A program made the position numbers and the translations under genes. Shown one piece after another: positions 1 to 64,000 of a stretch of DNA of 64,000 nt (position 1 is the stretch's first letter; each line of letters starts with the position of its first letter). Below the pieces are notes generated by a model, which was not told the origin of the DNA, ran no database searches, and saw only the letters and a program-made list of their open reading frames with translations. This DNA comes from Pseudomonas synxantha. GTDB lineage: Bacteria > Pseudomonadota > Gammaproteobacteria > Pseudomonadales > Pseudomonadaceae. Location of the stretch: the NCBI RefSeq assembly GCF_900105675.1, contig NZ_LT629786.1, forward strand, positions 1,736,001 through 1,800,000. Reading direction: 5' to 3'.

Positions 1-635
1 TCTCCTTCAACGTCGCCAAGGGCCGTTGCCCGAACTGCGAAGGCGAAGGCTTTGTCAGCGTTGAACTGTTGTTCATGCCAAGCGTGTATGCGCCATGTCC
101 GACCTGCCATGGTGCGCGCTATAACCCTGAAACCCTGGGGATCAAATGGCAGGGCTTGAATATCGCTCAGGTATTGGGACTGACGGTGGAGCAGGCGGTG
201 GACGTGTTTGCAGAACAGCCTGGGGTGTTGCGTTCATTGCAAGTGCTGCGCGATATCGGCCTGGGTTACCTGCGCCTCGGCCAGCCGGCCACCGAGTTGT
301 CCGGTGGTGAAGCGCAACGCATCAAGCTCGCTACCGAGCTGCAACGCAATGCCCGTGGCGCTACGTTGTATGTGCTCGACGAACCCACAACCGGACTGCA
401 CCCCAAGGACGTCGACCGCTTGCTCATCCAGTTGAATCAGTTGGTGGATGCGGGGCATACAGTGGTTGTAGTGGAGCATGAAATGCGCGTAGTGGCCCAG
501 AGTGACTGGGTAATCGATATCGGCCCGGGGGCAGGGGACCTGGGTGGGAAGGTAGTGGCGTGTGGCACACCGCAGAAGGTTGCCAAAAGCAAGAACAGCC
601 GCACGGCGCCCTATCTGGCCAGAGAGCTGGTCTAA
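1..635 (+). CDS. UvrA paralogue (excinuclease ABC subunit A-like), C-terminal part only
   Basis: The open frame enters from the left edge (first full codon at 3) and stops with TAA at 633-635, giving 210 residues. It is the C-terminal ABC half of a UvrA-type DNA-damage recognition ATPase. A zinc finger of two CxxC pairs (CPNC and CPTC) is followed by the ABC signature LSGGEAQR, the Walker B/D-loop stretch YVLDEPTTGLH and the switch histidine in VVEHE. Many positions differ from the canonical proteobacterial UvrA tail (for example CPNCEGEGF and LRLGQPATELSGG), so I read it as the second, shorter UvrA class found beside canonical UvrA in pseudomonads. The N-terminal half is outside the window. 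A tandem duplication begins at its last codons. Confidence 0.85.
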   Translation, partial: SFNVAKGRCPNCEGEGFVSVELLFMPSVYAPCPTCHGARYNPETLGIKWQGLNIAQVLGLTVEQAVDVFAEQPGVLRSLQVLRDIGLGYLRLGQPATELSGGEAQRIKLATELQRNARGATLYVLDEPTTGLHPKDVDRLLIQLNQLVDAGHTVVVVEHEMRVVAQSDWVIDIGPGAGDLGGKVVACGTPQKVAKSKNSRTAPYLARELV

Positions 636-652
636 AGCGTGATGATGTTCAA

Positions 653-742
653 ATGTGGTAGGGGGCTTGCCCCCGATGGCGGCGGGTCAGTCACAGATGT
701 ATCACTGACACGCCCTCATCGGGGGCAAGCCCCCTCCCACAT
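653..742. repeat. REPIN (inverted REP pair)
   Basis: Left arm GTGGTAGGGGGCTTGCCCCC and right arm GGGGGCAAGCCCCCTCCCAC face each other across a loop of about 40 bases. The left arm has GTGGTAGG where the usual arm has GTGGGAGG. It lies just after the uvrA-paralogue stop and is repeated at 859-946 as part of the tandem duplication. Confidence 0.9.
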
Positions 743-758
743 TTAGATCAATGTTCTG

Positions 759-827
759 TCAGTTGGATTTGTTGCTTGGCCAACGCCGCCGAGGCGCGCT
801 GTTCATCACTACCTTGGCGCCGGCCTG
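759..827 (-). pseudogene. Remnant of a transketolase 3' end
   Basis: This stretch matches the complement of the last part of the intact tkt gene at about 965-1089: TCAGTTGGATTTGTTGC here against TCAGTTGAATTTGTTGC there, and GCTGTTCATCACTA in both. An internal deletion of about 55 bases separates the two matching parts. It has no start codon and cannot encode a protein. It is the by-product of the tandem duplication at this junction. Confidence 0.75.
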
Positions 828-858
828 GAGAGCTGATCTAAAGGTTGATGATGTTCAA

Positions 859-946
859 ATGTGGGAGGGGGCTTGCCCCCGATAGCTGCGGGTCAGTCAC
901 AGATGTATCACTGACACGCCCTCATCGGGAGCAAGCCCCCTCCCAC
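859..946. repeat. REPIN (inverted REP pair)
   Basis: Second copy of the REPIN at 653-742, with the loop almost unchanged (GGGTCAGTCACAGATG in both). It ends 8 bases before the tkt stop codon, so its hairpin may also serve as a 3' end structure for tkt. Confidence 0.9.
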
Positions 947-954
947 TTTTTTGA

Positions 955-3009
955 TCAGTGCTTGGTCAGTTGAATTTGTTGCCTGGCCAGCTTCACCACA
1001 TTCTCCACGGTGAACCCGAACTTCTCCTGCAACTTGGCCAGCGGTGCCGAGGCGCCGAAGCTGTTCATCACTATTTTGGCGCCGGTCTGCCCGACATAAC
1101 GGGCCCAACCCAAGGGACCTGCCTGCTCCACCACGACCCGGGCTTTTACTGCCGGCGGCAAGACGCTGTCGCGGTAAGCCTGGTCTTGATCTTCAAACAA
1201 CTCCCAGCTCGGCATCGATACCACCTGCGCGGCAACGCCTTCGCCCTTGAGCTGTTCATAGGCAGCCACTGCGAGACTAACCTCACTGCCTGTGGCGATC
1301 AGAATAACCTCGGGTTGATCCGCACCGGCCAGCACATACGCCCCCTTGGCCGCCCCGGACGCTGGCGCATACTGGCTGCGATCCAACGTGGGCAGCGGCT
1401 GGCGCGACAGCACCACACAGCTCGGCCGATGGGTTTGGGCCAGGGCCACTTTCCACAGTTCCAGGGTTTCATTCGCGTCACCCGGGCGCAGGGTCAGCAG
1501 CCCCGGGGTGGCGCGCAGTTGGGTCAGGTGTTCGATAGGTTGGTGCGTTGGCCCATCCTCGCCTACGCCGATGGAATCATGGGTGAATACGAAGATTACC
1601 GGCAGTTCCATGATCGCCGCCAGGCGGATCGGCGGTTTCATGTAGTCGCTGAACACCAGGAAGGTCGAGGTGTACGGACGCAGGTAGGACAGTGCCATGC
1701 CGTTGGCAATCGCGCCCATGGCATGTTCGCGGATACCGAAGTGCAGGTTGCGCCCACTGTAGTCATCTGCGCTGAAACGCCCGGCGCCGTCGAAGGTGAG
1801 GTTGGTCTTGGTCGAGGGCGACAAATCCGCCGAGCCGCCCAGCAGCCACGGGATTTGCTGGGCAAAGGCATTCAGCACTTCGCCACCCGAGGCACGACTG
1901 GCGACGCCTTTGGCATCGGCGGCGAAGCTCGGCAGGTGCGCTTGCCACTGCTCGGGCATTTCCCCGGCGCGCATGCGCTGCAGTTCATCGGCCCGTTGCG
2001 GGTCGAGGGACGCCAGGGTCTGGTTCCACTCGGCGTACAGCGGTTCGGCGCGTTCGTACAGGGCATCGCGCAATACCGCACGGGCCTCTTCGGGCACCAG
2101 GAAACTCGAATCCTGCGGCCAGCCATAGGCAGCCTTGGTCAGGCGAATTTCGTCTTCGCCCAATGGCTCGCCATGGGCGGCGGCGATGTTGTGTTTGTGT
2201 GGCGAACCGTATCCGATCACGCTGTCGACCACGATCAGGGTCGGTGCACCGGTGTTGGCCTTGAAAGTTTCCAGGGCCACGCTCAAGGCCTGCAAGTCAT
2301 TGGCATCGGTGACGTGCACGGTGTGCCAGCCGTAGGCCTGGAAGCGCTTGATCACGTCTTCGCTGAACGCAAGCTCAGTGTGGCCCTCGATGCTGATGGT
2401 GTTGTTGTCGTAGATCCAGCACAGGTTATCCAGCTTCAAGTGGCCGGCCATCGACGCCGCTTCGCTGCTGATGCCTTCCATCATGTCGCCGTCACCGCAC
2501 AGGGTGTACACGTCGTAGTCGAACAGCACCTGGCCGTCGCGGTTGAAACGCTCGGCCAGCCAGCGTTCGGCCATGGCCATGCCGACGCTGTTGGCGCAGC
2601 CCTGGCCCAGCGGGCCGGTGGTGGTTTCTACGCCGGTGGTCATGCGGTACTCGGGATGGCCTGGCGTCTTGGAACCCATCTGCCGGAACTGCTTGATATC
2701 GTCGAGGCTGATGGCCGGCTGGCCGGAACGCTTGCCGTGGGCGTCAATCTCCACCACACCGGCCAGATGCAACAGCGAATACAGCAACATCGACGCATGC
2801 CCCACCGACAGCACAAAACGATCGCGGTTTGGCCAGTCCGGATGCTCAGGGTGATAGCGCAGGAAGCGACTCCACAATGTGTATCCCACCGGCGCCAGGC
2901 CCATGGGCGTACCCGGGTGGCCCGAGTTGGCCTTCTGCACGGCATCCATGGCCAGGGTGCGAATAGTGTTAATGCATTGGGTGTCGGCAGCAGTGGCAAC
3001 GTGATTCAT
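955..3009 (-). CDS. tkt: Transketolase
   Basis: A 684-residue thiamine-diphosphate enzyme that moves two-carbon ketol units between sugar phosphates in the non-oxidative pentose phosphate pathway. I chose the start at 3009 (MNHVATAADTQ) because GGAGAACG lies just upstream and the protein then begins where the family does; the frame stays open to 3117. Visible motifs are the cofactor-binding GDGDMMEG and the following YDNN, the substrate-binding HGxP region (AAAHGEP), the pyrimidine-domain stretch FGIREHAMGAIANG with its catalytic Glu, and the C-terminal ATGSEV. The length is normal. It is not next to the metK/epd genes that usually accompany the housekeeping tkt of pseudomonads, so it may be a second paralogue. 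Its last 120 bases have been duplicated downstream. Confidence 0.95.
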   Translation of the reverse strand: MNHVATAADTQCINTIRTLAMDAVQKANSGHPGTPMGLAPVGYTLWSRFLRYHPEHPDWPNRDRFVLSVGHASMLLYSLLHLAGVVEIDAHGKRSGQPAISLDDIKQFRQMGSKTPGHPEYRMTTGVETTTGPLGQGCANSVGMAMAERWLAERFNRDGQVLFDYDVYTLCGDGDMMEGISSEAASMAGHLKLDNLCWIYDNNTISIEGHTELAFSEDVIKRFQAYGWHTVHVTDANDLQALSVALETFKANTGAPTLIVVDSVIGYGSPHKHNIAAAHGEPLGEDEIRLTKAAYGWPQDSSFLVPEEARAVLRDALYERAEPLYAEWNQTLASLDPQRADELQRMRAGEMPEQWQAHLPSFAADAKGVASRASGGEVLNAFAQQIPWLLGGSADLSPSTKTNLTFDGAGRFSADDYSGRNLHFGIREHAMGAIANGMALSYLRPYTSTFLVFSDYMKPPIRLAAIMELPVIFVFTHDSIGVGEDGPTHQPIEHLTQLRATPGLLTLRPGDANETLELWKVALAQTHRPSCVVLSRQPLPTLDRSQYAPASGAAKGAYVLAGADQPEVILIATGSEVSLAVAAYEQLKGEGVAAQVVSMPSWELFEDQDQAYRDSVLPPAVKARVVVEQAGPLGWARYVGQTGAKIVMNSFGASAPLAKLQEKFGFTVENVVKLARQQIQLTKH

Positions 3010-3184
3010 AAAAACGTTCTCCCTCGGGTGGCGATCTATAGTGGAGGGCAGGGCACGGCAAAGGTTTGATCCCATCGCCAGGGTTACGACGAACGGACGC
3101 GTATTGACCTGGCACATGACAAGACCGGTTGGAATGGGCTAGTTTCAAGGGCGTAGGCCATTGAATAACTTGTGGAGGTACGCC

Positions 3185-3409
3185 ATGCCAGTGAAACACG
3201 ACCTGTATCAGGACTTGGGTTTTAGCAAGGAAGCCGTTCACGAACGCAGGGCGAGTGACAAGCGGCTGGACGCGTTGCTTACGCAATATGACGTTGCGGA
3301 CGGGGAGGTGCTCAAGGCAGAAAAAGCCAGTGCCAGCGATGAGGATGTGGAAATCCTGAAGAAGAAACGGCTGCTGATCAAAGACGAGATTGCAGGGCGC
3401 TTGGGTTAA
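3185..3409 (+). CDS. YdcH-like DUF465 family small protein
   Basis: A 74-residue, highly charged, helical protein. The start at 3185 is set by GGAGG at 3174-3178; an in-frame TTG at 3161 has no ribosome-binding site. The sequence (MPVKHDLYQDLG, then LLTQYDVADGEVLKAE and LKKKRLLIKDEI) matches the DUF465/YdcH family, small proteins predicted to form a helical hairpin. The molecular role is unknown. It stands alone, followed by a hairpin-rich gap before the convergent hglS gene. Confidence 0.8.
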   Translation: MPVKHDLYQDLGFSKEAVHERRASDKRLDALLTQYDVADGEVLKAEKASASDEDVEILKKKRLLIKDEIAGRLG

Positions 3410-3473
3410 CAGCAACGCGGCAATATTTGTTCAGATTTACCAGCGGGACATTGTAGGACTCAGTCTTTATGAT

Positions 3474-3544
3474 GCGCCCCGTCCACCCGGCTCTGGGGAC
3501 TGTTGTGGCGCAAGGATTGTGCTGCTGAGCCGGGGAGGACGCCC
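3474..3544. terminator. Long stem-loop between DUF465 gene and hglS
   Basis: CCCGGCTC (about 3486-3493) pairs with GAGCCGGG (3527-3534). Pairing continues outward through GTCC/GGAC after a small bulge, enclosing a loop of about 33 bases. It sits four bases after the hglS stop (read on the minus strand) and 64 bases after the DUF465 stop, so it could end transcription from both sides. No long T-run follows on either strand, which leaves its role open. Confidence 0.45.
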
Positions 3545-3548
3545 TATT

Positions 3549-4925
3549 TCATGCCAGCAGTGTGCCCAAACATTCATCAATGGAACGCTGCTGCGTCTGG
3601 CCGTAAAGCTGCAACTCATCGATCGTCTTGCGCCCCAGCGCCTGTTCGAATTGCGCCTGGTTGGAGTTGGCCGCGTAATGACTCTGCGCCGCATCCCCCA
3701 GGTTTGACTGGAAGATTCCCGCCGCACTCACCGGCAGGAAATCCTCGTACACCAATGGCTCCACCGTCACGTGACCGGCGTTGACCAGCGCTTGCAACTC
3801 ACGCGGCTGGTCGGCCTGGCCGCGGGCTGCCAGGCCTTTGTCGGTGACGAAGTAGCGATAGTACGCCAGGCCCTGTTCCCGCATCTGCCCATGATCATCG
3901 GGGAACGCCTGAAAGTGCTGTTCCAGCAATTGCACATAGCGTTGGGCATTGGCCTCAGTGGGAAATGCGCCGAGTTCATCGCGGGCGGCGTTCAGCAGTT
4001 GGTCGTACAGCGCACGGCCCTTGGGCGTCAGTGCGACACCGCGTTGTTCGATTTCGCCGAAGCGTGCGCTGTGGCTGCCGTGGGCATCGGTGAAGGCGAT
4101 GGGTTCGTCGAGGGCCTTGAAGCTGGTCTGGCGCAGCAGGATCGGGCATTGGCGCCGCGGTGGGCCTTCGATCACCGCCTTGGGCGTGATGCCTTTGCCG
4201 GGCATGGCGGCTTGCACCTGGTCAATGTCCAGAGTGCGTGGGGTAAGGTGGTTGATATGCGGGCCCTTGAACGCCACCACGTCGGCGATCAGGCGATGCT
4301 GGTCGCTGAGTTGCTGGTACTGCGCGCGCGTCACCGTGGCGGTGTGGTGCCAGCGGAAAGTCTCCAGGGCTTGGCAGATAAAAACCTCGGCGTCACTGGC
4401 ATTCAGGCCACCTTGTGTTTCAGCTTGTTCGATCAACGCCAAGGCGCCGGGGGTGAAGATCGAGCGCTTGGCCAGGGCGCTTTCGGCGAACGTGCGCAGC
4501 GTTGGGTTTTCGATCAGTTCCAGGCGCAACAATGAGGTGAACACGCGAAACGGGCTGGTTTGCAGTGCGTGTTCATGCACGGCGCGAAAGGCGGTGGAAT
4601 GCACCGGCACCCCGGCGGGGGTGAGGTCGTAGTAGCCCACCGGTTGCATGCCCATGACCGCGAACAAGCGGCTGATGGTCGCCAGTTCCGCAGCGGTGCC
4701 CAGGCGGATGGCGCCGTGGCGCTCCCTGTCCAGGCGCTGGATTTCCCCGGTGCGTTGCAACTGTTGCGCCAGGCGCGGTTCGCGGTCGAGCACGCCGGCA
4801 TTGGTCTCGGCCACCAGTTCCAGCAGCGCGCCGTACAGCGGAACTTCATCGCGGTACATGTCGGACATGGCCTTGGAAAAGCCCTTGCGGATCTCATCGG
4901 GGCTGACATGTGCAGTGGCGTGCAT
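3549..4925 (-). CDS. hglS: 2-oxoadipate dioxygenase/decarboxylase (HglS/YdcJ, DUF1338)
   Basis: A 458-residue member of the DUF1338/YdcJ family. In Pseudomonas putida this enzyme (HglS) converts 2-oxoadipate to D-2-hydroxyglutarate in D-lysine breakdown, using iron and oxygen. From my recall of the family, the metal ligands are two histidines near positions 70 and 226 and a glutamate near 294. Here His70 (in RERHGAIRLG) and His226 (in GPHINHLTPR) fall exactly there, and FGEIEQRG puts Glu291 and Glu293 next to the third. The start at 4925 has AGGAA eight bases upstream. It is monocistronic here, convergent with the DUF465 gene and divergent from the glycosidase gene. No lysine catabolic gene or regulator is adjacent. 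Confidence 0.88.
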   Translation of the reverse strand: MHATAHVSPDEIRKGFSKAMSDMYRDEVPLYGALLELVAETNAGVLDREPRLAQQLQRTGEIQRLDRERHGAIRLGTAAELATISRLFAVMGMQPVGYYDLTPAGVPVHSTAFRAVHEHALQTSPFRVFTSLLRLELIENPTLRTFAESALAKRSIFTPGALALIEQAETQGGLNASDAEVFICQALETFRWHHTATVTRAQYQQLSDQHRLIADVVAFKGPHINHLTPRTLDIDQVQAAMPGKGITPKAVIEGPPRRQCPILLRQTSFKALDEPIAFTDAHGSHSARFGEIEQRGVALTPKGRALYDQLLNAARDELGAFPTEANAQRYVQLLEQHFQAFPDDHGQMREQGLAYYRYFVTDKGLAARGQADQPRELQALVNAGHVTVEPLVYEDFLPVSAAGIFQSNLGDAAQSHYAANSNQAQFEQALGRKTIDELQLYGQTQQRSIDECLGTLLA

Positions 4926-5162
4926 AGAAAAATTCCTGATGGCTATGGCGATGAAAGTGGCCTTTGCCTGATTTTGTTGAGCCGCAGCCCGGCTTGCAAA
5001 CGAAGATTCCTCAGGACTTCATTCTGCAAATGAATGATGACCTGAACATGCGAGAACCAACTCGCCCGGTCTTCAACTACACCCACTTCTCAAGTCTTCA
5101 TGTGCAACCGGGCGTCATTGGGTTTTACACTGCCCCTCACTGTGTAGGTGATGGAGGACTCA

Positions 5163-7799
5163 ATGACGGCCGTACCCGCAACCCGCCTGCTGGACACGAT
5201 TGAAGGCCAGCGCCTGCTCACGCAGGACGCCGAGCGTTGGCGCGAGTGGGGCCCGTACCTGAGTGAGCGCCAATGGGGCACGGTGCGCGAAGACTACAGT
5301 GCTGACGGTGACGCCTGGGCCTACTTTCCCCATGAACAGGCACGCAGTCGCGCCTATCGCTGGGGCGAGGACGGGTTGGCCGGTTTCAGCGATAAAGCGC
5401 AACGCTGGTGCCTGGGCCTGGCGCTATGGAATGAGCGCGACGCAATCCTCAAGGAACGCCTGTTTGGCCTCAACAACGCCGAGGGCAACCACGGTGAAGA
5501 CGTCAAGGAGCTGTACTTTTTCGTCGATGGCGTACCGAGCCATGCCTACATGCGCATGCTGTACAAATACCCCCATGCCGCTTTTCCCTATGCCGACCTG
5601 ATCGCCGAAAACGCCCGCCGCGGGCTGGGCGATGCCGAGTATGAAATCCTCGACACCGGTGTGTTTGAAGACAACCACTACTGCGACGTCAGTGTCGAAT
5701 ACGCCAAGCACCAGCCCGACGATATTTTCATGCGCGTCACCGTGCACAACCGCTCGGACCAACCAACGCGCCTGCAGGTGCTGCCCCAGCTGTGGGCGCG
5801 CAATGACTGGAGCTGGACCTTCGATGCGCCCAAGCCCAGCTTGACCCTGGAGGGCGACCGCGTGCTGGCCCGCCATCATGAACTGGACGATCGTCATCTC
5901 AGCGCCTGGGGCCAGGACGGCGTGCAATGGCTGTTCTGCGAAAACGAGAGCAACTTCGCCAAACTGGGCGGGCAGCCGACGCCCGGGCCGTTCAAGGACG
6001 GCATCAACGATTACGTGGTAGAGGGTGATCAAGGGGCCATTCGCGGTGACGCGGGCACCAAGGTGGCGGCGCGATTCAGTCTTGAACTGGCGGGCCTGGA
6101 GAGCAAAAGCCTCTATCTGCGCTTTGCCCCTCTGGACGCCCCCGAGGTCAACGCACGCAAGTTGTTCGAACAGCGCCGCCAGGAGGCCGATGACTTCTAC
6201 GCAGCCTTGCAACAAGGCATCGCCGATGACGATGCGCGCAATGTACAGCGCCAGGCCCTGGCCGGCTTGCTGTGGTCCAAGCAACTGTACTATTTCGACG
6301 TCAACCAGTGGCTCGACGGCGACCCGGCCCAGCCTGCGCCGCCGCCCGAGCGTTTACATATCCGCAATACCCATTGGCGGCACCTGTCCAATTTCGACAT
6401 CCTGTCCATGCCCGACACATGGGAATACCCGTGGTACGCCTCCTGGGACCAGGGCTTCCAGGCGGTGGCCATCGCGCTGATCGACCCGGGCTACGCCAAA
6501 CAGCAGCTGTTGTTGCTGGTAAAGGACCGCTTCATGCACCCCAACGGCCAGCTGCCCGCCTATGAATGGCGCTTCGACGACGCCAACCCACCCGTGCACG
6601 CCTGGGCCAGCTGGCGTGTGTATCAGCAGGACAAGGCGTTGACCGGGGTGGGCGACATGGACTTCCTCGAGCGGATCTTCCACAAGCTGCTGCTGAATTT
6701 TTCCTGGTGGGTCAACCGCAAGGATGCCGAGGGCCGCAACCTGTTCCAGGGTGGGTTTCTTGGCCTGGACAATATCGCCTTGTTCGATCGCTCCGCCGCG
6801 CTGCCACCGGGTTACCAGTTGGATCAAGCCGACGGCACCGCCTGGGTCGCGGCCTATGCCCTGGACCTGATGCGTATCGGGCTGGAACTGGCCAAGCGCA
6901 ATGTTGTGTACGTGGACATCGCCGTGAAGTTTTTCGAGCATTTCCTGTATATCGCCGGCGCCATCAACCGCGTCGACGACAGCGCCGAAGGCCTATGGGA
7001 TGAGCAGGATCTGTTCTTCTACGACGTACTGCATCGCCCCGACGGCCAGAATGAACCGGTGCGCCTGCGTTCGATCGTCGGCCTGATGCCGTTGTTCGCG
7101 GTGCTGGTGCTGGAGCAGCGCGAGCATGAGGGGCTGGAAGGATTGCGCGAGCGTCTGCTGGGGTTTATGCATCACCGACCGGACTTGGCCAAACTGGTCT
7201 CACGCTGGAACGAACCGGGGCAGGGCAATCGCCTGTTGCTGGCGTTGCTGCGCGGCGAGCGCACCAAGGATCTGCTGCGCCGCATGCTGGATGAAAACGA
7301 GTTCCTGTCGGCCTTCGGCGTGCGCTCCTTGTCCAAGGCGTTCGCAGAGCAACCCCTGGCGCTGCAGATGAATGGCGACACGCTGTGCGCCAGTTACCAG
7401 CCGGGCGAGTCCGACTCGCGTTTGTATGGCGGCAATTCCAACTGGCGCGGGCCGCTGTGGATGCCGGTTAACTACATGCTGATCGAATCGCTGCGCGAGT
7501 TTCACCGCTACTACGCGGATAACTTCTCGGTGGAGTACCCCACGGGCAGCGGTTATCTGGCGTCCCTTGAGGAAGTGGCAAACAGCCTCAGCCAGCGCCT
7601 CACGCGCTTGTTTCTACGCGATGAAAATGGCCTGCGCCCTTCGATGGCGGGGTATGCGCAATTGGAAGCGGACCCGGCCAGTCGCGATCTGGTGTTGTTC
7701 CATGAGTATTTCCACGGCGAAACCGGGCGTGGCCTGGGGGCGTCGCATCAGACGGGGTGGAGTGCGTTGGTGGCGTTGTTGCTGCAGCCGAAAAGCTAA
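5163..7799 (+). CDS. GH63-like (MGH1-type) glycoside hydrolase
   Basis: An 878-residue predicted cytoplasmic glycosidase; no signal peptide or membrane segment is visible. The start at 5163 is preceded by GGAGGA at 5153-5158; upstream in-frame GTG and ATG codons overlap that site. The C-terminal half has the (alpha/alpha)6-barrel signature of clan GH-G: WYASWDQGFQAVAIAL, GNSNWRGPLWMPVNY, and the end motif FHGETGRG followed by HQTGWSALV. The Asp in SWDQGF and the Glu in FHGETG are the likely acid and base by comparison with family 63. The N-terminal half is beta-rich. Relatives act on mannosylglycerate, glucosylglycerate or alpha-glucosides; the substrate cannot be told from the sequence. No sugar transport or trehalose genes are adjacent. 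Confidence 0.8.
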   Translation: MTAVPATRLLDTIEGQRLLTQDAERWREWGPYLSERQWGTVREDYSADGDAWAYFPHEQARSRAYRWGEDGLAGFSDKAQRWCLGLALWNERDAILKERLFGLNNAEGNHGEDVKELYFFVDGVPSHAYMRMLYKYPHAAFPYADLIAENARRGLGDAEYEILDTGVFEDNHYCDVSVEYAKHQPDDIFMRVTVHNRSDQPTRLQVLPQLWARNDWSWTFDAPKPSLTLEGDRVLARHHELDDRHLSAWGQDGVQWLFCENESNFAKLGGQPTPGPFKDGINDYVVEGDQGAIRGDAGTKVAARFSLELAGLESKSLYLRFAPLDAPEVNARKLFEQRRQEADDFYAALQQGIADDDARNVQRQALAGLLWSKQLYYFDVNQWLDGDPAQPAPPPERLHIRNTHWRHLSNFDILSMPDTWEYPWYASWDQGFQAVAIALIDPGYAKQQLLLLVKDRFMHPNGQLPAYEWRFDDANPPVHAWASWRVYQQDKALTGVGDMDFLERIFHKLLLNFSWWVNRKDAEGRNLFQGGFLGLDNIALFDRSAALPPGYQLDQADGTAWVAAYALDLMRIGLELAKRNVVYVDIAVKFFEHFLYIAGAINRVDDSAEGLWDEQDLFFYDVLHRPDGQNEPVRLRSIVGLMPLFAVLVLEQREHEGLEGLRERLLGFMHHRPDLAKLVSRWNEPGQGNRLLLALLRGERTKDLLRRMLDENEFLSAFGVRSLSKAFAEQPLALQMNGDTLCASYQPGESDSRLYGGNSNWRGPLWMPVNYMLIESLREFHRYYADNFSVEYPTGSGYLASLEEVANSLSQRLTRLFLRDENGLRPSMAGYAQLEADPASRDLVLFHEYFHGETGRGLGASHQTGWSALVALLLQPKS

Positions 7800-7822
7800 G
7801 CCGCACCACTGACTTGCTTTTC

Positions 7823-7856
7823 TGTGGGAGCTGCATTGCTTGCGACATTGCAGGCA
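7823..7856. repeat. Degenerate REP-like sequence
   Basis: TGTGGGAGCTGCATTGCTTGCGACATTGCAGGC resembles a REP head (TGTGGGAG...GCTTGC) but differs from the main family of this window by an internal CTGCATT. A short inverted pair (CTGCA...TGCAG) lets it fold. It lies between the glycosidase stop and the secreted-protein gene. Confidence 0.45.
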
Positions 7857-7925
7857 AAAAATCCCGCCACCAAAAGGCTTGAATCAGGTAGATTCGCCGG
7901 CCTTACCCTTACAAGGATGTAGATC

Positions 7926-8555
7926 ATGGCAAACCGCGCCATCGTTTCAAGCCCTGCCAACCTGCTGGGCGCATTGCTGGTCAGTGCCGCTGCGTTGCTC
8001 GCCTGCCTGCCGGTTGGCAGCGCCGGTGCGCAGGAGCTGAGGGCAATGTGCCTGGCATGCGATGTCGGCTTTGCGACCGATGCGACTAAATGGGTCAAGA
8101 ACGGCATGTACCGTCTTGACGCAGTGACGCTGACGGATGACGAAAAGGAGATGGGTGCAGAAGCCGACGAGAAACGCAAAATGACCCGGATCAAACCTTT
8201 GGTTCTGGGCATTGATGAAAATGATGCGTTGGTTCAGGCAAGCGTAGACGCAATCGATGCCATGGGTAATTCCGGACGCGATAGCACTGTGTTGGAGCAG
8301 CAGTGGCCCGACCTGACTCGTCGTGCGCGGTACGCGTACAGTCTTTTTATGGCTGAAGATCAACCTGTGGACTTTTATAAAGTCTATGTGCGGGTAGGTC
8401 GCAATCAATACATGGTGACGGTTGGCCGGGACGTGGAGAGCGGCGAATTCAAGATGAGACCGGGCCATTGGCGGTTCCTCAATGAATACGGCAACCCGGG
8501 TTCGCCAGAAGAAGTGGCGCAGTTTAAAAAAGTCGAAGCCGCTGCTGGGCGTTGA
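7926..8555 (+). CDS. Secreted protein of unknown function
   Basis: A 209-residue protein whose family I do not recognise. It starts at 7926 after AAGGATGTAGATC. The first 36 residues look like a signal peptide, with a hydrophobic run (LLGALLVSAAALLACLPV) and a likely signal peptidase I site at AGA-QE, so the mature protein should be periplasmic. The mature part begins with a closely spaced cysteine pair (MCLACDVGF) that could bind metal or form a disulfide. The rest is charged, with two tryptophan/proline-containing segments. It appears monocistronic, with a terminator at 8580. Nothing nearby suggests its role. Confidence 0.6.
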   Translation: MANRAIVSSPANLLGALLVSAAALLACLPVGSAGAQELRAMCLACDVGFATDATKWVKNGMYRLDAVTLTDDEKEMGAEADEKRKMTRIKPLVLGIDENDALVQASVDAIDAMGNSGRDSTVLEQQWPDLTRRARYAYSLFMAEDQPVDFYKVYVRVGRNQYMVTVGRDVESGEFKMRPGHWRFLNEYGNPGSPEEVAQFKKVEAAAGR

Positions 8556-8579
8556 TAACGAGGCTTGGGCCAGAAATGA

Positions 8580-8608
8580 AAAATCCCGCCGGAAGGCGGG
8601 ATTTTTTT
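8580..8608. terminator. Bidirectional rho-independent terminator
   Basis: AAAATCCCGCC, a four-base loop GGAA, then GGCGGGATTTTTTT: a GC-rich stem with A and T runs on both sides. It ends the secreted-protein gene on the plus strand and the SCP2 gene on the minus strand. Confidence 0.9.
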
Positions 8609-8621
8609 GAGCGCGGCGTTA

Positions 8622-8936
8622 TCAGGCCGGGAACAGCTCGCTCAGCTTCATCGCCAGCATCATGTCGCCTTCGGTGCGCAGTTTGCCGCCCATGAAGGCC
8701 TGCATGCCGTCGGTGGAACCGTCGACGATGCCTTCCAGGGTTTCGCTGTCCATGACCAGGGTCACTTGGGCGTCAGGGTTTTCGCCTTCCAGCAGTTCGC
8801 AGGTCTTGTCCTTGACCACCAGCGAAAAGTTCTTGGTGTCGTCGATGCGGAAACCGAATACCAGGTCCAAGCCTTCGGCAGCGCTTGGGTTGAATTTGGC
8901 TTTCATTGCTTCTACTGCTTTGGCTACGTCAGTCAT
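8622..8936 (-). CDS. SCP2 sterol-binding domain protein
   Basis: A 104-residue single-domain protein of the SCP2 family, small lipid carriers that bind fatty acyl chains, fatty acyl-CoA or similar hydrophobic ligands in the cytoplasm. Family features are the central stretch GLDLVFGFRIDDTKNFSLVVKD, the acidic LLEGENPDAQVTLVMDSETL and the C-terminal AFMGGKLRTEGDMMLAMKL. The start at 8936 has AAGGA upstream. It lies 56 bases after the histidine phosphatase gene on the same strand and probably shares its transcript. In other pseudomonads such pairs sit with acyl-CoA or fatty-acid genes. Confidence 0.88.
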   Translation of the reverse strand: MTDVAKAVEAMKAKFNPSAAEGLDLVFGFRIDDTKNFSLVVKDKTCELLEGENPDAQVTLVMDSETLEGIVDGSTDGMQAFMGGKLRTEGDMMLAMKLSELFPA

Positions 8937-8992
8937 GGTTTCGATCCTTTTATGGTGAGTCCAGTGACCTTGGGGTCACGGTTGGCCACAGC

Positions 8993-9703
8993 TCATCGGA
9001 AAGTGATGAGCTGCGGCGCCTTCAACAGTTGCAAGTGGGCATGGTTGTTGAAGGAAGCCAGTGCCACCTCGCGACCGCGGAATTTCAGCTGGTTGAGCGA
9101 GGTGTTAACAATTTGCCAGTTCATTTCGAACGCCTGGGCGGCGGGCATTCGGGTAATCAGGTGGAGCAGGGCGGTGATGGTGCCGCCGGAGGTGAATACG
9201 GCGATCTTGTCGGCGTTGTCGGCGGCTTCGAGGATACGCTGCAAGCCGCCCTGGACGCGTTCGACAAACCCCAGCCAGCTTTCCAGCTCCGGTGGGTCAT
9301 AAGTGCCGGCCAGCCAGCGCTCGACAATCAGCGCGAAGATACGCTGGAACTCGCTGCGGTTCTGCGGGCCGTTACGCAGGATGTGCACGGCATCGGGTTC
9401 GCTGCCGAGCAGGTCGGGCAACAGGCCGCGGATGATCGCTTCGCCGTCGAATTCGTTGAACGCGCTGTCGGTCTCCAACGTCGGAACCGGGAGGCCAAGG
9501 GCGCTGTATTGATCGAACGTGGCGCTGGCGGTGTGCTGCTGGCGGCGCAGGTCACCGGCGATGCAGCGGTCGAAGCTCAGGCCCAGGTCGACCAGGTGGC
9601 GACCGAGCACTTGCGCCTGCTCCACGCCAACGGGCGATAGGACGTCATAGTCGTCTGCACCGAAGGAGGCCTGGCCATGTCGAATCAGATAGATGCTGCC
9701 CAC
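8993..9703 (-). CDS. Histidine phosphatase family protein
   Basis: A 236-residue member of the phosphoglycerate-mutase-like (branch 1) histidine phosphatases. The N-terminal LIRHGQASF carries the catalytic RHG triplet with the phospho-accepting His. The second arginine lies in AGDLRRQQHTA, the acid in NEFDGE, and the second histidine position (normally GHGG) is here VFTSGGTITALLH, so the usual His is replaced. This is seen in non-mutase members and suggests a phosphatase of unknown substrate rather than a glycolytic mutase. The start is GTG at 9703. A possible operator (9769-9786) lies 66 bases upstream. Confidence 0.82.
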   Translation of the reverse strand: MGSIYLIRHGQASFGADDYDVLSPVGVEQAQVLGRHLVDLGLSFDRCIAGDLRRQQHTASATFDQYSALGLPVPTLETDSAFNEFDGEAIIRGLLPDLLGSEPDAVHILRNGPQNRSEFQRIFALIVERWLAGTYDPPELESWLGFVERVQGGLQRILEAADNADKIAVFTSGGTITALLHLITRMPAAQAFEMNWQIVNTSLNQLKFRGREVALASFNNHAHLQLLKAPQLITFR

Positions 9704-9768
9704 GTCCGTTTTCCCGGTACGTTGAAAGTCTGGCGAGGTTATGAGGATGCCTGCAAGCTGTCAATGAA

Positions 9769-9786
9769 AAAACATACGCTTGTTTT
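9769..9786. promoter_or_regulatory. Inverted repeat, possible repressor site
   Basis: AAAACA, six bases, then TGTTTT form an 18-base palindrome in the gap between the histidine phosphatase gene (minus) and sohB (plus). The form and position suit a TetR-type repressor controlling the phosphatase/SCP2 pair; no regulator gene lies next to it. Confidence 0.4.
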
Positions 9787-9896
9787 AAAAGCTCGTTGGA
9801 GCCCGCCTGCTGGCGGTTTGATCACTGGCTCCTGCGCGATGGCGTCGGTATGCTGGGGCCATCCGCGCCTGGCGCAGTGCATTCTTAAGGAGACAT

Positions 9897-10922
9897 ATGG
9901 ATTTTTTGGCCGAATACGCGAGCTTTCTGGCGAAGACCGTCACTCTGGTGGTCGCTATTCTGGTGGTACTGATCAGCTTCGCAGCCCTGCGCAGCAAAGG
10001 TCGTCGTAAATCCGCCGGCCAATTGCAGGTCAGCAAGCTGAATGATTTCTACAAAGGCCTGCGCGAGCGCCTGGAGTCGAGCCTGCTCGACAAGGACCAG
10101 CTCAAGGCCTTGCGCAAAGCCGAGAGCAAGACTGAAAAGAAAAAGGGCAAGAAGAAACCCGAGCTCAAGCCGCGAGTGTTCGTGCTGGATTTCGACGGCG
10201 ACATCAAGGCCTCGGCCACCGAGAGCCTGCGCCATGAAATCACCGCGCTGCTGAGCCTGGCCACACCCAAGGATGAAGTGGTACTGCGCCTGGAAAGCGG
10301 CGGTGGCATGGTGCACAGCTATGGCCTGGCTTCGTCGCAACTGGCGCGCATCCGCCAGGCCGGTGTGCCATTGACCGTGTGCATCGACAAGGTGGCGGCC
10401 AGCGGCGGCTACATGATGGCGTGCATCGGCGAGAAGATCATCAGCGCACCGTTCGCCATCCTCGGCTCCATCGGCGTGGTCGCGCAGTTGCCCAACGTCA
10501 ATCGCTTGCTGAAAAAGCACGATATCGACTTCGAAGTGCTGACTGCCGGCGAATACAAACGCACCCTCACGGTGTTTGGCGAAAATACTGAGAAGGGCCG
10601 GGAGAAGTTCCAGGAAGACCTGGATATCACCCACCAGTTGTTCAAGAACTTCGTCTCGCGGTACCGCCCGCAATTGGCGATTGACGATGTAGCGACCGGT
10701 GAAGTGTGGCTGGGTGTGGCCGCCCTCGACAAACAGTTGGTCGACGAGCTGCAAACCAGCGATGAATACCTGGCCACCAAGGCCAAGACTGCCGAAGTGT
10801 TTCACCTGCACTATGCCGAGCGTAAAAGCCTGCAAGAGCGCGTGGGCCTGGCGGCCAGCGGTTCGGTAGACCGGGTATTGCTGACCTGGTGGAGCCGGCT
10901 GACCCAGCAGCGGTTCTGGTAA
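9897..10922 (+). CDS. sohB: SohB-like inner-membrane serine protease (S49)
   Basis: A 341-residue protein. A membrane segment near residues 13-30 is followed by a very basic linker (about 72-92, rich in Lys) and an S49/signal-peptide-peptidase domain. The catalytic serine is Ser169 in VAASGGYMMA and the general-base lysine is Lys221 in GEYKRTLT; SPFAILGSIG-like strand ISAPFAILGSIGVV is also present. SohB is a periplasm-facing peptidase of E. coli whose overexpression compensates for loss of DegP. The start at 9897 follows AAGGAG. Length and domain order are normal. Monocistronic; a REP follows. Confidence 0.93.
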   Translation: MDFLAEYASFLAKTVTLVVAILVVLISFAALRSKGRRKSAGQLQVSKLNDFYKGLRERLESSLLDKDQLKALRKAESKTEKKKGKKKPELKPRVFVLDFDGDIKASATESLRHEITALLSLATPKDEVVLRLESGGGMVHSYGLASSQLARIRQAGVPLTVCIDKVAASGGYMMACIGEKIISAPFAILGSIGVVAQLPNVNRLLKKHDIDFEVLTAGEYKRTLTVFGENTEKGREKFQEDLDITHQLFKNFVSRYRPQLAIDDVATGEVWLGVAALDKQLVDELQTSDEYLATKAKTAEVFHLHYAERKSLQERVGLAASGSVDRVLLTWWSRLTQQRFW

Positions 10923-10948
10923 CCATCCTCAGGTTGTAGGCGGTCCCC

Positions 10949-10980
10949 TGTGGGAGGGGGCTTGCCCCCGATGGCGGCCT
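10949..10980 (+). repeat. REP, left half of a split REPIN
   Basis: TGTGGGAGGGGGCTTGCCCC followed by CGATGGCGG is the standard left arm and loop start of a REPIN. Its partner arm in the opposite orientation is at 11361-11385, about 380 bases away instead of about 40. Confidence 0.85.
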
Positions 10981-11039
10981 GACAGCCGACTAGGATGTTG
11001 GATCAGACCGGGTACATATCCGTTATTTGGGCAACGACC

Positions 11040-11345
11040 ACTATTGGTTCCGCTTTTACAGCGGGTCACTTTGAAAAGCGCAAAGTAACCAAACGCTCTT
11101 GCCCCACCACTCGGCACCTCGCTTAGGCTCGGTGTGCCCGTAATCCGACAGGGATTTGGGGGGCCGCCGCCACGCGCCATCCATGGCGCGGGGCGGCTAA
11201 ACCGGCATCCCTGCCGGTTTACCCCCCAAATCCCTGTCGAATTCCGGCCAGCGTGGTTTGACGGGGCGCCTCAGATCAAAAGCAGATCAAGATCAAGAGC
11301 GGCTCGCTTCGCATCGTGGTTACCTTTAGCTGCTACGAAGTTGTG
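11040..11345. repeat. Cruciform-forming repeat element inside a REPIN loop
   Basis: No gene. The element contains an 18-base perfect inverted repeat (11146-11163 against 11222-11239; arm CGACAGGGATTTGGGGGG). Inside it are two further hairpins, CGCGCCAT/ATGGCGCG and ACCGGC/GCCGGT. Upstream, GGTCACTTTG pairs with CAAAGTAACC. The frame through 11057-11126 would read GHFEKRKVTKRSCPTTRHLA and stop; I recall this peptide as a frequent false protein call in Pseudomonas genomes, so it is probably a dispersed repeat, not a gene. Confidence 0.65.
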
Positions 11346-11360
11346 TAGGTGCCGATGCTC

Positions 11361-11385
11361 ATCGGGAGCAAGCCCCCTCCCACAT
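11361..11385 (-). repeat. REP, right half of a split REPIN
   Basis: ATCGGGAGCAAGCCCCCTCC then CACAT is the standard right arm of a REPIN. It overlaps the last bases before the MFS stop codon and pairs with the arm at 10949-10980. Confidence 0.85.
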
Positions 11386-12900
11386 TTAGCTGTGTGTGGG
11401 TATCGGCTTGCGCATCAGGCTCCCCACCACCAGCGCGCCCAGCAACCCCAATAAACCCGCCACCCACAACACCCCGCTGAACCCACCCACAAACGCCTGC
11501 CGCGCCAGCGGTTGCACCGTCACCCTTGCCGCCTCGGGCACCAGATCCAGCGCCGCGGGCATATCACCGGCTACTACCCGCGAAGCAATACCCGCCACCT
11601 GCGCCTGCCACTGCGGGTCGATACTCGCGCTCAGCAACTGCTCGCTGTGGCTGCTCAGCAATGCGCCATACACGCCGATGGCCAACATGATTGCGCTGAA
11701 ACGCATGGTGGTGCTCATGCCCGAGGCCATGCCTGCGCGATCTCGCGGCACGCAGGCCATGATGTTTTTCTGCGTGTCGCCATTGAGTAACCCCGCGCCT
11801 GCACCGGTGACGGCGATTGCCAGGGCAAAGGGCAGATACCCGCCAGCCTGCACGGCCCACGCACTCAACAGATTGCCGCAGCCCACCAGGGTCAAGCCGC
11901 TCGCCATCATGGTCGCCGGTGTGAAGCGGCCCGCCAAGCGTGCACCGATGCGTGGGCAGACCAGCATGGTCAAGGCAAACGGCAACATGCCCAGGCCCGA
12001 GGCAATCGCGGAAAAACCCAGGCCGTTCTGCAGGTAGAACGGCAGAAGCGTCATCATCACCTGGGCGCACCCGGCATAGGCAAACATGCCGAGCAAGGCG
12101 CCGATAAAGCGCGGGTGCCGAAACAGCTGTAAGTCCACCATCGGTCGCTGCTGCAGGTGCTCGGCCAGCACAAATACGCCCATCAACAGCCCGCCACCGA
12201 TGAGGCGGGCGTAGGTCAGCGGGCTGTCCCAGCCGATGCGATTGGCCTCGATCAGCCCCCAGATCAGGCACAGCAAGCTGCCACTGAACGCCAGGCTGCC
12301 CCTGGGATCCAGGCGCGCCGATCGGGTATCGCGGGACTCGGGAATCGCCCGCAGCACCAAGGCCATCAGTACCAGCCCCACCGGCAGGTTGAGATAGAAA
12401 ATCCAGCGCCAGCCCAGGTACTCGGTGATCAAGCCACCCAGGGTCGGCGCGGCGGTCATCGCCACGCCCATGCACGCGCCCCAGAACGCCCAGGCCTTGG
12501 CGCGTTCTATTTCATCGTGGAAGGTATGCCCGATAGATGCCAGTGCCGAGGTCAGCAGCAGCGCCGCACCCACCCCCTTCACGGCCCGGGCGATGTCCAG
12601 CCACAGCGCGGTGGGTGCTGCGCCGCAGCCCAGGGACGCGAGGATGAAAATACCCAGGCCCCAGACCAGGGTTTTCTTGCGGCCAAAGCGGTCGGCGATA
12701 CTCCCGGCCGGCAACAACAAGGCGGCGAATGCCAGCATATAAGCGCTGACTACCCACTCGATATCGGCAAAGTTGGCGCCCAGGTCGCGGGCGATGCTCG
12801 GCAGCGTGACGGCAACGATGTTGGTATCCAGCACGATCAACGAGCAGGCAGCGGAGGCGGTCACCAGCGTCAGGCGTGGACTGACCCGGCTCACAAGCAA
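11386..12900 (-). CDS. MFS multidrug efflux transporter, DHA2 (14-segment) type
   Basis: A 504-residue inner-membrane protein with about 14 hydrophobic segments, the count typical of the DHA2 (EmrB/QacA-like) drug:proton antiporters. Motif A is visible between segments 2 and 3 (GSIADRFGRKKTL), as is the motif C-like stretch MTAAPTLGGLITEYLGWRWIFYLN at the end of segment 5. LDTNIVAVTLPSIARDL in segment 1 is motif D1 of this group. It is divergent from a LysR-type gene, its likely regulator. No membrane-fusion partner is next to it, so it probably works alone. Substrates are unknown. Confidence 0.88.
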   Translation of the reverse strand: MLVSRVSPRLTLVTASAACSLIVLDTNIVAVTLPSIARDLGANFADIEWVVSAYMLAFAALLLPAGSIADRFGRKKTLVWGLGIFILASLGCGAAPTALWLDIARAVKGVGAALLLTSALASIGHTFHDEIERAKAWAFWGACMGVAMTAAPTLGGLITEYLGWRWIFYLNLPVGLVLMALVLRAIPESRDTRSARLDPRGSLAFSGSLLCLIWGLIEANRIGWDSPLTYARLIGGGLLMGVFVLAEHLQQRPMVDLQLFRHPRFIGALLGMFAYAGCAQVMMTLLPFYLQNGLGFSAIASGLGMLPFALTMLVCPRIGARLAGRFTPATMMASGLTLVGCGNLLSAWAVQAGGYLPFALAIAVTGAGAGLLNGDTQKNIMACVPRDRAGMASGMSTTMRFSAIMLAIGVYGALLSSHSEQLLSASIDPQWQAQVAGIASRVVAGDMPAALDLVPEAARVTVQPLARQAFVGGFSGVLWVAGLLGLLGALVVGSLMRKPIPTHS

Positions 12901-13044
12901 ATTACCTGGTAGGCAATACGGAAATCTCGGTTGACTTGCATCGCAAGGGCTCTCTAGTGTTCAGGTAATGCGAGCTTATCCCTGGCTAATCACATTTTTG
13001 TTAGGCACCAGGAAGTACTTCATTACCTTTGAGCTAATGCTGCC
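12901..13044. promoter_or_regulatory. Divergent promoter region with three ATTACCT motifs
   Basis: The gap between the MFS gene and the LysR gene holds ATTACCT at 12901-12907, AGGTAATG (the inverse) at 12963-12970 and CATTACCT at 13021-13028. Their even spread suggests binding sites for the LysR protein; clear -35/-10 boxes were not resolved. Confidence 0.4.
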
Positions 13045-13941
13045 ATGGAAATCCGCCATTTTCGTTACTTCCTGGCCGTGGCCCGGCAGCGCAATTTCAC
13101 CCGCGCCGCCGAGCAATTGGGTATTGCGCCGCCGACCCTGAGCCGGCAAATCCAGGACATGGAAGCCAGCCTGGGCACGCGCTTGTTTATCCGCCGGCAG
13201 CGCGAAGTCAGCCTCACCGAAGCGGGTGCCGCGCTGCTGAGCGAGGCTGAAGCCGCCGTGCGCCAATTCGAGTTCGCCCAGCGCAGTGCCCAGCGCGCCG
13301 GGCGTGGCGAGATCGGGCATATCGAGTTAGGTTACGTGGCCTCGGCGCTGTACTGCGGGCTGTTGCAGCGCCAGGTGCGAGGGTTCAGCCAGGCGTTTGC
13401 CGATGTGAACGTGAACCTGCGCGAATGGGCCATGGCTGCGCTACCGGGCGCGGTGGCCGATGGGCGCTGCGATATCGGTTATATCCGTTCGCCGATGACC
13501 CTGCCGGACGGCGTTGAGGCGGTGCGCCTGGACAGCGAAGGCTTTGTGCTGGCGCTGGCTCATGACTCATGGCTGCTGGGACTCAAGGCAATCACCTGCG
13601 AGCACCTGGAAAACGAGACTTTTATCCTGCCGGAACAAATCAGCGGCACCTTGCATGTCGCCGCTCAGGGCGGCTACGCACCGCGTCTGGGCGCGCAGCC
13701 GGGCGGGTTGGTGGCGGTGGTGGCCCTGGTGTCGTTGGGGCAGGGGGTTGCGGTAGTGCCGGCATCGATGGTCGGGCATGTGAGCCTGCCCGGCGTGGTG
13801 TATCGCAATATCCAGGGCAATGAGGCGTCGTCGTGGTTGTCGTTGATTTACCGGCGCTTTGAAAAAGCGCCGGCGGTGGCGCGGTATATCCAGCAGGTCA
13901 AGCAGTCAGTCGCGGCTGCACCGAGTCGGCCAGGCGCGTAA
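13045..13941 (+). CDS. LysR-family transcriptional regulator
   Basis: A 298-residue LysR-type regulator. The N-terminal winged helix (MEIRHFRYFLAVARQRNFTR, then AAEQLGIAPPTLSRQI) is followed by the dimer helix and a periplasmic-binding-protein-like effector domain. The HTH resembles the BenM/CatM branch, but the inducer cannot be inferred. It is divergent from the MFS transporter, which it most likely controls. Its 3' end overlaps the convergent dhaL gene by 44 bases, an unusually long tail-to-tail overlap. Confidence 0.9.
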   Translation: MEIRHFRYFLAVARQRNFTRAAEQLGIAPPTLSRQIQDMEASLGTRLFIRRQREVSLTEAGAALLSEAEAAVRQFEFAQRSAQRAGRGEIGHIELGYVASALYCGLLQRQVRGFSQAFADVNVNLREWAMAALPGAVADGRCDIGYIRSPMTLPDGVEAVRLDSEGFVLALAHDSWLLGLKAITCEHLENETFILPEQISGTLHVAAQGGYAPRLGAQPGGLVAVVALVSLGQGVAVVPASMVGHVSLPGVVYRNIQGNEASSWLSLIYRRFEKAPAVARYIQQVKQSVAAAPSRPGA

Positions 13942-14545
13942 GAATCAGGCAACACGACACCGCCCCGGCGTCCAGCACCCCGAGAGAGCGCTCGCCCAGG
14001 CGACTGGCGCGGCCGATCTTGGCCACCAGGTCCTTGGTCGAATCGCGCCCCTGGGAGGCGGCGGTTTTCATCGCCTCCAGCGCATCGTTGAAAGACGCCC
14101 CGGATGCATGTGCCTGTTCAAACGCCTCTACTGCAGGAATAAGGGTATCCATCAGGCACTTGTCGCCCACGCCCGCCTCGGTGATGTCCTGCAATGAAGT
14201 CAAGCCGCCGCGCAACAGATGGGCGAAGGTCGCGGCGTCGATGTCTTCACAGTTGCGCACTTCGTCGGCCATGCCAATAAACAGGCTGCCATACAGCGGG
14301 CCCATGGAGCCGCCGATGCCTTCCATCAGGCTCAGGGTCAGTTCATCCAGGGCTTGGGCCAGGCTCAGTTGGCGGCCTTCGATAGTGCGACCGCAGTGGG
14401 CGAAGCCCTTGGCCATGTTGATGCCGTGGTCACCGTCGCCAATGGCGCCGTCGACTGCGCTGAGGTATTCGCGATTGGCCACGATGACGCTGACCAGGTC
14501 GGCGACGATGGCGCTGCCGTCACGGGTGGAAAAGTGCTGGCTCAT
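13898..14545 (-). CDS. Dihydroxyacetone/erythrulose kinase, DhaL (ATP-binding) subunit
   Basis: A 215-residue DhaL-type subunit, the all-helical domain that binds Mg-ATP and phosphorylates the sugar held by DhaK. The metal-binding aspartates lie in DGAIGDGDHGINM, and GGSMGPLYGSLF and the C-terminal VLDAGAVSCCLIL are family segments. Its ATG lies two bases after the dhaK stop, so the two are translationally coupled. As a separate DhaL it could use ATP or, in other systems, a PTS DhaM; no DhaM is present here, so ATP is expected. It is the last gene of the minus-strand sugar-alcohol operon. Confidence 0.85.
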   Translation of the reverse strand: MSQHFSTRDGSAIVADLVSVIVANREYLSAVDGAIGDGDHGINMAKGFAHCGRTIEGRQLSLAQALDELTLSLMEGIGGSMGPLYGSLFIGMADEVRNCEDIDAATFAHLLRGGLTSLQDITEAGVGDKCLMDTLIPAVEAFEQAHASGASFNDALEAMKTAASQGRDSTKDLVAKIGRASRLGERSLGVLDAGAVSCCLILTRLADSVQPRLTA

Positions 14546-14547
14546 GT

Positions 14548-15549
14548 TTACTCCGCCTGGGTCATGCCGATGGAACGGCAGGGTTGGTCGATCAGGGTTT
14601 TCAGCTCGGCGTCGAGGCCGAGCAGGGTCAGGGTCACGCCCATCATTTCCAGGGAGGTGAAGTAGTTGCCGACGTAGCAGCGATGGATCTTCAAGCCCTT
14701 GGCCTTGAGCTGTTTTTCCACCTCGGCGTAGAAAATGTACAGCTCCATCACAGGCGTGGCGCCAAGGCCGGAGACCAGCACCACCACGCTGTCGTCCTGG
14801 CTGAAATCGCGGTCGGCGAGGATCGGTGCGAGCATGCGCTCGGCCATGGCCGCAGCCGGCTCGATCGGGATGACTTCGATGCCCGGCTCGCCATGATGGC
14901 CGATGCCCAGTTCCATCTGGCCGTCAGCGATCTGGAAGTTCGGCTTGCCCACGGCGGCGATGGTGCACGGCGTGAGGCCGATGCCAATGGAGCGGCACTG
15001 GTCGACGGTTTTCTGCGCGACGCGAATCACCCCGTCCAGGTCGTAATGCTGGGCGGCGGCGGCACCGCCGATCTTCCACATGAAAATTTCCCCGGCCACC
15101 CCGCGACGCTTGGCGATGTCGGCCTTGGGTGCCGACGCCACGTCATCGTTGGCCACTACGGTGCGGATGCGCATGTCTTTGCTGGCGGCCATCTTCATCG
15201 CCAGCTTGACGTTCATATTGTCGCCGGCGTAGTTGCCATACAGGCAGGCCACGCCCGCGCCATGGTCGGCGGCGCGGAAGGCGTCGAAAAAGCTCTTGGC
15301 GGTGGGCGAGGAGAAAATCTCGCCGACGGCCACGGCGTCCACCAGGCCCGGGCCGACATAGCCGAGGAACGCCGGCTCATGCCCGGAGCCGCCGCCGGTG
15401 ACGATGCCGACACGGCCCTGGGCGGACGGCCTGGCCTTGACGATGACCCGTGGGTTGGTCTCGTACTGGCGCAGTTCGGGGTGCGCGACCAGGATGCCGC
15501 GCAGCATGTCCTCGACCACTTGGTCGGGATCGTTGATGACTCGATTCAT
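14548..15549 (-). CDS. Dihydroxyacetone/erythrulose kinase, DhaK (substrate-binding) subunit
   Basis: A 333-residue DhaK-type subunit. In this family a histidine binds the keto group of the substrate covalently; it is present here in GIGHHGEPG. Family segments GGGSGHEPAFLGYVG and NYAGDNMNVKLA are present. I chose the start at 15549 (MNRVINDPDQ) because AGGAA lies eight bases upstream and the length then matches the family; the frame stays open to 15585. With dhaL it forms a two-subunit kinase. The context (two polyol dehydrogenases, RpiB-type isomerase) suggests erythrulose rather than dihydroxyacetone as substrate. Known kinases of tetritol pathways in Mycobacterium belong to this family. 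Confidence 0.85.
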   Translation of the reverse strand: MNRVINDPDQVVEDMLRGILVAHPELRQYETNPRVIVKARPSAQGRVGIVTGGGSGHEPAFLGYVGPGLVDAVAVGEIFSSPTAKSFFDAFRAADHGAGVACLYGNYAGDNMNVKLAMKMAASKDMRIRTVVANDDVASAPKADIAKRRGVAGEIFMWKIGGAAAAQHYDLDGVIRVAQKTVDQCRSIGIGLTPCTIAAVGKPNFQIADGQMELGIGHHGEPGIEVIPIEPAAAMAERMLAPILADRDFSQDDSVVVLVSGLGATPVMELYIFYAEVEKQLKAKGLKIHRCYVGNYFTSLEMMGVTLTLLGLDAELKTLIDQPCRSIGMTQAE

Positions 15550-15594
15550 AACGCGGGTTCCTGTGTTCTTGTTCTGTTGGTTCAACGCAGTTCA

Positions 15595-15700
15595 GTGTGG
15601 GAGGGGCGGTGCGACGATTCGACTTGCCCCCGATGGCGGTACAACAGTGAAAAATCAGTTGGTTGACACACCGCTATCGGGAGCAAGCCCCCTCCCACAT
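15595..15700. repeat. REPIN with an interrupted left arm
   Basis: The right arm (ATCGGGAGCAAGCCCCCTCC) is standard. The left arm reads GTGTGGGAGGGG, then 15 extra bases (GGTGCGACGATTCGA within them), then CTTGCCCCCGATGG. The unit lies in the gap between the zinc dehydrogenase and dhaK genes, within the operon. Confidence 0.85.
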
Positions 15701-15717
15701 TTGGACCTGTGGTGTGC

Positions 15718-16833
15718 TTAAGGCTCGAGTACAACTTTGAGCGATTTATCGCCGCGCTCCATCACCGCAAACGCCTCCTTGAAATCCGCCAGGGCAAACT
15801 TGTGGGTCACCACATCGCGCATGTCGATCTTGCGGTTGCCGATAAAGTCGATGGCCCGCGGGTACATATAGGGCCCCAGGTGCGAGCCGAGGATGTCCAG
15901 CTCCTTGCGGTCGCCGATGATCGACCAGTCCACCGTGGCTTCGTCGTTGAACACGCTGAATTCGACGAAGCGCCCCAGCTTGCGCAGCATCGCCAGGCCC
16001 TGGTTGACCGCCTTGTGGTGCCCGGTGGGTTCGATGTAGATGTCGCAACCGTAGCCATCCGTGATCTCGCGGATTTTCGCCAGCACATCCACCTCGGCCG
16101 GGTTCCAGACTTCGTCGGCGCCCATGCGCAGGGCGAGGGCGGCGCGTTCGGGTTTAATGTCCAGCACGATGAGTTTTTTCGGGTTGCGCAACCGCACCGC
16201 GCCGATGATGCCCAGGCCCAAAGTGCCGGCGCCTGCGACCACTACGATGTCGTCATGGTCGACGTTGGCGCGCTCCGCCGCGTGCAGCGAGCAGGCCAGC
16301 GGCTCGATCAGGATCGCTTCGTCGGGCGCGATGGATTCCGGCACTTTGTGGATGATGCCTTCCTTGGTGAAGATCATGTACTGGGCCATGGCGCCCTGCA
16401 CATTATTCTGGAAGCCATACAGGTCGTGCTTCTGGCACATCCAGTACTGGCCGTGGTTGCAGAAGCGGCAACCCCAGCATGGCACGATCTGTTCGGAAAT
16501 CACCCGGTCGCCGACCGCCACGCCACGCTTTTCGGCACCGGGGCCTAGGGCGACTACACGGCACACGAACTCATGTCCGGGAATCATCGGCGGCTTCACA
16601 TAGCGCGGTTGCTCGGCATCGCCCCAGAACGACGGCGCGCCGCGATAGGTCTTGATATCGCCCATGCAGATGCCGCACAGCTCGACCTTGGTGAGGATCT
16701 CGTCGGGGCCGGGCGTGGGCACGTCGACGGTTTCCAGGCGATAGTCTTCCGGGCCATGGCAGACCACGGCCTGCATGGTTTTCGGGATGCTCGGGGCGAG
16801 TTGTTGCGGTGTGCGTTCGGTGACGGTGGACAT
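15718..16833 (-). CDS. Zinc-dependent polyol dehydrogenase (MDR family)
   Basis: A 371-residue medium-chain dehydrogenase. The catalytic zinc ligands are in VELCGICMGD and PGHEFVCRV. The structural-zinc loop is partly changed (CWGCRFCNHGQYWMC keeps four cysteines). The Rossmann motif GAGTLGLGIIG and the following LDIKPERA (acid at the strand end) point to NAD. In Mycobacterium smegmatis a zinc dehydrogenase oxidises erythritol and L-threitol; the neighbours here (SDR, DhaK/L, RpiB) suggest the same kind of role, oxidation of a polyol to erythrulose. This specific substrate is an inference. It lies 28 bases after the SDR gene on the same strand. Confidence 0.85.
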   Translation of the reverse strand: MSTVTERTPQQLAPSIPKTMQAVVCHGPEDYRLETVDVPTPGPDEILTKVELCGICMGDIKTYRGAPSFWGDAEQPRYVKPPMIPGHEFVCRVVALGPGAEKRGVAVGDRVISEQIVPCWGCRFCNHGQYWMCQKHDLYGFQNNVQGAMAQYMIFTKEGIIHKVPESIAPDEAILIEPLACSLHAAERANVDHDDIVVVAGAGTLGLGIIGAVRLRNPKKLIVLDIKPERAALALRMGADEVWNPAEVDVLAKIREITDGYGCDIYIEPTGHHKAVNQGLAMLRKLGRFVEFSVFNDEATVDWSIIGDRKELDILGSHLGPYMYPRAIDFIGNRKIDMRDVVTHKFALADFKEAFAVMERGDKSLKVVLEP

Positions 16834-16861
16834 GACAGGACCTCACGACATAAAGATGGAA

Positions 16862-17617
16862 TTACTGAATGCTGTAGCCGCCATCGATCACCATGTTGGC
16901 GCCGGTGATCATCTGCGCGGCATCGCTGAGCAGGTACAACGCCAGCCCGGCGATTTCTTCAGGCAATGCAAAGCGCCCCGCCGGGATCTGCAATTTGGCC
17001 CGCTCGCCCACTTCACCAGCCCAGGCTTTTTTGCCCAGGGCGGTTTCGACGATGGTCGGGGAGATGGCGTTGACGTTGATCTGCGGCGCCCATTCCATGG
17101 CCAGGACCTTGGTCATGCCGACGATGGCCGCCTTGCTGGCGCAATAGGCGACGTGACGGTCCAGGCCGATGACGGCGGCCTGGGACGCAAGGTTGACGAT
17201 GCGCCCGCTGCCCTGGGCGAGCATGTGCTTGGCGCACGCCTGGGCCACGAAGAAACTGGCTTTGAGATTAATATCCAGGGTGGTGTCCCAGGCGCTTTCA
17301 CTGACCTCGATGGCCTTGTCCAGCAGCACCACGCCGGCGCTGTTGATCAGGTAATCCAGGCGTTGGAAGTGTGCGAATACGCGGTCGATGGCGGGTTGTA
17401 TCTGGCCGGTCTGGCCGAGATCCACGGCGATGCCCAGGTGCCCGCTACCCAGGCTGGCGGCAACTTCAACCACCGCCGGGTCGCGATCCAGCAACGCCAC
17501 GCGGGCACCGCGTTCCACCAGCAGGGTGGCACAGGCCAGGCCGATGCCGGCGGCACCGCCGGTGATCACCGCACAACGGCCACTGAGGTCGAAGGCTTGG
17601 TTCCAGAAACCAGACAT
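16862..17617 (-). CDS. Short-chain dehydrogenase, likely sugar-alcohol oxidising
   Basis: A 251-residue classical SDR. The cofactor motif is TGGAAGIGLA, then NSAGV in place of NNAG, the catalytic Ser in VNLASQAAV and the YxxxK pair in YCASKAA. The start at 17617 (MSGFWNQ) follows GGAG; the frame is open to 17629. An Asp after the second strand (LLDRDPA) favours NAD(H). SDRs of this type include D-threitol and other polyol dehydrogenases, and the operon context supports that use. It sits between the periplasmic-binding-protein gene (separated by a REPIN) and the zinc dehydrogenase gene. Confidence 0.85.
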   Translation of the reverse strand: MSGFWNQAFDLSGRCAVITGGAAGIGLACATLLVERGARVALLDRDPAVVEVAASLGSGHLGIAVDLGQTGQIQPAIDRVFAHFQRLDYLINSAGVVLLDKAIEVSESAWDTTLDINLKASFFVAQACAKHMLAQGSGRIVNLASQAAVIGLDRHVAYCASKAAIVGMTKVLAMEWAPQINVNAISPTIVETALGKKAWAGEVGERAKLQIPAGRFALPEEIAGLALYLLSDAAQMITGANMVIDGGYSIQ

Positions 17618-17652
17618 GAATAACTCCATTTTCGAAAACGGTGAAGATCAAA

Positions 17653-17743
17653 ATGTGGGAGGGGGCTTGCCCCCGATAGCGGTGTAACAGTGATAAATCA
17701 GGTGGCTGATACACCGCTATCGGGAGCAAGCCCCCTCCCACAG
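17653..17743. repeat. REPIN (inverted REP pair)
   Basis: Arms GTGGGAGGGGGCTTGCCCCC and GGGAGCAAGCCCCCTCCCAC enclose a loop in which GATAGCGGTGT pairs with ACACCGCTATC, so the stem extends well past the REP heads. It separates the binding-protein gene from the SDR gene inside the operon and may attenuate or stabilise the transcript. Confidence 0.92.
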
Positions 17744-17766
17744 TTGACTGTGTTTCAAGCCACTGA

Positions 17767-18774
17767 CTACTTGCCGCCGCTGACTTGCTTGTACAGAGCA
17801 TCCGCATTGGCATTGGTCACCGGCACCCATGGCAGGATGTAGTTCTTGGCCGTACCGTCGCCCCATTTCACGTCCTTGGCATAGCGCTCCCAGATCACCG
17901 ACTGCGGCTTGTAGTCCTTGCCGGCCAGGGCGCGCAGGGCCACGTCCAGCGCGCCTTGGGACTGGGCCTGGGCGTCCTGGAGGAAGGTGGTGACTTCATC
18001 TTTTTTCGCTGCCTGGATCGCATCCGGCATGCCGTCAATGGAGGTCACGGGCACGTCCTTGGCTGCAAGGCCGTGGGACTTCAGGGCCTGCACGGCGCCC
18101 AGGGCCATGTCATCGTTCTGTGCGATCACACCGTTGATGCCCTTGGGGTGAGCGTTCAGCCAGTCTTCGGTAAGGGTCAGCGCCTGGGCGCGGTCCCAGT
18201 TGGCGGTTTTCTTCTCGATGATCTTAATGTCCGGATGTTTGCCCAGCACTTCCAGCTCGCCTTTTTCCCGGTCGATCTGCGCCGATTGGCCAATCGGGCC
18301 CTGGATGATCACCACGTTGCCCTTGCCGTTGAGCTTGTCGACCATGGCCTGGGCCTGCAGGCGGCCGCCTTCCACGTCGTCATTACCGACATATGGCACG
18401 TTGGCATCGGCTACTTTCGTATTGGAGGCGATGACCACTACGTCGTTGCTCATGGCGGCCTTGACGGTGCCGACACCGGCCTTGGTATCGATCGGCACGA
18501 ACAGGATCGCGTCGTAGCGTTGGGTCACCATGTTTTCGATCTGGTTGTTCTGGGTCAGGGCGTCGTAGTTGCCGTCAAACACGGTCAACTGCACGGTGCC
18601 ATCCTTGACCGCCGGATGTTCCTTGAGCTCACGCACCCAGTTCTGCATGAACTGGCCCTTGAGGCCGTAGACGGCTGCGCCGATCTTGTAGGTCTTGCCA
18701 TCGGCAGCCATGGCGATGCTGCTGGCGAGCAGGGAAAGGGCCGCCGCAGCGGCCAAGGTGGTACCCAGTTTCAT
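17767..18774 (-). CDS. ABC importer periplasmic sugar-binding protein (ribose type)
   Basis: A 335-residue periplasmic binding protein of the ribose/galactose (PBP1) class. Residues 1-23 form a signal peptide (LAAAAALSLLASSIAMA then ADG). The mature protein has the class features: IENMVTQRYDAILFVPID, YVGNDDVEGG with its ligand-contacting Asn-Asp, and NGVIAQNDDMALGA. It would capture a sugar or sugar alcohol for the permease and ATPase encoded just upstream on the same strand. A tetritol ligand is inferred from the enzymes of the operon. Confidence 0.9.
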   Translation of the reverse strand: MKLGTTLAAAAALSLLASSIAMAADGKTYKIGAAVYGLKGQFMQNWVRELKEHPAVKDGTVQLTVFDGNYDALTQNNQIENMVTQRYDAILFVPIDTKAGVGTVKAAMSNDVVVIASNTKVADANVPYVGNDDVEGGRLQAQAMVDKLNGKGNVVIIQGPIGQSAQIDREKGELEVLGKHPDIKIIEKKTANWDRAQALTLTEDWLNAHPKGINGVIAQNDDMALGAVQALKSHGLAAKDVPVTSIDGMPDAIQAAKKDEVTTFLQDAQAQSQGALDVALRALAGKDYKPQSVIWERYAKDVKWGDGTAKNYILPWVPVTNANADALYKQVSGGK

Positions 18775-18808
18775 AAGTCGAACTCCAGTTATTGTTATCG
18801 GTCGTTCT

Positions 18809-19786
18809 TCAGCGTTTTTTCTTGCGCCACACGTCGATCAGTACTGCGAACACGATGATCAGGCCCTTGGCGACCTGTTGGTAATAGGAGGACACACCGA
18901 GCAGGTTCAGGCCGTTGTTGATCACGCCGATCAACAGCGCACCGAACAAGGTGCCGACGATGCTGCCGGTGCCACCCGACAGGCTGGTACCGCCGATCAC
19001 CACCGCAGCAATTGCGTCCAGCTCGTAGGAAACCCCGGCTTGGGGCAGGGCAGAGGTGGTACGTGCCGACAGCACCACGCCGGCCAATCCGGCGAGCAGG
19101 CCCGAGACCACGTACACCGAGAACATCACCTTGCGCACACCGATGCCGGAGGTGCGTGCGCTCTTTTCATTGCCGCCCACCGCGTACACATAGCGCCCGT
19201 AAGTGGTGTAGCGCAGCACCATCCAGAAGATCAGTGCGACCACGGCGAAGATGATGATCGGCACGCCTATCGGGCCGATCTTGCCGATACCCAGGGCCAG
19301 GTAGGCGTCGGGCAGGTCGGTGATAGGGCTGCCGTCGTTGAGGATAAAGGTCATGCCCCGGGCGATGCTGAGCATGCCCAGGGTCGCCACGAACGGCGGG
19401 ATCGACAGGTTGGCCACCATAAAGCCATTGACCACGCCGAGCATCGCCCCGGCAAACATCCCGGCGCTGACCGCCGCCAGCAGGCCGTAACCCTGGGTGG
19501 CGACCATGGCGCTGCACAGCCCGGCAAACGCCAGGATCGAACCCACAGAGAGGTCGATGCCCTTGGTCAGGATCACATAGGTCATGCCCACGGCGAGGAT
19601 GCCGTTGATGGAAGTCTGGCGCAGGATGTCCATCCAGTTGCGCCAGGTCATGAAGTATTCGCTGGAAAACGCCATCACCACGCAGAGCAGGATAAACACC
19701 AGCGGCAGGCCGAAGCGGTCGAGGGACAGGCGCAGGCGGCTGCGTGGGGCGGTAGTAATAGGTGCGGCGATGGTTTTGGCATTCAT
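18809..19786 (-). CDS. ABC importer permease (RbsC type)
   Basis: A 325-residue inner-membrane permease of the ribose-type ABC importers, with 8-10 hydrophobic segments. Family stretches are [33 protein letters not shown] and [20 protein letters not shown]. Its ATG at 19786 overlaps the TGA stop of the ATPase gene (ATGA), indicating translational coupling. An upstream in-frame extension to 20371 is only the opposite-frame shadow of the ATPase gene. Confidence 0.92.
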
Positions 19787-21270
19787 GAGGCAAGACTCAA
19801 CAAGGCTTCCTGGGAAAGGGCGGTGTCGGTGCTGATGGTCACCAGCCGGCCACCCTTGAATACGGCGATGCGATCGCTCAGGTGCAGCAGTTCCGGGGCT
19901 TCCGACGACACCACGATGGCCGCGCCGCCAGCCCGTACGAACTGGTCGAGCAGGCGGTAGATCTCCTGCTTGGCGCCTTCGTCGATGCCGCGGGTCGGTT
20001 CGTCGCAGAGCAGGCACACCGGCTCGGTGGACAGGCATTTGGCGAGAACCACTTTCTGCTGGTTGCCGCCGCTCATGGATGCCACCGGCAAATCCAGGGA
20101 GCTGGTCTTGATCTGCAAGCGCTTGACCATGTCCTCGGCCAGCTGGGTTTCCTTGCGTGCATTGATCAGCGACCAGCTCGATAAGCGCTTGTAGGCCGAC
20201 AGCGCAATGTTCGACAAGATACTGCCGGTCAGTACCAGGCCACTGTCCTTGCGGTCTTCGGTGACCAGGGACATGCCCGCGTCGATGGTGGCCTTGGGCA
20301 TGCCGATCGGCATGGGCTTGCCTTGCAGGGTGACGCTGCCGGAGTCCGCCACGGTCAGGCCGTAGATGCAATTGAGGAACTCACTGCGCCCGGAGCCCAT
20401 CAGCCCATAGATGCCGAGGATTTCGCCTTGGCGCAGTTGCAGGCTGATGTCGTGGAACTCGCCGTTGCGGCTCAGGCTGTCGACTTGCAGGCAGGTGTCG
20501 GCGGCGCATTCGCGGCCCACCTTGTGGTCGATGCGCGTCAGCTCCTGGCCGACGATGCCGCGCACCAGGTGGTCGCGGTCGATATCGGCCATGCGCCCGC
20601 TTTCCACAAACGCGCCATCGCGGAAGATGCTGTACTCATCGGCGATCTGCGCCAGTTCGCTCAGGCGATGGGACACATACACGATGCCGGCGCCACGGGC
20701 GGTGAGGCGGCGAATGGCCTTGAACAGGGTCTCGGCCTCGCGCTCGCCGATGGCCGAGGTGGGCTCATCCATGATCATCACCTGGCAGTCATGGCTGAAC
20801 GCCTTGGCGATTTCCACCAGTTGGATCTGCGCCACGCTCAAGCGGTGCATGGGGCTGGTGGCGTCGACCTCGAATTCCAGGCTTTCCAGCAGTTCGCGGG
20901 TACGCCGATTGAGGGTCTTGCTGTCGACGATGCAGCCGGCGCGGCGTGGTTCGCGGCCCAGCCAGATGTTTTCGGCGACGGTCATGTAGGGGATGGGTTC
21001 CAGCTCCTGGGTGATCATCGCGATCCCCGCCGCCAGGGCTTCACTCGGGCGGTTGAACTGTACCGGCGCACCGTTGAGCAGGATGCTGCCGGCGTCACGC
21101 TGGGTGATGCCCATCAGGATGCTCAGGAAGGTCGACTTGCCGGCGCCATTGCCGCCGCACAGGGCGTGGACGCTGCCGGCCCGCAGAGAAAGGCGCCCGT
21201 CACGCAGGGCGGGCACCCCGGCGTAAGCCTTGGCGACGTGTTCAGCCTGGAGCAGTAATGGCGTGACCAT
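19783..21270 (-). CDS. ABC importer ATPase (RbsA type, two ABC domains)
   Basis: A 495-residue protein with two tandem ATPase domains, as in RbsA/XylG. The first has Walker A GGNGAGKST, signature LSVAQIQLVEIA and Walker B VMIMDEPTSAI. The second has the usual degenerate Walker A (GLMGSGRSE), signature MSGGNQQKVVLA and CDEPTRGID. The start at 21270 (MVTPLLLQAEH) follows GAGGA; an open extension to 21342 runs into the control region. It is the first gene of the minus-strand operon, divergent from the rpiB-like gene. Confidence 0.92.
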   Translation of the reverse strand: MVTPLLLQAEHVAKAYAGVPALRDGRLSLRAGSVHALCGGNGAGKSTFLSILMGITQRDAGSILLNGAPVQFNRPSEALAAGIAMITQELEPIPYMTVAENIWLGREPRRAGCIVDSKTLNRRTRELLESLEFEVDATSPMHRLSVAQIQLVEIAKAFSHDCQVMIMDEPTSAIGEREAETLFKAIRRLTARGAGIVYVSHRLSELAQIADEYSIFRDGAFVESGRMADIDRDHLVRGIVGQELTRIDHKVGRECAADTCLQVDSLSRNGEFHDISLQLRQGEILGIYGLMGSGRSEFLNCIYGLTVADSGSVTLQGKPMPIGMPKATIDAGMSLVTEDRKDSGLVLTGSILSNIALSAYKRLSSWSLINARKETQLAEDMVKRLQIKTSSLDLPVASMSGGNQQKVVLAKCLSTEPVCLLCDEPTRGIDEGAKQEIYRLLDQFVRAGGAAIVVSSEAPELLHLSDRIAVFKGGRLVTISTDTALSQEALLSLAS

Positions 21271-21553
21271 CGGCGTGTCCTCGTGCTGTGAATTCTTATT
21301 AGGTCGCACAGTCATGTTTCGCTGTGAGCATATGTGTATCAAATGAAATTCTGATCAGTCAATCTCTTTCACTTAAAAGCGATGATTCTCATCTTTAGCG
21401 GCAATATTGGCTTTTAAAGCCGCATTGATTGGAAGGTCAGTTAAATGGCGCTTGACAGAAAGGGCAGATTGCCCGCGAAATGACTGAGCGAAATTTCAAT
21501 GACTGATCATATGATCAGTCCCAAACAGGATTACGGCAGCGGAGCCAGACGCT
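21271..21553. promoter_or_regulatory. Divergent control region of the sugar-alcohol locus
   Basis: The region is AT-richer than its surroundings. It holds a perfect 20-base palindrome, GACTGATCATATGATCAGTC, at 21501-21520, 33 bases before the rpiB-like start. A matching half-site, CTGATCAGTC, lies at 21351-21360 near the ABC operon. Both are likely operators for the SorC-type regulator encoded at 22079. Promoter boxes could not be fixed with confidence. Confidence 0.65.
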
Positions 21554-22015
21554 ATGAACGCACCTTTCCCGGTGGCTATCGGATGTGATGAAGCGGGTTT
21601 TGAGCTTAAAGAGCTGTTGAGGCGCCATATCGAAGCGCTGGGTTACCCGGTGACCGACTTCGGCACTCACTCCACCGCGCCGGTGCTTTACCCGGACATC
21701 GCCCTGGCTGTGGCCAATGCCATCAATGCCGGGCAGCAGCGCCTGGGCGTGCTGGTGTGCGGCACCGGGATCGGCATGGCCATTTCGGCCAACAAGGTCA
21801 TGGGTATTCGTGCGGCCCAGGCCCATGACACCTATTCGGCGGAGCGTGCGCGCAAGAGCAACGATGCTCAGATCCTGTCCATCGGTGCACGGGTGATCGG
21901 TGCAGAACTGGCCAAGAGCATCGTCACTGCGTTCCTGGCCTCGGAGTTCGAGGTGGCGCGTTCGGGGGCCAAGGTCGAGCGCATCAACGCGATCGAACGC
22001 GATGGGCATCAGTAG
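21554..22015 (+). CDS. RpiB/LacAB-family sugar-phosphate isomerase
   Basis: A 153-residue isomerase of the ribose-5-phosphate isomerase B fold. The catalytic cysteine lies in VLVCGTGIGMAISANK, and the phosphate-binding region includes AAQAHDTYSAERARKSNDAQIL with its conserved His and Arg. Relatives interconvert ribose, allose, galactose or erythrulose phosphates. The DerI/EryI-type members convert erythrulose 4-phosphate to erythrose 4-phosphate, which would complete the pathway of the divergent operon. The specificity is inferred from context. The regulator gene follows 64 bases downstream. Confidence 0.88.
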   Translation: MNAPFPVAIGCDEAGFELKELLRRHIEALGYPVTDFGTHSTAPVLYPDIALAVANAINAGQQRLGVLVCGTGIGMAISANKVMGIRAAQAHDTYSAERARKSNDAQILSIGARVIGAELAKSIVTAFLASEFEVARSGAKVERINAIERDGHQ

Positions 22016-22078
22016 TGGACGGCACGGGGCAAGAGTCGGGAGAATGCGCCTTTGACGCCGAAACGGAAGCCCGTCCCC

Positions 22079-23059
22079 ATGAGTGACAGTACCCAGCGCA
22101 TGGCCAGTGATATCGATCAGATGACCGAAGTGGCGATGCTCTATTACCTTGAGAACGTCACTCAGGAGGCCATCGCCAAACGCTTCGATCTGTCGCGGGC
22201 AAAAGTCAGTCGCCTGCTCAAGCGGGCCCGGGATGAAGGTATTGTCGAGGTGCGCGTGTTGCAGCACCCGGCGATGAACAACGAGCTGGAGAGGGCGCTG
22301 GTGGAGCGCTTCAAGCTTGACCGCGCCTTGATCGCCGTCGACCACAGCGACCCTGACACCCAGCGCTCGGCGGTCGCCAGCCTGGTGGCCAACTACCTGA
22401 ACAAGACCCTCGGTGACGGCATGATCGTCGCCGTCGGCATGGGGCGTAACGTCGGCGCGGTGGCCGACAACGTCTTTCTGCCGGTGACGCGCAACTGCAC
22501 GTTTGTGTGTGCCATTGGCGGTTCGCTCAAGGCCGGCGAGTACATGAACCCCGACCACATCTGCCGGCGCCTGGCCCTGCGCTTTGGCGGCGAGAGCGAA
22601 AGCCTGTACGCCCCGGCGCTGGTGGCCAATCCGGAACTGCGCGGCGTGCTGATCAATAACGACACGGTGCGCTCCACCCTCGACCGTGCGCGGCGAGCCG
22701 ACATTGCCCTGATCGGCATCGGTGACATGAGCGAGAACAGCAACATGGTGCGCATGGGCTGGTTCTCGCCCCAGGAAATCGCCCAGGCGCGGTTATCCGG
22801 CACCGTGGGGGACATGATGGGCTATGACTTTATCGACATTCACGGCCAGCCCGCAGTCAACACCATCCAGGGCCGGGTGATCGGGTTGACCGTGCAGGAG
22901 CTGTTCCGTATCCCGGATGTGGTGGCGATTGCCAGTGAAAACACCAAGGCGGCAGCGACGCTGGGGGCGTTGCGCTCGGGGGTGATCAATACGCTGGCGA
23001 CGACGGTCACCAATGCCCACACCATCCTGGCACTGGATGATGCCACCCGAAAGTCCTGA
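22079..23059 (+). CDS. SorC/DeoR-type sugar-binding transcriptional regulator
   Basis: A 326-residue (from ATG 22079) regulator of the SorC family. An N-terminal HTH (QEAIAKRFDLSRAKVSRL) is followed by a large sugar-phosphate-binding domain related to glucosamine-6-phosphate deaminase (VAVGMGRNVGAVAD, IGIGDMSENSNMV, and DIHGQPAV). A TTG at 22052 with GGGAG upstream is an alternative start that adds nine residues. Such proteins usually repress until a phosphorylated pathway intermediate binds. Position downstream of the isomerase gene and next to the palindromic operator makes it the regulator of the sugar-alcohol locus. Confidence 0.88.
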   Translation: MSDSTQRMASDIDQMTEVAMLYYLENVTQEAIAKRFDLSRAKVSRLLKRARDEGIVEVRVLQHPAMNNELERALVERFKLDRALIAVDHSDPDTQRSAVASLVANYLNKTLGDGMIVAVGMGRNVGAVADNVFLPVTRNCTFVCAIGGSLKAGEYMNPDHICRRLALRFGGESESLYAPALVANPELRGVLINNDTVRSTLDRARRADIALIGIGDMSENSNMVRMGWFSPQEIAQARLSGTVGDMMGYDFIDIHGQPAVNTIQGRVIGLTVQELFRIPDVVAIASENTKAAATLGALRSGVINTLATTVTNAHTILALDDATRKS

Positions 23060-23075
23060 TACCACACCGTTCCAA

Positions 23076-23122
23076 ATGTGGAATGGGGGCTTGTGTGGGA
23101 GGGAGCAAGCCCCCTCCCACAT
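23076..23122. repeat. Collapsed REPIN
   Basis: A degenerate left head (ATGTGGAATGGGGGCTTG) is followed after TGTGGGAG by a standard right arm (GAGCAAGCCCCCTCCCACAT). The usual loop of about 40 bases is missing. It lies just after the SorC regulator gene and may act as its 3' hairpin. Confidence 0.75.
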
Positions 23123-23390
23123 TGGTTCTGCATCGGCTGGAAGACAGGTTTTGTAATAGTTTTGCCCTGTGGGAGTTTTATGTTTGGGCTGTAGGATTCA
23201 AGTCCTTTTGTCATTTCAGGACTTGCATGAACACCCTCTCGGAGCCTCCCAGTCGTCTTTCCCCAAGACAACCGCTGTCGCTGTTCCCGCTGAAGCACCC
23301 CGTATTCCGTCAACTAACCTTGTCCCGGTCGTATGACCGCACTTTGCCGTGCCCGGCGTTCTGAACACTTTAAAGACAGAGACTTTGTAA
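23123..23390. other. Leader/intergenic region before the TerC-type gene
   Basis: No gene seen. A stem-loop is formed by CAAGTCC (23199-23205) and GGACTTG (23219-23225). The rest is C-rich with no convincing match to the yybP-ykoY manganese riboswitch, although that element often precedes TerC-family genes. Promoter boxes were not resolved. Confidence 0.4.
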
Positions 23391-24953
23391 ATGGAATGGT
23401 TAGCGGATCCAACGGCCTGGCTCGGCCTTGCGACCTTGATTGTGCTGGAACTGGTGCTGGGTATCGACAACCTGGTGTTTATCGCGATCCTGGCGGACAA
23501 GTTGCCGCCGGAACAGCGTGACCGTGCGCGGTTGATCGGTTTGTCCCTGGCGTTGCTGATGCGCCTGGGCCTGTTGGCGAGTATTTCCTGGTTGGTGACC
23601 CTCACCCAGCCGCTGTTCGAGGTGTTCGACAAGAGCTTCTCCGGTCGCGACCTGATCATGCTGTTTGGTGGTGTGTTCCTGTTGTTCAAGGCCACCATGG
23701 AATTGCATGAGCGCCTGGAAGGCCATGTGGCCCAGCACAAGGGCAGTGTGGCCTACGCCATGTTCTGGCCGATCGTGGCGCAGATCGTGGTGCTGGATGC
23801 GGTGTTCTCCCTCGACGCGGTGATTACCGCCGTGGGCATGGTGGACGAACTGGCGGTGATGATGATCGCGGTGATCGTCTCCATCGGCCTGATGATCGTG
23901 GCGAGCAAGCCGTTGACCCGCTTCGTTAACGCCCACCCCACGGTGATCATGCTGTGCCTGGGCTTCTTGATGATGATCGGTTTCGCCCTGACCGCCGAAG
24001 GCTTGGGCTTCCATATTCCGAAGGGCTACCTGTACGCGGCCATTGGCTTCTCGATTCTGATCGAGCTGTTCAACCAGATCGCCCGGTCGCGGCGCAAGAA
24101 GTCGGCGCAGGGTGTGCTCCCGGTGCGTGAGCGTACCGCCCATGCGGTGATGCGCTTGTTGGGTGGCCGCAGCCTGGCGGTGGAAGAGGTGGGCGAAGAG
24201 GTTGCCGACCTGCTGGGCGAGCCGGATGCCGCCCAAGGTCCGCTGTTTGACCGACGCGAGCGGGTGATGATCAGCGGTGTGCTGCAACTGGCCGAGCGGC
24301 CGATTCGCTCCTTGATGACGCCTCGGGCCAAGGTTGACTGCATCGACCTGGCGGATGATCCCGAGGCTATCCGCCTGAAGTTGATGCATTCGTCCTACTC
24401 GCGCCTGCCGCTGATCCGCAATGGCGCGGTGGATGAGCCCTTGGGCTTTGTGCACAAGAAGGAGTTGCTCAAGGAATACCTGGCCGGCAACGAGCCGAAC
24501 CTGGAACACCTGGCGCGCCGGGCGATCAATCTGCTGGAGAGCTTTTCGATCCTCAATGCCTTGGAGCAGATGCGTCAGGAATCCACTCACATCGCCTTCG
24601 TGATCAACGAGTTCGGGGATTTCATGGGTGTGTTGAGCATGACCGATATTCTGGAATCCATCGCCGGTGAATTGCCCGATGCCAGTGAAATCGAAGGCCC
24701 GGACATTGTCGAGGAGGGCGCGGGCTTTCGTGCCAATGGTGCCTTGAATCTTAATCAGGTGAGCCGACGCACCGGCTTCAAGGCCGTGGCGACGGAAGAT
24801 TACCAGACCCTGGCCGGCCTGGTGATGAGCCTGTTGGATCGCTTGCCGGTTGTGGGCGATAGTCTTGAATACGAGGGGTGGCGCCTGACTGTGGCCGCGG
24901 TGGAAGAGCGGAGGGTGACGCAGGTTTGTTTGTCGCCGCTTACGGCCCCTTGA
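23391..24953 (+). CDS. TerC-family membrane protein with CBS pair and CorC_HlyC domain (YegH/YoaE type)
   Basis: A 520-residue protein in three parts. Residues 1-230 form a TerC membrane domain with about seven segments and the paired acidic motifs [17 protein letters not shown] and [14 protein letters not shown] that are thought to bind metal. Residues about 300-420 form a CBS pair ([12 protein letters not shown], then [18 protein letters not shown]). Residues about 435-515 form a CorC_HlyC transporter-associated domain. Related proteins take part in metal-ion efflux or in metal loading of exported proteins. The specific ion is unknown. Monocistronic; its 3' end overlaps the convergent thioredoxin-like gene by 14 bases. 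Confidence 0.87.
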
Positions 24954-25275
24954 TCTGAAGGCGAGCGAACCGCTTGAACGCGTCTTCAAGCGCTTGTTCG
25001 CCGAGTCCGGGAACGGTTTCCTGAAGCTGTTGATCCTGGTAGATCAGCAGCATTGGAATCCGATCCACGCTTGGATGGCGCGGTGTTTCGGCGCAATCAA
25101 GGATCATGATCTTGACCTGGCCTTCGTACCTCTGGCTTATCCGCATGAAGCGTGGCATCGCATCAGTGCATGCCGCGCAACCATGGGAAATGAATACAAC
25201 GAATACGGGCTGCTTCGTATCGAGTTCGCGGTCAAATTGCGCCTTATCTGCGATCACCGCATTGACGTAATCCAT
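24940..25275 (-). CDS. Thioredoxin-like protein
   Basis: A 111-residue thioredoxin-fold protein without a signal peptide. The active site is CAAC, in [14 protein letters not shown], rather than CGPC. The cis-proline is present in [11 protein letters not shown]. The start at 25275 ([11 protein letters not shown]) follows GGGAG; an open extension to 25293 lacks such a site. The altered active site suggests a redox role on a specific partner rather than general thioredoxin activity. It converges on, and overlaps by 14 bases, the TerC-type gene. Confidence 0.82.
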
Positions 25276-25421
25276 CGGGCATCTCCCTGTCACTCCTTGG
25301 CTTACGCTAAGTCGGAAAATCGTCCAGGTCTACTGTCAACCTTCACAGGTCTGTTTTCACGCGCCTTGCATCTGGGGCGTCATCCAGGCACCCAGATAGG
25401 TGCGCAGTAACACCGTTGTGG

Positions 25422-25461
25422 GGCGTTGCGTAGCAAAACCCTACGCCTTCGGCGCAACGCC
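25422..25461. repeat. Nested hairpin
   Basis: GGCGTTGCG (25422-25430) and CGCAACGCC (25453-25461) pair perfectly over nine bases, and GTAG (25430-25433) can pair with CTAC (25441-25444) inside. There is no T-run, so it does not look like a terminator. It is unrelated in sequence to the REP family of this window. Confidence 0.55.
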
Positions 25462-25575
25462 GTTAAGCGCTTTAATACCTATCTTACTGAACCATAAAGA
25501 GTTTCCCGACAGCATATTTTTCCTCCCGTGGCTGTGGCACACTTTCTGCTGTCTATTCCGTTGTTACATACCAAG

Positions 25576-25591
25576 TTCCGGTATAGCGGAA
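25576..25591. promoter_or_regulatory. Probable IclR-family operator
   Basis: TTCCG, six bases (GTATAG), then CGGAA: a palindrome of the kind bound by IclR proteins. It ends 24 bases before the start codon of the binding-protein gene, and an IclR gene lies in the same cluster at 29207. Confidence 0.6.
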
Positions 25592-25615
25592 TACACAATC
25601 CCTGGAGTGCTTGTC

Positions 25616-26464
25616 ATGCATCACCGACCTTCCGTATTCAAAGCGTGTGTTTTTCTTGTTGTCGCATCGGCTTCCTTCACAAGCATGGTGCAGGCGGCGG
25701 ACAGCAAGCTCGATGACGTGCTCAAGCGCGGGCACCTTATTGTGGGTACAGGCAGTACCAATGCGCCGTGGCACTTCCAGGGAGCGGATGGCAAGTTGCA
25801 GGGCTTCGATATCGACATCGGTCGCATGGTGGCCAAGGGTTTGTTCAATGACCCGAGCAAGGTCGAGTTTGTGGTGCAGTCGTCCGATGCACGCATTCCC
25901 AACCTGCTCACCGACAAGGTTGATATGAGCTGCCAGTTCATCACCGTCACCGCCAGCCGTGCGCAGCAAGTGGCCTTCACCCTGCCGTACTACCGCGAAG
26001 GTGTTGGCCTGTTGCTGCCGAACAACAGCAAGTACAAGGAAATCGAAGACCTGCAGGCGGCGGGCGATGACGTCACCGTGGCTGTGCTGCAAAACGTGTA
26101 TGCCGAAGAGCTGGTGCACCAGGCGCTGCCCAAGGCCAAGGTCGACCAGTACGACAGCGTCGACCTGATGTACCAGGCTGTGAACTCCGGTCGCGCCGAT
26201 GCCGCCGCCACCGACCAGTCTTCGGTCAAATACCTGATGGTGCAGAACCCTGGCCGCTACCGCAGCCCCACGTACGCCTGGAGCCCGCAAACCTATGCGT
26301 GCGCGGTCAAGCGCGGCGATCAGGACTGGCTGAACTTCGTCAACACCGCGCTTCACGAAGCCATGACCGGTGTGGAATTCCCCACCTACAAAGCTTCATT
26401 CAAGCAGTGGTTTGGCGTGGACCTGCCAGAACCGGCGATTGGTTTTCCTGTGGAATTCAAGTGA
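25616..26464 (+). CDS. ABC importer periplasmic binding protein, amino-acid type
   Basis: A 282-residue periplasmic binding protein of the polar-amino-acid class (PBP2, SBP_bac_3). The start at 25616 follows GGAG; the open frame further upstream is not coding. Residues 1-27 are a signal peptide (VFLVVASASFTSMVQA then ADSK). Family features are GFDIDIGRMVAKGLF, SCQFITVTASRAQQVAF and DAAATDQSSVKYLM. First gene of an importer operon. The enzyme genes downstream suggest an amino sugar acid or D-amino acid as ligand. Confidence 0.9.
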   Translation: MHHRPSVFKACVFLVVASASFTSMVQAADSKLDDVLKRGHLIVGTGSTNAPWHFQGADGKLQGFDIDIGRMVAKGLFNDPSKVEFVVQSSDARIPNLLTDKVDMSCQFITVTASRAQQVAFTLPYYREGVGLLLPNNSKYKEIEDLQAAGDDVTVAVLQNVYAEELVHQALPKAKVDQYDSVDLMYQAVNSGRADAAATDQSSVKYLMVQNPGRYRSPTYAWSPQTYACAVKRGDQDWLNFVNTALHEAMTGVEFPTYKASFKQWFGVDLPEPAIGFPVEFK

Positions 26465-26516
26465 TCCGCAACTATAGGGGCGTGCCTGAACACGCCCCAC
26501 TCAGGTACTGCTGACC

Positions 26517-27179
26517 ATGAACTATCAGTTGAATTTTGCCGCCGTCTGGCGTGATTTCGACACCTTGCTGGCGGGGCTCGGCCTGGGCCTGCAGCTGGCC
26601 TTGCTGTCGATTGCCATCGGCTGCGTGATCGGCCTGCTGATGGCGTTTGCCATGCTGTCCCGGCACCGCGCGTTGCGCATCCTGGCCTCGGTGTACGTGA
26701 CGGTGGTGCGCAATACGCCGATCCTGGTGCTGATCCTGTTGATCTACTTTGCCTTGCCGTCCCTGGGGATCCGCCTGGACAAGATCCCCTCGTTCATCAT
26801 GACCCTGTCGCTATACGCCGGTGCCTACCTGACCGAAGTGTTCCGCGCCGGGCTGCTGAATATTCCCAAGGGCCTGCGCGAAGCCGGGCTGGCCATCGGA
26901 CTTGGCGAGTGGCGGATCCGCGCCTATATCACCGTGCCGGTGATGTTGCGCAACGTGTTGCCGGCGCTGTCGAACAACTTTATCTCGCTGTTCAAGGACA
27001 CCTCCCTGGCCGCCGCGATTGCGGTGCCGGAGCTGACCTATTACGCCCGCAAGATCAACGTCGAAAGCTACCGGGTGATTGAAACCTGGCTGGTCACGAC
27101 TGCGCTCTACGTGGCTGCCTGCTACCTCATTGCCATGCTGCTGCGTTACCTCGAGCAGCGTCTGGCGATCCGTCGTTAA
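26517..27179 (+). CDS. ABC importer permease 1, polar amino-acid type
   Basis: A 220-residue inner-membrane permease of the HisM/HisQ family with about five hydrophobic segments. The coupling helix region EAGLAIGLGEWRIRAYITVP carries the EAA signature that contacts the ATPase. VRNTPILVLILLIYFALP is the typical family stretch near residue 62. It lies between the binding-protein gene and a second permease gene on the same strand. Confidence 0.92.
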   Translation: MNYQLNFAAVWRDFDTLLAGLGLGLQLALLSIAIGCVIGLLMAFAMLSRHRALRILASVYVTVVRNTPILVLILLIYFALPSLGIRLDKIPSFIMTLSLYAGAYLTEVFRAGLLNIPKGLREAGLAIGLGEWRIRAYITVPVMLRNVLPALSNNFISLFKDTSLAAAIAVPELTYYARKINVESYRVIETWLVTTALYVAACYLIAMLLRYLEQRLAIRR

Positions 27180-27190
27180 GGAGGGTTTCC

Positions 27191-27853
27191 ATGTACGAAT
27201 CCCCCAGTTGGCTGCATGAATTATGGGTCGCCCGCGATACGCTCTGGGCCGGCTTCCAGGCCAGTGTGTACGTGTCGGCCCTGGCGATTATCTTTGGCAC
27301 CCTGATCGGCATCGTCGCCGGGTTGATCCTGACCTACGGCAAGTTCTGGATGCGCGCGCCGTTTCGCCTGTACGTCGATTTGATCCGGGGCACACCGGTG
27401 TTTGTGCTGGTGCTGGCGTGTTTTTACATGCTGCCGGCCCTGGGTTGGCACATCAGCGCATTCCAGGCCGGTGCGGTTGGGCTCACGTTGTTCTGTGGCT
27501 CCCATGTGTCGGAAATCGTGCGCGGCGCGCTGCAAGCCATTCCCCGTGGGCAGCTGGAAGCAGGCAAGGCCATTGGCCTGACGTTTTACCAGTCCCTGGG
27601 CTACGTGCTGTTGCCCCAGGCGCTGCGGCAGATCCTGCCGACCTGGGTCAATTCCTCCACGGAGATCGTCAAGGCCTCGACCTTGCTGTCGGTGATCGGC
27701 GTGGCTGAGTTGCTGCTCAGTACCCAGCAGGTGATCGCACGCACCTTCATGACCCTGGAGTTCTACCTGTTCGCCGGGTTTCTGTTCTTTGTCATCAACT
27801 ACGCCATTGAATTATTCGGGCGCTACATTGAAAAGCGGGTGGCCTTGCCATGA
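27191..27853 (+). CDS. ABC importer permease 2, polar amino-acid type
   Basis: A 220-residue partner permease of the same family. [20 protein letters not shown] matches the segment of permease 1, and [20 protein letters not shown] is the EAA loop. Start at 27191 after GGAGG. Its stop overlaps the ATG of the ATPase gene by four bases (ATGA), so the two are coupled. Confidence 0.92.
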
Positions 27854-28632
27854 ACCAAGCTCAAACCAACCCAGCGTTGCTGGACATTCGCGGGCTGCGT
27901 AAACAGTACGGCGAAGTGGAGGTGCTCAAGGGCGTGGACCTGTCCATGCAGCGCGGCAACGTGGTGACCTTGATCGGCTCCAGCGGCTCGGGCAAGACTA
28001 CCTTGCTGCGCTGCGTGAACTTGCTGGAAGAGTTCCAGGGCGGGCAGATCACCCTGGATGGCGAGTCCATCGGCTACCGCGAGGTCGGCGGCAAGCGCGT
28101 GCGCCATCCGGAGCGTGTGATTGCCCAGCACCGCGCAATGACCGGCATGGCGTTCCAGCAATTCAACCTGTTCCCGCATCTGACCGCGCTGCAAAACGTC
28201 ACCCTCGGCTTGCTCAAGGTCAAGAAGATGGGCAAGGATGAAGCCGTGGCGCTGGCCGAGAAATGGCTGGACCGCGTCGGCCTGCTGGAGCGCCGTAACC
28301 ACTTCCCGGGTCAATTGTCCGGTGGCCAGCAACAGCGCGTGGCGATTGCCCGCGCTATTGCCATGAACCCCAGCCTGATGCTGTTCGACGAAGTTACCTC
28401 GGCCCTGGACCCGGAGCTGGTGGGCGAAGTGCTCAGCGTGATCAAGGGGCTGGCGGAAGAGGGCATGACCATGTTGCTGGTCACCCACGAAATGCGCTTT
28501 GCCTATGAAGTCTCGGACCAGATCGTCTTCATGAACCAGGGCCGCATTGAAGAGCAGGGTACCGCCAAAGACATTTTCGAACGGCCGCAGTCGCCGCGAC
28601 TGGCGGAATTTCTCAAGAACATTCGTTTTTAA
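27850..28632 (+). CDS. ABC importer ATPase, polar amino-acid type
   Basis: A 260-residue ATPase of the HisP/GlnQ family. Walker A is [12 protein letters not shown], the Q-loop is [11 protein letters not shown], the signature [14 protein letters not shown], Walker [15 protein letters not shown] and the H-loop LVTHEM. It energises the two permeases encoded just upstream. The ridA gene follows 15 bases downstream. Confidence 0.94.
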
Positions 28633-28647
28633 CAAGGAGCAACTTGC

Positions 28648-29037
28648 ATGAGCATTACTCGTTACGGTACCGGCAGCACCGCAGGTGGCGGCCAGCCACG
28701 TCCCTTCGCCCGTGCGGTAGAGGCCGATGGCTGGCTGTATGTGTCAGGCCAGGTGCCCGCCGTGGACGGCGAAATCATCAGTGGCGGCATCGTTGAGCAA
28801 ACCCGGCAGACCATGCGCAACGTGGTGGCGATCCTCGAAGAGGCCGGCTACGAACTCAAGGATGTGGTGCGCGTGGGTGTGTGGCTGGAAGACCCACGGG
28901 ACTTCTGGAGTTTCAACAAGGTCTTCGGCGAATACTTCAGCCCGGAACACGCCCCGGCGCGGGCCTGTGTGCAGGCCAATATGATGGTTGATTGCAAGGT
29001 TGAGATCGATTGCGTGGCCTACAAGAAAAAGGGCTAA
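28648..29037 (+). CDS. RidA-family (YjgF/YER057c/UK114) enamine/imine deaminase
   Basis: A 129-residue protein of the RidA superfamily, trimeric enzymes that hydrolyse reactive enamine/imine products of PLP-dependent dehydratases. Family features are YVSGQVPAVDG, TRQTMRNVVAILEEAGYELKDVV and the C-terminal ARACVQANMMVDCKVEID; the arginine that binds the substrate carboxylate is present in ARACV. Its place in an operon with a PLP deaminase fits a role in finishing that reaction. It starts 15 bases after the ATPase gene with AAGGAG upstream. Confidence 0.9.
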   Translation: MSITRYGTGSTAGGGQPRPFARAVEADGWLYVSGQVPAVDGEIISGGIVEQTRQTMRNVVAILEEAGYELKDVVRVGVWLEDPRDFWSFNKVFGEYFSPEHAPARACVQANMMVDCKVEIDCVAYKKKG

Positions 29038-29069
29038 ATCCCCCCACCCTTAAGCCCACAGCAAATCCA

Positions 29070-29159
29070 ATGTGGGAGGGGGCTTGCTCCCGATGGCGGT
29101 GGTTCAGTGACAAATGTGTTGACTGACCCGCCGCCATCGGGAGCAAGCCCCCTCCCACA
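29070..29159. repeat. REPIN (inverted REP pair)
   Basis: Arms GTGGGAGGGGGCTTGCTCCC and GGGAGCAAGCCCCCTCCCAC face each other; GATGGCGG at the left of the loop pairs with CCGCCATC at the right. It separates ridA from the IclR gene. Confidence 0.92.
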
Positions 29160-29206
29160 GGAGATCTCTGCTGGACCCTTGAATTCTGACGGAACCCGCC
29201 ACTGCC

Positions 29207-29971
29207 ATGACCGAAGACCTCATCAAGCGCCGCGCCAAAGGCCTTGACCGTGCGTTCGATATCCTCGATTTTCTCAAGGAGATCGGCCAGCCCCTGCGCC
29301 CGAATGACATTGCCAGCGGCATCGGCAGCCCCAAGTCCACGGTCTACGAGCTGGTCGCGTCTCTGCTGGAGCGGCGCATCCTGGAAACCGTGGGCAAGGA
29401 CGGTCACGTGTATCTGGGGCGCCAGTTGTATTTTCTCGGCCAGGCGCACCTGCGCCACTTCGACCTGACCCGCGAGGCCGACCACGCCTTGCAGGACATC
29501 GTCAGCCAGACCCACGAAACCGCGCAGATGTGCCTGCTCAACGGGCGCAAATATACGGTGGCGCTGATGCGCGAGGGCCAGCGGCATTTCAGGATTTCTT
29601 CGGATATCGGTGAAAACGCACCGATCCCGTGGACCGCTTCCGGGCGCCTGCTGCTCGGGCATTTGAGCGACCAGCAGATCATCGACCTGATCGACCCCGA
29701 CGATTTCATCCTGCCGGACGGCCAGCGCCTGCCGTTGCACATCTTCCTGGCGCAGATCCGCCAGGCCACCCTTGATGGCTTTTTTTCCTTCGACAGTGTG
29801 GCCGATACCTTTACCCATTGCTTTGCCGCCCCGGTGCGGGACGCCCAGGGCGTCAGCATTGCGACCCTGTGCATCGTCGCCCCCCGGGCCGATGCCAGCA
29901 AAAACTACCACGACTATCGCCGGGTGCTGATCGACAGCGCCAACAGCCTGGCCCGGCGTATCAACGAATAG
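29207..29971 (+). CDS. IclR-family transcriptional regulator
   Basis: A 254-residue IclR-type regulator. The N-terminal winged helix (AFDILDFLKEIGQPLRPNDI, then GIGSPKSTVYELVASLLE) precedes the effector domain (HETAQMCLLNGRKYTVALM and PWTASGRLLLGHLSD). It lies within the cluster, ten bases before the deaminase gene. The TTCCG-N6-CGGAA site ahead of the transporter operon is its probable target, so it likely controls uptake and breakdown together. The inducer is presumably the imported compound or a product. Confidence 0.9.
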   Translation: MTEDLIKRRAKGLDRAFDILDFLKEIGQPLRPNDIASGIGSPKSTVYELVASLLERRILETVGKDGHVYLGRQLYFLGQAHLRHFDLTREADHALQDIVSQTHETAQMCLLNGRKYTVALMREGQRHFRISSDIGENAPIPWTASGRLLLGHLSDQQIIDLIDPDDFILPDGQRLPLHIFLAQIRQATLDGFFSFDSVADTFTHCFAAPVRDAQGVSIATLCIVAPRADASKNYHDYRRVLIDSANSLARRINE

Positions 29972-29980
29972 GAGTTTTCC

Positions 29981-31189
29981 ATGTCTGCCCTCAATGCCGT
30001 TGAAAAAGGCGCCGCCGCTATCGGTGCCCACTTGGTCCGCGACGTCAGCCTGCCGGCCCTGGTGCTGCACCGCGACGCCCTGGAACACAACATTCGCTGG
30101 ATGCAGGACTTTGTCAGCCGCAGCGGCGCTGAGCTGGCGCCCCACGGCAAGACCAGCATGATGCCCGCGCTGTTCCAGCGCCAGATCAGCGCCGGCGCCT
30201 GGGGCATCACCCTGGCCAGCGCCGTGCAGACCCGCGCTGCCTACGCCGGTGGCGTGCGTCGCGTGCTGATGGCCAACCAACTGGTGGGCGCGCCGAACAT
30301 GGCGTTGATCGCCGAGCTGCTGGCCGACAAGGATTTCGACTTCCACTGCATGGTCGATCACCCGGATAACGTCGCCGACCTGGGACTGTTCTTCGCCGCC
30401 CGTGGCCTGCGCCTGAACGTGATGATCGAATACGGCGTGGTCGGCGGCCGTTGCGGTTGCCGCAGCGAGCACGAGGTGCGCGAGCTGGCCAAGGCAATCA
30501 AGGCCCAGCCCGCGCTGGCCCTGACCGGTATCGAGGGCTACGAAGGGGTGATCCACGGTGAACATGCCATCAGCGGCATTCGTGACTTCGCCGCCAGCCT
30601 GGTGCGCCTGGCGGTGGACTTGCAAGACAGCGGCCTGTTCGACCTGCCCAAGCCGATCGTCACGGCCTCGGGCTCGGCCTGGTACGACCTGATCGCCGAG
30701 TCGTTCGAAGCGCAGAATGCCGCGGGGCGTTTCCTCAGTGTGTTGCGCCCCGGCAGTTATGTGGCCCACGACCATGGTATCTACAAACAAGCCCAGTGCT
30801 GTGTGCTCGAGCGCCGCAGCGACCTCGACGAAGGCCTGCGCCCGGCGCTGGAAGTCTGGGCCCATGTGCAGTCGCTGCCGGAGCCGGGCTTTGCGGTGGT
30901 TGCCCTGGGCAAGCGCGACGTGGCTTATGACGCCGGTTTGCCGGTGCCGCTCAAGCGCTACAAGGCCGGGATTGTGCTGGCCCAAGGCGATGATGTGAGT
31001 GCCTGCAAGGTCACGGCGGTGATGGACCAGCATGCGTTCATGACCGTGGCACCGGGGGTTGACTTGCGCATCGGCGACATCATTTCGTTTGGTACTTCCC
31101 ACCCTTGCCTGACCTTCGACAAATGGCAGGTGGGTTGCCTGGTGGATGAGCAGTTGCAGGTGGTCGAAAGCTTGTGTACCCGCTTCTAG
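29981..31189 (+). CDS. Fold-III PLP deaminase/dehydratase (D-serine dehydratase-like; possible D-glucosaminate dehydratase)
   Basis: A 402-residue enzyme of the alanine racemase/D-threonine aldolase/DSD1 fold. The PLP lysine is Lys57 in APHGKTSMMPALF. The C-terminal HxC metal pair of the D-serine dehydratase group is seen in FGTSHPCLTFDKW, so a Zn or Mn ion is expected next to the cofactor. Such enzymes remove ammonia from beta-hydroxy D-amino acids. Pseudomonas D-glucosaminate dehydratase is described as a PLP- and metal-dependent enzyme with a subunit of about 45 kDa giving 2-keto-3-deoxygluconate. Size and the PfkB kinase gene next door fit that activity, but D-serine, D-threonine or another D-amino acid remains possible. 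Confidence 0.85.
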   Translation: MSALNAVEKGAAAIGAHLVRDVSLPALVLHRDALEHNIRWMQDFVSRSGAELAPHGKTSMMPALFQRQISAGAWGITLASAVQTRAAYAGGVRRVLMANQLVGAPNMALIAELLADKDFDFHCMVDHPDNVADLGLFFAARGLRLNVMIEYGVVGGRCGCRSEHEVRELAKAIKAQPALALTGIEGYEGVIHGEHAISGIRDFAASLVRLAVDLQDSGLFDLPKPIVTASGSAWYDLIAESFEAQNAAGRFLSVLRPGSYVAHDHGIYKQAQCCVLERRSDLDEGLRPALEVWAHVQSLPEPGFAVVALGKRDVAYDAGLPVPLKRYKAGIVLAQGDDVSACKVTAVMDQHAFMTVAPGVDLRIGDIISFGTSHPCLTFDKWQVGCLVDEQLQVVESLCTRF

Positions 31190-31203
31190 ACCGAGTCGCT
31201 CCT

Positions 31204-31266
31204 ATCGGGGGCAAGCCCCCTCCCACATTTGGAATGCATTCCCCTGTGGGAGGGGGCTTGCCCCGA
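31204..31266. repeat. Two REPs in back-to-back (outward) arrangement
   Basis: A right-type arm (ATCGGGGGCAAGCCCCCTCC, 31204-31228) comes first and a left-type arm (TGTGGGAGGGGGCTTGCCCC, from 31245) second, the reverse of a REPIN. It lies between the deaminase and kinase genes. Confidence 0.88.
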
Positions 31267-31297
31267 TGAGGCCATCAGCCCCACCGAGACCGCAGCC

Positions 31298-32203
31298 ATG
31301 ACCACCCAACCCCGCATCGCCCTTATCGGCGAATGCATGATCGAACTGCAACACCGCGCCGACGGCAGCCTGCACCAGAGCTTCGGCGGCGACACCCTGA
31401 ACACGGCGGTGTACCTGCGCCGCGAACTGGGCGAAGTCGGCAGCGTTGATTATGTCACTGCCCTGGGCGATGACAGTTTCAGCGATGCCATGTGCCAGCA
31501 ATGGCAGGCCGAGGGCCTTGGCCTGGGCATGGTCCAGCGCCTGCCCGGACGCCTGCCGGGCTTGTATTGCATCCAGACCGATGCAAATGGCGAACGCAAA
31601 TTTCTGTATTGGCGCAACGAGGCGGCGGTGCGCGACTGCTTCACCACGCCGGCGGCCGAGCCGATACTGGCGGCGCTGCCGGATTATGACGTGGTGTATT
31701 TCAGCGGCATTACCCTGGCGGTGCTGGGAGCGGTGGGGCGCGGGCGCCTGCTGCAAACCCTGGTGCAAACCCGTCGTCGGGGTGGCAGGGTGGTGTTCGA
31801 CAACAACTACCGGCCACGGCTGTGGGCTGATGCCGCAGCGGCCCGTGAGGCTTATAGCAAGGTGCTGGCCGAAGTGGATATCGCCCTGTTGACCGAGGAC
31901 GACGAGCGCGCCTTGTTTGGCTATCAAGACAGCGAGCAGGTGTTTGCGGCGTATCCATCAATTGCAGAAGTGGTGCTCAAGCGTGGGGCGCATGCCTGTC
32001 TGATTCGTTGTGCGGGGCAGCGCTTTGCAGTGCCGGCACTGAAGGTGGAGAAGGTGGTGGATACCACGGCGGCGGGGGATTCGTTCAGTGCGGCGTATCT
32101 GGCCGGTCGATTTAAAGGTGAGTCGCCGCAAGAGGCTGCCATGGCGGGGCATCGGTTGGCGAGTCGGGTGATCCAGGTGTCGGGGGCTTTGATACCGAGG
32201 TGA
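31298..32203 (+). CDS. kdgK: PfkB-family sugar kinase, probably 2-keto-3-deoxygluconate kinase
   Basis: A 301-residue ribokinase-fold kinase. The N-terminal glycine pair is in SFGGDTLNTAVYL, and the C-terminal signature DTTAAGDSFSAAYLAG holds the catalytic aspartate and anion hole. IALIGECMIEL and FNTAVYL-like residues match the KdgK group. It would phosphorylate 2-keto-3-deoxygluconate to the 6-phosphate, which enters the Entner-Doudoroff pathway. That fits a D-glucosaminate or similar route with the deaminase encoded upstream. I chose the ATG at 31298 since the 69 upstream bases overlap a REP. The gene is bracketed by outward REP pairs. Confidence 0.85.
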   Translation: MTTQPRIALIGECMIELQHRADGSLHQSFGGDTLNTAVYLRRELGEVGSVDYVTALGDDSFSDAMCQQWQAEGLGLGMVQRLPGRLPGLYCIQTDANGERKFLYWRNEAAVRDCFTTPAAEPILAALPDYDVVYFSGITLAVLGAVGRGRLLQTLVQTRRRGGRVVFDNNYRPRLWADAAAAREAYSKVLAEVDIALLTEDDERALFGYQDSEQVFAAYPSIAEVVLKRGAHACLIRCAGQRFAVPALKVEKVVDTTAAGDSFSAAYLAGRFKGESPQEAAMAGHRLASRVIQVSGALIPR

Positions 32204-32220
32204 ATGGCCGCCTGTGGCGG

Positions 32221-32303
32221 ATCGGGGGCAAGCCCCCTCCCACAGTTGACCCTGTTCCAACTGAAGCAATGCAGTCTAATGTGGGAGGGGGCTTGCCCCC
32301 GAT
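32221..32303. repeat. Two REPs in back-to-back (outward) arrangement
   Basis: ATCGGGGGCAAGCCCCCTCC at 32221 and GTGGGAGGGGGCTTGCCCCC at 32281 face away from each other with 36 bases between. This repeats the arrangement on the other side of the kinase gene. Confidence 0.88.
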
Positions 32304-32323
32304 GAGGGCTAAAAGGCAACCCA

Positions 32324-32599
32324 TCAGTCCCGGTAAAACACCTGCACCAGGTGATACCCGAACTTGCTCTTGATCGGCCCGTGCACCACCTTCACCGGTT
32401 TCTTGAAGATCACCGCGTCAATTGCCCCCACCATCTGCCCTGGCCGCACTTCACCCAGGTCGCCGCCACGCTTGCCCGACGGGCAGGTGGAGTACTTCTT
32501 GGCCAGCACATCAAAGGCTTCGCCCTTGGCAATGCGCTGTTTGAGCTGTTCGGCTTCTTCGCTGGTTTTCACCAGAATATGACGGGCTTGGGCTTTCAT
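32324..32599 (-). CDS. PpiC-type peptidyl-prolyl cis-trans isomerase (single-domain parvulin)
   Basis: A 91-residue parvulin without signal peptide, so cytoplasmic. The family core is complete: ARHILVKT at the start, YSTCPSGKRGGDLGEVRPGQMV in the middle and GPIKSKFGYHLVQV at the end, including the two histidines and the Cys/Ser site of the active centre. It catalyses prolyl bond isomerisation during protein folding. A second, similar parvulin is encoded at 46971-47252. Not in an obvious operon. Confidence 0.93.
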   Translation of the reverse strand: MKAQARHILVKTSEEAEQLKQRIAKGEAFDVLAKKYSTCPSGKRGGDLGEVRPGQMVGAIDAVIFKKPVKVVHGPIKSKFGYHLVQVFYRD

Positions 32600-32642
32600 T
32601 GGTCTCTACCAGCTGTGCGACGGCGCGCGATTATGCCTGAAC

Positions 32643-35180
32643 TCATGTCTCGACGCCGAGCATGCTGCGGATTTTAGTGGCCAGCAGGTCGATGGAAAAC
32701 GGCTTGGCCACCATGTCCATGCCGTCTTCCAGGAAACCTTGGCGTTCGGCGGCTTTCTCGGCGTAGCCCGTCATGAACAACACCCTCAGGCCCGGGCGAT
32801 GCTGGCGGGCGATTTCCGCCAGTTGCCGGCCGTTCATGCCCGGCAGGCCGACGTCGGTCACCAGCAGGTCGACGCGCAGATCCGACTCCAGCAGCGGCAG
32901 CGCCGCGCGGGCATCCGCCGCCTGGTGGGCGGTATAGCCCAGCTCGTTGAGCACGTTGACCACCAGCATGCGCACCGCCGGGTCGTCCTCGACCACCACC
33001 ACGGCTTCACCGGCCTGGGCCACGGGGGCTTCGGCCAGGCTGGCGGGCAGGTTGCTTTCCAGCGCGGTGCCATACAGGCGTGGCAGGTACAGGCGCACAC
33101 AGGTGCCCTGGCCCGGTTCGCTCTGGATGGTTACATGGCCTCCGGACTGCTGGGCAAAGCCATAGATCATCGACAATCCCAGGCCAGTGCCTTGGCCGAT
33201 GGGCTTGGTGGTGAAGAATGGATCGAAGGCCTTGGCGAGGATTTTCGGCGCCATGCCGCTGCCATTGTCGCTCACGCCGAGCATCACATAGTCGCCGGCC
33301 TTGACCGGCTCCAGGGTGGTGATGTCGGTGCCGTCCAGGTAGCTGTTGGCGGTTTCGATCAGCAACTCGCCACCATCGGGCATGGCATCGCGGGCGTTGA
33401 TCACCAGGTTGAGCAGGGCGTTTTCCAGTTGGCTGGCGTCGGTGTTCACTGGCCAGATGTCCTTGCCCAATTGCACATTGAGTGTGATATGCGCGCCCTT
33501 GGTGCGCTGGAACAGCTCTTCCAGGGACGCCACCAACTGGTTGGGATCGGTGGGGCGCCGGTCCAGCGACTGGCGTCGCGAGAACGCCAACAGGCGGTGG
33601 GTGAGGGCCGCGGCACGGTGGGCGGAGGCGACGGCGGCGTCGGCAAAGCGGCCGATATCGTCGCTGCGTCCGGCGGCGATGTAACGTTGCATCAGGTCGA
33701 GGCTGCCAATAATGCCGGTGAGCATATTGTTGAAGTCATGGGCGATGCCGCCAGTGAGCTGGCCCACCGCTTCCATCTTTTGCGCATGACGCAAGGCATC
33801 TTCGGCGCGCTCGCGCTCGAACATCTCGTTTTGCAGGCGCTGGTTGGCTTCGGCCAGGGCCCGGGTGCGCTGGGCCACGCGTTCTTCGAGGTTCTCGTTG
33901 AGATGGCGCAGGGCTTCTTCGGTGAGTTTGCGTTCGGTCTCATCGATCACGAAGATGTAGAAGCCATTGACCGAGCCGTCGTTGCTGAAGCGCGGCAGGT
34001 ACTTCATCAGCGCGTGGCGCGGGCGGCCGTCACGATGAGGCGTAATGGTCATGAAGCTGCACGCCTTGCCGTTGAGGGCGGCTTCAATCTTGTCTGCGCG
34101 CCCGGCATACACCTCGTCGCCGAGGACTTCGCGGATGGTCTTGCCGTACAGCTCCTGGGGGGTCATGCCGTACCAGTCGAGATAGGCGCTGTTGTTGAGG
34201 CGAAAGCGCTGCTCATGGTCGACATAACCGATCAGTACCGGCATGGCGTTGATGATCAGTTGCAGCTCGGTCTGGCTTTGGCGCAGGGCCTGTTCGGTAT
34301 GCTTGCGCTCGGTGAGGTCCAGCGCCGCGCCGAGGAACCGCGCAGGGCGGCCCTGCTGATCCTTGTAGCAGCGGCCACGAGCGAACACCCAGCGCACTTG
34401 GCCGTCGGCTTGCAACAGGCGGTATTCCTCGGCGTATTCGGTGCCGAAGGTGATGCAATGCTTGATGCTGCGCGCCACCATGCCACGGTCTTCGGGGTGC
34501 ACGCCTTGCAGGTAGGCGCTGATGGGCAACAGGCCGGCATCATTGGGGTCGACGCCATGCAGGTGGGCGAAATGGGCGTCGGCGATAAAGCGGTCTTCCC
34601 CGATATCCCAATCCCAGGTGCCTACCGCATCGGTGGCTGCCAGGGCCAGTTGCAGGCGCTGCTCGGTGCTGCGTTGGGCCTTGAGGCTCTCTTCGGAGCG
34701 CTGCTGCAGTTCGAGGGCTTTGCTGCGCCGTTCGTTGGTTTCGATGGCGGTGACCAGGATACCGGCCACCAGGCCGCTTTCATCGCGCACCGGGCTGTAG
34801 GTCAGGTCGAGCCAGATGTCGGTGTCGCGGCCCTGGCGTTGCACCATGAAGCGCTGCTCGCTGAAGGTGCGCACCTGACCGCTGAGGACCGCGTCGTAGA
34901 CCGGCCCGGCGAAGCTCTCCAGCTCCGGCCAGGTATGATGTGCCGGCTGGCCAAGGGCGCCGGGGTGCTTGTTGCCCACCAGCATTGCAAAGGCATCGTT
35001 GTAGAGTTGCGTGAGTTGCGGCCCCCATAGCAGCACCATCGGCATCGGCGAATGCACGACGATATCGACGGCGGTGCGCAGGCTTTGCGGCCAATCAGTG
35101 GCCTCACCGAGTGGGCTTTGCGCCCAGTCCAGCCGCTTGATCAATGCAGCGGCTTCGCTACCGGTGGATGTTCCATTCAT
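32643..35180 (-). CDS. PAS-containing hybrid sensor histidine kinase
   Basis: About 845 residues from ATG 35180 (AGGG upstream; the frame is open to 35291). No membrane segment is visible, so it is a cytoplasmic sensor. It has a PAS-like N-terminal unit (about 30-150), a second PAS at about 175-290 ([10 protein letters not shown]), and a third at about 302-418 ([23 protein letters not shown]). A coiled coil (about 418-465) follows, then HisKA with the phospho-accepting His near 480 in [11 protein letters not shown] and HATPase (N-box [14 protein letters not shown], then SDNGSGM and GTGLGLSM). A C-terminal receiver carries the acceptor Asp near 775 in [13 protein letters not shown]. No output regulator is adjacent; partners and signal are unknown. 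Confidence 0.9.
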
Positions 35181-35320
35181 GAAAAAGCCCTGAGCATGAC
35201 GCTTTGAAAAAATGACAACACCCATTGTCCCAAGGGATAACAGCGGGTGACTACCCCCGAAAAATAGCATGCCTTGAGGGTTTTTCTTCAAAACGCTGCG
35301 TCAGCGCTGAAACCTTTCAT

Positions 35321-37276
<1,956 letters not shown>

Positions 37277-37324
37277 AGCGAAATCTCTTGTTCTTGTATC
37301 GGTCTTCCAAACAATAGAGTTCCA

Positions 37325-37414
37325 ATGTGGGAGGGGGCTTGCTCCCGATAGCAGTGTGTCAGGCAAACGTCTGTAACTGAACCACCGCTATCGGGAGCAA
37401 GCCCCCTCCCACAT
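37325..37414. repeat. REPIN (inverted REP pair)
   Basis: Standard arms GTGGGAGGGGGCTTGCTCCC and GGGAGCAAGCCCCCTCCCAC. The loop begins GATAGCAGTGTGTCAGGC, the same as in the REPIN at 39773, so the two are close relatives. It lies between bdhA and aacS. Confidence 0.92.
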
Positions 37415-37438
37415 TTTGATCTCCGGTGTCTGGGAGGG

Positions 37439-38212
37439 TTATTGGGCCAGCCAGCCGCCGTCGATATTCCAGGCGGCGCCACGTACCTGGCTGCCAGCCT
37501 CGCTGCACAAAAACAACACCAGCTCGCCCAACTGCGACGGCGTGACGAACTCCAGGGACGGCTGTTTCTCCGCGAGCAAATCCTGCTGCGCCTGCTGCGG
37601 GTCGACCCCCGTGGCCACCCGATCGTCAATCTGCTTCTGCACCAACGGCGTCAGCACCCAGCCCGGGCAGATGGCGTTGCAGGTCACGTTGCTGGTGGCA
37701 GTCTCCAAACCCACCACCTTGGTCAGGCCAATCACCCCATGCTTGGCCGCCACATACGCGGCCTTGCCCACTGAGCCGACCTGGCCGTGCACCGAGGCGA
37801 TGTTGACGATGCGCCCCCAGCCCTTAGCCTTCATGCCCGGCAAGCCCAGGCGTGTGCTGTGGAACACCGAGGACAGGTTGATGGCAATGATCGAGTCCCA
37901 GCGTTCCACTGGAAAGTCTTCCACCTCCGCCACATGCTGGATGCCGGCGTTGTTGACCAGGATGTCGACGCCGCCGAATTCGCGCTCGGCGTAGGCGAAC
38001 ATGTCGGCAATCTGCGCCGGGTCGCTGACGTCTGCCGGGTGGTGCCCGACCTTGCCGCCAAACCCCTGCACCTGGGCGATCACCGCGCTGGCGTCGCCGA
38101 AGCCATTGAGGATCAGGCTGGCACCGGCCTTGGCCAGGCTCAGGGCGATGCCTAAGCCGATGCCGCTGGTGGAGCCGGTGACCAGGGCGGTCTTGCCATT
38201 CAAAGTCGTCAT
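37439..38212 (-). CDS. bdhA: 3-hydroxybutyrate dehydrogenase
   Basis: A 257-residue classical SDR that oxidises 3-hydroxybutyrate to acetoacetate with NAD. The cofactor motif is TGSTSGIGLGIA, then NNAGIQHVA, the catalytic Ser in NIASVHGQVGS, YVAAKHG as YxxxK, and the C-terminal WNIDGGWLAQ typical of bacterial BDH. The start at 38212 follows GAGG. It overlaps the region just after the gntP stop (38220), so the two are likely coupled. The neighbours, GntP permease upstream and acetoacetyl-CoA synthetase downstream, support the assignment. Confidence 0.93.
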   Translation of the reverse strand: MTTLNGKTALVTGSTSGIGLGIALSLAKAGASLILNGFGDASAVIAQVQGFGGKVGHHPADVSDPAQIADMFAYAEREFGGVDILVNNAGIQHVAEVEDFPVERWDSIIAINLSSVFHSTRLGLPGMKAKGWGRIVNIASVHGQVGSVGKAAYVAAKHGVIGLTKVVGLETATSNVTCNAICPGWVLTPLVQKQIDDRVATGVDPQQAQQDLLAEKQPSLEFVTPSQLGELVLFLCSEAGSQVRGAAWNIDGGWLAQ

Positions 38213-38219
38213 GAGAACC

Positions 38220-39611
38220 TCACACAATGCCAGTGGCGTAGAAAGTACCGATCACCACGAACACCGCGAGGGTCTTGATGATGGTGATGCCGAAAATGTC
38301 CTTGTAGGCCTCGCGGTGGGTCAGCCCGGTGACCGCCAGCAGGGTGATCACCGCGCCGTTGTGGGGCAGGGTGTCCATGCCGCCGCTGGCCATGGCCGCG
38401 ACCCGGTGCAGCACTTCAAGGGGGATATTGGCCGCGTGGGCCGCCGAGATAAAGCTCTCGGACATCGCCGCCAGGGCGATGCTCATGCCGCCGGAAGCGG
38501 AACCGGTGATACCGGCCAGCAAGGTCACGGTAATCGCTTCGTTGACCAACGGGTTGGGGATGCCCTTGAGCCAGTCCGCCAGCACCAGAAAGCCTGGCAA
38601 TGAGGCAATCACCGCACCAAAGCCGTATTCCGATGCGGTGTTCATGGCAGCGAGCAAGGCACCGCTCACCGCGCTCTTGCTGCCTTCGGCCAGCTTGCTT
38701 TTGATTGCAGAAAAGCCGAACACCAACACCACGATAATCCCCACCAGCAACGCCGCCTGCACCGCCCAGATTGCGGTGAGCTTGGCAATTTCGGTGGTCA
38801 CCGGCGTGCTCATGCCCGGCAGGCTGAGGCTGTGGGTCTTGCCGTACCACTGTGGGATCCAGTGGGTAAACAGCAGGTTCATCACCCCCACCAGGATCAG
38901 CGGCGACAGCGCGAGCCAGGGGTTGGGCAGGGTGAGGTTTTCAGCCGTCTCCGGCTCGTTACGCAGCTCGGTGCCATAGCCTTCGCCGGCTCGCTGGGCC
39001 TTGTTGCGCTGGCGCGCCAGGTAGAGCATGCCGGCGCAGAACACGAAGATCGTGCCGATCAACCCCAGCCACGGTGCGGCCCAGGCGGTAGTGTTGAAGA
39101 AGGTGCTGGGGATGATGTTCTGGATCTGCGGCGTGCCGGGCAGGGCGTCCATGGTGAACGAGAACGCGCCAAGGGCGATGGTCGCCGGGATCAGGCGCTT
39201 GGGGATATCGCTTTGGCGGAACATCTCCGCCGCGAACGGGTACACCGCAAACACCACCACGAACAGCGATACGCCGCCGTAGGTGAGCAGGGCGCAGACC
39301 AACACGATGACCAGCATCGCCTGGCGCGTGCCGAGCAAGCGGATCGCAGCGGCGACGATGGAACGTGAGAAACCCGACAACTCGATCAGCTTGCCGAACA
39401 CCGCGCCAAGCAGGAACACCGGGAAATACAGCTTGATAAAGCCCACCATCTTTTCCATGAACACCCCGGTAAAGGCAGGGGCGACGGCGGACGGGTCGGT
39501 AAGCAGCACAGCGCCAAGGGCGGCAATGGGGGCAAACAGGATGACGCTATAGCCACGGTAGGCCGCCAGCATCAGCAGCGCGAGCGCGGCCAGGGCAATG
39601 ATCACACTCAT
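38220..39611 (-). CDS. GntP-family permease, probable 3-hydroxybutyrate importer
   Basis: A 463-residue inner-membrane protein of the GntP/gluconate permease family with about 12 hydrophobic segments. Family stretches are FSFTMDALPGTPQIQNIIPS and GMDTLPHNGAVITLLAVTGL. In P. aeruginosa the equivalent gene (PA2004) stands between bdhA and the sigma-54 activator gene, as here, and the substrate is taken to be 3-hydroxybutyrate. First gene of the operon; a sigma-54 promoter lies about 55 bases upstream. Confidence 0.9.
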   Translation of the reverse strand: MSVIIALAALALLMLAAYRGYSVILFAPIAALGAVLLTDPSAVAPAFTGVFMEKMVGFIKLYFPVFLLGAVFGKLIELSGFSRSIVAAAIRLLGTRQAMLVIVLVCALLTYGGVSLFVVVFAVYPFAAEMFRQSDIPKRLIPATIALGAFSFTMDALPGTPQIQNIIPSTFFNTTAWAAPWLGLIGTIFVFCAGMLYLARQRNKAQRAGEGYGTELRNEPETAENLTLPNPWLALSPLILVGVMNLLFTHWIPQWYGKTHSLSLPGMSTPVTTEIAKLTAIWAVQAALLVGIIVVLVFGFSAIKSKLAEGSKSAVSGALLAAMNTASEYGFGAVIASLPGFLVLADWLKGIPNPLVNEAITVTLLAGITGSASGGMSIALAAMSESFISAAHAANIPLEVLHRVAAMASGGMDTLPHNGAVITLLAVTGLTHREAYKDIFGITIIKTLAVFVVIGTFYATGIV

Positions 39612-39665
39612 GGTGTGTCTCCATCGGATTGTTATTGTTGTGGGTGAAGCGGTGGGAGAGGCTAT

Positions 39666-39681
39666 AGCTAGATGTGTGCCA
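39666..39681 (-). promoter_or_regulatory. Sigma-54 promoter of the 3-hydroxybutyrate operon
   Basis: On the minus strand the sequence reads TGGCACACATCTAGCT. The -24 element TGGCAC is perfect, the -12 element has GC with the exact spacing (GG to GC, 12 bases), and only one central T of TTGC is changed. Transcription would begin about 45 bases before the gntP start. Confidence 0.75.
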
Positions 39682-39743
39682 TGTTATTAACTTATTGAAA
39701 AACAACAATATTTTCAGGGATTTCAATAGCGCTTTGAAATTTT

Positions 39744-39759
39744 ATCTCTATTTAGAGAC
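39744..39759. promoter_or_regulatory. Upstream activator site 1 for HbcR
   Basis: ATCTCTATTTAGAGAC is an inverted repeat with a four-base ATTT centre. Its centre is about 85 bases upstream of the -12 element, the usual distance for a sigma-54 activator site. It matches site 2 at 39890. Confidence 0.65.
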
Positions 39760-39772
39760 AAACAATTACCTA

Positions 39773-39863
39773 ATGTGGGAGGGGGCTTGCTCCCGATAGC
39801 AGTGTGTCAGGCTGAGCATCTGTACCTGACCCACTGCTATCGGGAGCAAGCCCCCTCCCACAT
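39773..39863. repeat. REPIN (inverted REP pair)
   Basis: Standard arms with a loop starting GATAGCAGTGTGTCAGGC, like that at 37325. It lies exactly between the two upstream activator sites, so it spaces them about 146 bases apart. Confidence 0.92.
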
Positions 39864-39886
39864 GGGGTTGTCTTTGTATGGAGAAT

Positions 39887-41296
39887 TTAGTCTCCATTTG
39901 GAGACGGGGTCAGGCCCAACGCTACCATTTTCTTGTACAGCGTCGACCGCCCCAGCCCCAACCGCTTGGCAGCCTCCACCACATTCCCCGCGCACGCCTG
40001 CAACGCTGTACCAATCACCTGCCGATCAAACCGCTCCCGCGCCGCGGCGAACGTTTCATCCTCGACCGCCGCCACCGCGCCACGGGCCACCGGGCTGAAC
40101 GTGCCAATCGCTGCGCGAATCTCACTGGCGTTCAGTACCAGGTCGTCACTCAACAAAGCTGCACGCTCCAACACATTGCGCAGTTCGCGGATATTCCCCG
40201 GCCACGCATGCTGGGCCAACAACGCCAAGGCATCACGGTCAAGCTCATGCTGGCTGCGCAGCTCTTCGAGAATCGCCTCGCTCAGGGCCGGTATATCTTC
40301 CAGGCGCTCTCGCAAAGGCGGCACTTGAATAGGCAGTACATTGAGGCGGTAGTACAAATCCGCACGAAACTCGCCGCGCTTGATCGCGGCTTCCAAGTCC
40401 ATGGACGTGGCAGCAATCACCCGCACATCGCTGTGCAGCATCTCGTTGGAACCCACCGGTTCGAATTCCTTTTCCTGCAATACCCGCAGCAGTTTGCTTT
40501 GCAGCGGCAGTGGCATGTCGCCGATTTCGTCGAGGAACAGTGTGCCGCCCTGGGCGATCTGGAACTTGCCGGGGCGGCCCTTGCGGTCGGCGCCGGTAAA
40601 CGCGCCGGGGGCGGTGCCGAAGAACTCGGCCTCGAGCAGGTCATGGGGAATCGCCGCGCTGTTGATACTCACAAAGGCTTTGTGCGCCCGAGGTGACGCG
40701 CCGTGGATGGCCTGGGCGAGCAGTTCCTTGCCGGTGCCGGTCTCCCCCAGCAGCAACACCGGTGACTCGGCGCTCGCACTGCGCCGCGCCCGGCGCTTGA
40801 CCTCAAGGCTGGCGGCGCTGGTGCCGATAAAGTGCGCGAAGTTGTATTTGCTTTGCCGCGAACGCAGCAGCGAGCGCGTCGAAGCCAGCTCCTGCTGCAT
40901 GCTCAGGTAGCGCTCGATCAGCGGCGACAGGTTGCGCAGCTCATCGAACAGCGCAAAGCCAATCGCGCCGATGACCGCGCCGGCATCGTCGTGGATCGGC
41001 AGGCGCATCACCACCAACGGGCCCTTGGGGGTGTCCTGGATATCCAGCAGGATCGGCCGGTCGTTGCGCACCACCTGGCGCAACAGGCTGTTGGAAATCA
41101 CCTGCTCGCAGGGCTGGCCGATGGCCTCATCGGCGCTGTGCAGGCCGAAACGCCTGGCGTAGCGCTCGTTCATCCATACGATGCTCGCATCGCGGTCGAC
41201 GATGACCGTGCCTTCGCTGGACTGCTCGATGATCTCGAACAGCGACTGGATGGCCAGGCCGCGAACGTGTTGGTAGTCCTTGAGGCTGGTGCTCAT
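39887..41296 (-). CDS. hbcR: Sigma-54-dependent activator of 3-hydroxybutyrate use (HbcR-like)
   Basis: A 469-residue enhancer-binding protein. An N-terminal PAS domain (about 15-125, TVIVDRDASIVWMNERYA) senses the signal. The AAA+ domain has Walker A GETGTGKE, the sigma-54-contacting loop GAFTGADRKG and Walker B GGTLFLDEIGDM. A Fis-type HTH ends the protein (VVEAAKRLGLGRSTLYKKM). The start at 41296 gives the family N-terminus. In P. aeruginosa, HbcR (PA2005) with RpoN activates the 3-hydroxybutyrate genes; the gene order here is the same. The two palindromes downstream are its likely sites. Confidence 0.9.
   Translation of the reverse strand: MSTSLKDYQHVRGLAIQSLFEIIEQSSEGTVIVDRDASIVWMNERYARRFGLHSADEAIGQPCEQVISNSLLRQVVRNDRPILLDIQDTPKGPLVVMRLPIHDDAGAVIGAIGFALFDELRNLSPLIERYLSMQQELASTRSLLRSRQSKYNFAHFIGTSAASLEVKRRARRSASAESPVLLLGETGTGKELLAQAIHGASPRAHKAFVSINSAAIPHDLLEAEFFGTAPGAFTGADRKGRPGKFQIAQGGTLFLDEIGDMPLPLQSKLLRVLQEKEFEPVGSNEMLHSDVRVIAATSMDLEAAIKRGEFRADLYYRLNVLPIQVPPLRERLEDIPALSEAILEELRSQHELDRDALALLAQHAWPGNIRELRNVLERAALLSDDLVLNASEIRAAIGTFSPVARGAVAAVEDETFAAARERFDRQVIGTALQACAGNVVEAAKRLGLGRSTLYKKMVALGLTPSPNGD
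39890..39905. promoter_or_regulatory. Upstream activator site 2 for HbcR
   Basis: GTCTCCATTTGGAGAC, a perfect six-base inverted repeat around ATTT, shares the pattern RTCTCYATTTRGAGAC with site 1. It overlaps the last codons of hbcR. Confidence 0.65.
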
Positions 41297-41318
41297 GGAG
41301 GCAGAATCCTGTTGATCA

Positions 41319-42890
<1,572 letters not shown>

Positions 42891-42900
42891 AGGCAATTAC

Positions 42901-43923
42901 TCATGAGCGAGGGTCGAAGGCGTCACGCAACGCCTCGCCGATAAACACCAGCAGCGACAGGATCAGCGCCAGGGTAAAAAACGCCGTGAGGCCCAGCCAC
43001 GGCGCTTGCAGGTTCTGCTTGCCCTGGGCGATCAGCTCACCCAGCGAAGCACTGCCGGCAGGCATGCCGAAGCCGAGAAAGTCCAGGGCGCTCAAGGTGG
43101 ATATCGCCCCGGTCAGGATGAACGGCAAATAGCTCAAGGTGGCGGTCATGGCATTGGGCAGGATATGCCGGCGAATGATCTTGCCGTCGCCCAGCCCCAG
43201 TGCCCGTGCAGCCTTGACGTATTCCAGGTTGCGCCCGCGCAGGAACTCGGCACGCACTACGTCGACCAGGGCCAGCCAGGAAAACAGCGCCATGATCCCC
43301 AGCAACCACCAGAAATTCGGCTCCACAAACCCGGACAGGATAATCAGCAGGTACAGCACCGGCAGCCCGGACCACACCTCGAGAATGCGCTGTCCGAGCA
43401 AGTCCACCCAACCGCCGTAGTAACCCTGCAAGGCTCCGGCGGCGATGCCGATGGCGGCGCTGATGGCGGTCAAGGCCAAGGCAAACAGGATCGACACTCG
43501 CGCGCCAAATATCACCCGTGCCAACACATCGCGGGATTGGTCATCGGTGCCCAGCCAGTTCACCGCCGAAGGTGGGCTCGGGGCAGGGCGGGTCAATTCG
43601 TAGTTGGGCGTGTCATCGCTGAATGGAATCGGCGGGAACAGCATCCAGCCGCCGTCCTGCTTGATCAGCTTTTGCACGTAGTCACTGCGGTAGTCGGCCT
43701 GGAAGGGCAGTTGCCCGCCGAACTGTTGCTCGGTGTAGCGCTTGAACACCGGGAAGTACAGCTCGTTCTTGAAACTGAGCACCAGCGGTTTGTCGTTGGC
43801 GATCAACTCGCCGCCCAGGGTCAGGATAAACAGACCGATAAACAACCACAGCGACCACCAGCCGCGACGGTTTTTCTTGAAACGCTCGAAACGCCGACGG
43901 GCTACGGGAGACAGGTTAAGCAT
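42901..43923 (-). CDS. yejE: ABC importer permease YejE
   Basis: A 340-residue inner-membrane permease of the DppC/YejE family. A long periplasmic insert after segment 1 (about residues 45-130, with FPPIPFSDDTPNYELT) is characteristic of YejE. The EAA-type loop is AARALGLGDGKIIRRHILPN. Its ATG overlaps the yejB stop by one base (TGATG). Confidence 0.93.
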   Translation of the reverse strand: MLNLSPVARRRFERFKKNRRGWWSLWLFIGLFILTLGGELIANDKPLVLSFKNELYFPVFKRYTEQQFGGQLPFQADYRSDYVQKLIKQDGGWMLFPPIPFSDDTPNYELTRPAPSPPSAVNWLGTDDQSRDVLARVIFGARVSILFALALTAISAAIGIAAGALQGYYGGWVDLLGQRILEVWSGLPVLYLLIILSGFVEPNFWWLLGIMALFSWLALVDVVRAEFLRGRNLEYVKAARALGLGDGKIIRRHILPNAMTATLSYLPFILTGAISTLSALDFLGFGMPAGSASLGELIAQGKQNLQAPWLGLTAFFTLALILSLLVFIGEALRDAFDPRS

Positions 43924-44981
43924 CAGGCGTTCCTCGCGGCGAAGTCGATACGCGGGTCCACCAGGGTGTAGCAGAGGTCACCGATGAGTTTTATCAGGAG
44001 GCCGAACAAGGTGAAGATAAACAGCGAACCGAACACCACCGGGTAGTCGCGGGACACCGCCGCTTCGTAGCTCATGCGGCCCAGGCCATCGAGGGAGAAA
44101 ATCACCTCGATCAGCAGCGAGCCGGCAAAGAACACGCTGATGAACGCCTGGGGAATGCCCGAGATCACCAGCAACATGGCGTTGCGGAACACGTGCCCGT
44201 ACAACACCCGGTGTTCGCTCAAACCCTTGGCGCGGGCGGTGACCACGTACTGGCGCGTGATTTCATTGAGGAAAGAGTTCTTGGTGAGGATGGTCAAGGT
44301 GGCAAACCCACCGATCACCAGCGCCGTCACCGGCAGCACCAGGTGCCAGAAATAGTCGGCAATCTTGCCCACCGTACTCAGCTCGGCAAAGTTTTCCGAG
44401 ACCAGCCCACGCACCGGGAACCAGTTCAGCGAGGTGCCGCCGGCGAACACCACGATCAGGAACATCGCAAACAGGAACGCCGGCATCGCATAACCGATCA
44501 CAATGGCGGTGCTGCTCCACATATCAAAGCTGCTGCCATGGCGCACGGCCTTGCGTATGCCCAGGGGGATCGACACCAGGTAAGTGATCAGCGTCGCCCA
44601 CAGGCCAAGGGAAATCGTGACCGGCATTTTTTCCAGGATCAGGTCGGTCACCGTCGCGCCGCGAAAGAAGCTGTTGCCGAAATCCAGCTGGGCGTAGTTC
44701 TTGAGCATCAACCACAGGCGTTCCGGTGCAGACTTGTCGAAACCGTATTGTTTTTCGATGTCCTTGATCAGCTTCGGGTCCAGGCCGCGGCTGGCCCGCG
44801 AGCCGCTGATGCCTTCGCCGGATGCGCCGGCGACACCACCGCCGCCAATGCCTTGCAGATGGGCGATGGCCTGTTCTACCGGCCCGCCAGGGGCGGCCTG
44901 CACGATCACGAAGTTCACCAGCAGGATGATCACCAGCGTCGGGATGATCAGCAGCAGGCGCCGCAGGATATAGGCAAGCAT
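43923..44981 (-). CDS. yejB: ABC importer permease YejB
   Basis: A 352-residue permease of the DppB/YejB family. Segment 1 ([20 protein letters not shown]) is followed by a periplasmic loop with a Gly/Ala-rich part ([17 protein letters not shown]). The EAA-type loop is [21 protein letters not shown]. Its ATG overlaps the yejA stop by one base, so yejA-B-E are tightly coupled. Confidence 0.93.
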
Positions 44982-46840
44982 CAGCGGGCCCCTCTACGTT
45001 TTTTCAGCTCGGCTTGCATTTGTTCATTGGTCAACGGGGTAGGGCTGACTTCCCACCAGGTTTCCAGGGCTTCGTCGTTCTTCGCCTCGATGGCCGGGCG
45101 GCCGAAACGGTTCCACCACGCGGCGGAGGTGCCAGGCGGGTAGTAGTTGGGGATCCACAGGTAATTCCATTGCAGCACGCGGTCCAGTGCATGGGCGTAG
45201 GTGAGCATCTGCGCCTGGGTATTGGCCTTGACCAGCCCATTGATCAGCGTATCGACGGCGGGATCCTTGAGCACGATGTAGTTGTTGGCGCCCGAATCGA
45301 ATGCGGCGGCGGAACCGAAATAGTTGTATAGCTCCATGCCCGGCGAAGTGGTGACCGGAAAACCGGTGACGATCATGTCGTAGTCCCGGGCCATCAGGCG
45401 GTTGACGTATTGCGAGGAGTCGATGCGGCGGATATTGAGGGTGATGCCGATCTGCGCCAGGTTGCGTTTGTAGGGCAGCAACAGGCGCTCCAGGCCGTTC
45501 TGGACATTGAGGAAGGTGAACTCCAGCGGCTCGCCTTCGGCATTGACGAGCTTATCGCCAAGCGGTTTCCAGCCGGCCTGTTCCAGCAGGGCCAGGGCTT
45601 GCAGTTGTTTATCGCGGATCATACCGCTGCCGTCGGTGACCGGGGCCTTGAACACCTGGGTAAACACCTCGTCGGGGATCTGCCCGCGCAATGGCTCGAG
45701 GATCGCCAGTTCTTCCTGGGTCGGCAACTGGGTGGCCGCCAAGGGGCTGTTGGAGAAGTAGCTCTGCTGGCGGATGTACAGGTTGCGCATCATCTGCCGG
45801 TTGGCCCATTCGAAATCCCACAGCATCGCCAGGGCCTGGCGCACACGGCGATCCTTGAATATCGGTTTTTGCACGTTGAACACATAGCCCTGGGCCGGTT
45901 GCGGCATTTCCTTGGCCAGGTGCGCACGTTGCAGGCGGCCATCGTCCAGCGCCGGGCCGTTGTAGCCGATGGAGTAACCGGTGGCGGAAAACTCACGGTT
46001 GAAATCGTAGGCGCCGCCGCGCAGCACCTGGCGCGCTACCTCGGTGTCGCCGAAGTATTCCAGGCTCAGGTGATCGAAGTTGTACAGGCCACGGCTGACC
46101 GGCAAGTCCTTGCCCCACCAGTCGGGATCACGAGTAAAGGTGATGGTGCTGCCGGAATCGATCTTGCTGACCTTGTACGGGCCGCTGCCCAGTGGGGCTT
46201 CGTAGCCGCCACCATTGGCAAAGTCACGGGTCTTCCACCAGTGCTCGGGGAACACCGGCAAGGTGGCGATATCCAGGGGCAGGGTGCGGTTCTCGTTGCT
46301 GGAAAAATCGAAGCGCACCTGGCGCTCGCCTTCGACTTCGACCTGCTTGACGTCGGCGAACAATGTGCGAAAGCGCAGGCTGCCTTGGGTCATCAGCAAG
46401 TCGAAGCTGTAGCGCACGTCTTCGGCGGTAATTGGCGTGCCGTCGGCAAACCGTGCCTTGGGGTTCAGGTAAAAGCGCAGCGACAGGCCGTCGTCGGCGC
46501 GCTCCATCTTTTCTGCCACCAGGCCGTAGACGGTGTAGGGCTCATCCAGCGAGCGCAGGGCCAGGGGCGCATACACCCAGCCGTCGACCTGGGACACGCC
46601 GATGCCTTTGTCGATATACGGCAGCACATGGTCGAACCGCCCGACCTCCAGCGCCGAACGCCGCAGGCTGCCGCCCTTGGGCGCATCGGGGTTGGCATAG
46701 TCGAAATGGCTGAAACCGGCAGGGTATTTGGCCGGCTCGCCATAGACCGTCAGGTAGGTTTGCGGGGCCGCGATCACCGCAGTGCTGGTCAGCAGCAGGG
46801 CCAAAGTAGAAGAGAGTAGAGATGAAAAAGCCAATCGCAT
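44981..46840 (-). CDS. yejA: Periplasmic peptide-binding protein YejA
   Basis: A 619-residue periplasmic binding protein of the SBP_bac_5 class. The start at 46840 (MRLAFSSLL) gives a clear signal peptide ([14 protein letters not shown] then APQ). Class features include [20 protein letters not shown] near the N-terminus, [17 protein letters not shown] and the C-terminal [11 protein letters not shown]. First gene of the yejABEF operon. A hairpin at 46918-46950 separates it from the parvulin gene upstream. Confidence 0.92.
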
Positions 46841-46917
46841 TATCAGCCTTGAGCGCCGGGTGAAGAAGAATAAGGATTTGTACGCTAACGGCCGGGGCAT
46901 CGCCAGTCATCAGATGC

Positions 46918-46950
46918 ACAACGGCCCACCAAGGGGTGGGCCGTTGTTTA
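46918..46950. terminator. Stem-loop after the parvulin gene
   Basis: ACAACGGCCCACC and GGTGGGCCGTTGT form a perfect 13-base stem around AAGG. It lies 20 bases after the parvulin stop (minus strand), before yejA, and is a probable terminator although the T-run is short. Confidence 0.75.
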
Positions 46951-46970
46951 TAGCATCAGCGCGGATTGAA

Positions 46971-47252
46971 TCAATCCTGGCGGCTGGTGACTTCCAGCAG
47001 GTGATAACCGAACTGGGTTTTCACCGGACCTTGCACGGTATTGACCGGTGCGCTGAAGACTACGGTGTCGAATTCCTTGACCATTTGGCCTGGGCCGAAG
47101 GAACCCAGGTCACCGCCTTGACGGCTGGATGGGCAGCTGGAATTGGCTTTGGCGATTTCTGCGAAATCAGCGCCGCCTTCGATCTGGGCTTTGAGTTCGT
47201 TGCACTTGTCTTCGGTGGCAACGAGGATGTGACGGGCGGTGGCTTTGGCCAT
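46971..47252 (-). CDS. PpiC-type peptidyl-prolyl cis-trans isomerase (single-domain parvulin)
   Basis: A 93-residue cytoplasmic parvulin: ARHILVAT, NSSCPSSRQGGDLGSFGPGQ and GPVKTQFGYHLLEV cover the active site. It is closer to E. coli PpiC in sequence and length than the 91-residue copy at 32324. It has its own terminator and seems monocistronic, 130 bases upstream of yejA on the same strand. Confidence 0.93.
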   Translation of the reverse strand: MAKATARHILVATEDKCNELKAQIEGGADFAEIAKANSSCPSSRQGGDLGSFGPGQMVKEFDTVVFSAPVNTVQGPVKTQFGYHLLEVTSRQD

Positions 47253-47360
47253 GGGGAATAACTCCTAGAGTAAAAAACGGTGAGCCTACCGGATTCAGTC
47301 GATTATTTCCTGGCAAAGTTCCCGTCACTTGTTTGAGTCGCTCCGAACGCGTTCCAGGGT

Positions 47361-47855
47361 TCAGGGCAACACGATGTAGTCATTGCGCTGGACAATAGGG
47401 GCGTGCGGGCCTTGTACGAGATGGACATAACGTCCGTCCACCAGATCGATAGGCAGGCAATCGTCGATATCCATGACCGCGTCGGTGTGGGCCTGGGACC
47501 ATTGGCGCAACATCTGCCGTTTGCCCATGCTCATCGCTTCGCGTTTGTTGCGGGCGACCACCAGCAGGTAGTGGTGATCTTCTCCGAAGCGCTTGGCCTC
47601 GTAGCCGCCGAGGTTGATAAAGTACAGGTGATGGGCATTGCCGTGGGGCGCCAATGGGCTGAGTTCGACCTTCCAGCCGTCGACGCCATCCACCGCCATC
47701 CATGAATCGATGTGCACGCCCTTGGAGCTGCCGAACCAGGCATCGCGCAATTGCGGGTAGGTGGCCTGCAAGGTGTCTGCCACTGCGAACACCACATCGT
47801 GCACCTCGATTTTGGCCCGTGGGTGCTTGCCCCCGAGCATGACGACAAACAGCAT
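47361..47855 (-). CDS. DUF1543 family protein
   Basis: A 164-residue cytoplasmic protein. MLFVVMLGGKHPRAKIEVHD at the N-terminus and the repeated-like half (HHLYFINLGGYEAKRFGEDH, then FLVVA-like HYLLVVARNKREA) match DUF1543, whose function is unknown. No neighbour on the same strand suggests a role; it is divergent from the aldo/keto reductase gene, 106 bases apart. Confidence 0.8.
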   Translation of the reverse strand: MLFVVMLGGKHPRAKIEVHDVVFAVADTLQATYPQLRDAWFGSSKGVHIDSWMAVDGVDGWKVELSPLAPHGNAHHLYFINLGGYEAKRFGEDHHYLLVVARNKREAMSMGKRQMLRQWSQAHTDAVMDIDDCLPIDLVDGRYVHLVQGPHAPIVQRNDYIVLP

Positions 47856-47961
47856 TGCGGGTGATTCCTGGCGACTGGCGAGAGGGCAACCATACTGGGA
47901 TTGAACCCTTTTGTCCGCTCAGTGCCACAGTGTTAATCCGCGAACTCACCAGGAGGTTGTC

Positions 47962-48783
47962 ATGCGTACCATTGATCTGGCCGGCGTTCCCGTCCCTGTC
48001 ATCGGCCAGGGGACCTGGCGCATGGGCGAAGACCCGAGCCGGCGCCGCGCCGAAGTCGCCGCGCTGCAACTGGGTATGGACGAGGGCCTGACCCTCATCG
48101 ATACCGCCGAGATGTATGGCGAAGGCGGCGCCGAAGAGGTGGTCGGCGAGGCCATCCGCGGCAAGCGCGACCAGGTGTTCCTGGTCAGCAAGGTCTACCC
48201 CCATAACGCCAGCCGCAACGGCGTGCCTCGCGCCTGTGAAGCCAGCCTTCAGCGCCTGGGCACCGATTACATTGACCTGTACCTGCTGCACTGGCGCGGC
48301 CAGTACCCACTGGAAGAAACCGTCGAAGCCTTCGAGCGTTTGCGCGAGGCGGGCAAGATCGGCCGGTGGGGTGTATCCAACTTTGACGTGGCGGACCTGC
48401 AGGAGCTCGCGTCCCCGGCGTGTGCGACCAACCAGGTGCTCTATAACATCGAAGAACGCGGAATCGAATTCGACCTGCTGCCATGGTGGCAACAGCACCA
48501 TTTGCCATTGATGGCTTACTGTCCGATCGCCCAGGGCGGTGAACTGCTGTCGAGCCCGACCCTCAAGCAGATCGCCCTTCGCCATGAGGTGACACCGGCC
48601 CAGGTGTGCCTGGCCTGGGTCCTACGCCAGGATGGCGTGATCGCTATCCCCAAGGCGGTCAACCCCGAACACATACGGCTCAATGCCAGGGCGGCCACCC
48701 TGGTGCTGGATGAGCATGACCTTGACGCGATTGATCGTGTGTTTGGCGCGCCCAAGCGTAAGCACCCGCTGGCGATGGTTTAG
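47962..48783 (+). CDS. Aldo/keto reductase
   Basis: A 273-residue aldo/keto reductase. The start at 47962 follows AGGAGG. Catalytic residues lie in LIDTAEMYGEGGAEE (Asp and Tyr), FLVSKVYPHNAS (Lys) and YLLHWRG (His). AIPKAVNPEHIRLNARA is the NADPH-binding end. Resembles the E. coli YeaE group, which reduces small aldehydes such as methylglyoxal; the actual substrate is unknown. A hairpin follows at 48794-48822. Confidence 0.88.
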   Translation: MRTIDLAGVPVPVIGQGTWRMGEDPSRRRAEVAALQLGMDEGLTLIDTAEMYGEGGAEEVVGEAIRGKRDQVFLVSKVYPHNASRNGVPRACEASLQRLGTDYIDLYLLHWRGQYPLEETVEAFERLREAGKIGRWGVSNFDVADLQELASPACATNQVLYNIEERGIEFDLLPWWQQHHLPLMAYCPIAQGGELLSSPTLKQIALRHEVTPAQVCLAWVLRQDGVIAIPKAVNPEHIRLNARAATLVLDEHDLDAIDRVFGAPKRKHPLAMV

Positions 48784-48793
48784 GCCGTCAACA

Positions 48794-48822
48794 GGAAGGG
48801 CGCCCTCCCTGGCAGCCCTTCC
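48794..48822. terminator. Stem-loop between aldo/keto reductase and hcp
   Basis: GGAAGGGC and GCCCTTCC pair around a 13-base loop between two convergent genes. There is no clear T-run on either side, so it is a tentative terminator for both. Confidence 0.5.
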
Positions 48823-48835
48823 GCTTCAAGCGCCG

Positions 48836-49351
48836 TTAGCCGGCTACCGGGCTACGCCAGTCGTCCGAGCCCGAAGTACCGGCTACTTCGTGGGTCCAGG
48901 TGATCTTGCGATAGGTGAAATATACCTCCTCCAGATGGGTGAAATGGGCGTTCTCCGGGTCCTGGCAACTGGGCATGCGCGACTGGATGTCCACGATGGT
49001 CGCGCCTTCCAGTTCAATGGTGAAGTAGTGCTCCTGGGTACCGGCCGAAGAAGTGCGCAGCCATTCCAGGCGGCATGAAACTTCTTCACCGGTGGTCAGC
49101 GCGCTGAACAGCAACGGTGATGATTTGTCGAAGACCTTGCTGATCATCATGGGTTTATGCACGCGTTGGCCGGTTGGCTGGCCCGATTGCGGGTCGCGTG
49201 GAATGATCACTTGGTGGGCGAATGCCTGCACCAGTATCTGGTCTTCGTGACCTTCCTGATAAATGTTGCCTACCGAGTCCTGGGTGAATGTACCTGCCGT
49301 GATCAAACCTTGTTTGACGCCGGTAATGGAGAGGTACGCGGGTGTTGGCAT
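48836..49351 (-). CDS. hcp: Type VI secretion Hcp protein (TssD)
   Basis: A 171-residue Hcp. It forms hexameric rings stacked as the inner tube of the type VI apparatus and is secreted. Family features are YLSITGVKQGLI, the effector-facing loop EDQILVQAFAHQVIIPRDPQ, GQRVHKPMMISKVFDKSSPLL and the C-terminal YFTYRKITWTHEVAGTSGSDDW. It is divergent from tssA across a control region of about 460 bases. A sigma-54-type promoter lies about 70 bases upstream. Confidence 0.94.
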   Translation of the reverse strand: MPTPAYLSITGVKQGLITAGTFTQDSVGNIYQEGHEDQILVQAFAHQVIIPRDPQSGQPTGQRVHKPMMISKVFDKSSPLLFSALTTGEEVSCRLEWLRTSSAGTQEHYFTIELEGATIVDIQSRMPSCQDPENAHFTHLEEVYFTYRKITWTHEVAGTSGSDDWRSPVAG

Positions 49352-49817
49352 GATTGGTTTCCTTGCCTGGTTGAGTAGGTGTTGCCGAACGGTTAAGTTG
49401 CCAAATCGGCAACTGCCCTATTACAAGAAGCGTGCCTGAAAGTGTGAGTCTCAATGAAGCTGCAGGCTGCAAGAATAATAAGTAACCCGGTCGGGAAGTT
49501 GCCCGAAAATGATAGGCTTGTTTGCGAAGATAGTTGCGCAGGAGTGTGCAGTTATTTGCTCGCGCGATGGGCCAGCAAGTACAGGGTGCGAGCAGATTTT
49601 CCCTCGGCTGCACTGCGCAACTAACTGCGCAGCCCACTGTTTTGTGGCGGGCGTAGGACTATTCTTAAGTAGCATTCAGTCGCTTGCCGATCGCTTTTTT
49701 CATGACTAAGGTTCACAGGCTTCGGTGGCTTCGATGAAGGTTAAAGCCGCCCTGATATATTGTTTAATAATATTAAAAATTATTTGTCTTGCCCTGGAAG
49801 GTGATGTGTTCGACAAA
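49352..49817. promoter_or_regulatory. Divergent control region of the type VI locus
   Basis: No gene. The region holds a sigma-54-type promoter for hcp (49422-49437) and a weak candidate for tssA (49488-49503). It also has a seven-base inverted repeat AGTTGCC/GGCAACT (49396-49414) and three TGCGCA motifs at 49535, 49614 and 49626. The first and second of these extend to a ten-base inverted pair, AGTTGCGCAG and CTGCGCAACT. The last 90 bases before tssA are AT-rich. The motifs may bind the sigma-54 activator encoded at 56567. Confidence 0.5.
49422..49437 (-). promoter_or_regulatory. Sigma-54-type promoter of hcp
   Basis: On the minus strand: AGGCACGCTTCTTGTA. The -24 box (GGCACG) and the GG-to-G spacing of 12 are right; the -12 box is TTGT instead of TTGC. 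Transcription would start about 60 bases before hcp. A sigma-54 activator gene in the same locus supports it. Confidence 0.6.
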
Positions 49818-51368
49818 ATGGAATATTCAGAAAGGCTGTTCGATTATTATCAGGAAGTTGCGACAGTACCTTGTCGTCCTGAAAGTTTTGCCGGCAGCGA
49901 CATGCGTTTCTCCGGGGAGTTTGAAGCCCTCGAGGACGAGCTGGGCAAGACTCGATCGATTCATACGGAAGGGCCACCAGACTGGCAGAAGGTCTGCCAG
50001 CTAAGCGAGTCTCTATTGCGCGAGCACTCCAAGGATCTGCGGGTTGCTGTCTGGTTGGCCTGGGCCCTGTATCAATGTCATTCATTCACCGGGTTACTGG
50101 CCGGTCTCGGGTTGCTGCGCGATCTCTGTGAGCGGCATTGGGCACAGGTCTACCCAAGCAAGTTGCGTACACGCGTGGCCGCATTGGGTTGGCTGGTGTT
50201 GCGCATTGAGCCACTGTTTGCGCAGAACCTCTGTGTTGCGGGGCAGCTGCCTGTGTTCCACGCCCTGCTTGAGCACCTCGTGCGGCTTGATCAGCTGTGG
50301 GGTCAAAAGCTTGGCAATGAGGCGCCCCAGCTGTTGTCGATCCGCAGGCAACTGTCGGAACGCCTGGCCTGCACCGAACAAGAGGGTGCCAAACCTGAGG
50401 TCGTCGTGGGCATCGCTCCCGTCAAGCCGGCAACCACCCAGTTGCCCCAACCCGGGCAACCCATTGACAACGAAAAGGACGCGCACAGGCTGCTGCGTTC
50501 ATTGCAAGAGCAGGCCCGCCCTTTGTGTGCCTGGTGGTTGCGCCAGGACACCAGGGATCCGCGTGCCTTGCGCCTGGGCCGGACCTTGGCGTGGATGACG
50601 CTTATCCATTATCCCGATGCCGACGGTGAGCGGGTCACGGCGCTGCGTCCACTGGCCGCCGACAAGCTCAAGCGCTACCAGGAACGCCTGGGCCAAGGCC
50701 AATTTGCCGAGCTGTTGCTTGAGCTTGAAGTCAGCCTGACGGGCGCAATGTTCTGGTTCGACGGTTTACGCATGGCCTGGGAATGCCTTGAGGCCTTGCA
50801 CGCAGACCTGGCCATGACCGAGCTGGAAATGCATTTCGCGCTGCTGCTGCAACGCCTGCCGGACCTGCCGGAGTACCGGTTCGACGATGGAACACCCTTT
50901 GCCGACCCTCTCACCTGTGAGTGGATTGCGCTCCATGTAAGGCCTCATTTGCAACGGAGCGAGTCTTTGGCCGTTGTGGCAGACCCCCCGTGCGAACCCT
51001 GGGAGGTCGCCCTGGAAGCGGTGCTGCCTTGCCTGCGAAAGAAGGGGCTCAAGGCTGCGGTCGCAGTGCTCAAGCAGGGCTTGCACGCCGCGCCCGGCGA
51101 GCGCGCGCGTTTTCACTGGCGTCTGGCACTGGCCAGGTTGTGTGCGAAAGCGGGCAAGCACGACCTGGCAAGGGTCCAGCTGGAGCAGCTGCAGGAGCAA
51201 TTGCAGCGTAACGGCTTGGAGCGCTGGGAGCCGGAACTGGCCGTGCAAGTGGGCCAGCGCCTGTACCGATGTTATGACCTGTTGCCGCAAGGCCACGGCA
51301 TACGCGAGTGCAAGGAGTCTCTCCATCGACGGTTATGCCAACTCGATCTCGAAGCAGTACTTGAATAA
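49818..51368 (+). CDS. tssA: Type VI secretion protein TssA (ImpA N-terminal domain, VasJ-like)
   Basis: A 516-residue TssA. The N-terminal ImpA_N domain covers about residues 10-140 (ESFAGSDMRFSGEFEALEDE, then VAVWLAWALYQCHSFTGLLAGL). The middle and C-terminal parts are helical. TssA organises baseplate docking and sheath-tube growth. I chose ATG 49818 (MEYSERLFDYY) because family members begin this way; GTG 49806, with GGAAGG before it, is an alternative, and the open frame to 49725 runs through AT-rich DNA. First gene of the long plus-strand operon. Confidence 0.88.
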   Translation: MEYSERLFDYYQEVATVPCRPESFAGSDMRFSGEFEALEDELGKTRSIHTEGPPDWQKVCQLSESLLREHSKDLRVAVWLAWALYQCHSFTGLLAGLGLLRDLCERHWAQVYPSKLRTRVAALGWLVLRIEPLFAQNLCVAGQLPVFHALLEHLVRLDQLWGQKLGNEAPQLLSIRRQLSERLACTEQEGAKPEVVVGIAPVKPATTQLPQPGQPIDNEKDAHRLLRSLQEQARPLCAWWLRQDTRDPRALRLGRTLAWMTLIHYPDADGERVTALRPLAADKLKRYQERLGQGQFAELLLELEVSLTGAMFWFDGLRMAWECLEALHADLAMTELEMHFALLLQRLPDLPEYRFDDGTPFADPLTCEWIALHVRPHLQRSESLAVVADPPCEPWEVALEAVLPCLRKKGLKAAVAVLKQGLHAAPGERARFHWRLALARLCAKAGKHDLARVQLEQLQEQLQRNGLERWEPELAVQVGQRLYRCYDLLPQGHGIRECKESLHRRLCQLDLEAVLE

Positions 51369-51392
51369 AGCCCTATCAAAAGGAGTAGCACC

Positions 51393-51902
51393 ATGGCCAA
51401 AGACGGTTCGGTAGCCCCCAAGGAACGGATCAATATCACCTTCAAACCGGCCATCGGCGGCGCACAAGAGGACGTTGAACTGCCGTTGAAGTTGCTGGTG
51501 CTGGGTAATTTCACTCAGCGTGAAGATCTGCGCAAGCTCGAGGATCGCAAGCCCATTGGCATCGACAAGCACACCTTCGACGACGTGCTGGCCAAACAAG
51601 CGCTCGGCTTGACGCTGAGCGTGCCCAATCGCCTCCAGGAGCAAGCCAGCGTGGAGGAGTTGACGATCCAGGTTCGGATCAACGCGATGAAGGACTTCAA
51701 TCCCGCGAACCTGATCGAGCAGATCCCCGAGTTGCAAAAACTGATGGCGTTGCGTGAAGCACTGGTAGCGCTCAAGGGCCCGCTGGGCAACACGCCGAAC
51801 TTTCGCAAAGCCATTGAACAGGCCTTGGCCAACGGCGATTGCCGCGCCCGGGTCCTGGCCGAGCTGGGGCTTCCCAGTCCTCACGCCGGACATATTCAGT
51901 AA
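51393..51902 (+). CDS. tssB: Type VI secretion sheath small subunit TssB (VipA)
   Basis: A 169-residue TssB. It forms the contractile sheath together with TssC. ERINITFKPAIGGAQEDVEL and LLVLGNFTQRED are family-typical, as is the helix FNPANLIEQIPELQKLMALR. AAGGAG precedes the ATG at 51393. It is followed after 15 bases by tssC. Confidence 0.95.
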   Translation: MAKDGSVAPKERINITFKPAIGGAQEDVELPLKLLVLGNFTQREDLRKLEDRKPIGIDKHTFDDVLAKQALGLTLSVPNRLQEQASVEELTIQVRINAMKDFNPANLIEQIPELQKLMALREALVALKGPLGNTPNFRKAIEQALANGDCRARVLAELGLPSPHAGHIQ

Positions 51903-51917
51903 AAGGACACTGAGAGC

Positions 51918-53396
51918 ATGACCACGATCCAACACGAACTGCAAACGGTACAGACCCCAGAAGCCGGCAGCATCCTCGATAACATCATTGCCCAGACATT
52001 GCTGAGCGCTGACGACGAGGCCTATGGCATTGCCAGGCGCGGTGTGTCGGCGTTTATCGCAGAGCTGCTCAAGCCGCACAACCGCGACGAACCGGTGAAG
52101 AAACGCCTGGTTGACCGGATGATTGCCGAGATCGATACCAAGCTTAGCCAGCAAATGGATGAGATCCTGCACCACCCCGACTTCCAGGCACTGGAGGCTT
52201 CCTGGCGAGGGCTGCAGTTGCTGGTCGAGCGCACGAACTTTCGCGAAAACATCAAGATCGAGCTGCTGAATGTCTCGCGCCAGGACCTGCTGGACGATTT
52301 CGAGGACTCCTCGGAAATTACCCAGTCGGGACTCTACAAGCATGTGTACAGCGCCGAATACGGACAGTTCGGCGGCCAGCCGGTGGGCGCGATCATTGCC
52401 GACTACTTTCTTTCTCCCAGTGCCCCCGATGTGAAGCTGATGCGATACGCATCCAGTGTCGCCAGCATGGCCCACGCGCCCTTTATCGCTGCCGCGGGGC
52501 CGAGTTTCTTTGGCCTCGAAAGCTTCACGGGGCTGCCAGACCTGAAAGACCTGCGGGATCATTTCGAAGGGCCGCAGTTTGCCAAGTGGCAAAGTTTTCG
52601 CCAGAGCGAAGACGCCCGCTACATCGGTCTCACCGTACCGCGCTTTCTGCTACGCACCCCGTACGACCCCCTTGAGTGTCCGGTCAAGACTTTTACCTAT
52701 CAGGAGAACGTGGTCAACAGCCACGAGCACTACCTGTGGGGCAATACCGCCTATGCCTTTGCTACGCGCCTGACCGACAGCTTCGCGCGTTTTCGCTGGT
52801 GCCCGAATGTCATCGGTCCGCAAAGCGGAGGCGCCGTCGAGGATCTGCCGCTGCACCATTTCCAGAGCATGGGAGAGATAGAAACCAAGATTCCTACCGA
52901 GGTACTGGTGTCGGACCGGCGCGAGTATGAGTTGGCACAAGAAGGCTTCATCGCCCTGACCATGCGCAAGGGTAGCGATAACGCCGCGTTCTTCTCCGCC
53001 AGCTCGGTGCAGAAACCCAAGTCCTTTGGTACCAGTGAAGAGGGCAGGGCTGCAGAGTTGAATTATCGGCTGGGTACCCAGTTGCCTTACATGATGGTGG
53101 TCAATCGCCTGGCCCATTACCTCAAGGTGCTGCAACGCGAGCAATTGGGTGCGTGGAAGGAGCGCACGGACCTGGAGCTGGAGCTCAATAAATGGATTCG
53201 CCAGTACGTGGCGGACCAGGAAAACCCCAGTGCCGAAGTGCGCGGGCGGCGCCCATTGCGCGCAGCGCGTATCGTCGTCAGCGATGTCGAGGGCGAGCCT
53301 GGCTGGTATCGGGTCAACCTGAGCGTGCGCCCGCATTTCAAGTACATGGGGGCGGACTTCACCTTGTCCCTGGTCGGTAAGCTCGATAAAGCATGA
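51918..53396 (+). CDS. tssC: Type VI secretion sheath large subunit TssC (VipB)
   Basis: A 492-residue TssC, the main sheath subunit. Markers are SWRGLQLLVERTNFRENIKI, VYSAEYGQFGGQPVGAIIAD, FRQSEDARYIGLTVPRFLLR and the C-terminal VRPHFKYMGADFTLSLVGKL. Its stop overlaps the tssE start (ATGA). Confidence 0.96.
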   Translation: MTTIQHELQTVQTPEAGSILDNIIAQTLLSADDEAYGIARRGVSAFIAELLKPHNRDEPVKKRLVDRMIAEIDTKLSQQMDEILHHPDFQALEASWRGLQLLVERTNFRENIKIELLNVSRQDLLDDFEDSSEITQSGLYKHVYSAEYGQFGGQPVGAIIADYFLSPSAPDVKLMRYASSVASMAHAPFIAAAGPSFFGLESFTGLPDLKDLRDHFEGPQFAKWQSFRQSEDARYIGLTVPRFLLRTPYDPLECPVKTFTYQENVVNSHEHYLWGNTAYAFATRLTDSFARFRWCPNVIGPQSGGAVEDLPLHHFQSMGEIETKIPTEVLVSDRREYELAQEGFIALTMRKGSDNAAFFSASSVQKPKSFGTSEEGRAAELNYRLGTQLPYMMVVNRLAHYLKVLQREQLGAWKERTDLELELNKWIRQYVADQENPSAEVRGRRPLRAARIVVSDVEGEPGWYRVNLSVRPHFKYMGADFTLSLVGKLDKA

Positions 53397-53812
53397 GCAG
53401 AGGCCAGGGGATGCCCCACCACAACAGCCTGTTCGAACGCCTTGACCCCGATGCGTCGACCCACGCGTGCCCCGTTGCGTCCGTCGCCGCACATTTGGGC
53501 AGGATGCTCAGTACTCGCGCGGGCAGCGTCCAGGCGCTGCCAGATTATGGTTTGCCTGACTTCAATGATATGCAGCTGAGCCTGCATGAGTCCCTGACCC
53601 AGTCACGCCTGCTCATCGAACGGTTCATCCAGGCCTACGAGCCTCGGCTGGCGAATGTACGTGTGAGGCTGTTGCCCGTCGCCAGCGGGACTTTAGCCTT
53701 GGCATTTGCCATCGATGCCGGGATGGTCATCGACGGTACTACCCAGCCGGTCGTGTTCCAGGCGCGCCTGAGGGATGCCGGACAAATCAAGGTCTGTGTC
53801 GATGACCATTAA
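53393..53812 (+). CDS. tssE: Type VI secretion baseplate protein TssE (gp25-like)
   Basis: A 139-residue gp25-like baseplate subunit. The gp25 core is visible: MLSTRAGSVQALPDYGLPD, the region FIQAYEPRLANVRV and the C-terminal strand LAFAIDAGMV. ATG 53393 overlaps the tssC stop; ATG 53411 is a possible shorter start. It overlaps tssF by 11 bases. Confidence 0.92.
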   Translation: MSRGQGMPHHNSLFERLDPDASTHACPVASVAAHLGRMLSTRAGSVQALPDYGLPDFNDMQLSLHESLTQSRLLIERFIQAYEPRLANVRVRLLPVASGTLALAFAIDAGMVIDGTTQPVVFQARLRDAGQIKVCVDDH

Positions 53813-55589
53813 CCGTTATTTTCAGCACGAGCTCAGTGCCCTGCGCCAACTCGGGCGGCGCTTTGCCGAGCGCAATCCTGCCCTGGCACCGTTTCTCGCA
53901 GAGGCCGGCCAGGACCCGGACGTCGAGCGCTTGCTGGAGGGCTTTGCGTTTCTGACCGGGCGCCTGCGCCAGAAGCTCGATGATGAACTGCCGGAGTTGA
54001 CGCATTCGTTGATGCACTTGCTGTGGCCCAATTATATGCGGCCAATCCCGGCCTTCAGCATCCTGCAGTTTGACCCCTTGAAGCGTGCAGGCCCCAGCGT
54101 CCGCGTGGCGCGGGACACTGCGGTGGAAAGTACGCCGATCCAAGGTGAGCGTTGCCGCTTTCGCACCTGCTATGCCACCGACGTAATGCCCCTGCAACTC
54201 AGCGGCCTGGAGTACCGGTGCCAAGGCGAAGACGCGTGGCTGGACCTGTGCGTGACCATGAGCACCGAAGGCAGCTTCAATGACCTGGCGTTTGATTCGT
54301 TGCGGTTGCACCTGGCCGGCGACCACTACGTCAGCCAGGGCTTGTACCTTGGCCTGCTGCGCCATCTTGACGGTATCCAGGTGTTGCTGTCGGGCCACGA
54401 CGGCTTGCCGCTCAACACCGCCGATGGACATCCCGTGACGCTACGCCTCAGCGCCAGCCAGGTTCAGCCCGTGGGTTTTGCCCCGGAACAGGCGCTGATG
54501 CCTTACCCGCAAAATACGTTCGGTGGTTATCGCCACCTGCAGGAGTACTTTGCCTTTCCCGAGAAGTACCTGTTTGTCGATGTTGAAGGGCTTAATGTAC
54601 TGCACACACTGCCTTGCGAGCTGCTCAAGCAGGCGCACGGGATGGTCGTGCGCTTCCAATTGCACACGCAGGGGCGCGATGACCTGCGCCCAAGCCTGGA
54701 TAACGTGAAGCTGTACTGCACGCCTATCGCCAACCTGTTCAATCAAGACGCGATTCCCATTCGCCTGGACGCCAAGCAGGATGAGTACCTGGTGATGCCC
54801 GGTGGATATGCGCCGGGGCACGCCAGTGTGTTCTCAGTGGACCGGGTCACCGGGTGGCGCCCTGGTGGGTTGGGTCACCAAACCTACGTGCCGTTCGAGT
54901 CCTTTGAACATGATGCACGCCACGAATCGCTGGCTGCGCCCCCCAGCTACAGCATTCGCCAACGCTCGTCGGTGCAGCATGGGGGGCTGGACACCTGGAT
55001 GGGCTTTGGCACTCGGCGCGCACAGGGCCAGGAAACGTTGTCGATCGAACTGACCTGTACCAATAGCAACCTGGCGCAACAGGTCCGTCTAGGCGAAATC
55101 AACCAGCCCGGCGAGCAGACACCGGAGTCGTTGACGTTTCACAACATCACGACGCCTACCGCGAGCTTCACGCCGCCCTTGGAACAGGACTTCCTGTGGA
55201 GGCTGGTCAGCAACATGTCGCTCAACTACCTGTCGTTGACCGATATCAACGCCTTGAAAGTGGTTCTCGAAACCTACGACCTGCCGCGCTATCACGATCG
55301 GCAGGCACTCAAGGTCAGCCAGAAAAGGCTGGGCGCGTTGCGTTCCATCCGCCACGAGGCGGTGGACCGGCTGCACCGTGGGCTGCCCATCCGGGGGCTG
55401 CGCATCGACCTGACCGTCGATTCCCAAGGCTTCGTCGGCCAGGGCGACCTGTTTCTGTTCGCCTCTGTCATCAATCAGTTCTTTGCACTCTATGCCAACC
55501 TCAATTCGTATCACGAGTTGCGGGTCCTCAGCACACAAGGAGACGTGTATCTATGGCCATCCCGGACGGGCCAGCAACCCCTGCTCTGA
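53802..55589 (+). CDS. tssF: Type VI secretion baseplate protein TssF
   Basis: A 595-residue TssF. The N-terminus INRYFQHELSALRQLGRRFA, then ERNPALAPFL and DPDVERLLEGFAFLTGRLRQ, is highly typical of the family, as is the stretch ELTHSLMHLLWPNYMRPIPA. I placed the start at ATG 53802 (MTINRYFQ); ATG 53775 would add nine residues inside tssE. TssF forms the baseplate wedge with TssG, TssE and TssK. Confidence 0.95.
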   Translation: MTINRYFQHELSALRQLGRRFAERNPALAPFLAEAGQDPDVERLLEGFAFLTGRLRQKLDDELPELTHSLMHLLWPNYMRPIPAFSILQFDPLKRAGPSVRVARDTAVESTPIQGERCRFRTCYATDVMPLQLSGLEYRCQGEDAWLDLCVTMSTEGSFNDLAFDSLRLHLAGDHYVSQGLYLGLLRHLDGIQVLLSGHDGLPLNTADGHPVTLRLSASQVQPVGFAPEQALMPYPQNTFGGYRHLQEYFAFPEKYLFVDVEGLNVLHTLPCELLKQAHGMVVRFQLHTQGRDDLRPSLDNVKLYCTPIANLFNQDAIPIRLDAKQDEYLVMPGGYAPGHASVFSVDRVTGWRPGGLGHQTYVPFESFEHDARHESLAAPPSYSIRQRSSVQHGGLDTWMGFGTRRAQGQETLSIELTCTNSNLAQQVRLGEINQPGEQTPESLTFHNITTPTASFTPPLEQDFLWRLVSNMSLNYLSLTDINALKVVLETYDLPRYHDRQALKVSQKRLGALRSIRHEAVDRLHRGLPIRGLRIDLTVDSQGFVGQGDLFLFASVINQFFALYANLNSYHELRVLSTQGDVYLWPSRTGQQPLL

Positions 55590-56560
55590 CCCGGCTTTGC
55601 CGTGTTATCCGCGAGTACACGCTGTTCCAGGCGGTCTTGCAGGTGACCGAACGGTTGCGCGAAGCGCATCCGCTGCTGGACGAAGATGCGTTGTACGACC
55701 AACTGGAATTCCAGGCCAACCCGAGCCTGGGGTTTGCAGCACATGATATTGACCGGGTGGAGTTCTTCATGGACCACGGGGGTTTGCGTGCCCGCCTGCG
55801 CCTCAACGTGCTGGGGCTATTTGGTGCAGGGTCACCACTGCCGGCGTTTTATGTTGAGCAGGCGCTTGCCGAACAGCCAGGAGGTAATCCTACCCGCGAC
55901 TTCCTGGATATGTTTCACCACCGCCTGCACCGTCTGATGCTGCCGATCTGGCGTAAGTATCGCTATTGGGCGTGTTTCCAGACGGGTGCCAACGATGCGT
56001 TCTCCGCACAGATGTTTGCGCTGATCGGCCTGGGCGGCGACGCGATACGACGGGCATCCCAACTGGACTGCAAACGCCTGCTGCCTTACCTGGGGCTGTT
56101 GAGCCTGCGGGCGCGCTCGGCTGCTGTGATCGAGTCCGTGCTGCGCCACTACTTCAAGCACGACGCGTTGTTTATCGAGCAATGGGTCGAGCGCAGGGTT
56201 GATATCAACCCTGTGCAGCGCAACGGCCTGGGTCGCGCCAACTGCGCACTCGGTGAGGATCTGGTCCTGGGGCAGCAGGTTGCGGACCGCTGCGGCAAGT
56301 TCAGGGTGCAGTTGCAAGCGCTGGGCTGGCAACGGTTTCACGACTTCCTGCCGACAGGAAAGGCCCATCAGCCGCTGTGTGCACTGGTGCGCCTGGCTAC
56401 TGGCAGTCCTTTGGACTATGACCTGCGCCTGGTGATGGCGCGCAGCGAAATCAAGGCGCTGCACATTGGCCAGGACAACGTTTGCCGCCTGGGTTGGACC
56501 AGTTGGCTGGAACATGAGCGAGCCGATGGCGTGGTGACGCTCGCCGGCAATCTTTATTAG
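55553..56560 (+). CDS. tssG: Type VI secretion baseplate protein TssG
   Basis: A 335-residue TssG. The start at 55553 (MAIPDGPATPAL) has AAGGAG nine bases upstream; the frame open from 55196 is an overlap with tssF. Family stretches are RFQA-like VDRVEFFMDHGGLRARL (IDRVEFFMDHG here), DFLDMFHHRLHRLMLPIWRKYRY and the C-terminal LGWTSWLEHE. The next gene begins after only six bases, and it is the activator gene, not clpV. Confidence 0.94.
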   Translation: MAIPDGPATPALTRLCRVIREYTLFQAVLQVTERLREAHPLLDEDALYDQLEFQANPSLGFAAHDIDRVEFFMDHGGLRARLRLNVLGLFGAGSPLPAFYVEQALAEQPGGNPTRDFLDMFHHRLHRLMLPIWRKYRYWACFQTGANDAFSAQMFALIGLGGDAIRRASQLDCKRLLPYLGLLSLRARSAAVIESVLRHYFKHDALFIEQWVERRVDINPVQRNGLGRANCALGEDLVLGQQVADRCGKFRVQLQALGWQRFHDFLPTGKAHQPLCALVRLATGSPLDYDLRLVMARSEIKALHIGQDNVCRLGWTSWLEHERADGVVTLAGNLY

Positions 56561-56566
56561 GAACTG

Positions 56567-58102
56567 ATGACCATGCTTAATGAAGACGTGCAAGTGCTGA
56601 TCGGCACGTGTGCATTCACTGTCGATGCGCTGTCCGCCTGCTTCACCCGCCTGGGGTTTGAACATGATGAACACGTGCTGCCTGGGAAATGCGTTGCGGA
56701 CGTCGCGCAACTGACCCAGTGCGAGCTCAGCCAGTTGTATCTGTTCGATGAAACGACGGATCGACTGGAGCTTGTCGCCCAACATTTTCCCGACGGCCCT
56801 TCACTGGACTCGGCAGGCTCGCACGCCGACCTGCGCAATCAACAACTGCTGCACTACACCTTGAACCAGCGCGCCGCCCTCAGCCTCGATGAGGTACAAG
56901 GCAGTTGCTATGACACCCGCTTCCTGCCTGTGTCGCCGGCACCGTGGCGTGCACTACTGAGCGTGCCGCTGTTCAGTGGGTCTGAACGGCTTACCGGCGT
57001 GTTGTTGTGTGCCAGTCAACGTCCGATCCAGTTACACAGCTATGCAAAATCCCTGGGCCAACTGGGCAGTTTTGCCGTGCACCGGCTGCACGTGCTGCGC
57101 GGCAGGCACACCAGGGTTGGCGCGCCGCCGAGGCAGGCTATGCCGTTGGCCGGGGCATATGGCTTGATCGGCAACAGTGCAGCCATGGCGCAGACGCGCC
57201 AGTTGATCAGCAAAGTACTGCGTACCCCTTACACCGTCCTGCTGTTCGGCGAGACCGGCACCGGCAAGGAGGTGGTGGCCCGGGCCATTCACGCAGCTGG
57301 CCCGCGCAGTGCCAAGGCCTTCGTCGTGCAGAACTGCGCGGCATTTGCCGAAGGGTTGCTGGAGAGTGAGCTGTTCGGCTATCGCAAAGGCGCGTTTACC
57401 GGTGCGGACCGCAATCATGCTGGGCTGTTTGACGCTGCCGACGGCGGTACGTTGCTGCTTGATGAAATCGGTGACATGCCGCTGCTATTGCAAGCCAAGT
57501 TGTTGCGGGTTCTGCAGGAAGGCGAGATTCGTCCGCTGGGCGCCAGTGCCGCGCACAAGGTCGATGTGCGCATCATCGCCGCGACTCATCGCGACCTGGC
57601 GGCCATGGTCGCCGAGGGGCGCTTTCGCGAGGACCTGTATTACCGGCTTGCGCAGTTCCCCCTCCAATTGCCCGCTCTGCGTGAGCGCGACGGCGATGTG
57701 CTGCAACTGGCCCGGCATTTCACCGACCAGGCCTGCGCGCAGTTGGGCAGGACGCCGGTTGAGTGGTCGAACGCTGCCCTCGATCAGCTGTCGAGCCACA
57801 ACTTTCCCGGCAATGTGCGCGAGCTCAAATGCCTGGTCGAACGCGCCGTGCTGCTGTGTGACGACAATCTGATTCTACCGGTGCACCTGTCGATGCCACT
57901 GGCGCCGGCACCGACTGCTGACGACGTGACGCTACGCCAGCGTATGGAACGGGTAGAGCGGGTATTTCTGCTCGATTGCCTGCACAAGAACCAGGGCAAC
58001 CGCACCCGTACCGCACGGGAGTTGGGGGTTGCGCGACGCACGCTGCTCTACCGGCTGGCGCGCTTGAATATTCCCGTTGGCAAGGCCAGGGAAGAGCGCT
58101 GA
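56567..58102 (+). CDS. Sigma-54-dependent activator of the type VI locus (Sfa/VasH-like)
   Basis: A 511-residue enhancer-binding protein. The N-terminal GAF-like domain (about 20-165) is followed by AAA+ with GETGTGKEVVARAIH, the sigma-54 loop GAFTGADRNH and GGTLLLDEIGDMPLL. A Fis-type HTH ends it (NRTRTARELGVARRTLLYRL). Equivalents in P. aeruginosa (Sfa2) and Vibrio (VasH) turn on hcp and secretion genes with RpoN. It starts six bases after tssG. Its likely targets are hcp and the tssA operon. Confidence 0.9.
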   Translation: MTMLNEDVQVLIGTCAFTVDALSACFTRLGFEHDEHVLPGKCVADVAQLTQCELSQLYLFDETTDRLELVAQHFPDGPSLDSAGSHADLRNQQLLHYTLNQRAALSLDEVQGSCYDTRFLPVSPAPWRALLSVPLFSGSERLTGVLLCASQRPIQLHSYAKSLGQLGSFAVHRLHVLRGRHTRVGAPPRQAMPLAGAYGLIGNSAAMAQTRQLISKVLRTPYTVLLFGETGTGKEVVARAIHAAGPRSAKAFVVQNCAAFAEGLLESELFGYRKGAFTGADRNHAGLFDAADGGTLLLDEIGDMPLLLQAKLLRVLQEGEIRPLGASAAHKVDVRIIAATHRDLAAMVAEGRFREDLYYRLAQFPLQLPALRERDGDVLQLARHFTDQACAQLGRTPVEWSNAALDQLSSHNFPGNVRELKCLVERAVLLCDDNLILPVHLSMPLAPAPTADDVTLRQRMERVERVFLLDCLHKNQGNRTRTARELGVARRTLLYRLARLNIPVGKAREER

Positions 58103-58137
58103 ATGGCGTACTTGATGTTCACTGAGGGAGAAACCTG

Positions 58138-58269
58138 ATGCCTGATCGTTCGTGGCAAGCCGTCTTGCTGGTGTTGTGTTTGTTGGGCGGCTGCAACGCC
58201 AACACCGTCTTTGACGATGCCGAGTATCGTCCTTTGGGCGACCCGCAGGCGGTCACCCGTGGCCGATGA
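58138..58269 (+). CDS. Very small lipoprotein of the type VI locus (43 residues)
   Basis: An open frame of 44 codons between the activator gene and the FHA gene. GAGGGAG lies seven bases before ATG 58138. Residues 1-18 are a lipoprotein signal (basic residue Arg4, hydrophobic AVLLVLCLLGG) ending in the lipobox LGGC, so Cys19 would be lipidated. Asn at +2 favours the outer membrane. The mature part has only 25 residues, with acidic FDDAEY in the middle. Its stop overlaps an ATG at 58266 (ATGA). I recall a small unnamed gene (orfX) in the same slot of HSI-II in P. aeruginosa, which may be the counterpart. Confidence 0.7.
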   Translation: MPDRSWQAVLLVLCLLGGCNANTVFDDAEYRPLGDPQAVTRGR

Positions 58270-58286
58270 ATAGAGGGAGCCAAAGG

Positions 58287-59477
58287 ATGCAACTGGTGTT
58301 TGAGGCCTGTGCGGTCGAGGGTGCGCAAAACGTAGCCCCGGCCCGCAAAGTATTTGACGGTAGAGGCGGTGTGATCGGCCGCGGCTCCGGGTGTGACTGG
58401 GTAATACCCGATCCGAGCCGCGTGCTCTCCAGCCATCACGGCTTGGTCGGCTATCGTGAAGGCCGCTATTTCCTGACAGATATCAGCCGCAATGGGACCG
58501 GGGTATCGGGCAGTGCCGAACGCCTGCGCAAAGGGCAGGCGCGCTTGATCAGTGATGGCGATGTATTTGACCTTGGGCCAGTGACGATACGGGCGCAATT
58601 GCTGGAAGCGCCGCGCCACGGCAGCGAGCAGCGCGTTATCACGGGGGTGCCGATTCCAGATGATGCGTTCCTGTCTTTGGATCCTCTGCATGTGCTGGAC
58701 CATGAGCACCCGCGACAAGCCCGCTCGGAGGACCTGGAGGCATTGAGCGAGATAGTCGATGAACCCGGCACGTGGGTTGACAGCCAGGGTGCCGAGCGGG
58801 AACACCTCATAGTGCCTGGCCCGGTCGATCCCGTGGTGGCGTCTGGCGCAGTGGACCCGATAGCGGTGGCGGCGCCTTCCGATGAGCTGTTCTGGGGGCA
58901 GTTTGCAACAGCGTTGGGCATCGACCCGAATACCCTCGAGAGGTCTGACCTGGAGGCCCTGGCAATCAAGGTGGCGCGCCTGTTCCACCTGGGAGTGAAC
59001 GGCCTGCAACAGACGCTGCGCACCTTTGACGACCTGAACAGCGAGTTGGCCTCGGCACCAGGCGCCAGCCTGGACCTGGCCCAGAACCCTTTGAAAATGT
59101 GCCCCGATACAGGGGCTGCAATAGCCGCAATGCTGGGTTCGCAGGTACTGGGCCAGCTGTCCGCTGAACGGGCGATCATCCAGGCCCATCGGGACCTGCA
59201 AGTGCGTCAAGCCGCCCTGCTGGCTGCATGCCGAAGCGCGCTGCGTAACGCCAGGGCCGCCTTCGAGCCCAGCTACCTGCTGGGTTGCTTTGAGTCCCAG
59301 GGCAGGCCGCCCAGGTTTTTCGCGGATGCGTGGCATTGGCGGGCTTACCAGCGTTACTACCAGTGGTTGGCGGCGGATGAACAGTTGAGTCGGCGTGCGC
59401 TGGAAGGTGATTTTGCCAAGGCCTACGAGGAGCAGGTTCGCTTGATCGGCGCCTTGCATAGGGATTTCCCAGGATGA
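58287..59477 (+). CDS. tagH: Type VI secretion FHA-domain protein (TagH/Fha)
   Basis: A 396-residue protein. The N-terminal FHA domain (about residues 22-100) keeps the phosphothreonine-binding set: GRGSGCDWVIPD, SSHHGLVGY and ISRNGTGV. The C-terminal half is the TagH/VasC domain (LFHLGVNGLQQTLRTFDDLN to the end). The start at 58287 (MQLVFEACAVEG) has GAGGGAG upstream; ATG 58266 is an alternative. In HSI-II-type systems Fha proteins are phosphorylated by a Stk kinase to control assembly; stk/stp genes would lie downstream of this window. Its stop overlaps the tssJ start. Confidence 0.92.
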   Translation: MQLVFEACAVEGAQNVAPARKVFDGRGGVIGRGSGCDWVIPDPSRVLSSHHGLVGYREGRYFLTDISRNGTGVSGSAERLRKGQARLISDGDVFDLGPVTIRAQLLEAPRHGSEQRVITGVPIPDDAFLSLDPLHVLDHEHPRQARSEDLEALSEIVDEPGTWVDSQGAEREHLIVPGPVDPVVASGAVDPIAVAAPSDELFWGQFATALGIDPNTLERSDLEALAIKVARLFHLGVNGLQQTLRTFDDLNSELASAPGASLDLAQNPLKMCPDTGAAIAAMLGSQVLGQLSAERAIIQAHRDLQVRQAALLAACRSALRNARAAFEPSYLLGCFESQGRPPRFFADAWHWRAYQRYYQWLAADEQLSRRALEGDFAKAYEEQVRLIGALHRDFPG

Positions 59478-59968
59478 GAGTCATGTATCGAATTACCCTT
59501 GCAGCCCTGCTGCTCCTGCTCGGCCTGTTGGCTGGCTGCAGCGCGATTTCGCCTTTTTCGACGTTGACCAAGTTGGACCTGGTGCTGACCGCCAGCGAAC
59601 AGGTCAACCCTGACTTGCACGGTCGACCCTCTCCAGTGGTGGTCCACCTGATTGAATTGCGCCATGGCGTAGCCTTCGAGAACGCCGACTTCTTCAGCCT
59701 GTATGGTCATGCTGAGCAGGTGCTGCCGAAGGACTGGGTGAGCAGTGAGGAAGTTGAACTGCGCCCCGGTGACCGCCTGGCGCTCAAACTCAGGATCGGC
59801 CCTGATAGTCGCTTCGTGGGGGTGCTCGCGGCTTATCGAGACTTGCCCCATGTACGCTGGCGGATGCTGGTGCCCGTCACCGCCCAGAAAGTGACACGGG
59901 CCGAGCTGGTGCTGGACCAGGCCGGCATTCGGGTGGCCGGCCATTTGTCTGACCTGGAGATGCGCTGA
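59474..59968 (+). CDS. tssJ: Type VI secretion outer-membrane lipoprotein TssJ
   Basis: A 164-residue lipoprotein. Signal LAALLLLLGLLAGC puts the lipidated cysteine at 22. The mature part forms the transthyretin-like fold of TssJ (LDLVLTASEQVNPDLHGRPS, VVVHLIELRHGVAFENADFF, and PRDLPHVRW-like YRDLPHVRWRMLVPV). TssJ anchors the TssL-TssM membrane complex in the outer membrane. ATG 59474 overlaps the tagH stop (ATGA). Confidence 0.95.
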   Translation: MRVMYRITLAALLLLLGLLAGCSAISPFSTLTKLDLVLTASEQVNPDLHGRPSPVVVHLIELRHGVAFENADFFSLYGHAEQVLPKDWVSSEEVELRPGDRLALKLRIGPDSRFVGVLAAYRDLPHVRWRMLVPVTAQKVTRAELVLDQAGIRVAGHLSDLEMR

Positions 59969-59969
59969 T

Positions 59970-61298
59970 ATGCCTATTCATAAAGTCATCTGGCAGGAAG
60001 GCATGTTGTTGCGCCCACAGCACTTGCAGCACAACGACCGTTATTACCACCAGCAACTTGACCAGACGCGCCTGCTGGGCAGTGACGCCTGGGGTTTCCT
60101 GACGTTGGACCTCAACGTGCAGTACCTGAACCTGGGCAAACTGGTGGTCAATCAGGCCAGCGGCGTCTTGCCGGACGGCAGCCTGTTTGAGTTGAGCGCA
60201 GCCATGGAACCCTTGGTATTGCAGGTGCCGCCGAATACGGAACAGCAAGGGATTTACTTGGCGCTGCCCCTGGCGACCGGCAATCAGGTCGAAGTGCGCC
60301 AACCGCAGCACAGCGATGTCCTGGCGCGTTACCTGAGCTGTGAAGTGGAAGTGGGGGATAGCAACGTGGGGGTGGATTCGCGTTGCAAGGTGCACTGCGC
60401 ACGCCCCGATTTGCGTCTGCTGCTGGGCGAGCGCCAGAGCGACCAGCGCTTTGTCAAACTCAAGATTGCGCAGGTGCTCAATTCCAGCGCTGAGGGAGGC
60501 CTGAGCCTGGATACGGACTTTCTCCCGTCGTTCATTTTTGTGCAGGCGCATGGCTATGTGGCGTCGTGTCTCAAGGAAGTGATCGGCCTGCTTGCCAGCC
60601 GAGGCGACGCCATTGCGGCGCGGATCCGCGCCGGAGGCACCGGCGCTGGCGCGCAAATCGGTGACTTGTTGATGCTGCAAGTGATCAATCGCACGGAGCT
60701 GGAACTGCGTCACCGCCTGAGCCAGCCCCAGGTGCGTCCGGAAGCGGTGTTCCGCGCGTTGGTGTCGATGCTTGGCGAGTTATCAACCTTCGCCAGCGAC
60801 AGCAAGCGTGCGCAACTGGAGGTGCATTACCGGCATGGCGACCAGGGCGCGAGTTTTCGTGGGCTGATGGAGCCGGTGCGAGCGGTGTTGTCGGTGGTGC
60901 TGGAGCAGCATGCTATCGAATTGACCCTGCAGCAACGCCAGTACGGCGTGCTGGTATGTCCGGTGAGCGAATTGAAGTTGCTCGGTGCGGCCACATTCAT
61001 CCTGGCCGCCACGGCGCAGTGTGACGCAGAGGAACTGCGCCAGCGCCTGCCGGCTCATCTGAAGATTGGGCCGGTAGAGCGCATACGGGAGTTGGTCAAC
61101 CTGCACCTTGCCGGGATCAAGGTCAAACCGCTGCCGGTGGCGCCGCGGCAGATTCCGTTTCATGCCGCCAAAACCTATTTCATGCTCGACATGAGCGCCC
61201 GCGATATCGCGCAGCTGGAGCAGTCCGGTGGTTTCGCTTTCCATGTGGGAGGTGAGTTCGTCGGGCTTGAACTCGATTTTTGGGCTATCAGGAACTGA
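59970..61298 (+). CDS. tssK: Type VI secretion baseplate protein TssK
   Basis: A 442-residue TssK. The N-terminus IHKVIWQEGMLLRPQHLQ and DRYYHQQLDQ is the family hallmark. TssK links the baseplate to the TssL-TssM membrane complex and can serve as a receptor for tail-fibre-like proteins. It begins two bases after tssJ and is followed directly by tssL. Confidence 0.95.
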   Translation: MPIHKVIWQEGMLLRPQHLQHNDRYYHQQLDQTRLLGSDAWGFLTLDLNVQYLNLGKLVVNQASGVLPDGSLFELSAAMEPLVLQVPPNTEQQGIYLALPLATGNQVEVRQPQHSDVLARYLSCEVEVGDSNVGVDSRCKVHCARPDLRLLLGERQSDQRFVKLKIAQVLNSSAEGGLSLDTDFLPSFIFVQAHGYVASCLKEVIGLLASRGDAIAARIRAGGTGAGAQIGDLLMLQVINRTELELRHRLSQPQVRPEAVFRALVSMLGELSTFASDSKRAQLEVHYRHGDQGASFRGLMEPVRAVLSVVLEQHAIELTLQQRQYGVLVCPVSELKLLGAATFILAATAQCDAEELRQRLPAHLKIGPVERIRELVNLHLAGIKVKPLPVAPRQIPFHAAKTYFMLDMSARDIAQLEQSGGFAFHVGGEFVGLELDFWAIRN

Positions 61299-61303
61299 AT
61301 GCC

Positions 61304-62164
61304 ATGGACAGCGACTACTCACAAGATGAAAAAACCGTCCTGCTCGACCGAGAGAGCCATGGGCCTGTACAGGGACCGCTGACGGATTTCCCGTCGCCGC
61401 CGCGCTACGAGCAACTTGAGGACCGCATGATCTACGCGGGCCATCTGCTTGAAGCGCAGAGTTTCGACGCGGGGCTCAACCCGGTGGTCGCCGCAGCCGG
61501 AGAGTTATTGTCGGAAATTGTGCGACTCAAAGTCAGCGCCGAGCGTGAAGACCTGGGCATGCTCAACGACCGGTTGACATTGGCGATGACTCAATTCGAA
61601 ACCCGTGCCTTGCAGGGTGGTATTGAAAACAACCAGGTCATGTCCGCGCGCTATGTGTTGTGCAGTGTCCTTGATGAGGCGGTCGTCACCACCCCTTGGG
61701 GCGCGCAGAGCGACTGGTCGAAGATGAGCTTGTTGAGCCGCTTCCATAACGAGACCTTCGGGGGCGAGAAGGTTTTCCAGCTGCTGGAGCGACTGTCCCG
61801 TGATCCGCTCAAGCACCTGGCCATGCTCGAGCTGATGTACCTGTGCCTGTCCTTGGGTTTCGAAGGGAAATACCGGGTCATGGAGCGAGGTGTGTTGCAA
61901 GTCGAAGCCGTTCGCGATGCCTTATATCGGCAGATCAGGCATGTGCGTGGGGATGCGCCGACAGGGCCCGTATTACCGACTCCCCTTGGACAGTCGAGGC
62001 GCAGACGGTTGTGTGTGATCCCGACAGCCTGGTGGGTGGCCTCCACGTTGGCCTGTCTGCTGGCGATGTATACGGGGTTCGCCTGGCTGCTGAGCCAGGA
62101 GCGTACTGATGCGTTGCGACCCCTTCAATTCCTGGCGTCGGACCTGATCCCCACGCCCTTGTAA
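61304..62164 (+). CDS. tssL: Type VI secretion membrane protein TssL (DotU/IcmH)
   Basis: A 286-residue inner-membrane protein of the DotU family. The cytoplasmic helical domain includes NPVVAAAGELLSEIVRL, YVLCSVLDEAVVTTPWG and FHNETFGGEKVF. A single C-terminal membrane segment (WWVASTLACLLAMYTGFAWL) anchors it. No OmpA-like peptidoglycan domain follows. I chose ATG 61304 (MDSDYSQDEK). Its partner TssM follows after 15 bases. Confidence 0.94.
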   Translation: MDSDYSQDEKTVLLDRESHGPVQGPLTDFPSPPRYEQLEDRMIYAGHLLEAQSFDAGLNPVVAAAGELLSEIVRLKVSAEREDLGMLNDRLTLAMTQFETRALQGGIENNQVMSARYVLCSVLDEAVVTTPWGAQSDWSKMSLLSRFHNETFGGEKVFQLLERLSRDPLKHLAMLELMYLCLSLGFEGKYRVMERGVLQVEAVRDALYRQIRHVRGDAPTGPVLPTPLGQSRRRRLCVIPTAWWVASTLACLLAMYTGFAWLLSQERTDALRPLQFLASDLIPTPL

Positions 62165-62179
62165 ACGCTGGAGCAATCA

Positions 62180-64000
62180 ATGAGCGCATTTTTCAAGGGC
62201 GTTGGCGCCGTGCTGGGTCGGGTTTGGGTCTGGAGCCTTCTGTTGGTGCTTTGCAGCGCTGTATCGGTGTGGCGTTTCGGGCCGCTGCTGGCGGTGGCTG
62301 ACCATCGCTTCTGGCAAGGACCGACTGCCCGCCTGGCCAGCATCAGCGCGTTATTCCTGCTGTGGGGGTTGGCGATGGTGGTGGTCGGCGGACGACGGGC
62401 CGGTGGGCGCGAACGACCTGAACGCCTGGCGGCCCCTCAAGCCTTGAAATGGGTGGAGGACGAGCAGAAACACCTGCGCAGTCGGTTCAAGGAAGCGCTC
62501 CAGGTGCTCAAGACTTCTCGCCGTTATGGGATGCACAACGCACGCTGGCGCCATGATCTGCCCTGGTACCTGATGATCGGCGACCAGGGCAGTGGCAAGA
62601 CGCAACTGCTGGCAGCAGGCGGCTTGCAGTGGCCTCTCGATCACCTCGACACGCGGGCACAGGGCAACCACTGTGACTGGTACTTCGCCGATGCCGGCGT
62701 GTTGATCGATGCCCCTGGACGCTACCTGAGCCAACCCGACAGTGCCGTGGATGCAGCAGGGTGGGCGACGTTGCTCGACAGGCTCCGGTGGCGGCGCAGC
62801 GTGCGCCCGCTCAGTGGCGTGGTTGTGACGCTCTCGGTGGATGCGTTGCTGGCCACCACCGAGTACGACTTGGATCAGCATGCGCGGCATGTACAGTCGC
62901 GCATGCAGGACATTCAGCAGTCATTGCATGTGGACGTACCGATCTACCTGGTGCTGACTCAGGCTGACCGACTGCCGGGCTTCACCGAGTTTTTCGACGT
63001 GCCGCTCAGGGAGGCGCCCGATGATGTGCTGGGCCAACCCCTCGATGGCAGCTGCGCGACTGACGTCACGCAGGTTCGCCAAGCCGTCGAGCAATTTTTG
63101 CGGCGTTTGAACGCTGAACTGATCAGTCGCCTGCACCAGGAGCGCAATGTCGAGCGCCGCGGCTTGATGCTTGAATTCCCGCAACAGGCTGCGCGGATAG
63201 GTGAGCGTATTTGCCTGTTCATTGAGTCGGCTTTTTCGGCTCATCGCTACCAGCGCGTCAGCGGTCTGCGCGGCTTCTACCTGACCTGTGCCGGTGACCA
63301 GCAGGCTCGTTTTGTCCAGGGGCTGTTCAGCCGGGTGATCTTTGCCGAGGCCGACCTTGCAGGTTTGCAGGCTCCGGAGCAGCAGCGTATCCGGCGACGC
63401 CAGGGGCTGCTGGCAATGGCTGTGGCGCTGGTACTCGGTTGTGCCGCAGCGCTATGGATGCACAGTTATGCCGTCAACCATCAACGGCTGACGCAAATGG
63501 CGGCGCTGACAACCGCCGTCTTGCCGGTCCCGCAGGGCCATGATGATGCGTCGTCGCTATTGCAGCTATTGGATGCACGCCTGGCGGCGACCCAGGTTTT
63601 TCCTGCGTCGGCAGAGGTGCGCCTGATTGAACGCGCCGGCTTGTACCAAGGGGAACCGAGCCGCCCATGGGTCACCCAGGCTTATGATCAGGCGCTGCGA
63701 CAGCACATGCTGGCATGGATAACGGCCCAGCTGGAAGAGCAGGTGCATGCCAGCCTTGGAGACCGCGAGCAGTTATTGGATCACCTGCGCGCATATCTGA
63801 TGCTCAATGCACGTGAGCGTCGCGATAACAGTTGGTTGGCACAACACCTGACGAACAATTGGGCAGTACGATTTGCCGCAGACATGTCGACCCGCAAACG
63901 CCTGGGCCAACACTTGGCGCGGTTGCTTGAACGGCCATTCGTAACCCCCCTTGATGACGACCTTGTGGCCCAGGCCCGGGAAGCCCTGAGGGGGGAGTCA
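62180..64000 (+). CDS. tssM: Type VI secretion membrane protein TssM (IcmF), N-terminal part
   Basis: The frame opens at ATG 62180 (GGAG upstream) and is still open at the right edge, giving 607 residues of a protein usually near 1,100-1,200. Two membrane segments near the N-terminus (about 17-36 and 55-75) and a third near residue 415 (MAVALVLGCAAALWM) give the usual three. The cytoplasmic domain holds an intact Walker A, GDQGSGKT, and a Walker B-like IDAPGRYL. TssM crosses the periplasm and forms the channel with TssL and TssJ. The large periplasmic domain lies mostly outside the window. Confidence 0.94.
   Translation, partial: MSAFFKGVGAVLGRVWVWSLLLVLCSAVSVWRFGPLLAVADHRFWQGPTARLASISALFLLWGLAMVVVGGRRAGGRERPERLAAPQALKWVEDEQKHLRSRFKEALQVLKTSRRYGMHNARWRHDLPWYLMIGDQGSGKTQLLAAGGLQWPLDHLDTRAQGNHCDWYFADAGVLIDAPGRYLSQPDSAVDAAGWATLLDRLRWRRSVRPLSGVVVTLSVDALLATTEYDLDQHARHVQSRMQDIQQSLHVDVPIYLVLTQADRLPGFTEFFDVPLREAPDDVLGQPLDGSCATDVTQVRQAVEQFLRRLNAELISRLHQERNVERRGLMLEFPQQAARIGERICLFIESAFSAHRYQRVSGLRGFYLTCAGDQQARFVQGLFSRVIFAEADLAGLQAPEQQRIRRRQGLLAMAVALVLGCAAALWMHSYAVNHQRLTQMAALTTAVLPVPQGHDDASSLLQLLDARLAATQVFPASAEVRLIERAGLYQGEPSRPWVTQAYDQALRQHMLAWITAQLEEQVHASLGDREQLLDHLRAYLMLNARERRDNSWLAQHLTNNWAVRFAADMSTRKRLGQHLARLLERPFVTPLDDDLVAQAREALRGES

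Follow-up and report, generated by a model that had tools for sequence, protein, structure and literature searches.

Relation to described tetritol pathways

Pathways for D-threitol, L-threitol, and erythritol were reportedly described in Mycolicibacterium smegmatis by Huang et al. in 2015, with the enzymes DthD, EltD, DerK, DerI, LerK, and LerI. DerK of M. smegmatis is a fused kinase. In Brucella and rhizobia, whose erythritol pathway comprises EryA, EryB, EryC, EryH, and EryI, an FGGY kinase phosphorylates erythritol itself first, and the last step is RpiB-type. Erythritol use helps distinguish plant-associated Pseudomonas (available text of PMC6283537 and PMC3338640), and our literature search found no gene set for erythritol use in this genus. 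The ability to use tetroses and tetritols is also sought in biotechnology, for formose sugars and formaldehyde assimilation (available text of PMC12780249 and PMC10733421).

The window analyzed here, a stretch of 64,000 nucleotides, comes from a fluorescens-group Pseudomonas whose 6.84-Mb genome lies on one contig, and nine genes fill its positions 13898–23059. The initial annotation had recognized in them a ribose-type importer, an SDR, a zinc dehydrogenase, DhaK, DhaL, RpiB, and a SorC regulator. Profile searches bore this out: all nine are open frames at the coordinates given below, with family matches covering most of each length. The RpiB and SorC genes (plus strand) are divergent from the importer, dehydrogenase, and kinase genes (minus strand).

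13898..14545, minus strand: DhaL subunit (Dak2; predicted ATP-binding); PF02734, 173.8 bits; TIGR02365, 160.6 bits, exceeding the cut-off of 138.3
14548..15549, minus strand: DhaK subunit (Dak1), predicted D-erythrulose kinase; PF02733, 384 bits; PRK14479, 424 bits, below the cut-off of 492, which is for the fused form
15718..16833, minus strand: zinc-dependent medium-chain dehydrogenase, predicted to convert erythritol to D-erythrulose; some homologs at 62–82% identity named erythritol/L-threitol dehydrogenase
16862..17629, minus strand: short-chain dehydrogenase (SDR) of the GolD/DthD family, predicted to convert D-threitol to D-erythrulose; NF005309, 385.1 bits, cut-off 286
17767..18774, minus strand: periplasmic binding protein, CUT2-type, predicted tetritol binder; nearest solved relatives 4rsm, 5hko, and 4rs3
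18809..19801, minus strand: CUT2-type permease; PF02653, 162.6 bits; RbsC-like, 311.8 bits, below the cut-off of 398
19783..21270, minus strand: CUT2-type ABC ATPase with two ATPase domains (PF00005); AraG/RbsA-like, below those cut-offs
21501..21520, no strand: perfect palindrome GACTGATCATATGATCAGTC, predicted SorC operator; core at one genomic place
21554..22015, plus strand: RpiB-type isomerase, predicted D-erythrulose 4-phosphate isomerase; NF004051, 183.3 bits, cut-off 135
22052..23059, plus strand: SorC/DeoR-type regulator, predicted sugar-phosphate sensor; PF04198, 242.7 bits; NF053881, 159.3 bits, below the cut-off of 420

The DhaK frame reaches 15585, and its start at 15549 was placed where the family matches begin. 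The ATPase frame opens at 21342; its start was set at a conserved ATG (21270), upstream of which a stop is found in 22 relatives.

The locus would be a variant of the mycobacterial pathway with one kinase and no L-erythrulose branch, not a new kind of pathway. It shares with the M. smegmatis pathways a DthD-family SDR, a zinc dehydrogenase, a DhaK-family kinase, an RpiB-type isomerase, and a CUT2-type importer, as well as the predicted intermediates D-erythrulose and D-erythrulose 4-phosphate. It differs in having a two-gene kinase and only one kinase, in its SorC regulator and palindrome, in its carriers, which are Gammaproteobacteria, and in lacking a LerI-type TIM, hence the missing L-erythrulose branch. 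Erythrose 4-phosphate would be the end product, as in the Brucella and rhizobial pathway (available text of PMC12780249), but unlike that pathway the locus has no FGGY kinase.

Predicted route and its enzymes

We infer that the nine-gene cluster probably serves the import of D-threitol and erythritol and their breakdown via D-erythrulose to D-erythrose 4-phosphate. Both tetritols would enter through the CUT2-type ABC importer. The DthD-family SDR would oxidize D-threitol, and the zinc dehydrogenase erythritol, to D-erythrulose. At the expense of ATP, the DhaK/DhaL kinase, encoded by two genes, would convert this ketose to D-erythrulose 4-phosphate. The RpiB-type enzyme would then yield D-erythrose 4-phosphate, which would pass into the pentose phosphate pathway. 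The locus would offer a gene set for erythritol use in Pseudomonas, with a simple three-step route, a predicted operator, and named strains expected to grow.

The SDR exceeds the cut-off of the NF005309 "GolD/DthD family" model, which takes in GolD as well as DthD. The zinc dehydrogenase reached no NCBIfam cut-off; some of its homologs at 62–82% identity are named erythritol/L-threitol dehydrogenase, presumably by homology. Such names can be wrong, since a Sphingomonas protein annotated in this way is a ribitol dehydrogenase with a relative erythritol activity of 2% (available text of PMC7343156). EltD and LerK together give D-erythrulose 4-phosphate from erythritol (available text of PMC10733421), so an EltD-type zinc dehydrogenase needs no L-branch, and both dehydrogenases are compatible with one kinase and one RpiB.

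RpiB at the locus is the only PF02502 match in the genome; it scored 157.9 bits against the DerI equivalog NF051858, whose short name marks it as the rhizobial form, below the cut-off of 240. This score counts against the tetritol route, as does the zinc dehydrogenase's failure to reach an NCBIfam cut-off. Neither a TIM-type isomerase nor a second kinase for an L-branch was found at the locus. The initial annotation had also reported no TIM-like isomerase and no EryA-type kinase there, and genome-wide searches agreed: the single TIM lies far away, and the three FGGY genes (GlpK, an mtl-type XylB, and an XylB-like gene) are all outside the window. Its proposal that the complete route would be the D-erythrulose one is thus supported genome-wide and by comparison, with the substrates predicted.

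Dak1 and Dak2 domains were both matched in the kinase genes, and this DhaK carries the only Dak1 domain of the whole genome; its erythrulose specificity is predicted. DhaK and DhaL are separate genes as in the PTS dihydroxyacetone kinase DhaKLM, but the EIIA-man domain of DhaM had no match across the genome, as expected of the split kinase without DhaM proposed from the outset, and the DhaK clade is a different one. In the tree, this 20-row clade (support 100/100) includes a fused Thalassospira kinase, whereas the E. coli PTS DhaK and one DhaKLM DhaK fall outside it. Next to the fused kinase are a TIM, a CUT2-type importer, and a GolD/DthD SDR. Our locus resembles that of Thalassospira marina pCSC3H3 in its CUT2-type importer, GolD/DthD SDR, and same-clade DhaK (58% identity). 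The pCSC3H3 stretch differs in its fused kinase (594 aa), second DhaL, SorC-DhaK fusion, and TIM, and has no annotated RpiB or zinc dehydrogenase. The S. meliloti DhaK is in the same clade with no RpiB or dehydrogenase of the locus families adjoining, which counts against a role in tetritol breakdown.

For the binding protein (model pLDDT 83.5), the best solved relatives by sequence are the M. smegmatis proteins 4rsm, 5hko, and 4rs3, and all seven of seven predicted pocket positions are as in 4rsm and 4rs3. Its fold match ties with ribose binders, which counts against tetritols as its ligands.

Conservation and neighboring genes

Relatives' loci were the best 80 of 568, comprising 65 Pseudomonadaceae-like loci (L002–L066) and 15 others (L067–L081). 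Within these best 80, all nine genes occur in the same order in 51 of the 65 Pseudomonadaceae-like loci, so their grouping is not due to chance; five of the remainder are truncated at the end of a contig, and nine are otherwise arranged. The same gene set recurs across many bacteria. A close DhaK (at least 86% identity) was present in 62 of the 398 Pseudomonas genomes searched, own genome counted, and eight further genomes had only a distant match; a close DhaK is not general across the genus.

A transketolase and/or transaldolase gene adjoins RpiB in 11 of the 15 other loci and in four of the 65 Pseudomonadaceae-like loci (L051, L056, L060, and L062 of Azotobacter), again among the best 80 of 568. 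Relatives with this arrangement range from Azotobacter to Serratia, and a Klebsiella conjugative plasmid carries the locus with its own transketolase and transaldolase, RpiB adjoining. These neighbors fit erythrose 4-phosphate as the exit; their absence at the window's own locus and at most Pseudomonas loci counts against it.

Published growth data and alternative substrates

Erythritol is recorded as used by P. canadensis, P. simiae, P. costantinii, and P. salomonii (PMC5817194), and published data give P. congelans as erythritol-positive and adonitol-negative. Each of the five has a contiguous intact locus, and their published growth fits erythritol as a substrate. A. vinelandii and P. viridiflava are erythritol-positive at the species level. 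P. extremorientalis was scored negative (PMC5817194) despite having all nine genes in its genome. P. rhizosphaerae is listed as positive, and none of the best 80 of 568 loci is from this species. For P. chlororaphis S1Bt23, erythritol stands in the second part of a substrate list, apparently that of non-used substrates; a different P. chlororaphis strain carries the locus (L050). These last three cases count against the tetritol route.

RpiB generally acts on ribose 5-phosphate, and the cluster might serve a pentitol such as ribitol, in which case D-ribulose would come from the zinc dehydrogenase, DhaK/DhaL would phosphorylate it, and RpiB would give ribose 5-phosphate. We consider this unlikely. 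The Sphingomonas ribitol dehydrogenase mentioned above speaks for it (available text of PMC7343156), as does adonitol (ribitol) use, which matches erythritol use strain for strain in a table of eight strains (PMC5817194). The two substrates part in P. congelans, which has an intact locus (L039) and, at the cut-off used, no counterpart of a second dehydrogenase found in our genome. This 53% paralog of the zinc dehydrogenase lies with an FGGY kinase (XylB-like, below cut-off) in a separate CUT2 locus (L097), and its presence agrees with adonitol use in five of six strains, the exception being P. extremorientalis. No FGGY pentulokinase adjoins the zinc dehydrogenase in the nine-gene locus, and we know of no DhaK-family pentulokinases. 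Pentitols are probably served by other genomic loci.

It seems somewhat less probable again that the cluster imports free tetroses (D-erythrose and D-erythrulose) or another ketose, with the dehydrogenases accessory, given that the locus retains two dehydrogenases of polyol type that are unrelated to each other and that its binding protein is similar to those of the M. smegmatis group. This alternative draws on isolates obtained on D-erythrose whose nearest species are Serratia nevei and Pseudomonas protegens (available text of PMC12780249); the locus is present in S. nevei 9rpt1 (L080), though with its SDR in two frames.

A glycerol/dihydroxyacetone route through a GolD-like SDR and a dihydroxyacetone kinase would suit the DhaK and DhaL families and the single NCBIfam model for GolD and DthD, but is very improbable: it gives no role to RpiB or to the relatives' transketolase and transaldolase, and the DhaK clade is separate from PTS dihydroxyacetone kinases. 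Glycerol is served by other genomic loci, with GlpK and GlpD near each other elsewhere in the genome, which also has an mtl-type operon. Branched or other C4 polyols, such as the 2-C-methyltetrols of plants and aerosols, are scarcely plausible natural substrates; the names or sources of several carriers point to plant association and nothing in the sequence opposes a methyl branch, but a branched ketose phosphate has no obvious usable product through RpiB.

Palindrome and dissected operons

The perfect palindrome between RpiB and the importer genes has a 14-base core that occurs once in 6.84 Mb, and its inner pattern is kept in 48 of 60 relatives. It is likely the control site (operator) of the locus. 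We infer its pairing with the SorC-type regulator, which probably binds there, where the two transcription units diverge, and probably responds to one of the route's sugar phosphates.

In several Pseudomonas species, the operon is dissected: the binding protein and zinc dehydrogenase genes are at the original site, the remaining genes are at a second locus, and the same palindrome lies beside both parts. Pseudomonas loci without the zinc dehydrogenase (L051–L054, L056–L058, and L060) were first taken as cases of gene absence, which a genome-wide search overturned. P. extremorientalis was likewise dropped as a natural zinc-dehydrogenase knock-out; its nine genes are split across two loci, with the dehydrogenase (95%) and binding protein (95%) on another contig. 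At the cut-offs used, the zinc dehydrogenase was absent genome-wide solely in G410, G411, G412 (best match 33%), and G416, whose assemblies may be incomplete.

For the degradation of D-threitol and erythritol, a broader proposal, on which we are evenly divided, is a one-kinase regulon in which both tetritols meet at D-erythrulose with no L-branch. It would be mobile between genomes, including the Klebsiella plasmid, and in the P. extremorientalis/cedrina/nabeulensis lineage would consist of two paralogous operons with reciprocal gene loss, tied by one operator. The dissected operons resemble reciprocal gene loss binding separate loci into one pathway.

The split described for this lineage sets the binding protein and the predicted erythritol dehydrogenase apart from the importer's ATPase and permease, which share a locus with the SDR, the kinase, the isomerase, and the regulator.

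Organization and conservation of the nine-gene locus

The P. synxantha genome is a single contig of 6,841,916 bases. Family matches and ORFs placed the nine genes in two divergent units between the following flanking genes:

13045-13941, + strand, LysR gene, on the DhaL side
23391-24953, + strand, gene for what we take to be a TerC/CBS-domain-like membrane protein, at the other end

The minus-strand unit has the order ATPase, permease, binding protein (SBP), SDR, zinc dehydrogenase, DhaK, and DhaL, and the plus-strand unit has RpiB followed by SorC. Among the best 80 of 568 matches, 65 loci (L002-L066) were Pseudomonadaceae-like. All nine genes were present in the same order in 51 of these, five were truncated at a contig end (L018, L026, L041, L043, and L046), and nine had another arrangement. 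In 22 relatives, the stop reported by tblastn in the ATPase lies upstream of the conserved ATG. The nearest named loci among the best 80 of 568 matches (99% DhaK identity) were those of P. libanensis, P. khavaziana, and P. paracarnis, which presumably belong to the Pseudomonas fluorescens group. An MFS transporter gene and the LysR gene (11386-13941), adjoining DhaL, accompany the locus in many relatives; in the window, the LysR gene and the end of DhaL share 44 bases.

Evidence for a probable tetritol pathway

The pathway type is already known from Mycolicibacterium smegmatis, and the nine-gene locus is a variant of it. Unlike the M. smegmatis pathway, the Pseudomonas locus has a two-gene kinase, a single kinase, and no branch for L-erythrulose. 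The literature search, largely confined to open-access papers, turned up no account of tetritol genes in Pseudomonas.

The SDR passed the GolD/DthD subfamily model (385.1 against a cut-off of 286). Homologues of the zinc dehydrogenase were found at 62-82% identity, and some are named erythritol/L-threitol dehydrogenase, the name that M. smegmatis A0QXD8 bears in PMC12542623. According to PMC10733421, EltD and LerK convert erythritol to D-erythrulose 4-phosphate and L-threitol to L-erythrulose 1-phosphate. The SDR and the zinc dehydrogenase could thus both feed D-erythrulose to the single kinase. The three top-ranked matches of the binding protein were the M. smegmatis proteins 4rsm (167.6 bits), 5hko (162.2 bits), and 4rs3 (161.2 bits), followed by a match at 132.6 bits. 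Its seven predicted pocket positions match 4rsm and 4rs3, and the binding protein of L097, a second CUT2 locus in the same genome, deviates at three of them.

The predicted exit through D-erythrose 4-phosphate is backed by gene neighbors in relatives. Transaldolase and/or transketolase genes adjoin RpiB in 11 of the 15 other loci (L067-L081, best 80 of 568 matches), in Pseudomonas loci L051, L056, and L060, and in a Klebsiella plasmid locus (L086), and lie ~1 kb from RpiB in Azotobacter vinelandii (L062). Neither gene was found at L075, L078, or L079, and L067 has a transketolase, but at a distance from RpiB. No such gene lies beside RpiB in the remaining 61 of the 65 loci L002-L066 (best 80 of 568 matches); seven of these 61 have a transketolase-like gene several kilobases past DhaL, which was left out of the count. 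In A. vinelandii (L062, 11876-16588), genes for an aldehyde dehydrogenase and a LamB-type porin adjoin the DhaL and zinc dehydrogenase genes.

The kinase and the genome-wide inventory

Both kinase subunits scored higher with the fused-kinase model PRK14479 than with models of the separate subunits: DhaK reached 424 bits (separate DhaK models, 358.9 or lower), and DhaL reached 178.5 bits (separate model, 160.6). In a DhaK tree of 31 rows, the window sequence fell in a 20-row clade (support 100/100) with Pseudomonas, Azotobacter, Enterobacterales, Commensalibacter, the Klebsiella plasmid, Thalassospira (a DhaK-DhaL fusion of 594 aa), and S. meliloti pSymB. The E. coli PTS DhaK and the L. plantarum DhaKLM DhaK lay outside. 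Clade membership alone is no proof of substrate, because no RpiB or dehydrogenase of the locus families adjoins the S. meliloti gene.

The genome has one Dak1 domain, one RpiB (within the locus), and one TIM (outside it), and a genome-wide search for EIIA-man (the DhaM domain) gave no matches. Since DhaM is absent, and from the family of DhaL, we infer that ATP is the phosphoryl donor. Three FGGY kinases were identified. One is GlpK, with a glycerol 3-phosphate dehydrogenase nearby. The second is a xylulokinase adjoining a mannitol/D-arabinitol-type dehydrogenase that scored below every cut-off. The third, XylB-like (348.7 bits, cut-off 380.25), lies in L097, whose zinc dehydrogenase and binding protein are 53% and 29% identical to those of the window. 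L097 is probably a pentitol locus, possibly for ribitol. Glycerol thus has its own locus elsewhere in the genome, as do, probably, D-arabitol and one further substrate, likely a pentitol, which leaves the kinase and isomerase of the nine-gene locus to a ketose with an RpiB-tractable phosphate.

L097 (C1:1296000-1311000, features at 2535-9998) also has an SDR downstream. Elsewhere, L087 (10537-12591) and L088 (9759-11846) each encode a fusion of a SorC-type regulator and a DhaK domain in a single protein, adjoining ordinary DhaK/DhaL genes. An Enterobacter IncN plasmid (L099, 5293-7947) carries DhaK, a DAK2-domain protein, a class II aldolase, and an HPr-like protein adjoining PTS genes; its DhaK falls outside the clade of the window.

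Variation in the two dehydrogenases

The zinc dehydrogenase was searched for in 20 genomes. Thirteen have an unbroken orthologue (at least 61% identity), and three have a broken one: P. avellanae (L038) and P. amygdali (L040), each in two pieces, and P. bohemica (L048), with one stop. No second intact copy was found genome-wide in P. amygdali or P. avellanae; the ATPase of L040 is also in two frames. The remaining four (G410, G411, G412 [33% match at best], and G416) gave no zinc dehydrogenase orthologue in the search and retain SDR, DhaK, DhaL, RpiB, the importer, and SorC, a gene set that would be consistent with an SDR-only route. No SDR was found within the examined stretches of the Klebsiella plasmid and Pseudalkalibacillus, where zinc dehydrogenase, DhaK, DhaL, and RpiB are present. 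The SDR is split over two frames in L033 and L080.

The K. pneumoniae plasmid pCAV1042-183, typed as conjugative, carries its genes (L086, 1640-10842) as a tkt-tal-rpiB / zinc dehydrogenase-MFS-DhaK-DhaL-SorC cassette flanked by insertion sequences. Plasmids of Salmonella, E. coli, and Raoultella carry similar dehydrogenases.

Dissected operons and a predicted operator

P. extremorientalis (L058), P. cedrina (L057), and P. nabeulensis (L052) have a second locus with RpiB, ATPase, permease, SDR, DhaK, DhaL, and SorC, and with neither SBP nor zinc dehydrogenase. At the TerC-adjacent site, the position of the operon in the window, just these two genes are left in L108, L111, and L110. Nucleotide comparison of reduced loci with the full operon identified the retained pieces as a segment just upstream of the ATPase start, SBP, and zinc dehydrogenase; SorC-RpiB, ATPase-permease, SDR, and DhaK-DhaL are missing between them. 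Two P. gingeri genomes (L109 and L112) have RpiB, SBP, and zinc dehydrogenase at this site, one with DhaL too. Genome-wide copy counts covered DhaK, SBP, and zinc dehydrogenase; DhaK was single-copy in all eight genomes of loci L051-L054, L056-L058, and L060. The simplest reading is that the reduced site arose by gene loss from the full operon, a direction that we infer. The MFS transporter and LysR genes are retained at L108, L109, and L112, and in L109 a 705-residue ORF (5690-7807) lies immediately downstream of RpiB.

A perfect palindrome, GACTGATCATATGATCAGTC, is located at 21501-21520 between RpiB and the ATPase and is a predicted operator to which SorC would bind. A genome-wide scan for its 14-base core pattern, TGATCAWWTGATCA, hit a single site (reversed control, 0 matches). 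Of the 60 loci with both RpiB and the ATPase (L002-L066, best 80 of 568 matches), 48 have the inner pattern GATCAWWTGATC in the interval between these genes. Most of the 12 loci lacking it (L012, L028, L035-L040, L042, L044, L045, and L049) presumably belong to the P. syringae side; the two that were aligned, L039 and L044, have a degenerate form at the same place. No copy of the inner pattern was found in the loci of Serratia, Providencia, and Commensalibacter. In L108-L112, it precedes the SBP-zinc dehydrogenase unit that stands alone there, so the separated parts of the dissected operon are probably still one regulon.

Agreement with published growth phenotypes

Contiguous loci are present in P. 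canadensis (L064), P. simiae (L015), P. costantinii (L011), and P. salomonii (L021, ICMP 14252, presumably another designation of type strain LMG 22120), and the P. congelans locus (L039) is intact. P. extremorientalis has the dissected form (L058 and L108). No locus of P. azotoformans, P. poae, P. trivialis, or P. glycinae was among the best 80 of 568 matches.

In PMC5817194 (Table 1), P. canadensis, P. simiae, P. costantinii, P. salomonii, and P. azotoformans assimilate erythritol, and P. extremorientalis, P. poae, and P. trivialis are negative. At strain level, erythritol use agrees with the tetritol reading in five positives, all with a contiguous locus. P. extremorientalis, the one strain with a dissected, gene-complete set, is listed in that table as erythritol-negative and runs counter to this reading unless its genes fail to be expressed. 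Adonitol and erythritol use coincide in PMC5817194; P. congelans, erythritol-positive and adonitol-negative in PMC7564387, separates the two phenotypes. The 53% zinc dehydrogenase paralogue agrees with adonitol use in five of six strains. Because the strains are few and related, we do not claim significance.

Other sources report that P. viridiflava is erythritol-positive (PMC3338640), that P. syringae pathovars are split on erythritol (PMC6283537), that P. glycinae forms no acid from it (PMC7520993), and that A. vinelandii uses it and A. chroococcum does not (PMC4465626). No SorC gene was identified in the stretch examined for A. vinelandii (L062).
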